From Clonostachys chloroleuca (lineage: Eukaryota > Ascomycota > Sordariomycetes > Hypocreales > Bionectriaceae), in assembly GCA_037952775.1 (NCBI GenBank), contig JBANAY010000003.1, forward strand, positions 9,858,001 to 9,922,000: a DNA stretch of 64,000 nt, written 5' to 3'. This document shows positions 1-64,000 of the stretch, one piece after another. The stretch's first letter is position 1. Every line of letters starts with the position of its first letter. The notes below the pieces were generated by a model that made no database searches, had not been told where the DNA came from, and worked only from the letters and a program-made list of their open reading frames with translations. The position numbers and the translations under genes are program-made.

Positions 1-1592
1 GCATATTTTCAGAATATCCACCCCCAATACCCATTTCTACATGAACCAACGTTCAGGATATGGGAATCGGCACTCAAGAGTCCACTTGACCCTTTCGAGG
101 TCCTCGAGTACAATTCCGTGCCCATCTACTTCCTTTTTATGGTATGTACAATCTTTTGATATAAATAAAGAGAACCAATCGCCAACAATACTTCAAGGTG
201 TACGCCGTTGGAGCTCTACTATTGCCAACGCCTGGGTATTCCCCAGAGCGGCTATATACTTCGGCCCTCCTCTATATTGACGAAATACTGTATCACGACA
301 ATTTGGAATGCATACAGGCAATTCTTTGTTCGGCCACTTATTCTCTCCGCTCCTCTAAGGGGACTTCTCATTGGTAAGAAACATCTCAATTAGATGTATG
401 AATCTAGCACTGATTGAAAGTAGGAAACTTGCCGGTCAAGCGCTCCGGCAATGTATCAATCTTGGCTACCACCGTGATCATAAGCGGCTGCGGCTAGCCA
501 AAAGTCAACTTCAATCAGAATTGCAAAAAAGAGCGTTTTGGAGCGCATACTCGATGGAATGCTCAGCCTCGCTCCTTTTGGGACGTCCACTGAGCATCCG
601 CCTGCAGGAAATTGATGTAGATGTAAGTTGAATCATCATGCAGTCTATCTACTTAGTGAGGCTCTGACTTTTCTGGATGTTAGCTTCCTCTCGATCTTGA
701 GGATTCCTGTTTTAGCGAGACCGGACTATGCGAATCACCAAGGACCCCATCCGAACCACCGACGATGATGACACATGCGATCCATGGTTTCCGTTTTCGA
801 AACTTGCTTGGCCGTATTCACTCAACGCTGTATTCCGATAACACTGCCACAGACTTTGATCGCCGGAACGCCCATATAAAGGACTTAATCGAGGAATTAG
901 ACAAGCTTATGGCTTCCAGGCCCCTTCCAAGGTCGCCTCCTGATGGTGGTGCTCTCTCATTCTTTACAACTCCGGACTGGTACCAAGCCGTCTACGACTC
1001 TGCTATTCTACAGCTCTACCGAATTCATATAACAGACAGTCAGCGACCAGTCCCGCCCGACATTATCACCAAATGTATGCGTGCAGCCAAGAGCGCCTGC
1101 CACAGCTTCCGCCGTCAATTCTTAGGAACGCCTACAACGCCTACTTGGGGTGCTTTGCACGAGCTGTTCCTGGCCGGGTTGACATATCTGTACTGCTTAT
1201 GGAAAACATCTAGTGCTCGTGACTCGCTTCGTCATGATCAGATCAGCAGTACTTGCACGGATTGCACCATGGTTCTTGTCATAATGGCCGAACGATGGAA
1301 GGACGCCGCCCCGTACCGCGACGTCTTTGAAGCTCTTTCCAGCCGCACGATGACAATGATAGCCGATAAGCAGCAAGGGAAAGAATCCGCTCCTACTTGG
1401 TTTGCCACGGAACAGGATCGGTACTCGGCAGATCTACCAGAGTGGATGGCGGGAATCGCGGATTCCGGTATTTCTCTAGGGGTAGACTTGTTATTGAGCG
1501 GATTGGGGGATGAGTTCTCATTCCACGGAACTTGTGAAGGTGGTGGTGAGTCGTGGGATGGGATTGATGTCAGCACGATGTATCAATTGTAA
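1..1592 (+). CDS. Fungal-specific transcription factor, C-terminal part (cut by window edge)
   Basis: The protein enters the window already in frame and its N-terminal DNA-binding part lies outside. Four exons fit frame and splice signals: 1-141, 198-373, 424-622 and 684-1592 (TAA stop), with introns of 50-61 nt. The first codons read HPQYPFLHEPTF, the typical opening of the fungal-specific transcription factor middle homology domain (PF04082 family). Later the frame has the usual segment around residues GQALRQCINLGYHR and LLGRPLSI followed by a D-V-D-LP motif. This domain normally follows a Zn2Cys6 cluster and serves regulation or dimerisation in the nucleus. The gene is convergent with the sugar transporter to its right, so no shared promoter is implied. 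Target genes cannot be inferred. Family assignment is strong; the zinc cluster itself is inferred, not seen. Confidence 0.85.
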
Positions 1593-2028
1593 TGGCAATG
1601 CATGGATGGATTGATTCTTGCCCGCTGGCGTTACGTTCAGTTTCAAGGCTGTTGATAACAGTGCTTTTCTAACAACCTAGAAAGGACAACACTTCTTCTT
1701 GAGTAAGAACTAATCGTTAATTTCTTTCTTTATGACGCGCAACGAGGGTGTTCGTTTTTTTTAATTTGCAAAGCAAGAGTGGTAACGGAGAGCTCCATAC
1801 TCGACGCTCAGTAAGAATAATAGTATTGGACTACCTTGACCGTACATCCCTGTTCAGTATCCAAACCGACTCTTTTATGAACAATATCTTTGATCCTTTA
1901 CAAAAAGCTCTACCCAATCTGTTCCCCTTTCCTCCATGTCATTTTTGTATTAGACATCAGGCTTTGTGGCTTTCTCAACACTAGAAATAGTCACTAAATG
2001 TGTATCTTACAGTGAAAGACGATTCAAC
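1593..2028. other. Intergenic, convergent 3' ends
   Basis: A 436-bp spacer between two genes that converge. It should hold both 3' UTRs and polyadenylation signals. I see no ORF with family resemblance and no repeat. Confidence 0.6.
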
Positions 2029-3703
2029 TCACGTGCTAACATTCTTTCCGTGTTCCTGGCCCTCAAGGACGGCAACGTTGGCCCCCGTCGATCGGGCGGC
2101 ATTAAACCAGGAGCCACTAAAGATACGATCGAGTTCCTCAACGCTTAGGCCAGACGACTCGGGCACCATCAAATAGACGTAGACCAGGGATATGAAGCAC
2201 CAAGAACCAAAGAAGATGAATGCACCCCAGTTATGAGTCTGTTCTAGAAGGGATGGCGCGCCGTACACCATAGCAAAGAGGAACAGCCAGTGAAAGCATT
2301 GGGAGAGAGCCGAACCAAATGATCTGATCCTGTTTGGCCACAACTCTCCACCAAATACGTATGGTAGGATGTACAGGCCTGGAAGTGGGTTTCAGCATCC
2401 CGGAATTTATGAACGAATTTCAAAATACTTACCCACAACATAGCCAAATCCATGAATAAAGATGAATGCAATAGCTCCAGTGGATGCTGACCTGGGGACA
2501 TCTCCTTGCTGCTTATACTTGAGGTAAACACCGATATAAAAGTCAGAAACCATCTGGAGAAAAGCTCCTACAAAGAGAGACTTGCGTCGACCTAATGCAT
2601 CAACAAAGAAGAAGGACGCAATGATGGCGAAGCAAAACTTGGAGAATGTGTACATGCCGCTGAGAAAGATGTTCCTTGACGCGTCTCCACCAATTCCAAT
2701 GAGAGTGAGTATGGGGACAAAGTAGGACGTGACTGAGTTGGCGCCAGAGAGTTGCGCAAGAGCGTACGTCACGAGGCTCTGCTGTACGCGACGAAGATTG
2801 GAAGCTTTGAGAAATGTTTCCTTGAAGATGCCAAGGATACCCTCGTCATTCATAGCCTTTTCTTCATGGATGGCGTTTTGTATGTCCGTGAGCTCCTGTT
2901 GCACCCGGGTATGCTCTGCAGGTAGACCTCGAAGGATGATGAGCGCCTTGGTTGCGTCCTCGTGCCGTTCGACCAGGAAAAGCCAGCGAGGAGACTCCAC
3001 AACGAAGAAGCTAGCAACTATGCAGATGGAGAGGAAGACACAGGGCGAGAACCACGCAACTTGGTACTGAAGAGCGCTAGACGGCATATTCTTCTGAATC
3101 CCGTAGACGCAGAACGCGCCAGCCGTTGCGGTCATGTTCATGGCAACATTGAACCAGGCTGTGAGCGTGCCTCGGATCTCAGCCGGGGCGATCTCCACGA
3201 TGGACATGGGGCCAGTAACGGTGAGTGCACCCATGCCCAGACCAGATATAATGCGTGCAGCATACAGGCCTGCCAAGGTTGGAGATGCGGTAGCGACCAG
3301 CTGCCCAAGGATCCAGATGCAGGCATAGAGACGGAAGCTCCATCGGCGGCCCAGTCTATCATTGAGGAAGAATGACAACCCAGCCCCGACACCCGCCCCA
3401 GCGAAGACGATGGAGACGAAGTTTCGAATCTCGAGGGCGCTGCTCCCGGAGCTGAGCTGAAAATGTTTCTGGAAGCCTGGGAGGGATGGAATCGCTGCAG
3501 TCGTCGCTTGGTCCCAAGCTTTACACTTGTTGGTCAACTTGGACAAGTGTTTCGAACAATTTCAATGTCTTACCCAATGGGAGAGCTGCCATAGCATAGA
3601 GTAACGATGACAGAATCAACCGTCGATTATAGATCTCCTGAGGTGCAGCCTTGAGTGCCCTGCGATGCTTGGCAAATGGTTCAAAGAGCTTCTTGAGGGC
3701 CAT
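2029..3703 (-). CDS. MFS sugar transporter (12-TM sugar porter family)
   Basis: Predicted proton-coupled or facilitated sugar uptake at the plasma membrane. Three exons on the minus strand, 3703-3574, 3518-2433 and 2378-2029, give 521 residues, normal for fungal sugar porters. Family motifs seen in order: AWDQATTAAIPS after the first helix, NDRLGRRW in the loop between helices 2 and 3, a G-R-hydrophobic region (ARIISGLGMGAL), VESPRWLF after helix 6, QLSGANSVTSYF in helix 7, DALGRRK between helices 8 and 9, and PESSGLSVEELDRIF at the C-terminus where the classical PETKG signature is altered to PESSG. The start is ATG 3703; the first intron follows the first helix. It is divergent from the RidA-like gene across about 550 bp. 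The substrate (hexose, disaccharide, quinate) cannot be read from sequence. Confidence 0.9.
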
Positions 3704-4253
3704 CTTGTTGAAGTTGAAGTCGTTTGCAGCTTGTGATGATTCTCAGATGCGCTGTTCGTTTGAAGTCTCAATGAGTGCGCTTCAGTGAAACTCCTATTTT
3801 GTAGTCACGACCTCTCAATCGAGACCGGTGCATGGTCCTGCTTATTAAATGGTCGTGATCAACCCCAAAACCATCTTGAAAGTGTAAACTGCAAATCTTG
3901 ATCGCGAGTCAAGGTTACAAATCTTCCTGGGTAGCGGCCGTTTGACTCGGGAGAATACGAAGGACTCCTCCGATTGGCTCAACTCCTAACTTTATCATCA
4001 GTTCCCCCGCCAGCCTTCAGCTCCCCGCACTAAGTATCTCAGCCATGAACCTCGTGGCTCCCCCATTTTGGTCGAGAACCCTAGAGACTGAATCAATAGC
4101 CATCTAGTCCAACCGGAGCTCTCCAGGGTCCAGTAATACCCGAGGTCATGCCAGAGCCGTTGATACCGGGACGCTCTATCCACTAGAAGGCAAGAAGTTG
4201 ATAAAGACAGATATTGGCACTTCGCAGCTTCTCATATGCAGCAAGGATAACAA
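3704..4253. promoter_or_regulatory. Divergent promoter region, sugar transporter / RidA-like gene
   Basis: A 550-bp spacer between divergently transcribed genes. An inverted CCAAT box (ATTGG) occurs at 3973-3977. No other element could be assigned with confidence. Confidence 0.35.
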
Positions 4254-4924
4254 ATGGTCAACGCGACAACAGTCATGACAAAATTACAGCAAATGACTAC
4301 GAAACAACCGGTCAACAGAACAAACTTCTCGTCGCCTCTGTACTCAGAAGCCATTATACATCACGATGTAATCTATTGCAGTGGGAAGATTGGGCTCGAC
4401 CCAGCGACTGGACAGCTAGTAGGAGATGATGTGGCTGAACAGACAGTAAGCATGTCGGCACAACACACAAATCCCCTCCCCCTGACGTCACGACGAGTGT
4501 GCTAACAATCTTCATGATATGACAGAAAGCGGCTCTCAAGTTGCTTGAATGTGTTCTCCATACCGCCGGCAGTAGTCTTGCAAGTATCCTCAAGGTAATA
4601 TCCACCTATTTGTCACCAAAGCTAGGTCTAATAGAAAAAGTGCAATATCTTTCTTGCTGATGTTTCCGACTTCGCCGCTATGAATGCTGCATGTAAGAAT
4701 CTCGAACCCTGAAGCAGCTAGGCATTATCTTACCATGTCAGACATTGCTATTGTCCCCGACCCCAAACCGGCTCGAGTTTGTGTTAGCAACGTGGTGCTA
4801 GGGCGAGGTGCAAAGGTAAGTTTCATTGTCGATGAAGTTCTCGGCCTGAGATTAAAGAGGATAGGTTACTGACATCTACAAGGTTGAAATCGACTGCATT
4901 GCGGCCCTCGAACAAATCAAGTAA
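4254..4924 (+). CDS. RidA/YjgF/UK114-family imine deaminase
   Basis: The RidA family hydrolyses reactive 2-aminoacrylate-type imines released by PLP enzymes and forms trimers. Five short exons fit: 4254-4445, 4526-4594, 4635-4692, 4742-4815 and 4883-4924 (TAA), giving 144 residues, close to the family's usual 130. Seen in the translation: SPLYSEAIIHHDVIYCSGKI near the N-terminus (the S-x-A and S-G-x-I pattern), then LGPA-like DPATGQLV, a helix KAALKLLECVLHTAGSS, FLADVSDFAAMNAAY, and the C-terminal PKPARVCV with VEIDCIAAL. The arginine in PARVCV corresponds to the conserved substrate-carboxylate-binding Arg. ATGs at 4254, 4275 and 4293 are possible starts; 4254 is the longest. The intron density is high for so small a gene. 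No neighbour suggests a dedicated pathway. Confidence 0.85.
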
Positions 4925-7900
4925 GTAAGTTTTGAACAATTATATGTAGTGTCGAGTCATACATTGATAACATCTAGCAGTGAAGATAGTCGTCCCTCCA
5001 AATTATGAAGATATTGGATGCTCCTTGTCGTAATATTCAAGTGCATGGCGACGACGAAATGCAATCAGACAAGTTTCATACCGACGGTGCGCCAAAATCA
5101 AAACTCAGAATTCAATAAAACTCATAAGATAGTCATTGCTACATTAGGGTAAATTAGAAAAATCAAAGAATCCCTGTGAGCACCGCTTTTGCACAAACAC
5201 TGCCGTGCCTCATGAAACTGGCAAAATGCTATATGAAATCTCCCTCGCCTACCTCCGATCTAGTATAAACATCATCGCCTCTTCATTATTAAGAAAGTAA
5301 TCTTTAAAACTCTATATATACTTATATTATCATGTTTTGGGTAGTAGGGATGATGATATCAGATCCTGACATTGTCGTTTGGCTTGGATTGCATAGAGAG
5401 AGGCGGTTGTGGTTGGTGGTGGTGAGTACGAGCATCCCCTATGGGCCATGGCCAAGTTACATATTCGGCAGCCCTTGATATAGTTTTTTTTAGAGGTGTT
5501 GATTCCTACGCCTAAGCTATATATTTGATTGTTTAGGTTTTCTTGGTGTCAAAGATCTGGGTACAGACCGTGATCTGTGCTTAAAAAGAAACTATGCAAT
5601 GAAGTCGCGTGCGTGGCCTGATCTCTCCTTGCTTACGGCGATGAAATAAACAAACATATGCTCCCTAGATTCCCGTGATTAATATTTTGAGCTGGGGTTA
5701 CTTCTGGAACAAGGCGAGAATAAACGAAATGAGATAGGTTTAGCGTGTGAGATTTCTTCGAATTTACCTCGACCTGCCAAAAGCTTCGCCATTCACCGCC
5801 TGCGGTAATTGAATAGGGATCAAGTTTAAGGCGTTTCACGTTTGTTTATTTTTGTCACTATTTAGAAATTTGCCAACCCCTCTGAGTCAGCGAATGGCGT
5901 TGATCGCGGCTCCAGTGAGTATCACTCAACATCTGTGCAAGCTAATTGAATAATATGTAGCTGGGTCAACAATCTTTTATGAAGCCCGTATTTAAACTTC
6001 CGCGGAGTCAAGGGGTTTATGTCAATAAGCTTCTAGTTAGTCAGTGAATAGAAATCACAGATTTTCCAAAGCGGTGGGTAGAGTTTGGACCACGGAAGGT
6101 ACATGCCTGCTAATCACGGACGCTGTGAATCTGCAAGGAATTGGGATGCTCAGATATTTGCAACTAAGAGGTAAAAAAACAAACGCTATCTTAAATAGAG
6201 TCACAGAGAATAGAACATGTTCACTTGCTAGAGAAATCATAATTAAGCTATGTTATGACAGCTCATTGCATGTATCTTGAAGTCAGATTTGGGTCTGGGT
6301 CAAGGGGTTTAGGGTAGGCGGAGTAGTTGCGTATTGGAGTTGACAACACGTGCTGCGATATCCCTTCACAGGCATAAAATTGTAGATTTTTTTAGGTTCA
6401 TACGTAGCATACCACAATGTGAGCAGGATGCGGAATGGGCCGAAGCATCCAGAATGGACGGAAAAGGCACGGAACATCTCCATGCCTTCCTGTTGTGCCA
6501 AAAAGGCCACGGAAATGACTTATTTCTAGTCGAGATGTGAAACACATCCCTGTCGCGACACGCGATCCTACACACTATACAGTCAAACAGTATGGCAATC
6601 TTTCCACCCAAGAGGGTCGAGGGAAATTGGTCTGCTGAGCGAAATGAGATGCGGTCCATAGTCTGCTTCCCTAAGTCTAAAATTAGCGAAAGCTTGATAG
6701 ACTAGCGGGGAAATCATCAAAATCTTGAATGCTGAAGAGACACCACTTTTTCTTGAATTTTAAGATGATATTGATTAGTGGTGTTCGGTGCGAGAAAAAA
6801 TTACAAAGCAGAAAATAGTGCGAACCTTGTCCATCTGTCTCGTAGGGATACTGCTGTTGATCCAGCTATTTACGGATACTTCAAATCTGATTTGCATGAT
6901 GGTGATCCAAGTAAAACAATTATTTTTACCCTTCTGGTTTTACTCTGGCATTTTCTCTTATTCGATCATCATCGATCAATTCGGCCATGGAGCATGATTA
7001 TTATTATCTGTACGTTTGAGTTCTCACGCCTGGATCGGCTGCTGGATGAAAATGAGGCTGTACTTTTTATGTTGCCGAGGATTGGGGCCATGAACTGTGG
7101 CTGTAGAGAATTGCCGAGACCATCATGTCGGTCATCTACGCACGTGAGGTGGATCAGCATGCAGAAATAATAATATTCCACTTCAAAGAAAATGAACTGA
7201 ATTGACACAATAATGAGATGGCATCAAGTGGCTGGCTTGCCAGTCCATGGGCGACCCTTCATGGCAAAGGTGACCTTGGAAATGATGGCGAAATGAAACA
7301 CGCCTGGCAATCAATTACCGTGTTGTTGATAGGCTGATACTGTAGCATGTAAATGCGTGCTGCAAAGGCACCTCTGGCATAACATAACAAACGATCCACG
7401 GCGTCGTGATGCTCTAGCTTGGGGAAAGGTCCGGTGCCGAGTGCGGGCGGAGCGGAGATGTTGGCCAGCGCCTCTGGTTGGACAGCTTCAACCTGGAACC
7501 AGGATGTTATGCAAGGGGCGGTTGGGTTCCTCTTCCTGCATGGCAGCTAGACGTTTTGGCACATCTGCCCTAGAGACTCGACGTAATTGTGCAGTTGTGC
7601 AGTCCTCACAATGCCTAATCAGCGTATACGCGCTCCGTGTGTTCTGGACAAGCCTCATGATGTAATTAGGGCTGAAGCCTGGGAAGGGGAAGGTGGAAAT
7701 CAACATGGGAAAGGGACTTTAGTTATTCTTAGCGCACTCTGACGAGCAATGAAGCGATCCCTGCCTGCTCGACAGCTGAGATCCAAGGCTGGCGTGAAAC
7801 AGATGAGGCGAAAAGCTGCCCCAGCATTCTCCCTTTTCGGCATATTTTACGGTTTCCCGCTGGGCAAAGGCGCCAAGTCTCGTTCGAGGGCAGCAAATGG

Positions 7901-8642
7901 CAAATTCGGTGATGGCCTCGTTTCTGCAACCAGTCATGAAACAGACCTGAGTGAGTACGGTTTCACGTACAAGCAGCCGGTGCACAGAGGTGTGTATTCT
8001 CATATGACACTTCTCTGCTATCGTTCATCAGGAGCAGAGCAGAGAACGGGGATGAATCTGAATACCCAATGGCGAAGACCAAAAATAAGTGCCCACGGTG
8101 ATTAATTAATTTAATCTTGCTGGTTGATGGCGTTGATAACATTGCGCTGTGGTGTAGGGCAATTACAGTGGCCTTGGAGGACCGTCAGCACTCACGACCG
8201 CCGTGGTTCAGTGGAACTTGGAGGCTGCCCAAGGCTTGGGCTCGACTCTGGTTCCTCTTTGCCAGCGCGTTCCCAATGCAATCTGGCCGTCTGAAGCGCC
8301 ACTGCAACATGGGACATGCCTTGTAACAGTCGGGCAGCTGCCCTGTGCGTGAAATGTCTGCCATGGGCGATGGAAGGGCCGGGGACCAAGTCGCGCGTGT
8401 CGACGGGATCACACTCCCTTGCAGGCGGGGGTATCTTTCGCCGTCTTGAATCGATATAACCGCCCCCAAGTCCCTTCTGGGTCTTTGATTGAGAAAGAGA
8501 ATTGAAGCCTTAATTGGAATTTCCATGTTGAAAATCGCCCAGCTTCTAACAGACAACAGAAGTCAAGTGTAAGGCGGCCAGTGTTTTGAGAGCACGACTG
8601 CCAAGCACACGATCTGGCTTACACCACACTCACACAACCATC
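4925..8642. other. Long intergenic region without recognisable gene
   Basis: About 3.7 kb. Several ORFs of 60-130 codons on both strands (for example 6778-7170 and 7749-8105 plus, 8185-8556 minus) overlap one another and show no domain, signal peptide or intron logic that I recognise. Base composition is ordinary apart from short AT-rich runs near 5280-5330. I see no transposon termini and no RNA gene. The last 100-200 bp should hold the promoter of the LITAF-like gene. Confidence 0.5.
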
Positions 8643-9678
8643 ATGCTGGGAACACGCCACCAGAGGTACCGGAGCTTCGATATCCATCTCCCGCGCAAAG
8701 CCTCGTTCGCCAGCCTGAGGCGCATGGCCTCGTACACTCACATCGCTGCCGGTGAGATCAAGCATTTAGAACCCACGGAACACTGCGTCTCCCCACCACC
8801 AGCCGACCCCGATGCCGCATCGCCGCTCTTCAACTCCCCCGATGATATCAAGGGATGCGCCATAGATCCGCTCATGTCGCCTCCTACTGGGAGCAAGGAG
8901 GAGAAGCCGATGTACTCGACATCACCGTCGCTATGTGCAAGCCGTCGCCCGCAACCGTCCATCGAGACAGTTGCTTTAGAAACGAATATCAGACAATCCG
9001 CCATCAGGCAAAGCATCAAGCGCGCAAGCAATACCGGCACCTCTAGAACGACGGGTTATAGGAGACGGGACTCAAGGGACCCAAGGAAGAAGGCCATGTC
9101 CCCCGTCGACGATGGCGGCTTCCCGGAGGTGGTCGTCTCCTCCCTCAACCAGTCGACTGTATCGCTGGAGCTCTTCCGAAGCAACAGTCTCGTGATCCCG
9201 CCCTTGAGTCGCTTTTCTCTTGATACTGATTCGGATGACGACGACGAGTCGGTGACGCCTCTGAACCTTCTCTCTGACGAGCCGGACTGGGTTGACTGTC
9301 CATTCTGCCAACGTCGCGTTGAGACCCGTGTGAAAAAGGAGCCCTCCAAGGTGACACAGTAAGGAGTCTTCCCTCAAAGACATTAATTGATTGATTTGCT
9401 AACTGCGCATCAGCATCGCCACCACCGGGCTTTTCATCGCGACATTCGGCATGAGCTCCAGCGCCAAGAAGGACAAAAAGTACAATATCACGCACTTCTG
9501 CACCAAATGCAATCGCATGGTCGCCCACCAGCATCACGGCAAACGAATGGAGGCCCTGGGCACCACCAAGTATCTGAGAGAAGTCTCACGGTACGTCCGT
9601 CGCCCGTCCATTGCCCAGAGCACGCGGACGCGGACCAGCACGTCTCACGAGAATCGCCAGCCGTATAATTTCTTCTAA
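8643..9678 (+). CDS. LITAF-like (LPS-induced TNF factor) zinc-ribbon protein
   Basis: Exons 8643-9358 and 9414-9678 give about 326 residues. The N-terminal two thirds are low-complexity and Ser/Pro-rich. The C-terminal part has the split zinc ribbon of the LITAF domain: CPFC at residues 219-222, then a hydrophobic stretch (TTGLFIATFG) that in this family inserts shallowly into membrane, then HFCTKC with C268 and C271. LITAF-domain proteins associate with late endosomal or lysosomal membranes. The upstream TTG-initiated extension is rejected; ATG 8643 lies in a good context (ccatcATG). The 3' end is uncertain: a GTACGT donor at about 9591 joined to an acceptor at 9746 would instead end the protein at 9819. 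Fungal LITAF proteins are poorly characterised, so function is by family only. Confidence 0.75.
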
Positions 9679-10157
9679 AATCACGCATAACATGTATTAC
9701 GCACATCACGGACCGCGTATAATAGACGAATCTTCTAATCCCCCAGTGTCGAGCATGACCGCTCCCGCCCTGCCCTCCGGCTGGTTCTGGAAATGTCGGG
9801 CAGGGTAGGAGGAGCTTGAGCGCGACATCCGCATCTTTCTTTTGTCATTCTCATGAAGCATATTAGCATTTACACAGCATCAGCATTGCCAAGGGGTTGG
9901 TTGGTTTTTCTTTCCATTAATTTATACCAATTTGCCTACCTATTCTTGGTTTGTTTTTGGGGCGGGAGCATTGCATTGGGTGCATACTTGGGCAACGACG
10001 GGATATGAGCCAGCCGCATACATCATCGATACCACCTATTTCTAGTATTTATATTTTATGCATCCAGTTCACTTCAACTGGAAGTACATAGCACGTCAAT
10101 AAATGGAACTGAATTCAAACTACCATGCGAATATCTATACAAATCCGTTCTCACCCT
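9679..10157. other. Intergenic, convergent 3' ends
   Basis: A 479-bp spacer between the LITAF-like gene and the acyl-CoA dehydrogenase gene, which converge. It may contain a final exon of the LITAF-like gene (9747-9819) and otherwise T-rich 3' UTR sequence. Confidence 0.5.
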
Positions 10158-11704
10158 TCAGAGACGTGACTGCGCCTTGAGTTGGGCGGTCTTCTCCTTG
10201 TACAGCTTGACAGTCTGGCGAATGGCCAGATCAAATAACACGTCCTCGCTTCCACCCGGGATCCGGGCACCTGGGACCTCCCGGTAAATCTCTATACGGG
10301 TTCAAGAATCTATTAGCAATCCACAAAGACTAGGGTTGGGAAAGAAAAAAAAAAAAAAGAAAGGGCGGCGGGGCTTACTCTCTGCGATCTCGCCCTGCCC
10401 GGAGCGCGTGTATCCGTTCCCGCCAAAGAGCAGAACGGCGCACCGGGCGCACTCGTCGAGGACCTTGCCCGCGTTGGCCTTGCACAGCGCCGTGAGCCCG
10501 CCGAGCTCCTTGTCGCCCTGCTCCTTGGGCATCTTGGTGAGCTGGTACGCAAAGGACTCGACCCACGCCTGCTGCGACTCGAGCCGGGCGAGGCACTTGG
10601 CCAGCCGGTGGCGGACCACGGGCTGGTCCATCAGTTTCTAAAGGGGCACCCTCGCGTCAGCCGGGCCTTGGGAAACCATCACGCCAGGATTATCAACATA
10701 CCTTGCCAAACGCCTCGCGCTTGAGGCAGTACTCGAACGCGGCACTGAGCGCCACCCTCGACTGCCTGGTGACGCCCACGGCGATGAACAGCCGCTCGTG
10801 GTTGAAGTTGTTCATGATGTAGTGCATCCCCAGCCCCTCCTGCCCGATCAGGTTCTCCCTCGGCACCTTGACGTCGTCGAGCTCGATGAACGACGTCCCC
10901 GCGCTGATCTGGCCCGAGACCTTGATTCTGCGCAGCGACACGCCCGGGTGTCCCTTCAGCGGCACGACGAGCAGCGAGATGCCTTTTGGTCCCGAGCTGG
11001 GGCCCCCCGTGCGTACAGCCATGGTCGCGTAGTCGGCGAAGACGCCATTGGTGATCCACTTCTTGGAGCCGTTGACGACGTAGTGCTTGCCGTCGGGGGT
11101 CGCCTCGGCGGTGGTGACGATGTTGGCTACGTCGGAGCCGGCCTCGGGCTCGGTGATGGCGATACAGGAGCGCTTGCGGCCCAAGAGGAGGTCGGGGAGG
11201 AAGCGCTCCTGGAGCTCCTTGCTGCCGTAGCGGAAGATTGGGGGCACGCCGAAAGCCATGCCCGTGGTGAGCGAGCCCGCGGGGCCAGCGAGGCCGGACT
11301 GGCTCATCTGCGGACGCGTTTCATGTCAGCGGAGGCTTTTTTGGAGAGCACAGGTTCAATATTTCATGGATATGACGTACCTCATCCGCGTAGATGAGCG
11401 CGTGGAGGTAGTTCCAGTCCTCCACGGGGATGCCACCAGGCATGTGGGTGATTCCCACGCGGCGGAGCCATTCGGCTGGCAGGGGAGCGGGCAGTGCCGG
11501 GACGAGGAAGTTGGCCTTTGCGAACTCGCCAAAGACGTGGGGAGGCACGTCCTCGGCCGTCTCCCACTCGAACGCGTGCTGGCTCAGGGTGCGGCCGATG
11601 AAGTCGCGGCATGCGGCCTGGACCCTCTTGTGGGACTCGTCAAAGTACGGGGATGGGATGCCATTGAGCCACGGCGGCTCGGCGAACGGGACATTGGCTG
11701 ACAT
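10158..11704 (-). CDS. Acyl-CoA dehydrogenase family flavoprotein
   Basis: FAD-dependent alpha,beta-dehydrogenation of an acyl-CoA thioester, acting in mitochondria or peroxisomes. Four exons, 11704-11381, 11307-10702, 10637-10379 and 10291-10158, give 440 residues, the usual family size. Domains in order: N-terminal helical domain; the middle beta-domain with AITEPEAGSDVANI and GSKKWITNGVFADY; the C-terminal helical domain with GMHYIMNNFNHERL, QSRVALSAAFEYC and the FAD/dimer segment FGGNGYTRSGQGEIAE. The end reads RIPGGSEDV where many family members carry the catalytic Glu in a YEGT motif, so the catalytic base is not obvious. No mitochondrial presequence or C-terminal SKL-type peroxisomal signal is evident (ends QSRL). 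Intron 3 (10292-10378) holds a homopolymer run. Substrate chain length cannot be told. Confidence 0.9.
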
Positions 11705-12473
11705 CTTATGAGTTTGCTGGACGACGGGCCCTGCGTTCTTCTCTTTGGCTCGTATCTAACGTGACTGTGGGTGCCTTTTTGTCTTCTTGATGGGAGCCAC
11801 GAATGAACAGAGTTCAGTTAAATAATGGTTATCTTGGCCCGTGTCTCACTGATTATGGCTGTGCGGGGAAGCTCACCCCATTCCTCGGTCCTTACGCACG
11901 AGCATGGTTCACAAGGCACATCCGGCTTGGATGCTACCATTTGATGGCCAGTGGAATTGCCGAGGCACACGCGTCAGCAAATAGAAACGCCCAAGCCATC
12001 ACCAACAAACAATAAAAATGCCATGATCGCTAATCTCATTAATGGATGCGTTAGTGTTGCTCGGAAAATTAACCTGATGGTGGAGCTACCTCGGGATATG
12101 CCACAAATACACGTACCTATGCAAAGAGGCTCATTCGAAATTGGATTGACAAAGGCCCGTCTCGGTGACGGCCATGGGCTAGTTCAAATCATTATTCCAA
12201 CTCAAAAGGGCCTAAGCTTGCGGTAACACAGCACATGTCTTCTAGAGGTCTGCTGATTGTCCCAAGGCTCCGGTGTGACGTCAAGCTTCAACCGCCGGAC
12301 GTCCCGGAAGCCTCTCGGGAGAGACGGAGGCACGAACTGAGCAGTGGCGATGCTGTGATTTTGGTTGATTATCTACCGATTTGCCTGGGCCCTGGGCTTC
12401 TCGTGGTAGTAGAGTTTCCTATAGTTTCCTCTTCTTTTGTCTTGAAAGAATCGCACCTCGGCATAAGCACAGC
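11705..12473. promoter_or_regulatory. Divergent promoter region, acyl-CoA dehydrogenase / SYLF gene
   Basis: A 769-bp spacer between divergently transcribed genes, so both promoters must lie here. No convincing TATA or specific binding site was identified and no additional gene is recognised. Confidence 0.35.
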
Positions 12474-13825
12474 ATGAAGAAAGTAACGGCGGCTCTACCA
12501 TCTTGGGATACGACCAAGACCCAGAGCAAGAAGGGCTTCGACAAAGTCTGGTCTTGGGCAGATAAGCTCGGGGCCCCCGTAAATAGGCTATCGAATCGTG
12601 TTGGCAGCGAAGCGTTCTGGCCTACGACTCTCGACAAAGAAAGCGACAAGGCTGCCAGAATCTTGAGGTCATTTTGCAGTGAGTTTAATCTCGTTTGCGG
12701 AAGCTTGAATGCGCCCTGGAATACCCCTGAGGTATTTGGTAACTGAAGAGCCGCTGACGCAAGCCACACTTAGAGGATGGATTTTATACCGAGGAACCAG
12801 CACCGTCATCCGAGGAAGCGGGCCCAAAGAAGGCACAGAAAGTCCTGAAGAAGATCCCCCAAAGGGTCATTGAGAATGCCGTTGGCCTCGCCATCTTCAC
12901 CACGATGCGCACTGGACTCTGGATCTCCGGTGCCGGTGGCTCCGGGGTTTTGGTTGCCAGGACCCAAGACGGGTCCTGGTCAGCGCCATCAGGTATCATG
13001 TTGCACACGGCCGGACTGGGATTCCTTTTAGGCGTAGATATCTACGACTGCGTGCTCGTCATCAACAACCCAAAGGCTCTGCAAGCTTTCACCAAGATCC
13101 GTGCAACCCTCGGAGGCGAGATCAGCGCTGTCGCTGGCCCGGTCGGAATGGGTGGTGTTTTGGAGAACGACGGCAAGTGGAAGGAAGCGAACAGGCCTGT
13201 GTTCACCTATCTCAAATCGCGAGGCTTCTACGCTGGTGTTCAGGTCGACGGCACAGTTGTCATTGAGCGTAGCGACGAGAACAAGCGCTTCTACGGGGAG
13301 GCCATTGGGGTTTCGGACATCTTGGCGGGCAAGGTCCGTCATCCGCCAGCAAGCATCAAGCGATTGATGGAGACTTTGAAGGCCGCAGAAGGCCGCACAG
13401 ATGTGGACAGTGAGATTCTTGAAGATGTAGACCAGGAGCCCGCCCCGAGCGACGTGCCTCTTGAGGCCTCGGAGAATGGCAAGATCTTTGGCATCCCGGA
13501 GCCGGATGATGCGGATCCGTATGGTGTCATGGCGCTTGAGAAAGAAGGGCTCGAGATATTGGAAGCTGGCACCGGCTCCAGACCGGCGAGCCAGCAGTTT
13601 GAATTCAATCCCAGCCCCACGAGTCCTATCTTCAACACATATCATCGAAAGAGTATGGAGTCTCCTTCTCCAACACGAGGAACGCCGCCTCGCACAGGAT
13701 GGGATCATGGCGGAACACGGCCGCGGACTATGTCGGATGCTGCGACGCAGACCGATGAAGATTACGAAGGATACAACCAGAATGTACGTGAGCACCGAGG
13801 TATGAATCATGAACTAATCAACTAA
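12474..13825 (+). CDS. SYLF (Ysc84/SH3YL1-type) lipid- and actin-binding domain protein
   Basis: Exons 12474-12678 and 12774-13825 give about 418 residues. After an N-terminal region of about 90 residues comes a Ysc84/SYLF domain (roughly residues 95-300): VIENAVGLAIFTTMRTGLW, GAGGSGVLVAR, SAPSGIMLHTAGLGFLLGVD, then a strand-rich part with VGMGGVL and FYAGVQVDGTVV. Family members bind phosphoinositides and actin at endocytic sites (yeast Ysc84/Lsb3, animal SH3YL1). Unlike those proteins, no SH3 domain follows; the C-terminal 110 residues are acidic, Ser/Pro-rich and probably disordered. The last exon may be spliced once more: GTACGT at about 13783 with a branch-like CTAATC and an AAG acceptor would give a slightly different tail. 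Domain assignment is firm; the C-terminus is not. Confidence 0.85.
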
Positions 13826-16310
13826 GAAGAGTTATGTAGAATCCGAGACGTTTTAGGGAAGCACTTGGCGCGGCCTAACCCTGATTTTAGAATCTCCTTG
13901 CACATTATCGCATAGCCTTCTCAGAGGTTTAGTGTTTTATTTTGCCAACCAGCAGCAGTCTTTCGTTCGATTTGGTGTTATACCAAGTCAACTCGCGTCA
14001 GATTTGCTATTCTAAATGGTGCAATTCAAGAAGTAGACTACTATTTGTCAAATACGAAGGGTCACTTAGAATTTTCTACTTGGGGTTTCAGAGTGGCTAG
14101 ACCTTATTTATTGCACTGAAACTCTCATCTGCGGCGAGTGTATCTGTAATATTTATGGGAGGGTTTATAATTCGGCTCACCATTCGAGAATAGAAATGAC
14201 AGTTCGCTGTATCAAGTAAAGCATAAGTAGTAATCATCTAACCCGCCAGACTGTAAATAAAGAGTTACGGAATTGATGGTATATGAAAGTGCTGAAATGA
14301 GCAACACCTATCTCCTCCTGCGCCTGCTCGCAATTTAGAATAATAACACCGATGGTAGCTGCATGACGTTTGGACGCCTGAGTATCACTAAAGTGCCCCC
14401 AATCTTTCGCTCCTGCTTGTTATTAATGTTAGATCGAGTTCCATCGTTGATCTAGATGACCCCCTTGACTTCTACATACAAATATGAAGATCCCCATCAA
14501 ATATTTGTAGTATAAAACCCAGGCCATGTTTGGCCAACTTCGTCGGGCCAGACTTCACAGTGATATCGGGAAGTAGCCTATTTTTGGACGATGAGGCTGT
14601 TCTATCATTGATATCTTGTGCCGTGGAGAAGATAAGTCGTGCAGCCTGGAACTGGAACTGTGAATGTCCACATCGACTTTCCTCAAAGGTTGGCCTCCGT
14701 CTCTCATCTTCTGCGGATATGAGACTACAAGCGTGCCAGAGCTGGTGGGTACAAAGCTGTCAACCAAGAATAGCCAGGGTACCTAGATTGGAGAGCACGG
14801 TGCTCTTGATGCGGCTTGTGAGCGAGTCTTGCTGAAGTTCTGCGTTTTGGACCCCTTGCCAATACCCGGCTTGCCTTAGTGATAGGCCAGCGCAACAGGG
14901 GTCGGCCATGGAAGGCCCCGTAAAGGTGGTTCGAAGGGATCCTCACTAAGATGATTATAAGGATTGGCGTGCCCTCCGTCTTGGGGGCAGATTTTGCGAG
15001 TAAAACGCCCACAGCGTATCGCTGCGAGGAGCTCTAATTTCTCTTGGCGTATGCTCATCACCATCTTGGTTCAACTACGCACCATAATGCTTGTAATATT
15101 TCATGGTTGCCATTAAAAAAAGACTGGTTCATACCATACTTTTGTTTCTTGCTCCTGCGTATGTTATGGATCGCCTCTTCCATATACCACTACCTGACGT
15201 AAATAAATGGTGGTCGACGTCCTGGGCTGGGATATTTCCACCGAAACAATGCGATGCCAGCTAATGGAGATAAATTGGTTTCAAGTAAACGACGTCAGAC
15301 GTCGGTCATGTCGCACAAATCAAATCAACAGGGATATTTTACGAGCTTGTTCGTGTTCAGCGCCCCCACTCCGTGGGATGGGTGATATTCATCATGAATC
15401 TAAAAAGCAGCAATCATTTGCCATTTTGGCATAGTCCCCAGCATAAATCTCCCGGACGAAATGAAGGCTCAGATTGGCACGCCAGAGCTATCGGGAAAAG
15501 ACACGTCAGAGGGCACCACGCCTCAGGCTACGGTGACAGCAAAGCAAACGGAGTAAAGCAGCAGGAGATTGGAGGTGTGTCTCACATGGAACTCGCTCTA
15601 TGACGAACCAAAAGAGTCATCTTCGTCACATCGCTCCCGACGAGCGAGCCACCCAATCCTTCCGGACAGGCAGGACCCGAACAGTTCAAATGTGGGCAGC
15701 CAGAGGCAGGGAAGACCTCCGCAAATCCTGAGCACAGGTCACAGGCGCCCGTTGCGCTCGTAAATCAGGATCTGAGGCGTGGCTTGAGTAGAGCGCGCCG
15801 GGTATTGGCTAGAGCTCGGTGCGCTTGTGTAGGGCGTTTCATATTCGGCTGTTCCCCCCTCCTGGCTGGCTGCGCTCACATAGCGGCTGAGCTGAAACGG
15901 AGCCCATGCATGATTATGGCACCTCGAAGTGATAGCATTATGGCCCTTTCACTGCTTTCCAAAGGCCCTATTCGCTCGTGTCCTCCATCAGCAGAGCTGC
16001 GGCATGACCCCAACCCATCACGCTGCTTTAGCTCGATCGACCCCCTTGTTAGCATACATCCCAGAGTTTGCATCTCTCGAATATGTAGTGGTCGCTCCCA
16101 CCGCGTACCCCAGACAGAGGCCTGCGACCTGGTCTTCCTAAATCCTCACAATCCGTTTTCGACATTTCACCCTCGCCCGAGTGGCTGCTGCGTGTGCTGC
16201 TATTCCAAAGTCGGCGGGTCGAGCAGAAACTAGAGGGCATCGACCACCGAGATGGAGTCCATAAGCTACTTGCAAGCGGTAGACTGTGGTAGTATTGACG
16301 GCGGCCTAAA
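13826..16310. other. Long intergenic region without recognisable gene
   Basis: About 2.5 kb. The left part (13,900-14,520) is relatively AT-rich. Small ORFs at 14530-14835 and 15784-16233 lack recognisable motifs. The last several hundred bases may hold the unresolved 5' exon, including a signal peptide, of the Cys-rich membrane protein that follows. Confidence 0.45.
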
Positions 16311-17637
16311 ATGCAGAGGGAAGGGGGTTCGACTTGCTATGACTCTGGTTCCGATGGCTGGAAGTCGTATGACTGCATTAGGGGGTACTGTCCCAGCTCT
16401 GTATTGGCAGGCAGCCAGTGGGGGTAAGAGAGCCGGACTCCCTCGTCGTTTTCATTTCAATTCGAGCATTGCTAAGTGTCTGTAGATGCTGTGGCTCCTC
16501 TGGTCAGATTCTCTGTTCTTATGCGGATGATTCGGGAGAAGGGAAATATAACTGTATAGGCAGTGACCGCCAATGTTGCGGGCGCAGCAGCTGCTCGGCT
16601 CAAGAAGTCTGCATGGAAGGGTGAGTTGCAAACGGCCACTCCTACAATACCTACACAATCGTACTGATGATCCGTTTAGGGACACTTGTTGTCGCAAACA
16701 ATCCGTCTGTGGAAACCAGTGCATGGCTCCGGGTGAGCTGTGCTGCGACAATCGCATATGTGGTGGCAAGTCGAGCAGCGGATCGATGACAGCCACGAGT
16801 TCCTCTTCATCAGGATCAATAACCACCTCGAGAACTTCGACGACGAGCGCAGCTTCTAGCACACGCACAGCGACCGGCTCCGATACGACAGGCGATTCGA
16901 CCTTAGCTACCGGCGACATTATGAGCATCATCCGAACCGCTATCCCAGCCGCGGCACAGACCGACCCTGCCTCTGCGTGTTTCCTATCGGGCGATCGCGA
17001 CTCTGTATATACCACACCGGACTGGTACAACGGCCTTCCCAGTCAGGTACAGAGCTACTTTTCCTCTGTGCATGCCGCATCCGCGTCTGACGGATACTGC
17101 ACTGCCGATGCCGCCTCGGACGGAAGCGGTCATGGCAGCTCTCTTTCAACGGGTGCAATTGTGGGAGCAGTCATTGGTTCGATTGCTGGCGCGTTGATAC
17201 TCGCTGGCCTAGCGTTCTTCGCCTTGAGAGCTGGGTGGTTCGCGGCATGCTGTGGAGGAGCCGCTGGGGCAGCGGTTGCAAGAGAGGACGGCTCCGAGGA
17301 AGAAGCTGAAAGAATGGGCAACACCCCCATGCCACCATCCGTATCAGGCGGGCCTGAGATGAGCGGTGGTGGACTAGGATGGGGAAGCATGTCTGGCGGT
17401 AGCTACACAAGAGCGTCTGGCATGTCGGAACGCGCTTCAACAAGACATGCTAGATTCTCGGTTCCAGTTGGGAGCCGGTTGAGGGACGACGAGGGTTCAA
17501 AGCGAGTATCACGAGTATCTAGACTATCTACGCTATCTAGACCAAGCACAAGAACGGTATCATCAGTGAGCAGTACGGGTCTACCGCCTCTGGAACACAC
17601 TCCGTCGCCACCGTCACCTGTTTGGTCGAAGGGGTGA
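16311..17637 (+). CDS. Cys-rich extracellular, single-pass membrane protein (5' end unresolved)
   Basis: Exons 16311-16423, 16486-16620 and 16680-17637 keep one frame and give about 401 residues from ATG 16311. The N-terminal third is a dense Cys array with repeated CC pairs (CCGSSG, QCCGRSSC, DTCCRKQSVC, LCCDNRIC), followed by a Ser/Thr-rich mucin-like stalk, a further short globular stretch, one transmembrane helix at about residues 241-266 (GAIVGAVIGSIAGALILAG), and a cytoplasmic tail rich in Ser, Arg and Gly. This layout matches fungal cell-surface proteins of unknown function, possibly wall sensors. No signal peptide is visible from the chosen ATG, and an acceptor (ATGCAG) at the same place suggests a missing upstream exon. 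The fold of the Cys array is not one I can name. Confidence 0.7.
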
Positions 17638-18054
17638 TATAAAGAAATAATATAACAAAATTAATTTCAAATCTACTAATTAAGCAGCAATCATGCAGCT
17701 GTGTAATGGCTACTACTTGAGGGGATCGCATAGTAACAATACCCTAACTGGTATGTCTAAATTTGTCGTGGGGGATTTTATGCATGTAACGTCTTGAGAA
17801 CACACCTATGTCGTATTTCAATTCTTATGAGTTTAGCTGGTCTGATTATTTCCTTGTCCGCTTTCAGCTCAGCCAACCCCAGTTCTGCTCAGTAGTAGGT
17901 AGTCTCTTCGTTCTAAACTTGAAACTCTACTATGTAACCACTACTCATCCTGTGTACTATACGATATGCTTCCTAGCAGCCACTCTTAACGGATACATGA
18001 TGTAATTCTTCCAGCCAAACAAAGGAGAAACCGCTTGTATACTAAGAAGCCTAT
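17638..18054. other. Intergenic, convergent 3' ends
   Basis: A 417-bp AT-leaning spacer between convergent genes; nothing else seen. Confidence 0.55.
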
Positions 18055-19348
18055 TCAATTGACATGCTGCTTCGGTGGTTCGGGAGGAGCTACCCAGTCA
18101 AACGTGCCGAACCTACGAGTCATCCAGACATCGCCTGGCTTTGTCGCCCCTCCAGGACCGCCAAGAATCGTTTGCGGATACCCAAAATCAAACGGAACAG
18201 CCTTTTCAATATCGGCAATCTCCTCCTTCGTGAGTTCAAGACCCAAGGCCTCGATGCTACCCCTCAAGTGCTCAATCTTGCGTCCACCCACGACGGGGAA
18301 AATGTAGGGGCCTTTGGTTCTAGCCCACGCAAGAGCAACGCTGGTGATATTAGTGCCTCTCTCCAAGGCAATTTTCTCCAGAGCATCTGCAACGACGGCT
18401 TTCTCTGGCTTGTCCGTCATTGCAATATTGCGGCCTTCTCTCTTTGCTCCGAGATTCTCTCGCTCTGCCTGTCTTTGAGCAGTAGTCCGGAATGATCCGG
18501 ATCCCAGGACGCCATACGGGATCAGCGCCATACCCTGGTCGTTGCACATGGGAAGAATCTCACGTTCGATGTCTCGTTCGGCCAGGGACCACTGTCCCTG
18601 ATAGACAGAGAACGGGGTGAGCCCCTTCTGTCGCGCATACTCATTGGCCATCGACACCACCCAAGCGGGTGTATTTGAGACGCCAAGATAGAGAACCTTG
18701 CCGGACGAAACGAGATCGTGAAGAGCATGCATGAGCTCTGGGGTGCTGGTGGTGAAGTCCCACGTGTGGACGTAAAACTGTGCAGATCGAACAATAAGCA
18801 GCTGGACCTTGCACAATACTTGCACCACAAATAGGTGTCAGACTTACATAGTCAATGTAGGAGGTCTGAAGTCTAGCCAAGCTTGATTCAAAAGCCGAAC
18901 GCATGCTCTTCTTGTTATTACCCCCAAAGTTGGACTGAATGCTGACCTTTGGGTTAAGCAGCTGGTAAGACGAAGTATACTTTGTAGCAAGAACGATTTC
19001 ATCACGGTTGCCACGTTCTTTCATCCAATCGCCAACAATCTTCTCCGATTCCCCATTCTGGTAAACATTTGCACTGGAGACCAGATAGTCAGCGACAGAT
19101 CAGAAGAGTGCGGTTTCGGGGCTCTAATCATACGTGTCAATGAAGTTTCCTCCATTATCGTAGAAGAAATCGAGAAGCTCAAAGGAGGCTTCCTTGTCAC
19201 ATGCACCCATCATGTCTTTGAACTCTGTGCCGAAGCCCATTGTTCCAAGGCAGAGCGGGCTGACTTTGACGGCAGCATTTGGGGCAAGTTGCCGATGATA
19301 GCCTAGAAAGCTTTTGGGCTTTGGTGCCACTGTCATCAAATTTGCCAT
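18055..19348 (-). CDS. Aldo-keto reductase (aryl-alcohol dehydrogenase / norsolorinic-acid-reductase-like)
   Basis: NADPH-dependent reduction of an aldehyde or ketone. Three exons, 19348-19134, 19073-18848 and 18777-18055, give 387 residues, typical of the fungal AAD/NorA-like AKR group. The full catalytic tetrad is visible: Asp71 (NFIDT), Tyr76 (ANVYQNGESE), Lys103 (LATKYT) and His151 (YVHTWD). Other landmarks are LCLGTMGFG near the N-terminus, YLGVSNTPAWVV, SVYQGQWSLAERDIE, and the cofactor-binding FPVVGGRKIEHL near the end. It lies in an accessory-looking run with two Zn2Cys6 regulators and an efflux pump, and its promoter faces the 3' end of the next gene. That context fits aromatic-aldehyde detoxification or secondary metabolism, but no backbone synthase is present to decide. 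Confidence 0.9.
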
Positions 19349-19722
19349 TTTACAAACGATAATAGTCGGCTGAAACTTGAGAGTGATAAGAAGGAAGAGA
19401 TATCCTCGTTGTGTGTAAATTTGAATGTTCTGAATTCGACGGACGATTTATTGTTGGGGAGTTTGGCCGTTATATACGTCTATAGTTGTGGAGACGACGA
19501 AGCACTTAGCCCATTCGGATATACGAAGTGAGGTTTTGTTCGAAACCGTTTTGGGTATACGAGCTTATCCCCAGTATGGCTCTCGCTTAGAAGCCCATAA
19601 TTCGAGATCTTCGATTTGTAGAATGAGAAGCGTGCCCAGTGTATGATCACAAGGCAGAAATTGCGAGGTTAGTACCTCGCTGGTGAGACTACCACAAGAA
19701 ATATATCATTTTCTGAACAAAA
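19349..19722. promoter_or_regulatory. Promoter region of the aldo-keto reductase gene
   Basis: A 374-bp gap between the AKR start and the 3' end of the upstream minus-strand regulator gene. It must hold the AKR promoter; no specific site was identified. Confidence 0.35.
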
Positions 19723-21259
19723 CTAAGCTGGCCATATGATTTGATTTGAGCCCTTGATCTCCCAAGTCCCGTCTACGTTTTTACTGAATCCAAAGTATTC
19801 CGTTATGTTCAGAATATTTTGATCCCAGACGCTCGGCCCCTTGGTGTCAAGACGGCCCAAGATCTCAGTGCACATGACTTTTGAGCGATGATAAGCCCAC
19901 CAAGCCCTCCCCGATAGGAGTGTCCAACTGCTCGCGTAAAAACTAAGCATGGTAACCAACGCCCTGTGGTCTCCCCTTTTGATCTCTTCTTGGAAGTCTT
20001 GCATGGCTTTCGAGGGCCACATGAGCATATAGGTCATGACAGCCGGCATTATCACAGAGAGGTCTTCGCCTTGTCTGATGGCATCCAGTGCATGGAAGAC
20101 AGGGCCGAGCCGCTCCGCGGCATTGACACTTCCGCAGCCAGAAACGCAGGCAAGGCCTGGATGTCTAACTGGAGCCTGCGACTGGTCGAGAAACTTTTGT
20201 CCAAAGTCGTACGAAAAGTTGGTCTGTTCGGACCACTCGTAGAAGGACTTGACGGGTTCTGCTTCAAAGTATGCCTGGAACATACCGCCCTTGGGTTTCA
20301 AATTGTATATAGTTACAATGACAGTCTTGATGCCGGCTGCAAACCACAATAGCCCATCCGATTCGATCTTTGTCGAGTCTTCATCAGACGTATTGAAGAA
20401 TGGCACCGACCAGGCATAGTAGAGGAGGATGAAACCGCATGCGATCACGACATCATATTGTGCCTGTGGTAGATATAGGCCACTTAAACTTGCTCTGAAC
20501 CCCGATAATGCGCTATCTAGGTGTAGTGCTGCTGCTTTGTTGTGCTCACGGACTCTGGGCTGCAGATACAGGAGGTGGGATGCGCTGATAGTCATGATAG
20601 CGTGCATCAGATACTCATGCTACCCCAAGGTCAGTACCGAGGCTTGGAACACAAGAAAGTCGACAGACCTGTAGAGCAAGGGGCAAAATGTGCTTTTCCC
20701 AGAAAGGCTTATCAAACAGCAGAGTCTCAGAAGTGAAATGTTCAAAATGATACATCAACTGTAGACTGTCAAGGTCAAAACCAGGGGTGCCAAGCTCTGC
20801 TGTTCGGGAAAGCAAACGTCGACTGATCACACTAGAAAACGGCAGGTTCCGAGGGTTGTCATTACCGCATCGATCATTCTCGGTTTCGAGGGCGTCTGGA
20901 CTATGGTGGCCTAGGCTAGCGGTTCTTTCTTTCTCTGTAGTCGAGCCGAACTCACATGCCAAGCCTCTTTTGGAGCACTTCAGGCACGCTGGTCGACGCT
21001 CATCACACTGTAGTGCTCCACGTCAGCCAACATCCGGTTCTGATTAGCAGAGACGAGTATGGCGTAAAAGATTTACCCAACAACCGATTTTCAACTGACA
21101 TACCTTGACTTTGCGAGCTTTGCAGGTGATGCACCCCTGTCGAGATTTAGCATGGAAGCGTCGTTGCCGGATCGGCCTGCCCCGGTTGTCCACACCCGGG
21201 CCAGCCGGCGTACTTGGAGACAATAGTGAGAATACTCCGAATTTTCCTGAGCTTGCCAT
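19723..21259 (-). CDS. Zn2Cys6 transcription factor (UPC2-like architecture)
   Basis: Nuclear regulator. Exons 21259-21104, 21007-20669 and 20619-19723 give 463 residues. The zinc cluster is complete and spans the first intron: C43, C46, C53, C60, C63, C70, spaced Cx2Cx6Cx6Cx2Cx6C, preceded by basic FHAKSRQG. The rest has the UPC2-like C-terminal region: LDSLQLMYHFEHFTSETLLF, HEYLMHAIMTISASHLLYLQ, and a long helical domain ending in IIWPA. In UPC2-type regulators this part senses sterol or another ligand; here ligand binding is only an analogy. ATG 21259 is chosen because the longer frame begins with TTG. It sits between the AKR and the DHA2 pump on the same strand, so it could be a local regulator, though the pump's divergent neighbour is an equally good candidate. 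Confidence 0.88.
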
Positions 21260-22664
21260 GTTGTGATTACAGCGACTACGGGATGAATGAAAATCGTCCA
21301 AAAAGGGGTTACGACGAACAATAGGTGATACCTTGAATGCGGTATTTGTATCAATGCCTCCCTACATAAGCAGGCCTCGTATACCATTTTGGGGAAGCTA
21401 AGCTGACTTGTGGTCAGCACACCAGCGGAGACTCGGATAATGCAGCCACAAATGGAATAGGGTCGTCAGCTAGTACTATTCGCCATTGTAAGTCAACATT
21501 CCCATGATTGATGGTCCTGTTGTGGCATTTTGAAAACCTGTGACAAATGAAACGATCTGGTAGCTATGGAGTTAATCTCCCGTCAATGCGATGATTTCCA
21601 ACTACTTTCAATACGCCCACTCCTAGTACGATTTTCTATAAACAGGCTCTAGCCAACTTGTGCTAATAACTTCTAGTCTTCCAGCCGAAGTTGGTGTCAA
21701 TCAATCAGTGATATCAACCGTTGAGGGACGCATTGGGGGTAGGGATGGATTATTGAGGCGCCAATAGTTAATTCTAGGACCGAATCAAACCGTTATCCCC
21801 TCGTAAACCTGAAAGTGCCCATCAAATAGCAATCGCTAGTTCTTGAAGTAGTTTTGAATCTCTGGCTTTATAGGTAGCAGTCATGTCACCCATAACAGTA
21901 AATCTCATCTTTTATTCAAAGAGTAGATAGGATACTGTGATGTAGCATGATCGATTTGTTGAGAGGCAAACGAAGAATCGTCCCGTATTGTATTCCTACA
22001 TAGAATTAATTGAGATGATAAAACTAACTTAATGTTGAGAAGACTGAATCCCGTGTTAATTTGGACTGGAGGTTACGCCCAACCCCGCGGGATTAATCGC
22101 CCAGTGCCTGGAATTAGTGAATGGCCACGGAGCAGAGTTCCTCCGCCCTCTAGAGACGAACCAGCTCAGCTCAGGTCTCCGGTCTGGAGCGTGCGTTCTC
22201 CCTAGAAAGTAATATGATGTATTTTTACTAAGCTGGAGGTTTCAATGAGTGAATACTCATGTTCTATGAGCCAAATAATGTACCTGTTATTGGATTTGAC
22301 AGTGCATTACTTCAACTGCCACGGCCGTTATGGCTTCTGTTGAATGGTGGAGTTGGCGCCCCGGGCATAACGTTCCGGCCCTCTGAATGTTCCCCGAAAT
22401 CGCCCCTAGTACGCGGCGTTATAGTGACTGGCCGCCTAATTCCGACCCCCAAGCCACATAGCCTTGGACGGAGCCACACTCCTCCGAAACTGGTAGCACA
22501 GTATGATGGCTGACATCAATATTTTCTATTATCAGATCGATTCTGACATATATGTAAATCCTTAGGGAGTGAATATTCCATTGCGGGCCAAGCGAGAGGT
22601 TTAACAAGGCGTCCGTGAGCGAGCGTTCCAAGCCACCACAACTTTACAGAGGGTATGAGTGTGC
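21260..22664. other. Intergenic region
   Basis: About 1.4 kb between two minus-strand genes. It holds the promoter of the UPC2-like regulator and the 3' UTR of the efflux pump. No convincing ORF or repeat is recognised; composition is AT-leaning in 21,840-22,050. Confidence 0.5.
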
Positions 22665-24544
22665 TCATTTCCCTGACGAGCCCTCCTCCGAGGGCTTGTC
22701 TCCCTCCTTCTTGACACTCTTCCACTCCATAGCCACGCTGCCAAAAATGGTCAGCGCCGACAGCACGAGGGCGACCGTGTATACCTGCACCAGAGCGCTG
22801 TTATATGCCTCTAAGACTGCTGGCAAGTCGTCAGCCGGGACGATTGACAATACGTCCGTGGCTCCAGCATTCGCGATTTGAGACGGATCAAAGTCGCCAC
22901 GGTCACTGAACGCCTTCACCAAGTTCTCCACCAACTTGTTCTGCAAGACTGCTTGCCCAACAGAGACAAAGATGGAGCCGCTCAGGAGTTGGACCAGCAT
23001 GACTATGGCCGTCCCCGATGCAATCTCTGCCTTTGGGACGACGTTCTGGATCGCAACGAGTGGCTGTTGCTGGCCTAAGCCGATTCCCAACCCGATCAAT
23101 GCTTGATAGCCGACCCATTGTGAGAATCCCGTGTCCACTTTCCACGTTGTCAACAGCCCCTCCCCAATAGGCGTGATGATGGATGAAAGAATTAAGAAGA
23201 TTGTGTCTGGAAGTGGTTAGTAATTATCATTACTTGCAGGTTCTTCCAGCTTACAATAGCCAACTTTGGACACGATAGCCCCAGCAAGCATCACCGTGAT
23301 GACGACTCCGATCATGAAAGGTAGGAGTCTAATTCCCGAATCCACAGCACTCATGCCATGAATAACTTGGTGCCAAAAGGGAATGTAATACACAAGCAGT
23401 GTCATGGCACCTCCGTTGCAGAAGCCGTACCATGCAGCTGCCAGCACACTCCTACTAGCCAAAAGACGAAGAACCAAGGTAGCCTCTTCTCCCTTCCAGT
23501 GCTGGAATGCGATGAAGGCGACAGATAAAAAACCAAAAAGAACCAGTAAGGCGATGATGCGACCATTACTCCACGAATACTTTGATCCACCCCATTGCAG
23601 GGCCAGAAGGAGGCAAACGACGGCGGGAACGAGCAACAACGTACCTAGGAAGTCAATACTTTGGAGTTTCTTTCTAAGAGAGATTGAATCCAACTCTGGT
23701 CGCTTAGGTTCCCTGAGGACGAGAAGAATAGCCAGAATGGTGAAACCCCCAAATGGTAGGTTTATGTAGAAGCACCATCGCCAGGTCAGTTTGCTAGTGA
23801 AGACTCCGCCCAGCAGAGGACCACAGACAGACGATGCGGCGAATACAATGCCGAAAGACGCGATAAATAGAGGGCGGAGACGTAAGGGGACGGAGTAGGC
23901 GATGATGGCCATGCTTCCAGAGGTGATGCCTGCGCCACCGAAGCCAGAGACGGCACGTCCAATGATCAAGGCAGTACTGTTTGGTGCGAGGGCACATACT
24001 AGGGACCCAAGTTCGAAGACGGAAATAGCAGTGATGAAGGTGTATTTGATCGAAAACTTGGCATAGATCTTGCCGTATAGAAGTTGGAATGCGGCCTGAG
24101 TGAGGAGGTACGCTAGAAAATGTTAAGACGGCAAGGCGACACTGCGTTATTCTCTGCCCACATACCACTCCCATACCATCCTACATCCGAAATCTTGTGA
24201 AACTCATCGGTAATTGTTGGGATAGCGTTGGCCACGATAGTCCCGTCCTGCACGAGGCTGTTAGCGAGTATTTTTTGCAGGCGGAATGGTTCGAAGCCGT
24301 TCCGGGATCCTGGTCTTACCAGAGTGATCAAAAAGATAGAAAACCACAAGGCGACACCAATTAATATCAAACTGGAGATTGGAAGAGTATTCTCTCCGGG
24401 GACTGTTTCTTGATTCTCACAAGGAGAGGTTTCTGAGACTTCCTTTGGGTCTTTGGAGGAGGGTATTTCTCCTGGTGGAGGATATTTCTCAGGCGACATA
24501 GTGGAACCTAATACGTCCTGACCGTGAACTTGAGTGTTTGACAT
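22665..24544 (-). CDS. MFS efflux transporter, DHA2 (14-TM) family
   Basis: Drug- or metabolite-proton antiporter of the plasma membrane. Four exons, 24544-24320, 24247-24166, 24112-23255 and 23206-22665, give 568 residues. A long hydrophilic N-terminus (about 55 residues) precedes the first helix. Seen: DGTIVANAIPTI in helix 1 (DHA2 signature region), GWYGSAYLLTQAAFQLLYGK, helix-4 GRAVSGFGGAGI, the antiporter motif C region ASSVCGPLLGGVF, WRWCFYINLPFG, and late helices with IGLGIGLGQQQPLVAIQNVV. This is the group that includes fungal toxin pumps such as ToxA and AflT. It is divergent from the Zn2Cys6 gene at 25085, with 540 bp between the start codons, an arrangement common for pathway regulators and their pump. 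Substrate is unknown. Confidence 0.92.
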
Positions 24545-25084
24545 GATTTTGAAGATGTTCTTGAAATTCCGGCAACATTCAGGAAACTTCGACTAAACAA
24601 ACAGGACAAGACGAGTTGAGGTGTCTCTTATACTGAAGCTGAGCCTCTGAAAATAATTTCCGACGTTTTTTTCAACATCCTCAGGGGCAGATTATGACGT
24701 GGATCGCGTTTCTTACCCAAAATCGACAAGCAACGGACCCTTCGGAACGATCATATATCATTACATTAACCAGGCCAATCTCACCCAACTCCTTCTGTGT
24801 TCTGGAAGCTATTCAAACCGCCCGCTAGGGCAGAATCGTGAGCATTTTGTGGAGCTAATTCCTGCACCTATCCAATCGGTTGTACTAATTTATGTGTGAG
24901 GTGGGCCATCGACAGGGATAGCATTCCCTTCCTGATTGAGTTAAGGCTCGTTGGTGATATCTCTGAGCCGGTTCCCAGTTCCGTTCATCTCCAATGACTA
25001 CCCTTCTGCGTCTTAACTGTCTGCTAGAATAATCGGGAGTTCACTTCCGGGGGCTTCTAGGATAACTTTCCTGTCTCAGAAAAT
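24545..25084. promoter_or_regulatory. Bidirectional promoter region, DHA2 pump / Zn2Cys6 regulator
   Basis: A 540-bp shared upstream region. A direct repeat of CGG triplets six bases apart (CGGACCCTTCGG, 24734-24745) is a plausible Zn2Cys6 operator half-site pair. A CCAAT box lies near 24872 in the context ATCCAATCGG. Functional role is inferred only from position and triplet content. Confidence 0.35.
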
Positions 25085-27039
25085 ATGCCAGTATGCTGGA
25101 AGGACACGTCACTCCCTTCCGTGCCTCGTTCCAAAGGCTGCCTCACCTGCGTTGCCCGAAAGTCTCGTTGTGGTAGGTCTTCTTCTTTTACCATTTTGTA
25201 CCTTTGGCAGCTGATTTCTAGTGTGAAGATGGCCGAAGACCTACTTGCCAAGCTTGCGAAGGCCGTAAACAAGTTTGCAGAGGATACCGCAGGGACAACT
25301 TTGTGTTCCTGAATGACGGATGGCGAGCTCCTGGCGTATCCAAGGCGGGACGCAATAAGCCCTCAAAGCCCAGGGGCAAATCGCCTGCCTATGTCAACCG
25401 AGGACAAATAAATGGCTCGGGAAATCGGGCTCTTCCTGAGCCCGGTCCCTGTATCATGGCGGCATCCCCTCCTCTATACCGGAGGCCGTCAATTGACAGA
25501 ATCCAGCTCAGCGCAGCCTTCTTCATGACCGAGTTTGCAACGAAGTTTATCACAACTCCACATTTCATGGCCAGTCTATTCCGCATATACTTCTCTGTTG
25601 ATTCTTATGCAACTATCAATGCTGGTGCGAGTGCATCCCTCAGGACGCCAGCAGTATTGGCTGTCAATGCTCTTGCTCAAGGGCATTTCGGCCGAGCTAT
25701 GGGCGACGCAGCATCTGTTCGGCAAAGTTTCCATATATACGGCCTCGCCTTGAAATCAATGACATCGTCCATCTCGGCTTTAGGGTTCAGCAGTCTCACC
25801 CTTGATGGCGTATGCGAGGAGAATTGGCAACATTTTGCATTCTTCTGCGTTGTCATGGCTTTTTGGGAAGTATGCATTCTACCCATTGATGCCCAAATGA
25901 GAAATTTCCGTCGTTAAATATCTTGTTTAGCTCAAGATGTGCCCTCTATCTACAAACTGGCAAAGCCATATCCGCGCTCTATCTGACGCCATTGCTCTGA
26001 GAGGGGAAGATCACCCGTACTCGAAAACCAATAAGCAACTCATAGCCGCTTCGCGGTTAATGATTGTGAGTTGTAATATTAATTTATCTGTCTTGTAAGC
26101 TCGTAAAACACTAACAAATCATAACTATAGTCATTGCAAACACTCTCTTCTAGGCAATTGAGTAGTCTGACACCCTACGAATGGCGAAAGAGGGCTACCA
26201 TCCGTTCTGCCTGGCTTACTGAGGCGAAAACGACGATATACACCAGCGAGGATCTGATTCCATCCTGGGGAACCGAGATCTATACCTTTCTAGATTCTTT
26301 GATGGATTCTCTCCCAACGTTGGCGAGCCTGATAAGTCGATATGACCAGCTTGTCGTCCAACTTCTCCAGACTGGCAGGGCGAGCCACAGTGAGCCTAGT
26401 CGAGCTTTATTAGAGCTTTATCATGAAGCGGAAACCCTGTTGAGCCAAACACAATTATCAGCTACGGTATGGCAAACAAAGGTCTATGAGGTTCCAATCA
26501 CCGAGTGCCAATCGAACCCAAACGCCGACCAAGAGGAGGCAAAGGATCATTCGAGGTTCTGGCACATGTTTGAACAGGACTTGCACTCCTTATTTGACAC
26601 CCTCCTTCACTTCCACTCAATGCACGAATATCAAGCCTTCACTCTGTACTGGACCGTTGTCATATCATTACACCTGCAGCTTACGGATATGCTCTCGATG
26701 ATGATGGCCACCAACTCACAACTCATACCAACCGATCCCGGAAAGGAGATTCATAATCACCGCGCCCAACTCGTCGGGTATGCGGAGAATGTGCTTCGGG
26801 CCATTGCCTTCGCAGAGAACGTCGCTAACCGAAGACTTGCGCCCTTTTTCATCACCACCGCTTTCCAGATGACGACCGTCGTTCTGGAAAAGGAGTGTGA
26901 GGTCCTGCGAGGGGAACACGGGAATCTGGAGATCATCCGCCGGTATGAAGCGATGAAGGCTCTGGCGTGGCGATACATGAAATGGGGCTTGCAAAGTAAG
27001 ATTCCGATCAAACTAGACACCACAGGCCGTCTATCTTGA
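25085..27039 (+). CDS. Zn2Cys6 transcription factor (fungal_trans_2 type)
   Basis: Exons 25085-25172, 25229-25869, 25931-26065 and 26131-27039 give 590 residues. The zinc cluster is complete across intron 1: C19, C22, C29, C36, C39, C46 (CLTC, SRC, TCQAC, QVC). The remainder is a long helical region that looks like the fungal_trans_2 (PF11951) group: FFMTEFATKFI, ASLRTPAVLAVNALAQGHFG, a W-E-LKMCPLSTNWQSHI segment, and a C-terminal ALAWRYMKWGLQ. The first intron sits two bases past the third cluster Cys, as is common in the family. Divergent pairing with the DHA2 pump makes it a candidate regulator of that pump; this is inference. No catalytic gene adjoins it on the right. Confidence 0.88.
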
Positions 27040-28318
27040 ACACCACACAAATTGCCAGTGCGGTGGTCTCACAATTATCACGCGATAGTCAGGGAAGAGG
27101 TTTTGCAACGCTTACATTCAAATTTGTCATCGATTCCGAGGCACTGTGCCTTGACAATTCGAAGGAAATTACCTTGATCATTTCTCTGATCAACCAGGCG
27201 CCAAGTCATTTGAAACCGCACTCACGTCAGGCGAGTTTGGGCTTCTTGCAAAAGGACCAGGACAGAAATACCTCTGAAAACGGACGAGGTGGTGCATAGG
27301 CCACAGGGCTGAGCAGCGGCACATGAGGCAAGGCGGCTTGGAAATGGGTGTCCAGGAACGGGGCAGGAAACATCCAGCGACTGATTGAGTGGTGCTCTGG
27401 ATCCAATTGATTAATGTGTTGCGCCGGCTAAGACTTCAGTGTTGCTTCTCAAACAAGGGATCAGGCGCATACCCTCATCAGGCCCCCGCCTCTGTTCAAC
27501 CAGCCATAACATGGATGGTCTCAATTTCACATTATTCATCACGCTATTTATCAGATCAAGCTACTCGCGAGTTGTGTCCCTCAATGGATGAGGAGTGACA
27601 GAGCATGTGGTCAGACCCACGTTGCATTGGCCCAGCCACTTGTTTCATGCTGGTCTAGAGCCGCGCCAGCTGGAACAACCACGGCACATTTAATCATTGG
27701 AAAATACAGCATGCCCCAAATTCGTCTGCCTACTGGTCTTTTTCTAGCGATCACGGAAGCAAACGCCTTACAAGGCCTTTTTGGGGGGTTAGGGGACCAC
27801 TTCTAAGCCTTATCTACCGGCACCGTCTTTCTTTGGCCCCCACAGCCATACCCACGTGTACAGGGTCAATGGGCAGTAAACGGCACTGGCTACCACGTTG
27901 ATCTCTTTAGTAATTCCTCTGAGTGAATCCTTTGATGGGTCTGGGGAAAATGACATGCTGTTTTCAGCGGCCGTGGTTTCCACAGAACTGCCGGCAACAT
28001 CGTCCTTCCTGGAACGGACTGGTCCCTGTCACGACTTTCTGCTTTGAGACGAAGCTCCTTAACGAGGGATTTTGGGTTGAATATCATGCTCTCAGCCAAG
28101 GCTGTGCCTCCAACAATAAATGTCACTTCTTTGGGATGGCCACTTCGTCAGTAACTCAAACTCGGCAACTATAAGACGAGTCCTAGACCCCCGTATTTCT
28201 CCCAACTTCCAGACTGTCAGAACCAGAGCCAAGGACTTAGTAGTTTCATCAACCGCATATCCCTTGTTAAGACTTCATCTCATTTCTGGAAAGCGCGAAG
28301 CAACTCAGCCAACTCAAC
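27040..28318. other. Intergenic region upstream of the NLP gene
   Basis: About 1.3 kb. It holds the 3' UTR of the regulator and the NLP promoter. A TATA-like CTATAAGAC lies near 28169-28177, roughly 145 bp before the NLP start. Small ORFs here have no recognisable product. Confidence 0.45.
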
Positions 28319-29146
28319 ATGCATTCCTCTCTTGTCGCTATCCTTGGTGCCTTGGCCATCGTCCAAGCGCAGCCCACCCACAACGCCAAACGTGACATCA
28401 TCGCAGCTCTCCCTGGAAGTGCCGATGCCACTGAGACTAAGTTCCAGCCGCTGCTAGACTTTGACTCTGACGGCTGCTACAATACGGCTGCTATTTCCCC
28501 TGATGGTACAACCAACCCTGGAAAGGGTGCGACTGGTACTCCCCAGGGCGGGTGCCGGGACCCTCCTCAGCTCCAGAACAGCAATGCCTATTCTCGAAAG
28601 CGCTGCAACAACGGATATTGCGCCATCATGTACGAGTACTTCTTTGAGAAGGACCAGGCTATTGGAGGAAGTTTCCTAGGTGGACACAAATTCGACTGGG
28701 AGAACATTGTAAGCTTTCCTCTTTTCTCAGACGTCGTTTTTTTTTCAAGTTACCATCACTAACTCTGCGCATAGGTGGTCTTTGCCAAGGGCGATCAGGT
28801 CGTTCGCGTCGCGCCCTCATGCCATGGAAAGTACGAGAACGCCAGAAACGACGTCCCACTGTCCGGAAGCCGGGTACAGGCTGTGTATCACAAGGATGGT
28901 GCTGCAACTCACTGCTTCCGTTTCGCCAACAGCGATGACATTGCCCACCCTGAGAACCCCTTTGGTTCTTTCTATACCAGCCCTCTGGTTGGCTGGAATA
29001 ACTGGCCTAGCACTGACCTTCGCAACAAGATGCTCTCGACGTGGAATGGTGGGGTTGGCCCCAAGTTGGATGATGAGTTCACCGATTCGCTCAGAGCTGC
29101 TGCTGGAAGTGGTGTACCAGGTTTCGACCCTGCTCTTGACGCTTAG
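28319..29146 (+). CDS. Secreted NLP (necrosis- and ethylene-inducing protein-like, NPP1 family)
   Basis: NLPs are secreted proteins of plant-associated microbes; cytotoxic members permeabilise eudicot plasma membranes by binding GIPC sphingolipids, and many others are non-cytotoxic. Exons 28319-28708 and 28775-29146 give 253 residues. Seen: a signal peptide ending near residue 17-18 (hydrophobic core LVAILGALAIV), a possible Kex2-type KR at 24-25, six Cys in the mature part, the immunogenic AIMYEY segment, and the family heptapeptide at residues 122-128 as GHKFDWE rather than the canonical GHRHDWE. The first His, Asp and Glu that serve as metal ligands in the type-1 family are kept; the second His is Phe. 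The Cys number fits a type II or III rather than type I NLP. It lies 73 bp from the edge of the transposon nest. Toxicity cannot be predicted from sequence. Confidence 0.92.
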
Positions 29147-29224
29147 ATAATTATAGATAGAAGAAATATACTGTTAGTTGGTTCCAAACATGTTAGTCTG
29201 TATCTATCGTCCATCTTAGGAAAG

Positions 29225-30211
29225 TATCAGTGGTCACCTGACAGGTCACATATACCCGCAGGAGGGCTTATTATTTAATACTGGTTCAGATTATAAGCTT
29301 CCCTTTCGAAGATTAGGAATTAATAAATCTATTAATAGCAATCTAAGTACTCCTCTCAGATAACCCTTAGTTATATCTTTTGAAAGGTCAAGGTCTCCAG
29401 TATAGGGTAGACCAGCTGTAGGGTAAGCTGGGTCTAGGGTAGATAAAGCCTATAGGGTAGGCTCCGAAATACTAGAGAAGGATCGTTTGAAAAGGCGTAG
29501 TAGAAGGTGCGGGCTCTATAAGAGAAAATAAAGCTCTATCAGCTACAGGGTAGCTAAGAAAGATAGACTGTAGGGTAGATAAAAGAGTGTATTGGTGACT
29601 TATAGAATCTCTATCTAGCAGGGAGGAAGCCCTGTACTTATAGGTGTTTCCAGGCCGTAAGGGCCCTGAAGATAACACGTTGCCTTCTGTAATACGGGCT
29701 CGTAACCGCTATAAGGTTCTCGTACAGAGGGATACGAGACCGCTAATGCAGATGCTACAGCGGATACGAAGTCCGCTAATACAGCTGCTATAGTGGTTAC
29801 GAGGTTCACTAAACTAAGTGCTAAGGTTCTCGTACGGCGGATACGAGGTCCGCTAATGCAAGCGCTGCAGCGGACACGAAGTCCGCTAATGCAGCTGCTT
29901 CAGTGCAATACGGGATCGCTAGCACGGACGCCACAGCGGCCGTTACAGCGGTTGTGACCGCTAACGCAATTGCCCCAACGGGCAGCCACAGTGGGTTGGG
30001 CCAGTGGCTTCAGAGGGCTCCCAGCTTTAGAGAGCCCTAAGTTAGTTATTTCATTCCCCCTTACCCTATACTAATTATATATTATTTGATCAATTAATAT
30101 AGGGTAATCTTGATCTACCCTATAGTCTATAGGGTAAATCTCAACAATATCTATAGCTATCTATCAGGCTTTACCTTAATACTCTTCTTATAATACTACC
30201 TAGTACTAATA
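29225..30211 (+). repeat. Left (5') LTR of element O, split by element A
   Basis: The LTR occupies 29225-29378 and 30153-30211. Element A plus its 6-bp target duplication (774 bp in all) accounts exactly for the excess over the 213-bp right LTR. The part up to about 29284 is unmutated relative to the right LTR; from 29312 inward it carries RIP-type transitions. Confidence 0.85.
29379..30146 (-). mobile_element. Element A, copy 1 (768 bp, solo LTR or non-autonomous element)
   Basis: An insertion in the O LTR with 6-bp target duplication ATATCT (29373-29378 and 30147-30152). On the minus strand it begins TGTTGAG and ends CCTTTCAAA. It is GC-richer than its surroundings and built partly from palindromic AGCGG..CCGCT modules spaced roughly 40-50 bp apart. 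It contains no protein-like frame; a 64-codon GTG-started ORF is a by-product of the modules. Copy 2 is at 35794-36528 in opposite orientation. Terminal TGTTGA resembles the Copia LTRs in this block, so it may be a solo LTR of a related family, but the far end is not CA. Confidence 0.75.
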
Positions 30212-32149
30212 TATTAATTCCTCTTCTTATTCAGGGTTAAAAACTATTAAGAGAATATACTATAGATCTAACTACTAATTATCTATATACCCCTAGTGAA
30301 TTAATAGATAATCTATATATATTAACTTTACTAATAAAAGAATAAGAAGAAGAAGTCTAATAGTTTATAAGAGAGCTTTAAGACTTATAAAATAGTATAA
30401 TACTTAATAAGCTCTAAGATTATATTTAGTAAGTAAGAGAAGTATAGCTATAAATTATTACTAAACTCTAAGAAGTAACTATCTACTAATAATAGAATCT
30501 TATTAAGCTTATTAATTAATCTACTCTAATTAACTTATTTATTTAATCTGAATTAATAGCTAGGAATACTAATTTATAGGAGGAAAGTAATAGTATCTAT
30601 TTACTTCTATAGGAGGTTTATAGCCTAAGGGAGAAAGTTTAAAGAATAGAAAAGAATACCCCTAGAAAAAAGTAATTTAGAACTATTTATAAGAATAATA
30701 ATAAGCCTATAAAGAGATATAAGTAAACTAAAGAAGATCTATAGACTAAGATCTAGATAATAGCTCTTATATATTATAGTAAGAGCTAGATAGAGCTTTA
30801 GATCTATCTAGTATATTTTTAAATAGTTTTCCTTTAAGAGAATTTTAATACTAATATTTAAAAAGTAATATATATTAGTATTTACTTATAAAATATAATA
30901 GAAGTATAATAATAATACTATTTATAGAAGTATCCTATTACTACTATTTTCTAGAAAATATATTAAAAGTAGCTAGAGAAGGGAATTAATAATAGCTTTA
31001 TATATATAATTAAAACTATATAGAAACTACTATATATAAAGCTTATAGTAGATTAGAAATTCAGATTATATATTAATTATTATAAATCTATATTTAGTAA
31101 AATATTAGAGAAGCTCCTTAAGATATTCTAAGTAGCTCTTTTCCTAGAAATCTTATTTATTAACTTCTATAAGTAGATACTAAGTAAAGGGGTACCTAGT
31201 AATTAAAAGAAGTTTTTTAATTAAAGAGTTATTATAAAAATACTTATAAAAACCTCTAAAATTAGTAGTATAATTTAATTTTACTTTTATTTAAGATATT
31301 ATAATATAATTACTTTATAAAAGATTTATCTAACTATAAATATAAGAATACTATAGAGAAAGAGTTTAGATAGAGCTAACTATAGGTAGAAATATTAGAA
31401 ATATAATAAACTAGATTATATAAGAGATTATTATAAAGTCTCTAATTATATAGAGTATTAAAATAATTAATATATAATTAAAATATATACTAAATAAGTT
31501 AGAGACTTTAAACTAGATACTATTCTATATATCTATAAAATATAATAGAATAGGATAAGCTATATTAACTTAAAAATAAGAAAAGTAGTATAATTTAGAT
31601 AAAAGGGATATTAGGAAAAGATAATTATACTATTTAATCTATAAGTAGATATTAATATTCTTTTAAGCTAGTTTATAAGAAAAAGAGCTAAATTACTATC
31701 TAGAATAACTCTAGGGATTATATTTAATAGATAATATATTAAGACCTTAGGGATAAAGCTTTATTTAATAGAAATTATAGATAACTAGGGAGTTATAAAG
31801 TAGATACTCTTTAAGTTTATAATAGTAGATATTAAGAAGAATATAATTATTAGAAAACCCTAGTTTATTAATATTAATTCTTAAATATTTTAAATATTTA
31901 ATAAATAGTATTACTCTCTAGAGTAAGCCTCTATTAAGCTAGTTACTTAACTTAAATAATTTAAATAGATAATTAAGAATATATATATTATAATAATCTT
32001 AATAAATCCCCTAAGTAATACTTCTATATTTAATAGATATAAGGAGAATATAAAATAGCTATCTAATAAATATATAGACTTTATAGATATTTTCTTAGAA
32101 AAGAAAGCAGCCTAATAACTATTCTTAGGAGGATAAATATATATAATTA
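30212..32149 (+). pseudogene. Element O gag-protease remnant (RIPped)
   Basis: AT-rich plus-strand sequence with many TAA/TAG stops. Near 31380-31440 a frame keeps the spacing of a CCHC zinc knuckle in which Cys and His codons have become Tyr, Ile or Arg by C-to-T or G-to-A changes. The last 100 bp read DFIDIFLEKKAA, the usual gypsy linker ahead of reverse transcriptase. The frame stops at the Copia LTR at 32150 and continues in the inverted segment, at 35419 and downward. Confidence 0.6.
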
Positions 32150-33058
32150 TGTTGAATTGAGAGAATATAGCCACTATAAGTTAGTGACCATATTGCTATA
32201 AGTTAGCGGTTGCAACCACTAACCTCTAGCGGTCGCAACCACTAACTGTTAGCGATCGTAGCTACTGACTGTTAGCGATCGCGGCCACTAACTGTTAGCG
32301 ATCGCTATCCCCTGTAACAGCTAGCCAATAGCGATTGAGACCGCTATCCGATAGCGACTACGATCACTAGCCAATAGCGGTTGCAGCCACTGTGGGTCAG
32401 TGGCTACAGGCCGCTATGACCGCTACGGCTTAGCGGGCTCCAGTTCCTCTTTAGGGCTAGGAGCGTCCAGCGTTATTTATAGGTTATTAGGCTATATTAG
32501 CCTAAATAAGGGTCTAGAAAATTCAGGAAAAAATCTGAGCAACTTCTAGTAGCCTAACCTATACCCAAGCTACCCTATAACCAACCTACCCTAGACTAGA
32601 TCTTAGATCTTAGGATATCTCCTTCAGCTTTAAAGATAAGATATCTAATATCTATACTTAACTAATCAGCTTAACTAGCTCTTTCAGATAAAAGTGGGTC
32701 TTAAAAAGGTTATATATATCTATCTTATAGTTTGGTAGTTATAAGTTGATTTTTTAGATTTCCTATAGTAATAAATTTTACAGAAAATCAAAAGTAGCCC
32801 GGGAAGCTGCTATAGCGGGTTTTAGAGTAGTTTTTAGTCGGTAGACCTATAAGAGAAATTGGTATATTTTTCCGGTTCCTCTCACCAAAATAAGATTCTT
32901 TTGCGCTATAAAATATACTATAAACTAACTTTCTAGTATGAAATTTGACTAAGTTATAGAGGAGTGTTCACTATAAGTTAGAAGCTAAATTTTCTGCTGC
33001 TGCTAGTTATAGCGGTCTCAAGGCCTAATGCACCTTGTAGGCCACTGTAATTTCAACA
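32150..33058 (+). repeat. Copia solo LTR, copy B (909 bp)
   Basis: Begins TGTTGAATTGAGAG and ends TTTCAACA, matching the LTRs of the intact Copia element (48624-56281) read on the minus strand, with an extra palindromic module making it longer than 864 bp. Its left flank is AATTA (32145-32149) and its right flank AGTAT (33059-33063); these do not match each other but match the flanks of copy B' crosswise. Confidence 0.88.
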
Positions 33059-35424
33059 AGTATTATAGTTCTTAGTTTATTCTCTTAGTTTAACTATCTA
33101 TTTAAGAGTAAAATATAGTATTAAAGTATCTCTAGTATATAAGTAAATAATAGAAAGATTATTAGTAATCTTCTATAAAGACTATTATTCTATCTAAAAC
33201 TATTCTATTTAGAATTCTATATAGTATAAAGACTTTATTAATTAGAACTTCTATTAATATTTTACTACTAAGTACCTTATAGGTTATAATAAATAATAAG
33301 TACTTTATAAATTAGTTTATAATAATAAGTATTATATTATATAGTTTACTTCCTAGTTCTAATATAAGTAGAAGATCTATAATAAAATCTATTAATACTT
33401 TTAACTATAGATATATTATTTATAGAAGTAGTACTAGAAACCTATAGAGCTTATACTTTTTTATATTAATATATTAGTAAATTAGATATAATTTTATATA
33501 GTATTTAATATCTCTCTTTATACCTAGTTAAAAGTAAAATTTAATTATTTTTTATATTATTCTATTTACTCTCTAGTAATCTACTATAGATATATTATAA
33601 TATAGTAAGAGAAGTTTAATTTTTATATCTAATAGTATAAATATATATTTTTTAATATTTTTTTCCCCCTAGTAGTATAGTAACTTTTTATTATTAACTA
33701 GTTACTTATAAGATTTATATCTATTAGTAGTATTAAAAGTACTCTTAGCTTTTACTCTCTTTTTTATTATAAAGATATTCCTTTATTATACTTCTAAAAG
33801 TATTTTAATTAGGGTTTTTTCTTCTACTTATAATATTATAATTATATTTTAATAATCTCCCTACTAATTCTTAATAGTTCTTTAAGTTATAAGCTAAAAG
33901 TAGATAAGTATTTTACTAGTAACTCTCTCTCTCCTAGTAAGTAGAATTTTTATAATTAGATATAATCTAGTTAATCTATAAGTATACTAATTAAGATCTA
34001 ATAACTTATTAGATATTCTAATCTATAAATCTCCCTTAAATATATTATCTATTCTTTTCTTATATAAAAAATACTAGAGGAAAATATCTAGATAACTCCT
34101 TTATACTTTCTCTTTTATTTAGGGATCTATTAAATTAGACTTTCTTAAAAGCCTATTTACTAGGTTTAATTTATCTAATCTATATTTAATTATAAAGTTA
34201 TATAGAGCTAGCTTATCTAGTACTATTATCTATTTAGCTAATAGTATTTTTTTATCTACTAGATAGCTATAATTTAAATAGTTTATAATAACTATAACTA
34301 GATTAGCTATATATACTAAGTAGTACTTCTATATATAGAAAGCCTTTATTATTATAAGTATCTCTATATTAGGAATAGAATATTTAAGTTAAGATCTATT
34401 TAGCTTCTTTAAGAGATATATAACTAGATACTATTTACTTTATATAAGCTATATAAGTACTACTCCTATTATAAAATCTAATATATTAGTTTTAATTCTT
34501 ATATATACCTCTAGGTTAAAGTATATTAAAATTAGCTAGTTTATAAATCTATTCTTTAGCTCTTAGAAAGCTATTTATTTAATATTATTAAGTAATAGAT
34601 ATTCTTTATATTTATCTTATATTAGATTAGTTAATAGTATTATAATTTTACTATAGTTTTTTATAAAATACTTATAAAATTCTATAAAATCTAGGAAGAT
34701 CTATATATTCTTTATATTATAAAGTTCTAGCTAGTTTTATACTACTTAGATATATTCCTCCTCTATTTATATTCCTTTAGACCCTATAATAAACCTAAAG
34801 AAGAATACCTTATTAACTATAAATTTATATTTTTATAGATTAGTATATAGATCTATATTCTATAGCTTCTATAGAATAGTCTTTATATATTATATATATA
34901 AGATAATATTATTATTATAGATTAGAATATTATCTAGATAGATAATATAAATAGAGTCTATCTTAAACTATAATATATTATTAATATACTCTTAGAAGAT
35001 TACTAATATATTAATTAGACTAAAGGGTATAATAAAATATTTAAAGTAACTATATCTATATCTAAATACTATTTTCTACTTATCTCTCTTATTAATATAT
35101 AGTCTTTAATATATATCTTTTATATCTAGTTTTATAAAGATCTTAGTACTATATAGCTAGTTAAGAATCTTATAGATTAGGAGTAATATAATATAGTTCT
35201 TATATATTATCTTATTTAAACTATAATAGTTAATATAGAGTTATAGCTTAGAAGAACTTTTCTTAGATATAAATAGTATAGGGGTACCTACTAAGCTAGT
35301 TAATCTCCTTATTTATTTATTCTTAAGGGCCTTTTTAATATATAACTTAAAAACCTCTAGCTTTCTAGTTACTAAAGAATAAATAGATTCCTATAGTAGT
35401 ACTTAGCTATTTTTTAGTTTAATT
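33059..35424 (-). pseudogene. Element O reverse transcriptase to integrase segment, inverted
   Basis: RIPped Ty3/gypsy pol, now on the minus strand. From 35424 downward the frame reads LEVFKLYIKKALKN, then GTPILFISKK, KIFIKLDIKDIY, IVFRYRYSYFKYFIIPFSL and IYLDNILIY (the catalytic YLDD as YLDN), and ends with the integrase tail TKRINQEL next to 33059. Many stops replace Gln and Trp codons. Flanked by Copia LTRs B and B' in opposite orientation. Flipping the segment restores the gag-pol frame at both junctions. Confidence 0.8.
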
Positions 35425-37073
35425 TATTAAAATTACAGTAGCCTACAAGGTGCATTAGGCCTTGAGACCGCTATAACTAGCAGCAGCGGAAAATTTAGCT
35501 TCTAACTTATAGTGAATACTCCTCTATAACTTAGTTAAATTTTATACTAGAAAGTTAGTTTATAGTATATTTTATAGTACAAAAGAATTTTATTTTGGTA
35601 AGATAAACCGGAAAAATATACTAATTTCTCTTATAGGTCTACCGACTAAAAACTACTCTAAAACCCGCTATAGCAGCTTCCCGGGCTACTTTTGATTTTC
35701 TATAAAATTTATTACTATAGGAAATCTAAAAAATCAACTTATAACTACCAAACTATAAGACAGATATATATAACCTTTTTAAGACCCACTTTTTATTAAG
35801 ATTTACCCTATAGACTATAGGGTAGATCAAGATTACCCTATATTAATTGATTAAATAATATATAATTAGTATAGGGTAAGGGGGAATAAAATAACTAACT
35901 TAGGGCTCTCCAAAGCTGGAAGCCCTCTGAAGCCACTGGCTTAACCTACTGTGGCTGCCCGTTGGGGCAATTGCTTTAGCGGTCACAACCGCTGTAACGG
36001 CCGCTGTAGCGTCCGTGCTAGCGATCCCGTATTGCGCTGAAGCAGCTGCATTAGCGGACTTCGGATCCGCTATACGAGAACCTTAGCACTTAGTTTAGTG
36101 AACCTCGTAACCACTATAGCAGCTGCATTAGCGGACTTCATATCCGCTGTAGCATCTGCATTAGCGGTCTCGTATCCCTCTGTACGAGAACCTTATAGCG
36201 GTTATAAGCCTGTATTACAGAAGGTAACATATTATCTTCAGGGCCCTTACGGCCTGGAAATACCTATAAGTACAGGGCTTCCTCCCTACTAGATAGAGAT
36301 TCTATAAGTTACTAATATACTCTTTTATCTACCCTACAGTCTATCTTTCTTAGCTACCCTGTAGCTGATAGAGCTTTATTTTCTCTTATAGAGCCTGTAC
36401 CTTCTACTATATCTTTTCAAATGATCCTTCTCTAGTATTTCGGAGCCTACCCTATAGGCTTTATCTACCCCAGACCCAGCTTACCCTACAACTGGTCTAC
36501 CCTATACTAGAGACCTTGACCTTTCAAAACTTTTATCTGAAAGAGCTAGTTAAGCTGATCAGTTAAGTATAGATATTAGATATCTTATCTTTAAAGCTGA
36601 AGGAGATATCTAAGATCTAAGATCTAGTCTAGGGTAGGTTGGTTATAGGGTAGCTTGGGTATAGGTTAGGCTACTAGAAGTTGCTCAGATTTTTTCCTGA
36701 ATTTTCTAGACCCTTATTTAGGCTAATATAGCCTAATAACCTATAAATAACGCTGGACGCTCCTAGCCCTAAAGAGGAACTGGAGCCCGCTAAGCCGTAG
36801 CGGTCATAGCGGCCTGTAGCCACTGACCCACAGTGGCTGCAACCGCTATTGGCTAGTGATCGTAGTCGCTATCGGATAGCGGTCTCAATCGCTATTGGCT
36901 AGCTGTTACAGGGGATAGCGATCGCTAACAGTTAGTGGCCGCGATCGCTAACAGTCAGTAGCTACGATCGCTAACAGTTAGTGGTTGCGACCGCTAGAGG
37001 TTAGTGGTTGCAACCGCTAACTTATAGCGATATAGTCACTAACTTATAGTGGCTATAGTCTCTCAATTCAACA
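35425..37073 (-). repeat. Copia solo LTR, copy B' (about 908 bp, split by element A copy 2)
   Basis: LTR parts at 35425-35793 and 36529/36535-37073, same family as B but in opposite orientation. RIP-type changes are seen at its start (TATTAAAATTACAG for TGTTGAAATTACAG). Left flank TAATT (35420-35424), right flank ATACT (37074-37078). Confidence 0.88.
35794..36528 (+). mobile_element. Element A, copy 2 (735 bp)
   Basis: Inserted in LTR B' with 6-bp target duplication ACTTTT (35788-35793 and 36529-36534). On the plus strand it runs from TATTAAG (TGTTGAG with RIP changes) to CCTTTCAAA. It is the reverse complement of copy 1 with small indels and scattered transitions, and keeps the palindromic modules. 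Confidence 0.75.
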
Positions 37074-37100
37074 ATACTACTTAAAAGTATTTTATACTAA

Positions 37101-38744
37101 TGTTACGAACAAAGCATATGCCTACCGTATCACGTGGTATACCCTACTTTTCTCACTAATAAGAGATAGATCACTCTGGATCATCAGTAAGCCTGAATAA
37201 TCCTCAGCTAAACTTACTCTGGATTACCAGTAAGCTATTGTAAGCCCCTAGTATATATATATATTTATTTTACTAGATAGAATACTCTCTTAGATAGTTA
37301 TTAATAATATTATCTATATATCTATTGCTACTAGCTCTATAATATTTATATATTAATAGTAATTTATATTATATAGCTTAAGATAACCTAATTATACTAC
37401 TTAGAATAATACTCTAATTAGTTTAACCCTAACCTACCCTAGACCCTGTTTAGTATAAGTTAACTAACTATTATATATTAATAACTCTTATTTAGCTAAT
37501 TATCTTATCTTAATTACTATATAATAATAAAGAAGATATTATAACTACTATAGTATCTTAAGCTTAGTAATAGTATACTCCTACTGCTAATAATAATCTA
37601 TCTACTCTAACTATTAAGGATAATACTATAGATAAGGATAGTAATAATAGTAGTAAGGATAATAATAATAATTATACTAAGGAGATATAGCTCTTATAAG
37701 ACTAAGTTAACTAGCTTAATATATACTTTATAGATACTTACTAGGAGTTAGCTAATATAATAAACTTTATAGTATAGTAAGCTGCTATAAATATTAACCT
37801 CTATACTTAAGCTATAACTATAGTTCAGAGAAAAGAGCTAGAGTAACTATTTAAACTACTACTATCTGAGATATTTAATAGAACCTAAGATAAACTCTAG
37901 AGATTTATAACTTAACTCTAAGTATACTTTAACTACTTTCCTATTATACTTAATACTAGTAAAAGGAAGATTATATATACTTACTTATAACTTAAGGGAG
38001 TTATACTTAACTAGTTTAAATCTATTATAAGGGAATATCTTAGTAGATAAAGAAGCTAATAAATTATTAATATTATAATAAGTTTTAATTACTTTATAGA
38101 AGTTCTTAAGTAAACCTTTAGTATTTAAAATAAAAAGTATAAGATAGAATATAAGATTAATATACTTACTTAGAAAGGATTATATTTAACCTTTAGTACT
38201 TAATACCTCTAGCTATTAGTTAAGACTAGATAGAATAAGGAATATATTATATTTTACTATTTTAACTAACTTAAAAAGAAAGTTTAAAAAGAACTATATA
38301 AAGAAGATAGGCTAAAAAGTATTTATAAATATATAACTATAGCTATAAGAATTAATAACTAGTAATATTATTAGTAAACTTATAATAGGAAGATAACCTA
38401 TTTTACTAATACTGGAAAACTATAATAGTAGTATATTATAGCCTCTGGGATATATATAGGACCTATAGAGCTAGAAGCTATAGAGAAATATAAATACTAT
38501 AACTATAATAAGGTTAGATATATTTTACCCTAATATCTAGAACCTAAGAAAAATAAGAAGAAAGATTAGAGACCTGCTAAGGATAGTAAGAAGTAATTAG
38601 GAGTAATTAGGAAAACTAATACTAAAGTTTTAGGAATAATATATAAGATTAACTAAGGAGAAACTCCTATAACTATTATAATCCCTAAGTATCCTCTAAA
38701 AGATATATCTATTTTTTAAGAAGTACTAGAACCTGAGGAATATA
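37101..38744 (+). mobile_element. Chromodomain gypsy G1, 5' part (LTR and gag)
   Basis: LTR 37101-37475, beginning TGTTACGAACAAAGC, followed by a RIPped gag region resembling G2. It is interrupted at 38744 by the complete element G2 and resumes at 46178. Orientation plus. Confidence 0.75.
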
Positions 38745-39139
38745 TATATTACGAATTTAACTAATATGTACTATCATATATAGACCCCACTTTTTCTCTC
38801 TAATTATACCTGGATCATCCGGATCTCATAATAATCCTTATGATCCTCAACTCAGGATCATTGCCAAGCCTCAATAATCCCCTAGTATATATATATATTT
38901 ATTTCACCAGATAGAACACCCTTTCAGACAGTTATTAATAATATCATCTATATATCTATTATTACTAGCTCTATAATACTTATATATTAACAGTAACTCG
39001 TATTGCACAGCCTAAGATAACCTGATCGTACCACTCAGAATAACACTCTGATTAGTTCAACCCCGACCTACCCTAGACCCTCCGTCCAGTATAAGTCATC
39101 CAACCGTTATATATTAATAACTCTTATTCAGCTGATTAC

Positions 39140-42100
39140 CTTATCTCAATCGCTGTGTAATAACGAAGAAGATATTATAGCTGCTGTAGTACCCCAAGCT
39201 CAGCAATAGTATACTCCTGCTGCTAATAACAACCTACCTGCTCCAACTGTCAAGGATAATACTATAGACGAGGACAGTAATAACAGCAGCGATAATAACA
39301 ACTATACTGAAGATATACAGCTCTTATGAGACCAAGTTAACCAGCTCAATATACACCTTGCGGACACTCGCTAAGAGTTAGCTAATACAACAGCCCTTAT
39401 AGTACAATAAGCCGCTATATATACTAACCTCCAGGCTCAAGCTGTAACTGCTGTTCAGGGAAGAGAGCCAGGATAACTGCTTAAGCTATTACTACCTGAG
39501 ATATTTAATAGAATATAAGACTAACTCCAAGGATTTATAACTCAACTTTAAGTATACTTTAATTACTTTCCTATTATCCTCAGAACAGAAGAAAGGAAGG
39601 TTATATACACCTACTTATAACTTAAGGGAGGTATACTTAATTAGTTCGAACCTATTATAAGGAGATACCTCAGCAGGCAAGGAGACCAACGAACTATTAA
39701 TATTATAATAAGTTTTAACTACTTTGTAGAAGTCCTTTAATAAACCTTTGGAATTCAAGATAAGAAATATAAGGCGGAATATAATATTAACCTACTCTCT
39801 TAGAAAGAATTATATATAACTTTCAGCACTAGGTACCTCTAGCTCTTAGCTAAGACTAGATAGGACGAGGAACAGGCTATATCTTATTACTTTAACAGGT
39901 TAAAGGAAGAAGTGCAAAAGGAACTCTATAAGGAAGACCGGCTAGTAAGTATTTATGAATATATAACTATAGCTATAAGAATTAATAACTAATAGTACTA
40001 GTAGTGAACTTGTAGTAAGAGAATAAATTACTCTGCTAATACTGGGAAACTATGATAATAGTATACTGTAGTCTCTGGGATATATATAGGTCCTATAGAG
40101 CTAGGAGCTATAGAGAAATATAAATACTACAACTATAATAAGGTTAGATATATTTCACCCTAATATCTAGAACCTAAGAAAGATAAAAAGAAAAATTAGA
40201 AACCTGCTAAGGATAGCAAGAAGTAATTAGGAGTAGTTAGGAAAGCTGATACTAAAGTTTTAGGAATAATATATAAAATCAATTAGGAAGAAACCCCTAT
40301 AACTATTATAATTCCTAAGTATCCTCTAAAAGATATATCTATTTTCTAAGAAGTACTAGAACCTGAGGAATATATAAAACTCAGTATAGCTAGGAAATAA
40401 TAAGAAGAAATCTAGTAGATCTTCTAAGAGCTTAAGGGGAAGTTTGAACAAGGGGAATTAGTTCTAGGATTTAGACTACCTACTAAATATAAATATATAT
40501 TCTGCTATACTAATAGAGTTATTCTATAAAACTCTACTAAGAAAGAATAATATTAGCAGATAAGGATAGAAATTAAAGCTAAATACAGCGAACTCTATAT
40601 ATATTATTAAGAGAGGATATAGGAATAATATCCAGATATATCGGAAGAACTAGTTATTTTTAGAAATAATACTATCAGTACTATACAGCTCGGTAATAGT
40701 ATATATAAGATACTGATCTGTATAAAGATAATATAGATATATAACTACCCTCTAGAATTATAGATAACCTACTATAATAATTAATACTAAGTATATTAAA
40801 TAGAGAAGGCTAAGAATGATTTCTTTCTATACCCTAATAGAAGAATACCTAATAAATATACTGCAGAATAAATATAATAATTTATATACTAATAATAGGG
40901 TATAAAATAATATACTATCTTTAAGGAGGACTTAGAAGAATATCCTGAAGAATATACCTATAGCGAACTACTAGTAGAATTATATACTAAACTAAGGTAT
41001 AAGGTTTATAAGAAGGTTAAAATCGAATTATAGTATAAAAACAAGGACCTCGAAGATTAAGTAATAGCTGAATATAATAGTCAAATTGAATAATACTATA
41101 ACTGGAAGTACAGGAACTACCTGGAAGCTAAAACAATAGTACTAGAACTAGCTAAATATAGCAATAACGATATAAACCCTGCTAAGATATATCTACAGCA
41201 GTATTAGCAGTAGGAAGAAGAAATAAGATAATACTGCGAATAAGGTATACTATCCCTAACGGATAGTGAAGAAAGTAGTAATATAGAGGAGTAAGAAATT
41301 ACCTCTACTAATAAAAAAGAATAGGATAAAGCCTACTCTGATAATAGGATACCTATAATAATTAGCGAATTAAACAACTGGAGGAGGAAATATGAATAAT
41401 TTATCCCTAGTTCTGCAGATAAACTAAGAACCCTTATAGATATCCTAAAATAGGTACCTAAGAATAAAGAAGAGTAAGAATAGCTTGAATAATAAGTTAA
41501 CCAGGTAAAAAATAATATAAACTATTTATAATGGGGCTATAGTACGGTAAAATAATATTAAATCAGAAGACCCTAGGAGCTATAGAGGGAGGAAGCTTAA
41601 TTAATATTATTATAGATATTAAGATCGAGGGATACCAGCTTATAGTATAGATAGACTATAGAGTATTATATAACTATATCTTACTAGTAGTAATTAACTA
41701 ACTCCGCTTACTATAAAGAATAAAGAAGAAGTCCTATAATATTATAACCCCGGATAGAATATTATTCAAGTATAATAACAGAATTATTAACTCTAAGACT
41801 GATTACCTTATAACTAAGATCCAAGGGAAAAAATTTAATATTATATATAACCTAGTACTATTAAATTCCTATAATATTATATTAGGATTACTATAGCTAT
41901 AAGATACAAACCTACTAATAGACTGGTTTACCAGCTGTATAGAGTAGAGGGATACTCTTATAAACCTATATCAGGATTAATAAAAATTGAAATTTTATTA
42001 GATATTAGAAGAATATAATAATTCCTTAATAACTGAAAGTACTACTATAAAAAACTAAAAAAATAACTTGTAATAATAAGTAGATACAGTGGTTACAGCC

Positions 42101-45100
42101 TTAATAGTACTATAACCTGGTATACTAAAGAATCTATCCTGCTAAAAGTTATAATAAATAAAATAAATCTTAGGCTAGATATAAAAATTAGAATAACCCC
42201 CAGAAATAGATTTTATTGATTAGATATATATAATAAATTAATAAAAATATAACTATAATATTAAGTTTAATCTATAGTATAAATAAGTAAGAAAAGAATA
42301 ACTATAAAAAGATAAAGAGGAATACTTTAAAAAAGGAAGACTGGACTATATCCCGAAGGAATACTAGAAATACAATAAGCTATTTAAGGAAACCCTAGAA
42401 ACCGGGTTACTATAATACAGCTAATAGGATTATAAAATCTCTATTATTAACAGAGGAGAACTAGCCTTTTATAAACTCTATAACCTTATAGAACCTTAGT
42501 TATAAATACTCTATAAATATATTAATAATATATTAGTAAAAGGCTATATATAGTTATTAACTTTATCCGCAGGATACCCTGTAATATTTATACTTAAGAA
42601 GAATAGTAAACTCTGTTTAGTTATTAACTATCACCAGCTAAATAAGATAATATATAAAGATAGAATACCCTTACTACTAATTACAGAACTCAGAGACCGG
42701 TTATAGGGTAAATAGTAGTTTACTGTATTAGATCTGAAGGGAGCTTATAACTTAATATAAATTAAAGAAGGAGATAAATAGAAAATAGTATTTAGGATGA
42801 AGTTCAGCTTATATAAATACCTTATTATACCCTTCGGACTAATAAATATACCTGTAATATTCTAATAAATAATTAATTAAGTACTCCGGGAGTATTTTAA
42901 TATCTTTATAATAGTATATCTTAATAATATTTTAATATTCTTAAATAATCTAGATATATACAAGGAATATATATATAAGGTCCTAAAGAAACTAGAAGAT
43001 ATAAATCTCCTAATAGAACCTGAGAAAAGTTAGTTTTATATTAAGGAAGTTAACTTCCTAGGATATACTATTCAGCCTAATAAAATACAAATAGAGAAGA
43101 GTAAGATTACTATAGTTTCCGAATAGGAGGAACTAATAAATATTAAGGAAGTATAAGCCTTCCTCGGATTTACTAATTACTACTAATAATTTATTAAAGA
43201 CTATAGAAAGATTACTATACTACTATATAATCTAATAAAGAAAGAAAAAGAATTTTAATAGAATTTAAAATACTAAGATATATTCAATAATATTAAGAAT
43301 TATATAACCTATAAACCTGTACTATAGATATTCAACCTAAATAAAGAAGTAGAACTTAAAACTAATACTTCAGATTTTATAATTAATATATAAATTAGCT
43401 AAAAGAATAATAAAAGGAGACTATACCCTGTAGTATTCTACTTAAAGAAACTATATAGTACAGAACTTAACTACCCTATCTATAATAAGGAATTTATAGC
43501 TATTATATATATATTCAAAGAATTTAAATACTACTGTCTGGGAATATAATATAAGGTTAAGGTATATATAGATTATAAGAACATTCAGTATTTTACTATA
43601 ACTTAATAACTCAATAGATAATAAATATACTATACTGAATACTTATTTAAATTCAACTACGAAATTATATATTAAAAAGGATTGGAAAACAGACAAGCTA
43701 ATACTCTTAGCTGGAAACCCGAATATAAATAAATAATCCCGAAAACTAATAGATAACTGTTTTTAATAAATAATAAGGGATATCTAGTATAATAAACTCT
43801 AGGCACTATATTAAAAGAAACAGTATATACTAGAATCCAGATAGATACTATACTAGATATAAAAATACTATAATAAGATATAAGGATAGTACTTATTAAG
43901 GAAATTTATAAGTACCCGCTCTTAGGATATTAAGAAGTTAAGAAAATATTCGATAGAATAAGATAATATTATAATTACCCTAGTCTATAAAAAGATATAT
44001 AAACTGTAGTTTCGGAATATAATACTTATATACAGATTAAATCTATAAGATATAAACTATATAGAGAACTCAAACTAGTTTTAGTACTAGAATAACTATA
44101 GCAATTAATATCCTTTAACTATATTATTAAGCTACTATTATTAATAGAACCTATAATAGAAGTATAGTATAATAGTATCTTAGTTATTATTAATAGACTT
44201 ATAAAGTATAGATATTTTATCCTATATAAGGAAGTAAGCTCTACAGAAGACCTTATATATTAATTCCTATAATATATAGTTAGTTACTATAAACTACCTG
44301 AGGAGATAATCTTAGACAGAGGAACAACTTTTGCCTCTAAATTTTAGTAATTCCTTATAATATAAATAGGTACTAAGTATAAGCTTTTAATAGCTTACTA
44401 CCCCCAGAGTAATAGATAAATAGAATAATTAAACTAAATATTAGAATAATACTTATAAGTATATATTAATTACAAATAAAATAATTAGGTATAATTATTA
44501 CCTATAGTATAAATTATATATAATAGTTTAATATAAGAATCTACCCAGCTTATACCTATATATATAAACTATAGCTATAAACCAGAATTCCAGAACTAAT
44601 AAATACTTAATAGACCAGATATACCTGCTGCTATACTTACGAAAGAAATATTATATTTATTATATATAGAAATAAAAACAGAATTAGAATTTATCTAAGA
44701 AAGAATAAAAAAATACTATAATAAAACAAGATTAAAGGGACTAATCTTAGAGGAGGGAGATAAAGTCTACCTACTTTATAAAAATATTATAATAATATAA
44801 CTAAGTAGTAAATTAGACTATAAAAAACTTAGACTATTTAAAATTAAGAATAAAAAATCAGATACTAACTATAAACTATTACTACTGGATATAATATATA
44901 TCTACCCAGTTTTTTATATCTTATTACTCGAAAAAGCACTAGAAAATACTCTAGATTAAGACTATCTGATTAAGGTCTATAAAGAAGAATATAAACCAGA
45001 AAAAATACTAAAGAAAGAAGTTAGAAATAGATAAATATTCTACTTTATTAAATAGAAAGGGTATACTAATAATAATAATATCTGGGAACCTGCTAGGTAC

Positions 45101-45130
45101 TTAAAGAACTACCAGGGGCTTATTTAATAG
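39140..45130 (+). pseudogene. G2 gag-pol with terminal chromodomain (RIPped)
   Basis: Ty3/gypsy polyprotein riddled with TAA/TAG and Cys-to-Tyr style changes. In order: a CCHC zinc knuckle near 40115-40165 whose Cys and His codons are mostly mutated; aspartic protease region near 41620-41720; reverse transcriptase near 42540-43110 with LDLKGAYNLI and the active site reading VYLNNIL instead of YLDD; RNase H near 43370-43700 (YPVVFYLKKLYSTELNYPIY); integrase near 43880-44700 with ILDRGTTFASKF; and a chromodomain near 45050-45130 (NIWEPARYLKNYQGLI). The chromodomain places it among chromoviruses, whose integrase is targeted to marked chromatin. Confidence 0.8.
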
Positions 45131-45164
45131 TATTACCAGGCCCAGAAATACCTATCCTAACGAA

Positions 45165-45780
45165 CTAAGAAGGAGAAAGCTCTATACCCTCTTGAAGAAA
45201 TACTGGATTAATTTCAATCTCTGAGAAAACAGGCTCGGATAAAGGAGTAGCCTCTGAGGAAGAAGCTGCCTTACGAGCTGCCTCTTCCGCCTCCTTCTTC
45301 TTAATATACTTAAGTTCTTTAATACTATTAATACTACGAGATACCGCTCGTATTATTTTATTAAGCTATAATTTCTTTTGTTAATAAAGATATTAAATTT
45401 TTATATCTATAAGCTGATGCTACTCCTCTACTGCCTTAAGCTTAGACTCAAGTTTTCTATACTGATCGGCAATCTAATATAGCTAGCTAGGAGTTAGACC
45501 CTAAGTATTATAACAGGCTTGATTATTTTTAATATAATAGAAACACCTTAATAAAGAACCTTCAGATCTAAAACACTTATAGCTATATGCTTCGCAGTAG
45601 CTATACTCTATCTTTATTATGAAAGGATTAAGTAAGATAGTATTAATCAGAGAATTATACTGAACAGTCTTCTTATAAAGAGATTTCTATATACAGTCAG
45701 ATATTATTCCAGGAAGTATGAAGGAATAATAGAAGGAAGTTAGTATACCTACTAACTAGGCTGCTAAATCTGGTCTTGAG
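45165..45780 (-). pseudogene. Antisense ORF in the 3' region of G2, Cys-motif and coiled-coil protein
   Basis: Between the chromodomain and the 3' LTR the minus strand holds a protein-like frame of about 205 codons opposite to pol. Seen from its start: LVGILTSFYYS, VQYNSLINTILLNPF, then a Cys-pattern segment (YCEAYSYKCF followed by LLRC and ACYNT) that, allowing for Tyr from mutated Cys, resembles a binuclear zinc cluster, then a helical ADQYRKLESKLKAVEE and a Lys/Glu/Ala-rich coiled-coil (EAEEAARKAASSSE), stop TAG at 45165-45167. About ten internal TAA/TAG codons occur, all of the kind expected from Gln or Trp codons. The distal third is unbroken. I do not know a named function; as a category, antisense accessory genes exist in LTR elements. 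Confidence 0.65.
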
Positions 45781-46177
45781 GATATAACTAATGGGGAGGG
45801 TATATTATATTATGAATTTAACTAATATATACTGTTATATATAGACCTTACTTTTTCTCTCTAATTATACCTAGATTATCCGGATCTTATAATAATCCTT
45901 ATAATCCTTGACTCAGGATTATTACTAAGCCTTAATAATCCCCTAGTATATATATATATTTATTTCACTAGATAGAATACCCTTTCAGACAGTTATTAAT
46001 AATATTATCTATATATCTATTGTTACTAGCTCTATAATACTCGTATATTAATAGTAACTCATATTATACAGCCTAAGACAACCTGATCACGCTACTCAGA
46101 ATAATACTCTGATTAGTTCAACCCCGACCTACCCTAGACCCTCTGTCCAGTATAAGTCATCCAACTATCACAATATA

Positions 46178-46759
46178 AAACTCAGTATAGCTAGGAAATA
46201 ATAAGAAGAAATCTAATAGATCTTCTAAAAGCTTAAGGAAAAGCTTAAATAAGGGGAACTAGTCCTAGGGTTTAGACTACCTACTAAATATAAATATATA
46301 TTCTACTATACTAATAGAGTTATTCTATAAAACTCTATTAAGAAAGAATAATATTAGTAGATAAGGATAGAAATTAAAGCTGAATATAGTAAACTCTATA
46401 TATATTATTAAAAGAGGATATAGGAATAATATCTAGATATATTAGAAGAACTAGTTATTTTTAGAAATAATACTATTAGTACTATATAGCTCGGTAATAG
46501 TATATATAAGATACTGATCTGTATAGAGATAATATAGATATATAATTACCCTCTGGAATTATAGATAACCTACTATAATAATTAATACTAAGTATATTAA
46601 ATAGAGAAGGCTAAGAATAATTTCTTTCTATACCCTAATAGAAGAATACCTAATAAATATACTGCAGAATAAATATAATAGTTTATATACTAATAATATA
46701 GTATAAAATAATATACTATCTTTAAAGAAGATCTTAAAGAATACCCTGAGGAATATACC
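46178..46759 (+). mobile_element. Chromodomain gypsy G1, continuation after G2
   Basis: Resumes with AAACTCAGTATAGC at the base where the 5' part broke off; it matches G2 gag-pol from about 40376 to 40940. It is cut by the LTR of G3. Confidence 0.75.
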
Positions 46760-48618
46760 TATTATAAATAAAGTATATACCTACTGTATTATATAGTATA
46801 CCCTATCTTTCTTACTAATAAGAGATAGATTACTCTGGATTATTAGTAAGCCTGAATAATCCTCTGCTAACTTACCCTGGATTACTAGTAAGCTATTATA
46901 AGCCCCTAGTATATATATATATTTATTTTACTAGATAGAATACTTTTCCAGATAGTTATTAATAATATTATTTATATATCTATTATTACTAGCTCTATAA
47001 TACTTATATATTAATAGTAACTTATATTATATAGCCTAAGATAACCTAATTATACTACTTAGAATAATACTCTAATTAGTTTAACCCTAACCTACCCTAG
47101 ACCCTATTTAGTATAAGTTAACTGACTGTTATATATTAATAACTCTTATTTAGCTAATTACTTTATCTTAATTACTATATAATAATAAAGAAAATATTAT
47201 AGCTACTATAGTACCCTAAGCCTAGTAATAGTATACTCCTACTACTAATAATAACCTACCTGCTCTAACTATTAAGGATAATACTATAGATAAGGATAGT
47301 AATAATAATAGTAAGGATAATAATAACTATACTAAGGAAATATAGCTCCTATAAGACTAAGTTAACTAGCTTAATATATACTTTATAGATATATACTAGG
47401 AATTAGCTAATATAATAGCCCTTATAGTATAGTAAGCTACTATAAATACTAATATTTATACTTAAGCTGTAACTACTATTTAGGGGAGAGAGCTAGAATA
47501 ACTGCTTAAGCTACTACTATCTAAGATATTTAATAGAACCTAGGATAAACTCTAGGGATTTATAACTTAACTCTAAGTATACTTTAACTACTTTCCTATT
47601 ATACTTAATACTAGTAAAAGGAAGGTTATATATATCTATTTATAATTTAAAGGAGTTATACTTAATTAGTTTAAACTTATTATAAGGGAATACCTTAGTA
47701 AATAAGGAAGTTAATAAACTATTAATATTATAATAAGTTTTAATTACTTTATAGAAGTTCTTAAATAAACCTTTAGTATTTAAGATAAGAAGTATAAGGT
47801 AGAATATAAAATTAATATATTTATCTAGAAAGAATTATATTTAATCTTCAGTACTTAATATCTCTAGCTATTAGCTAAGACTGGATAGGATAAGGAATAT
47901 ACTATATCTTACTACTTTAACTAACTTAAGAAGGAAGTTTAAGAAGAATTATATAAAGAAGATAGGCTAAAAAGTATTTATAAATATATAACTATAGCTA
48001 TAAGAATTAATAACTAGTAATATTATTAGTAAACTTATAATAGGAAAATAATCTATTTTACTAATACTAGAAAACTATAATAGTAATATACTATAGCCTC
48101 TGGGATATATATAGAACCTATAGAGCTAGGAGCTATAGAGAAATATAAATACTATAACTATAATAAGGTTAGATATATTTTACCTTAATATTCAGAACCT
48201 AAGAAAGATAAGAAGAAAGATTAGAAACCTACTAAGGATAGTAAGAAATAATTAGGAGTAATTAGGAAAACTAATACTAAAGTTTTAGAAATAATATATA
48301 AAATTAAGGAAACTCCTATAACTATTATAATTCCTAAGTATCCTCTAAGAGATATATCTATTTATTAAGAAGTACTAGAACCTGAGGAATATATAAAACT
48401 CAGTATAGTTAGGAAATAATAAAAAGAAATCTAGTAGATTTTCTAAGAGCTTAAGGAAAAACTTAAATAAGGGGAACTAGTTCTAGGATTTAGACTATCT
48501 ATTAAATATAAATATATATTCTACTATACTAATAGAGTTATTCTATAAAACTCTACTAAAAAAGAATAATATTAGTAGATAAGGATAGAAATTAAAGCTG
48601 AATATAGTAAACTCTATA
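46760..48618 (+). mobile_element. Chromodomain gypsy G3, 5' part (LTR and gag)
   Basis: LTR 46760-47133 (TATTATAAATAAAG, a RIPped version of the G1 LTR start), then gag very like G1 and G2 up to 48618, where similarity ends five bases before the Copia LTR. The rest of G3 is not found on the other side of Copia. Confidence 0.7.
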
Positions 48619-48623
48619 ATACT

Positions 48624-49487
48624 TGTTGAAATTACAGTGGCCTACAAGGTGTATTAGGCCTTGAGACCGCTATAACTAGCAGCAGTGGAAATTTTAGCTT
48701 CTAACTTATAGCGAACACTCCTCTATAACTTAGTCAAACTTCATACTAGAAAGTCGGTTTATAGTGCATTTTATAGCGCAAAAGGATCTTATTTTGGTGA
48801 GAGGAACCGGAAAAATATACCAATTTCTCTCATAGGTCTACCGACTAAAAACTACTCTAAAACCCGCTACAGCAGCTTCCCGGGCCACTTTTGATTTTCC
48901 GCAAAATTCATTACTATAGGAAATCTAAAAAATCGACTCACAACTACCAAACCATAAGATAGATATATATAACCTTTTTAAGACCCACTTTTATCTGAAA
49001 GAGCTAGTTAAGCTGATCAGTTAAGTATAGATATTAGATATCTTATCTTTAAAGCTGAAAGAGATATCTAAGATCTAAGGTCTAGTCTAGGGTAGGTTGG
49101 TTATAGGGTAGCTTGGGTATAGGTTAGGCTACTAGAAGTTACTCAGATTTTTTCCTGAATTTTCTAGACCCTTATTTAGGCTAATATAGCCTAATAACCT
49201 ATAAATAACGCTGCTGACGCTCCTAGCCCTAAAGAGGAACTGGAGCCTGCTAAGCCGTAGCGGTCATAGCGGCCTGTAGCCACTGACCCACAGTGGCTGC
49301 AACCGCTATTGGCTCGTGATCGTAGTCGCTATCGGATAGCGGTCTCAATCGCTATTGGCTAGCTGTTACAGGGGATAGCAATCGCTAACAGTTAGTGGTT
49401 GCGACCGCTAGAGGTTAGTGGTTGTAACCGCTAACTTATAGCGATACGGTCACTAACTTATAGTGGCTATAGTCTCTCAATTCAACA
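48624..49487 (-). repeat. Copia 3' LTR
   Basis: 864 bp, the downstream LTR in the element's own orientation. It carries palindromic TAGCGGT..ACCGCTA modules in the portion corresponding to the start of the LTR (49,240-49,470). Confidence 0.9.
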
Positions 49488-49503
49488 CTCCCTCTAAAAA
49501 GGG
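49488..49503 (-). other. Copia polypurine tract
   Basis: On the minus strand, CCCTTTTTAGAGGGAG directly precedes the TGTTGA of the 3' LTR: the expected site for plus-strand priming. Confidence 0.7.
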
Positions 49504-49745
49504 ATATATAGTGCTTATTTATAGAGATAAAAATCCGAAAAAATATACACTAAATAGCGCATTTTTCAAGGATTATAGCGCACTAAAAGAGTATAGGGTA
49601 AACCTATTATTTGCTATTTTATAAAGGAGTGTTCAGAAGAAAACTCCTAAGAGGCTAGGAAAGCAGTAACTGCAATAAAACCTAACCAATAGAGACTAAT
49701 AGTCTCTATTTAACCCCTATAAAGGTTATTAAGAGAGGGAAGCTT

Positions 49746-52700
49746 CTAGGATAAACCTAGGAGCTTTATATAGCTTTTAAAAGCTATAGAGGCTAGGGGT
49801 TTAGTTAACCCATCAGCCGGCATCTCTTTAGTATTAAGATAGATAACCTTTATATTTTCTAGCTTTATAACTTCCCTTATATAGTTGAACTTTAATAGTG
49901 TATGTTTAGTTCGACTATGAAGATTAGGGTTAGAAGAGTTAGAAATAGAGCCTGTATTATCACAATAGAGGTTTATAGAGGATATAGGGTTTTTTAGTTC
50001 CTTATATAAGGTTTTTAACCATAAAACCTCTCTAATAGCCTCTACTAGAGCATCTGTTTCAGCCTCTGTAGTTGATAGAGCTATAGTTGAAGCTTTCTTA
50101 GACTTCTAACTAATAGGGGTATTTCCTAAGGTTATTAGATAACCAAAGGTTGACTTAGAAGACTTATCTCCAGCAAAATCACTATCACTATAAGCTATAG
50201 GATAGAAATCCTTAGTAGCTTTATAAGTTATAGCTAGTAATTTAGAACCTTTTAGATACTTTAAGGTTCCTTTTGCTTGATTAAGGTGTTCTATATAGGG
50301 ATTACCTAGTTGAGAAGATAACCACTGTATAGGAAACCCTAAGTCAGGTCTAGTCATAAGCATAAGATACATTAAGGTACCTATTATAGCTTGATATAAC
50401 TTAATTTCCTTATAGTTTAGCTTCCTAGATAAAGGTTGCTTTATACTATTAGGTTGTAAGGGAACTAAGTTAGGTTTAGAATCTAGAAGACTAAAAGTTT
50501 CTAAAGCCTCTTCTATATATTGGGACTGAGATAACTTTAAAGTCTTCTTATTTCTATCCCTTATAATTTGAATTCCTAAGAAGAAGGAAGCAGGTCCTTT
50601 ATCTTCTAGCTTATAGGCTTTATTTAGCTGCCTTTTTAGCTTATTTATAGCTATTAAGCTAGGACCAATAATTAAACAGTCATCAACATAGGTTATTATA
50701 TAGATTTTTAAAATCTTATTATAATAGACTGCTGGGTCAGAAATTAGGGGATAAAAGCCTAGGGTTTTAAATAGAGCTCTAAGAGCCTCTTGCCACTCTC
50801 TAGGACTTTGCTTTAAACTATATAAGGCTTTATTTAACTGTATAACCTGTTCTTTATCAGGATTATAACCTAGTTTAGTTATTAACTTAACTAGATAGGG
50901 TCTAGCTTTTAAAAGCTCTATAAAGCCCTCAGGTATAGCCATAAATATAGTTTCTTTTAAGGAGCTATTTAAAAAAGCACCTATAAAGTCAACCTGTTCA
51001 ACTTCTAAGTTAAACTGGTTAGCTATAGCTAGTAAAATTCGCCAAGTTGAAGGAATAGCTGTAGAAGCAAAGATCTCTTTAAAATCTAGGCCTTCTATTT
51101 GCATAAACCCTTTAGCTACTAGCCTAGCTTTAAACTTATAAGGGATATTATTAGAATCCCTTTTAAATTTTAAGACTAACCTATTTAATAGAATTTTTCT
51201 ATCTTTAGGTATACTAGTCTTATTTATAAAGGAAAAGCAATTTTGATATACTAGTTGTTCTAGTTCATCAAATATAGCTTCTAACCACTCTTTCTTATTT
51301 TCTGACTTAATAGCCTGTTTAAAAGAAGAGGGTTCTTTATCTAATATTTTCTTCTTAACTTTATAATTAATATTATAACTATAGTAAAGAAGTTCCTTAG
51401 GATCTAATTCCATAGGATCTTCTAATATAGAATTTTCTTTATTTTCTATATTAGAAGATATAGGAGTATTAGGATTTTCTAGAGAAATCTCTAGGGTAGG
51501 CTCTTCTAAATTTATCCTTTTTTCTCCCTCTAAGACTTCTAGTATTTTAGAATTCTTAGAATTATCTAATTCTTCTATTTCTCCCTCTAAAGGGTTATTT
51601 AGAAGATAGGGGTTTATAAGTTCTTCTGGGTTATTAGAAATTAAGTTATCAACTTCTATTTTCTGAAAACCTTTATCTGAAGAACTAATTCTCTCTAGAA
51701 ACCTAATATAGCTAGTTTTAGTTACTAGCTTTCTTCTAGGTATCCAGATTAGATAAGTATTAGAACCTAATACAGCTAATAGTCTAGCTGGTTCAGTTCT
51801 AATATTAAGCTTATAGGATTTTTCCCTATTTTCTATAGGAATTATAGCTTCACAATAGCTACCTATAGCTTTATAAAAGCCTAAATTAGGCTTATAATTT
51901 TTAGAAGGTTGTAATTCCTTATAGAATAACTCATAGGGTGTAAAGTCTCTATTAGTAATAGCAGTTAAATTAACTAGCTTAACTATAGCTTTTATTATAA
52001 AACACCAGAGATATATAGGAATATTAGCCCATAATATAGAGGCTCTTAACCTATCTAGGACTAGCCTAATAGATCTTTCTATAAGACCATTCTGGCTATG
52101 AGTATAAGGGTTAGAGGTTAAAAAAGCTATCCCTTTTTTAGCTAGCCAATCTCTTAATTCAGAGCTTATCTCAAGGCCTCCATCAAAGTGAAACTTCTTA
52201 GGATACCTATTATAAAGGTTTTTAAATTTTCGAAATAAATTCTGAATAGCTATAGTTATAGTTATAGCTTCTTTATTAGCTAAACTAATAACCCAGCGAT
52301 ATCTAGTTTTTCTATCAACTAGAAAGAGATTATAAGGCTTTTTATTATAGGGTATAGGGTTTATTTTAACTATATCTCCCTCTATTATATCTAGGACTTC
52401 AGAAGGATCTTCTATAGGTCTTCTAGATATAACCCTAACTGCTTTAGCTCTAATATAAGCTAAGCAAATAAAGTCTTTATCTTTAACTAAGGAAAAATTA
52501 GGAATTCCTTTAGTTATGTTAGCTGTTTTCTTAAGTAAAGCTAGCCCTAAGTGGCCTAGTCTTATATGCCAAAGACCAGCTAAGTCTAATAGTTTCTTAT
52601 ATTCTTCTGAACTTAGGCTTATAGCTTTAGTTTTAGAGGAATTAGAAGGAACTAAGATAGAAGGGTTATTAACTAAGAGATCTTGAGATCCACAGGCCTC

Positions 52701-54665
52701 GTCAGAACCCTGAAGACTCTCTATAACAGCTATATCAGCTTTAGAGTCCTCTAGGCTACGCTTATAAGCTCTCTTAGTTTCCTCTTCTAAATCTATAGTT
52801 TTCTCTTCTAGAAACTTATAGTCTTCTAAAGACTCTTCTTCTTCTATAGAAGAAGGGATTTCCTTATAATCTTCCTTATTTAAAGTAGGATTTTTAGGAA
52901 TTCTAACTTCTAAGGGATAATTATAGCTAGTATTTATTTCCCTATTATAGAAATTATAAAAGGATTTTAATAAGGGAGTTTCTATTCCTTTTAAGGTTAA
53001 GAAAAATCCATTTTCCTTTATATTAAATAACCCAAAACAGGCTCTATCTTTAGAATATAGCCTATCTTTTATAAGGGTTCCTCCTGAGATATAGTGTTTT
53101 AAACCACTAATTATAGCAGTATCAAAGGAAGGAATATAGAGGGTTTCTTCTAGATATATATCCTGAAATTTTATAGGATTTCTAGATATAAGAACTGTAT
53201 ATTTAGCAGTTCCTTTTCCTTTTGGATAAACTAAGCCTCCACCTGTTAGAATAGGTTTAGCTTCCTTGGAGTTTAAGGGTTTATAGTCTATAAAAGACTC
53301 CCTTTTATTAGCTATATAAATAGTTGAACCTGTATCATATAATAAGCTAGAGATAGGTTTCTCTATAACTTTTTTCAGCTTTTTATAACTCTTAGGTCTA
53401 GAGGTCTTATAAGTCTCTAAGGATAAGTCTTCTTCTTCTGAAGAAGATTCTGAGGAAGTAGATATATAATCTTCTTCTAAGTTATAGCTTCTAGTTAGAA
53501 AGCTAATAGATTTTTTATTAGAATCTTCTTCTTTATTAGAATTAGATTCTCTTTTATTCTTATTCTTATTAGAATTAGAATTAAATCCTTTTTTATTCTT
53601 CTTATAATTAGAAGAGTTATTTTTAGGATCTTTAGGCTTAGAATTAGCTAGTTTTTTATTAGCTTCTTCTCTAGCTTTATTAACCTTATAATTTATTCCT
53701 TTAGCTACAGAAGAGCTTTTATCTCTCTGTTCCTCTAAGAGGTCTGCTATAAGAAACTGAAGGTTTAAAGATTCTAGGTTATTTCCTAAGGCTCTTTGAG
53801 ATCTTATATTAGATCTTTGCCTTTCTGCCCAACTAGGAAAGGTTTCCTTTAAAGACTGAAGATACTGATTAAACTGATCTATAGGTTCAACTTTAACCCC
53901 AGCTAGGGTTAGTCTAGCTAACAGACTAATAAATTCAGAATTATAAGCCTCTAAGGAGCCCTTATAGCTAGAAAACTTAAGAGAGTGAAATTTAGAGTAT
54001 AGATTTCCTCTCTGTATCTCAGAACTTTGAGAATACTGCTTAACTAAGAGATTATAAGCTTCAGAAGGGCTTTTTAACTAAGTTATAGCAGCTTGGGGTC
54101 CTTCTTCACAACTATCTCTTAATAGCATAAGAATTATAGCCTGTTCAGTATCTACTAAGGAATTAGCTATATTAGGTTTATCTATAAATTCTGGTAACCC
54201 AAAAGCTCTGAATTGTATAGTTAAGGCTTATTTCTATTTATCGAAATTAGAGCTATCTTTTAGCCTATAATCTTCTGGAAAACTATATACTCTCTTAGAT
54301 AGTTCTCTAACTATAGAGGTATTTAAGGCAGAGGTTAAGCTAGTAGAAGATTTAGTTTCTAGCTTAAAGGGTTTAATTTCCTCTTTACTATCAACTTCCA
54401 TCTTACTAGCTATTTCTTCTCTTTTAATTTCTTCTTTATCTTTAGAATTAGAAGAGATAACCTGAGTAAGGTTTTGAAGAGCTAGTTGTAAATTCCCTAT
54501 AGAGTCTTTTAGGGTTCTAAACTCTTCAGTCTGAGAAGCTAGTTGAGTTCTTATTTCATCAACTTCTTCTTCTAAAAGTTCTAGATTCTTATTAGAACCT
54601 ACAGGACTAGAAGGAACTTTATAGGAACCCTCTAAGGGTTGTTTACCCTTATTAGACCCACTCAT
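49746..54665 (-). pseudogene. Copia gag-pol polyprotein, single frame with four in-frame stops
   Basis: One reading frame of 1,640 codons from ATG 54665 to TAG 49746-49748. Gag: N-terminal coiled coil (LEEEVDEIRTQLASQ) and a UBN2-like region, then a Ser/Asn/Lys-rich stretch. Protease: YDTGSTIY near 53320-53345. Integrase: zinc finger HIRLGH near 52590 with a degraded second pair (CLAY), then core DGGLEISSELRDW and NGLIERS with the D and E of the DDE triad near 52180 and 52080. Reverse transcriptase: FMQIEGLDFKEIFA and YVDDCLI near 50690. RNase H: SKKASTIALSTTEAET and ADGLTKPL near the end. Stops at 54234-54236 (TAG), 54228-54230 (TAA), 54078-54080 (TAG) and 50106-50108 (TAG, at the Trp of the conserved SWK) each differ by one transition from a Gln or Trp codon. 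So it was recently functional and is probably inactive itself. Confidence 0.88.
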
Positions 54666-55396
54666 TCTAACTCGAATAGGCCTAGTTAGCTAGAGCTTCA
54701 GTGAAGACTTAAATAGCTAGTTAGAAGGTTTAATAAATACTTCTTTTTAGATCTCTTAGAAAGAGGTCTAGGGTAATTGAAGATAGTAGAATAAAATTCT
54801 CCTAAAAATCTAGTTTCCAAATATATTTTTTATAATTTTTTAGAGCTTAAAATAAGCCTTCTAGAAAATAAAGAAGCTAATAGCTTCAAAGTTGATTTCT
54901 TCAGCGCTTATAGCGCTATAGCCTTTAGCGGGCTTAGGGGCTTAGGAGCCTGGAGCTTAGCGGTCAATTGACCTAACGTTCAGTGGGCTAGCAGCCGGCT
55001 TTTTAGCGGTCTGCAGCTGTGCGGCAGGTGCTCTAGCAGTGCTAAGAGCGCTGTAACTCAGTGAGCTTAACAGCCTAACAGGGACTTCTTCAGTGGTTCA
55101 ATAGCCAATTAGAAGGGTTTGTTCAGTGGACCTAGTGATCATGACAGCCAATTATAGGGCCTTGTTCAGCGGATCTAGCGGTCAAGAGGAGCCAATTACA
55201 GCGGGTTACACACTGGGTCTCAGTGGGCTAACAGGGGCCTAAGCAGCCTATAGGAAGGAGCTGCACAGCAGGGGTCTTCAGTGGTCTGACCACTAAGAGA
55301 CAGGTGCACACTGGGGCCTTCAGGGGTCTTCAGCCAGTAAAAATACAGGCTTTATAGCGGATATAAGATGGTTTTAGCGGTTGAAGCGCTATAAGT

Positions 55397-55417
55397 TAGT
55401 GAGCCGGGCTCATAACC
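55397..55417 (-). other. Copia primer-binding site matching tRNA-iMet anticodon arm
   Basis: Immediately inside the 5' LTR the minus strand reads GGTTATGAGCCCGGC. Its complement, GCCGGGCTCATAACC, contains the CAT anticodon in a stem-loop like that of initiator methionine tRNA. Drosophila copia uses the same internal region of tRNA-iMet (a half-tRNA primer). Match to this organism's own tRNA is inferred. Confidence 0.7.
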
Positions 55418-56281
55418 TGTTGAAATTACAGTGGCCTACAAGGTGTATTAGGCCTTGAGACCGCTATAACTAGCAGCAGTGGAAATTTTAGCTTCTAACT
55501 TATAGCGAACACTCCTCTATAACTTAGTCAAACTTCACACTAGAAAGTCGGTTTATAGTGCATTTTATAGCGCAAAAGGATCTTATTTTGGTGAGAGGAA
55601 CCGGAAAAATATACCAATTTCTCTCATAGGTCTACTGACTAAAAACTACTCTAAAACCCGCTACAGCAGCTTCCCGGGCCACTTTTGATTTTCCGCAAAA
55701 TTCATTACTATAGGAAATCTAAAAAATCGACTCACAACTACCAAACCATAAGATAGATATATATAACCTTTTTAAGACCCACTTTTATCTGAAAGAGCTA
55801 GTTAAGCTGATCAGTTAAGTATAGATATTAGATATCTTATCTTTAAAGCTGAAAGAGATATCTAAGATCTAAGGTCTAGTCTAGGGTAGGTTGGTTATAG
55901 GGTAGCTTGGGTATAGGTTAGGCTACTAGAAGTTACTCAGATTTTTTCCTGAATTTTCTAGACCCTTATTTAGGCTAATATAGCCTAATAACCTATAAAT
56001 AACGCTGCTGACGCTCCTAGCCCTAAAGAGGAACTGGAGCCTGCTAAGCCGTAGCGGTCATAGCGGCCTGTAGCCACTGACCCACAGTGGCTGCAACCGC
56101 TATTGGCTCGTGATCGTAGTCGCTATCGGATAGCGGTCTCAATCGCTATTGGCTAGCTGTTACAGGGGATAGCAATCGCTAACAGTTAGTGGTTGCGACC
56201 GCTAGAGGTTAGTGGTTGTAACCGCTAACTTATAGCGATACGGTCACTAACTTATAGTGGCTATAGTCTCTCAATTCAACA
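55418..56281 (-). repeat. Copia 5' LTR
   Basis: 864 bp, nearly identical to 48624-49487. Promoter for the gag-pol transcript. Ends TGTTGA / TCAACA. Confidence 0.9.
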
Positions 56282-57779
56282 GATACTATCTATAAAAATA
56301 AATTATTTACTATCTCTTTATTACTAATAATAGTATACTAATAGAAGATTAGTAGAAAGTTAGTATAAATAAAGTAGGAAGAATAAAACTTATAGTAGAG
56401 ATAATCTATATTATAATAGTAGTATAGAGAGTAAGTATCTAGTCTAAGAGGATCTAATTCTACTAGTACTAATAAGTACTATTTACCTTCTATAAAATAG
56501 TAATAAATAGTTACTATTATTATTTAAAAATAATATCTAATTTAATCTTTATTATTTTAAGATAATAATAAATAGAGATTTAAGTACTAGTAAAGATACT
56601 TCTCTATAATAAATTAGCTAGAACTAAGTAATTAGTAAATAGGAGATATATAGTAATTTCTTTTTATAAAAAGAAATAGTTTAGAAAAATAGTATAATAC
56701 TATATAGTATCTATAAGTATAATATACTTTTTATTAATACCTATATAGTAAATATACTTATTAGAACTAGCTATAATATATTAATTATTAGATAGTAAGA
56801 GAGTAGTAGGAGGAAATAAATAAAACTTATATAGTTCCTAATAGTAAGTTAAAAAAGAATTACTTTTCTAAATAGTTTAGATATTATAATAATACTAGTA
56901 GTTATACTTATAACTAGAAATAACTTATTAGTAGTAATCTAGTAGTTTAAAACTAGTTAGGAATATTATATTTATAGAGTAAGAAAAAAGAGAGTATTAT
57001 TATTCTTAGATTTATTATTAATAGCTTAGATCTCCTATTTAATAGTAAGGTAAAGGATTAGTTTAGATTTATAATTTATTAGTAGGAGGTTTATAATAGA
57101 TAATAAGTTATAGGAAATAGAATATTTATATAATAATATTATTACTATTATAATTATAGTTATTAATATTATTACTATTAAGGGATAGCTATATATATAT
57201 TAGCTACTAGATTATAATATAAACTAAGAAGAGAATATTTATATATAGAAAGAAGAAGATAATAATAATATAAAGAGTAAGAAATTACTTTAAAACTAGA
57301 GAAATATATATCTTAAGTAGATTTTAAGCTTTTATTTAATACTTTTATAATAGTTTTATTTAGTATTTAGAAATAAATAAATAATATATTAAAATACCTA
57401 TAGACTATCTATATACTATAATAATAATCTTAGAGGTATTTAATATAGTAGTATTATATAATATTATATAAGTAATTAATTTATAAGAGAAAATAAATAA
57501 TTATAAGATAAAATAGTTAATTAAAAATATCTATAGTTATATTATAAGTATAGCTATTCTATTTAATATAATAAAGCTCTTAATTATATAATATAAAAGC
57601 AGTCTATAATAATAGAAACTAACTATATATATATACTAATTACTTATTATAAGTAACCTAGCTATATAAACCTACTAGTTAGAATAATAATAGTAAATTA
57701 ATATAGAATAGTACTCTAAAGTAAGAGATAAGTCTATAGATTATAAGGGTTAAGGATAACCCTTAAAGGGGAAGTATTC
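56282..57779 (+). mobile_element. RIPped 3' remainder, probably of element O
   Basis: AT-rich, stop-filled sequence between the Copia element and the right O LTR, ending in the polypurine-like AAAGGGGAAG. By position it should be the end of O pol; I could not match protein motifs with confidence. Confidence 0.45.
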
Positions 57780-57992
57780 TATTAGTAGTTATCTGATAGA
57801 TTATATATACCTACAGGAGGGCTTATTATTTAATACTAATTCAGATTATAAGCTTCCCTTTCGAAGGTTAGGAATTAATAAATCTATTAACAGCAACCTA
57901 AGTACTCCTCTCAGGTAACCCTTAGTCATATCTACAGCTATCTATCGGGCTTCACCTTGACACTCTCCTTGTAATACCACCCAGCACTGACA
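57780..57992 (+). repeat. Right (3') LTR of element O
   Basis: 213 bp, TATTAGTAG..CACTGACA, followed by GAAAG. The first ~60 bp carry RIP-type transitions against the left LTR; from 57867 outward it is unmutated. This is the reverse of the pattern in the left LTR. Confidence 0.88.
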
Positions 57993-57997
57993 GAAAG

Positions 57998-60900
57998 TTT
58001 ATGCATCTACCGCTAGCAAAGTGGTGAAATAAAGAAGTCAGCACATAAGCCTTCGACCAGCAGTTGTTGAGTCAGTGTTACCACATGACAGGTCTTGATA
58101 TCCATCTCACCGTCATTTGCTAAACTTTATATACTTGAATTAGAGTGCAAAACCCTTTAGTGGCCTTGGCCTAACAAATAAGACATATCAACAAGACTCC
58201 TAGCTTAAAAGGTCTTGCCAAGATCAACATAAATTTCTTCCCAATCAATCTATGGACAAAGCCTTCGCATATGTCAACAAAACTCAGCAGTCGGCAGAGG
58301 TGATAGGTTGGAACTCAGCAGCCACGGCGCATAGGCCTAGGATTCTTCCTCAGCATAAGTGGCCCATTGTAGTGATTCTCCCATGGACATAGGAGCCATG
58401 ATTTGCCTTGACTTTCTGCGAATACAGCGCATTAATATAGTTTCAGAATATGCCAAAATCAAGCATAAGGGAAAACGACTGATTGGGCCTCCAAATTTAC
58501 CACAATATGTATCTTGATGAGATTAAGTGGAAGGAGTATTCTGGAGATTCCCTCGGGCCAAGCTCTTGGTCGTAGCTAGAATAAAGTTTCGGCGCTGACC
58601 ATGAGTATATGCGCTCGATCCAAAAGCCGTTTACTTCTATGTGAACGCCTTGCGTCACGAAAAGGCCATGGGTATCGGAAACTGGACATTTAGGGTCGTG
58701 CTGGTTGGGGACTGGTTCGAAGGGTCATAGTGTTTAGATCAACACAGTTGTTCTCGTGTGAGTGGAGGATTGGCTGAAGTCCCTGCATATGACGAAGAAC
58801 AATATACTTGGCATAATAAGGCAACTAGACATTATTCACTATATCCACCCTTATGCTCTATAGGCATGTGCGCAGTATAAATGAGCATTTGGCCTGCTTT
58901 GTGGTTCTACGTGTCTTGCGAGGGGGTATGCACTATAGGATACATATGTAGCTACACAAGTAATACCTTGACCCATGTTGTTCGCGAATTGATGCAAAAG
59001 GTCCTTTGGCAATCTGAGAAAGTATCTTTCTTTCTAGTCACGTAGATAAGATTTTCAATGTCTACTAGTAGTACCTGGCCCGGGGAGCATGGGGGTCTTT
59101 CGCATTCAATGAGTGCCTTCAGAGGTCAGAGCACCCAACGAGTATGGCTAGTAGGACTAGAAGCCTCAAACGTATCTCATCTATCTGTTATTGTACAAAA
59201 GGAGTTTTCATATTCGTCAAATATTGTTTTAGTAATTTATCCTCAAGATAGTTCTATTTTAGGGGACAGGTTCTCTCGGTTTGCTAATAGAATATTCAGC
59301 AGAATCGGTGCGTAGACACTACGTGGACAAAGAGCTTTATCAATTAGCTAGAATAGTAAACCCACAAAAGCCTTCTGGTCAAACTTCGCGTGAAATAATG
59401 CAGGGGAGAAATTGGAAAGAATGATTATCAATTGTTTCTCGGCATCCTTTCATAAACGAGTTAGGGCTTGCGAATGACCGAATTTGGACACGTGACTCGT
59501 TGTACAGCTCACAAATGAAGGATATACCCCGAAGTGTTTTTTCTCGACATCTTTCTGTTTTGGAATGAACACCTAGAAGCCAACCTGCTCTGATTCCAGC
59601 ATGTTGGAAATATGATGTTCATTTTAGGGTTGAATAATCGACCCCTACATGGCAGCCCTCCCTAGAAACGAGGGAAGTCTAGCGATGGATTGAGAATTTC
59701 GTAAAGACAAGCACGAGTTTGTTGATGTAGTTCACCGAAACTCTAGTAAAAACGACATTCGATGTAGTAGAACAACTTTAAATGGCGATCATACATTGTC
59801 TCCTCAATTTGGGGACTGGCTCGATTTATATGTAAGTATAGAGTGTGGAAATGACACGACAAAGGCACGGTCGTGGGAATGGCAGGGGCATATGATCTTT
59901 GGTAAACATGATCCTAGGCTCTATATTATCGTACTTCTCAATATCGAAATACCCGGAGATCTGCTGATTACCTACTCCCAGATCCAAAAAAAAAGCTTTT
60001 TATAGCACTAACTTATAACCTCTGGTAGGAGTCGGCGTGCTATTGCTGGTCCTAGGCTTGCTCCTTTTATTTGGTCACTAATCGAAAGCTGATGCTGCAA
60101 GGAGCTCGATAGACTCTTCCTATCGCTTGAATTGTATCAACGTACAGGCACTCAAACTCAAGAATGGACGTGGAAGAAGATCCCAGACGCTGCACAGTAT
60201 ATCTCACTCGGTTCTTTCCCCCGAGCCTGCCCTACACTGAGGTTCCCAATCAATGGTATCTCTCTTCCGCACAGAAGGATTGTCATATTAGAGACAAGAT
60301 ATCTCGGGTCTAGTGCCTAGGAATAAACCCCCACATGTTACAGTATTATTTAAGCAGTTATGTCTTCATTCCGGCCAGGAGGAATCCGTCGAGAAATGGA
60401 TGAAACGGGGCTTGGTGGAGACTGATGAGAAGAAAGTGGAATGGAAAATTGGGAACAGCATCATGCAGAGTGGAGGAGGATTGGATCTGATTGAAACAGG
60501 AACTGAATGCAGTGAACCTGCTATATAATGAATGTCTGGTTACGTAGTTAGGTTTGGCGGCGGAGCATTTAGACAACCTTGGGTGGTTTAGGATTGTAGA
60601 CTTTCTTCTCGAGTTTCCCTTAAGCGATACGAGGACCGAGGGGACAGTGTGAAAATTGGTTTTGTGATGAATCGAGGGTGGATACATCCAACTCCTGATG
60701 AATTTCGATCCCCATTTATAACAAATATTCACTAGTAAGGCGCGCCGTCAACCCTTGTTCGTCATGAATCATTCCCGAGCGTAGCAGAACTCAGCTTCGA
60801 GGGCGGGCTAAGCGACCAGCAGGCACAATTGCGGGCTAAAATAGTCGCCGCGTCGTTATTCTGTATCGAGGTATTCTGTGCTTCAAGACTTATGGCTCAT

Positions 60901-61940
60901 CCCGTCTCACATGTTGAAGGAGGGAACCCCCATCTCCGGCTCGTTTGATACATGGATGCAATCAAGTCTTCCTCATGCAGGCATATACGCGATCCCAGGC
61001 TCGTGCACGATTTTGTCAGCAAGAGGACAATATGCCCACCCTTGGCCGGCTACGACGGTTCACCGTGGCTAGTGCTGAGATAACTGGGGTCTCGTCCGTA
61101 TCAAGACATCTCCGGCACAATATCCGTGGAGCTCACTCATCCTTCGGAAGCCTTCCAGTCAACGGCGAGAGTCAGACCAGCCAAGCCGAAGCCAGATTCT
61201 ACGCCACGAGGTAATGTGCGTTGTCGTATTCCAACCTTAGTGTGCACTAAACCTTGGCTGACCAGTTTGCCTTGCCAGTCTCACGTAGAACGAACCAGAG
61301 GATCCTTCTAATAAGACATCTCGGACGGTGGCCTCGCAGAATTAACAAGCAGGAAAGTTCGGCGAAGACCCATCATGGAAACTCCCACGCAACCCACCTG
61401 AAATTTCTCGGGGAGCGAAGGGCCCACTCGACCCAGTCGCGGCTGAAGCGCAATGCCGGCATTACGTCCTCATCCACATCGGATGGCATGATCAATCCTA
61501 GACCCTGACTCCCGGGTTCAGGAATGGTTACATCCGGAATCCTGCAGGTCTTTTGGGGATTATGAGAGTCCAAGCTTCTGCACCATCACTTTCTAAGGAT
61601 CATATTATTAACACCCGGTGTGGGCCACCGTTTGCCTTCTGGAAAACTGAAGAGGGGAACGGATCCATGAGTCTGGGGTTCCTTTCTTTTTTTCTGCTTT
61701 TTCATCTTTCCTCGCATCGGCGAAATCCTATTCGTAAGTGGGTAATCCGATCTCGAAGACAACAACACGAACCAGCCGACGTGCCAGCGATGATATATCC
61801 GAGGGGAGGGGGAATTCGAGAGGCTACTTTGGGATTTGTCACTTCGACTCAAGGTGGTGATTTGGACTTTGCTCGACACGAACGGGACGCTACATCCGTG
61901 ATACGCGCTGGTCGCGAGCGGCCTCGCACATCAGGTTACG
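57998..61940. other. Gene-poor region without recognisable gene
   Basis: About 3.9 kb of normally composed DNA between the transposon nest and the 7TM gene. ORFs of 60-140 codons occur on both strands (for example 60358-60732 minus, 61553-61969 plus), but none shows domain motifs, a signal peptide or a consistent exon pattern to me. It may hold decayed genes. The last few hundred bases should contain the 7TM gene promoter. Confidence 0.5.
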
Positions 61941-63270
61941 ATGACAAACCTAACCCAAGATGCCCGTGAGAATTTCGCGGTTTGCGTTGCCATGATAATC
62001 CTCTGCGCAATCACAATCATTTTGAGGCTCTTGCTACGGGTTAGTCTCGGTCAGAAGTTGTTCCAATCAGACTGGCTCTGCATCGCATGTTACGTGGTTT
62101 TCGTGGGATACTGCGCGCTGTTGATTAACCGTGAGATATTCCGAGTGGTGAACGAGCTCGACCGGGAAAACATACTGACTTGAGGGCAGATATCTTCCGC
62201 GTATCTAAGTTGAAAGCATTCGGGACAATGTTCCTTGGGTCGCCCGAGATTCCACTGGAAGAATCTCTCGACTTTCTGAAGGTAGCAGCCGCTCATAGAC
62301 AAAATGTCTAAGACTTGTGAGCCTGTCATACTAAGAGTTTGATTTCTAGATGGCTTGGATTGCCGAGGTGCTCTTCACGACGAGCATCACATTGGTAAAG
62401 CTCAGCATTCTCGCGTTTTACTGGACCCTTTTTGGTGTCAACGACCTCCAGAAGAAATTGATTATCGGTACGACGGCTTTGAGCGTCGCCTGGTTCATCG
62501 CTTTCATCTTGCTCATCGTCTTCCAATGCAAGCCGATCGATGCGCTCTGGACACGGCCGATGGAAACCGAGCTTTGCATTTCCTCTCCCGTCGTTCTTCT
62601 CGCCGTCGAAATCACCAACCTGGTCATCGACGTCATTATCCTCTGCATTCCAGCATTTGTCGTCGGTTCCCTTAGACTGAATAAGGTCAAGAAGTGGTCT
62701 GTTCTGGGAATGTTTCTACTCGGCGCTGGGTGAGTGAGCTCTAGACACAGACCAGTGGATATTTCTCACTGACATTATTGTAGCGTCTGTGTGTTCAGCA
62801 TTGTGAGATTGACCGTCATTTGGCAACCACCTGATGTCCTGCTAAACTGTGAGTTTCCTCCTTACCATACTGGCTAATCAGGCCCTAACACGTATGTTCT
62901 CAACTTAGTCAACGCCGCCAAGACACTCTTATGGTCTACGATCCAACTCGGAACAGCTATTATCTGCGCATGCCTTCCAACGCTGGGTCCGCTATTCTCA
63001 GGAAGTGCCAACCTCAGCTCCGGAAGCAGGTCGTGGTATGGGTCTATGAGAAACAGAAACAATGCCTCCAACGGGTACAAAATGTCAGATCACCAAAGCG
63101 CAAATCACGGACGTCCGTGGGTTGACAATACGACAGAGGAACGGTATCATAGCTCTGCAGCAGGTTGGGCGACACATGAGAACGATACCAGCGGGGATTC
63201 GGATCACGTCCCTCTTGATCCACTGCCAGCGAAGCAGATTCGAGTGCAGAGAGATATTCATGTCCGTTAG
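61941..63270 (+). CDS. Fungal rhodopsin-like 7TM integral membrane protein (PTH11-related family)
   Basis: Five exons, 61941-62130, 62190-62281, 62350-62729, 62784-62848 and 62909-63270, give 362 residues. Seven hydrophobic helices are visible, beginning FAVCVAMIILCAITIILRLL, DWLCIACYVVFVGYCALLI, AEVLFTTSITLVKLSILAFY, then ALSVAWFIAFILLIVFQC, VVLLAVEITNLVIDVIILC, SVLGMFLLGAGVCVFSIVR and STIQLGTAIICACLPTLGPL. Family landmarks are the CKPIDALW after helix 4 and the conserved Pro in CLPTLGP, followed by a hydrophilic Ser/Asn-rich cytoplasmic tail of about 90 residues. The fungal rhodopsin domain family (PF20684) includes PTH11-type GPCR-like proteins, though no N-terminal CFEM domain is present here. 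Ligand and signalling partner are unknown. The second intron uses a GTAGCA donor, less typical than the others. Confidence 0.87.
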
Positions 63271-64000
63271 ATCATGCTAGGGACGTGTGATGTATTTTTG
63301 ATTAGTATTAATTCGAGGTCTCTTAATCATTGGTCGCCTAATAGATTTCAAATATGATCATCGTTATGCAAGGTATTTTCGATGTTCGGTCACCCCTTTC
63401 AGAGGAAAAACAGAGGGAAAACATAGATAGAAGAGCCGTGTTTGATAGTTGGTGAAACGAAGTATCTAATGCAACGAGACCTGGTTAGCTCGAACTGGCG
63501 AGGTCGAGTGTAAAGTTGAAAACAACATTAGAAGATGGCGCCCCCCGACATTTCAACACAATGAATACACAATGAATAGATACTAAACGCAAAAATAAGC
63601 TTTGCTAGCCCAAGGCGACATTCATTCGGAAGGAAAACTGTGGGAACCTTCATACCGATGACATACTTGCCGTCGGGACGAGCCGCCCGTCGAGTGACTA
63701 TTTAACCTACCCCCAATATATAGATCTCACCTGGCTCTTTCGTACACTCGTCTTACACCAATCTCAGCACTTCAACACACCAAGCTTGAGGCAACCAACC
63801 CAGTGAGTACCAGTAGCCCCTTGGCATCTTTGATGCAACGAGACCCGATTAGTGCTTTCTTGCTCTTCATTCTATTATCCTCTAAACAAAACGACGAGCT
63901 CTGTGAGACATATGAGATAAAACGAACTTTGATGGCACGGCTCTCTGCAGAGTGGGCATACTTAAGAAACCCATATCTCGCCAATATTTTCTGACTTTGA
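63271..64000 (+). promoter_or_regulatory. Probable promoter and 5' leader of a gene running off the right edge
   Basis: A TATA-like AATATATAGATC at 63714-63725 is followed by a C/A-rich leader and a GTGAGT-type donor near 63802 (AACCCAGTGAGTACC), which looks like a 5' UTR exon and intron. No reading frame before the edge is convincing, so the gene cannot be named. The 3' UTR of the 7TM gene occupies the left part. Confidence 0.3.

What the first reader, a model, noticed from the sequence alone, without database searches (positions are those of the whole stretch)
32145..37078. Inversion of a retrotransposon pol segment between two oppositely oriented Copia LTRs, proved by exchanged target duplications
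LTR B is flanked by AATTA (left) and AGTAT (right). LTR B' is flanked by TAATT (left) and ATACT (right). Neither LTR has matching flanks, but AATTA is the reverse complement of TAATT, and AGTAT of ATACT. If 33059-35424 is flipped, both LTRs regain perfect 5-bp target duplications. The gypsy frame is then also continuous: gag-side DFIDIFLEKKAA runs into KLKNS..LEVFKLYI at one junction, and integrase TKRINQEL runs on into the short O remnant at 37074-37100 at the other. Two independent tests agree. The two insertions therefore predate an LTR-LTR recombination that inverted 2.4 kb.
Basis: seen in the sequence. Interest (0 to 1): 0.85.

Follow-up and report, generated by a model that had tools for sequence, protein, structure and literature searches.

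The report
Small inversion between two retrotransposon remnants
Inside a dead, mutation-riddled jumping gene, a 2.4-kilobase piece has been flipped over, most likely because two leftover ends of another jumping gene lying in opposite directions recombined; the trace is unusually clean, but the process is well known.

Summary
Two LTRs of one Copia family lie in opposite orientation (B 32150-33058, +; B' 35425-37073, -, with another LTR nested in it). Their 5-bp flanks are exchanged: AATTA|B|AGTAT and TAATT|B'|ATACT. The decisive test was the window's own genome. At 14 of 14 close paralogs that reach the left junction, the sequence left of B runs straight into the reverse complement of 33059-35424, sharing exactly one 5-base target. 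At 10 of 11 close paralogs that reach the other end, the segment runs straight into the homologue of 37079-37100; the 11th is interrupted there. No listed place has the window's order. So the segment is inverted here, and both LTR insertions came first. A further result fits homologous interaction between B and B': their 5' ~540 bp are each other's best match among the copies scored (99%, next 97-98%) and share a 2-bp deletion seen at 2 exact places against 95 undeleted. Their 3' parts are not specially close. Best reading: ectopic recombination between inverted Copia LTRs (or the full elements that left them), probably with gene conversion, in a RIP-like, AT-rich retrotransposon. An assembly flip cannot be excluded without reads. 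The kind of event is known, so interest is modest.

The parts
30148..32149 (+). Left part of a decayed Gypsy-type element, ending with the target copy AATTA
   Evidence: 11 other full-length matches at 84-90%; GC 0.197
32145..32149 (+). Target duplication 1, copy 1 (AATTA)
   Evidence: single copy at the same place in 13 of 14 paralogs as AATTA and 1 of 14 as AACTA
32150..33058 (+). LTR B, solo LTR of the Copia family of element C
33059..33063 (+). Target duplication 2, copy 1 (AGTAT, reverse complement of ATACT)
33059..35424 (-). Inverted 2,366-bp segment of the Gypsy-type pol region (RT in 34740-35423, RNase H in 33900-34739, both on the minus strand)
   Evidence: orientation by paralogs; Pfam RVT_1 below cut-off and RT_RNaseH_2 above cut-off
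35420..35424 (+). Target duplication 1, copy 2 (TAATT, reverse complement of AATTA)
35425..37073 (-). LTR B', same Copia family, opposite orientation, interrupted by A'
35794..36528 (-). A', LTR-like repeat of a second family nested in B', own duplication read as AAAAG (ends accurate to about 1-2 bases)
37074..37078 (+). Target duplication 2, copy 2 (ATACT)
   Evidence: a single ATATT (8) or ATACT (2) in 10 paralogs
37079..37100 (+). Right stub of the Gypsy-type element, next to the inverted segment's end in paralogs
48624..56281 (-). Element C, full-length Copia element with LTRs of the same family (LTR pair 99.65%); identifies the B family

Best explanation
A Gypsy-type LTR retrotransposon decayed by RIP-like C-to-T and G-to-A mutation. 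Two elements of one Copia family inserted into it 2.4 kb apart in opposite orientation, at targets AATTA and ATACT (shown: duplications, paralog junctions). Homologous recombination between these inverted Copia sequences flipped the 2,366 bp between them, which exchanged the inner copies of the two duplications (flip shown against paralogs; mechanism inferred). The outer 5' ~540 bp of the two LTRs are each other's best match, which fits a gene conversion tract that went with the exchange (inferred). Whether the partners were already solo LTRs or still full elements is open.
For: Opposite orientation and exchanged 5-bp duplications. Left junction unflipped with a single AATTA (13) or AACTA (1) at 14 of 14 close paralogs, offset exactly -5. 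Right junction unflipped at 10 of 11. 0 of 30 neighbouring pairs of matches on opposite strands. The two window copies of target 2 agree on ATACT, the state of only 2 of the 10 paralogs (8 have ATATT), as copies of one target should. B and B' 5' parts are mutual best matches among the copies scored: B to B' 99%, next 97%; B' to B 99%, next 98%. They share a 2-bp deletion whose exact 30-base pattern is found only at these 2 places, against 95 exact places of the undeleted pattern. Same family as full-length Copia C. Element-to-paralog differences nearly all transitions.
Against: No reads, sister strain or other assembly was available, so an assembly flip between inverted repeats would look the same. 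The chimeric make-up expected of two recombined copies could not be shown: the 3' parts of B and B' are rich in RIP-type changes and not specially close. For the 3' part of B, ten other copies score higher than B' and one ties; for that of B' one other copy ties with B; B shares 0.92 of its RIP-type sites with B', the same as with L037. Only about 40 of some 192 candidates were scored in those searches. The 5' sisterhood could instead mean that both copies came from one source element. A second 5' pattern is exact only in B and B' among 17 places within 2 mismatches, but its variant base also occurs in at least three of the others, so it counts for little. Not every B-family copy has matching flanks, and single 5-mer cross matches are not rare in such DNA (p 0.0076), so weight lies on the paralogs.
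Confidence: 0.87

Rival explanations
1. Assembly artefact: the true chromosome has the paralog order, and the assembler joined the segment the wrong way round between two inverted LTRs.
For: Inverted arms of 0.5 kb at 99% flank the segment, the classic setting; the sequence trace is identical to a real flip.
Against: The whole structure is 4.9 kb, within reach of single long reads; the arms differ by the nested A', 20 substitutions and 1 indel; the contig is 37.5 Mb with no N in the window. Read type is unknown.
Confidence: 0.07
2. The segment flips back and forth still, so both orders exist in the population of nuclei.
For: Near-identical inverted arms 2.4-4 kb apart could keep recombining.
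Against: The 5' parts already differ by 4 substitutions and 1 indel and the 3' parts by 16 substitutions, so homogenisation is not recent over the whole LTR; only one order is seen.
Confidence: 0.05
3. Aberrant or hybrid insertion: a transposition event itself inverted the segment.
For: It is the alternative weighed for DNA transposons in the Galileo paper (PMC2775673, passages seen).
Against: LTR retrotransposons integrate through a cDNA and integrase (general knowledge); two different targets, each precisely duplicated, and no deletion or duplication at either junction.
Confidence: 0.01

Closest known systems
Inversion 2z3 of Drosophila buzzatii made by Galileo copies (PMC2775673; abstract and passages seen)
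   Same: Two copies of one element at the breakpoints in opposite orientation, exchanged target duplications, single target copies in the uninverted order, nested later insertions
   Different: Galileo is a DNA transposon with 7-bp duplications, the inversion is chromosomal and polymorphic, and chimeric copies were shown; here LTRs, 5-bp duplications, 2.4 kb inside a dead element, chimerism not shown, uninverted order known only from paralogs
Gene conversion or ectopic recombination among LTRs of crapaud in Podospora (PMC10787394; passages seen)
   Same: [quoted passage not shown] solo or fragment LTR copies there mostly show few RIP mutations
   Different: No inversion with exchanged duplications was described in the passages seen; the evidence there is full copies whose two ends belong to different LTR subfamilies
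Ty-mediated rearrangements in yeast (one sentence in a passage of PMC2775673; otherwise recalled)
   Same: LTR retrotransposon copies as substrates for inversion
   Different: Not compared by sequence here; nesting inside a decayed element not known from what I saw

Membership tests
Inversion by ectopic recombination between transposable elements | Two homologous copies at the breakpoints in opposite orientation | tested here: met
Inversion by ectopic recombination between transposable elements | Target duplications exchanged between the copies | tested here: met
Inversion by ectopic recombination between transposable elements | Uninverted order with one copy of each target | tested here: met
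   paralogs only: 14 of 14 left junctions and 10 of 11 right junctions
Inversion by ectopic recombination between transposable elements | Both copies chimeric | tested here: inconclusive
   5' parts mutual best matches, 3' parts not informative
Inversion by ectopic recombination between transposable elements | Uninverted allele at the same locus in a sister strain | not testable with these tools
Copia (Pseudoviridae-type) LTR of B and B' | Same LTR family as an element with Copia gene order gag, integrase, RVT_2 | tested here: met
   B is 91% identical to both LTRs of C; Pfam Retrotran_gag_2, rve and RVT_2, each above its cut-off, in that order
Copia (Pseudoviridae-type) LTR of B and B' | TG...CA ends and 5-bp duplications | tested here: met
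   TGTTGA...TCAACA in B (3' end of B' mutated to TAATA). Distinct held copies with both ends: 5 of 5 flank bases match in L004, L005, L008, L018, L020, L037, L052; 4 of 5 in L007, L044; 0-2 of 5 in L002, L003, L006, L021, L026, L028 and in the two LTRs of C taken singly, some of which are inner ends of longer elements
Gypsy (Metaviridae-type) element | RT followed by RNase H in the pol reading direction | tested here: met
   RVT_1 E 9.4e-6 (25.9 bits, below the 29.6 cut-off), RT_RNaseH_2 E 3.3e-9 (37.1 bits, above cut-off), RT_RNaseH 24.5 bits (just below 24.8)
Gypsy (Metaviridae-type) element | Integrase after RNase H | tested here: inconclusive
   no Pfam match up to E = 1 in the stop-ridden piece 33060-33899
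RIP-like decay | Differences between copies almost only C/T and G/A transitions, AT-rich result | tested here: met
   0-14 transversions against 204-379 transitions per paralog in the two large pieces (19 comparisons), and 2 transversions in each of the six short downstream comparisons; GC 0.175-0.197 in the pieces against 0.495 at 20001-29000

The most novel reading that the evidence does not exclude
Recombination between inverted solo LTRs in AT-rich, RIP-decayed islands is an ongoing, conversion-linked process that keeps LTR halves alike and flips segments, so RIP does not silence recombination there; this locus would be a frozen or still flipping example.
Probability: 0.12. Interest if true: 0.4.

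Novelty: new member of a known kind. Interest (0 to 1): 0.27.

Why it matters
It is a clean, base-exact record of LTR-mediated inversion, with duplications and paralogs agreeing, inside a RIP-like AT-rich island, where I expect such events are seldom documented at this resolution (my judgement). It gives two traces, a shared 2-bp deletion and exchanged duplications, for asking whether conversion and crossover go together between LTRs.

Tried and rejected
Strand bias of RIP-type changes as a third test of the flip: in most comparisons window-T/paralog-C and window-A/paralog-G were near balance in every piece, with the largest imbalances 39 against 69 and 86 against 126 in the segment; I draw nothing from it. 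Chimera mapping by RIP-type sites in the 3' parts: sites are shared widely among copies, so it says nothing. Dating by B against B': left relative only, because conversion and RIP distort it. Frame continuity: three readings of each junction piece were looked at, but the frames are too broken to carry weight. Papers: six searches brought up the Galileo paper and, among the titles and abstract starts listed, no fungal inversion with exchanged LTR duplications; some searches listed 20 of 40, 11 of 12 and 15 of 31 papers. I read passages of two papers, not whole texts.

Full report
What is there. The window lies at C3:9858001-9922000 of an unnamed 59.4-Mb assembly in four contigs; C3 is 37.5 Mb. 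The organism was not identified; the decay pattern suggests a filamentous fungus (inference). Between about 30 and 60 kb GC falls from about 0.49 to 0.21-0.43 in 2-kb steps. In this island lies a decayed Gypsy-type element with nested insertions. B (32150-33058) and B' (35425-37073) are two LTRs of one family in opposite orientation. B' is interrupted by A', an LTR-like repeat of another family whose duplication I read as AAAAG. The B family is Copia: element C in the same window (48624-56281, minus strand) has the same LTRs, 99.65% alike, and its open frame, searched in three pieces, shows Retrotran_gag_2, rve and RVT_2 in Copia order.

The flip. The flanks of B are AATTA and AGTAT, those of B' TAATT and ATACT. 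They match crosswise as reverse complements. By chance two such 5-mer matches in this sequence have a probability of about 6e-5. The stronger test is the paralogs. With the left piece (30148-32149) and the reverse complement of 33059-35424 as separate queries (one search scored 40 of 183 candidates, all 37), 16 places outside the window hold both close together, paired by hand, all 16 collinear in the flipped order. At 14 of them, all those whose left match reaches its last base, the two hits overlap by exactly five bases, the target (AATTA at 13, AACTA at 1). Of the other two, a diverged copy at 70-71% has an alignment gap of 11 bases, and one place has a B-family LTR between the parts. Over all listed matches other than the window's own, 30 left-segment pairs lie within 5 kb, 30 on the same strand and none on opposite strands. 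At the other end, of 11 places of at least 80% identity where the segment's last bases are present, 10 run on into the homologue of 37079-37100 with one copy of ATATT (8) or ATACT (2); at the 11th (L025) other sequence, A-family by eye, sits exactly there. Both insertions therefore preceded the inversion.

How it happened. Inverted Copia sequences on both sides of the segment are the evident substrates for homologous recombination. The data add one thing: the 5' parts of B and B' (535 of 539 aligned bases) are each other's best match among the copies scored, 99% against 97% for the next with B as query and 99% against 98% with B' as query; each search scored 40 of about 192 candidates. A 2-bp deletion at LTR position 318 occurs as an exact 30-base pattern only in these two, against 95 exact places without it; copies with other changes inside the pattern are not counted. 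A second pattern is exact only in these two of 17 places within 2 mismatches, but its variant base recurs elsewhere. This fits gene conversion between them, or descent of both from one source element. The 3' parts (347 of 363) are not specially close: for B's 3' part ten other copies score higher than B' and one ties, and for that of B' one other copy ties with B. They are rich in RIP-type changes, shared widely among copies, so a breakpoint near LTR position 546-573 is no more than suggested. The crossover may also have occurred in full-length elements that later became solo LTRs; the duplications would look the same.

Order of events (relative, inferred). Gypsy-type insertion; RIP-like decay, as differences to paralogs are nearly all transitions; insertion of the two Copia elements, which are richer in GC (0.394 for B against 0.185-0.197 around it); inversion, with further changes since; A' after B' existed; C latest or nearly so by its LTR identity. 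Conversion and RIP make any absolute date unsafe.

What weakens the claim. There are no reads and no sister strain, so an assembly flip stays possible (I give it 7%). Chimerism, the third criterion used for the Galileo inversion (PMC2775673, abstract and passages), could not be shown.

Verdict. Most likely a real and cleanly recorded case of a known process. The finding is right in its main claim; its interest is modest because exchanged duplications at element-flanked inversions have been described before.

Noticed in passing
48600-56300: C joins D-type repeat sequence on its left to Gypsy-type sequence on its right; about 1.04 kb of the Gypsy-type element found in paralogs between the homologues of 37100 and 56282 is missing there. 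The flanks of C are ATACT on the left and GATACT on the right, so the duplication has one extra G.
   Followed up: partly
L025, about position 1501: In another Gypsy-type copy a sequence that by eye is an A-family LTR end sits exactly at the ATATT target that B' uses in the window; C's left flank also ends CTATAATACT. A preferred target may explain it.
   Followed up: no
29225-30207 and 57780-57988: Likely LTR pair of the Gypsy-type element; the left one is interrupted by A (29379-30147), with the uninterrupted form at the right one.
   Followed up: partly
37101-48618: Repeated D-type elements (such as 37108-38746, 38703-40599, 46711-48618) whose class was not determined.
   Followed up: no
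B-family LTR, positions 1-540 against 547-909: RIP-type columns are denser in the 3' part (74 in 363 positions against 51 in 540) across the 16 copies compared; columns with gaps were not counted.
   Followed up: partly
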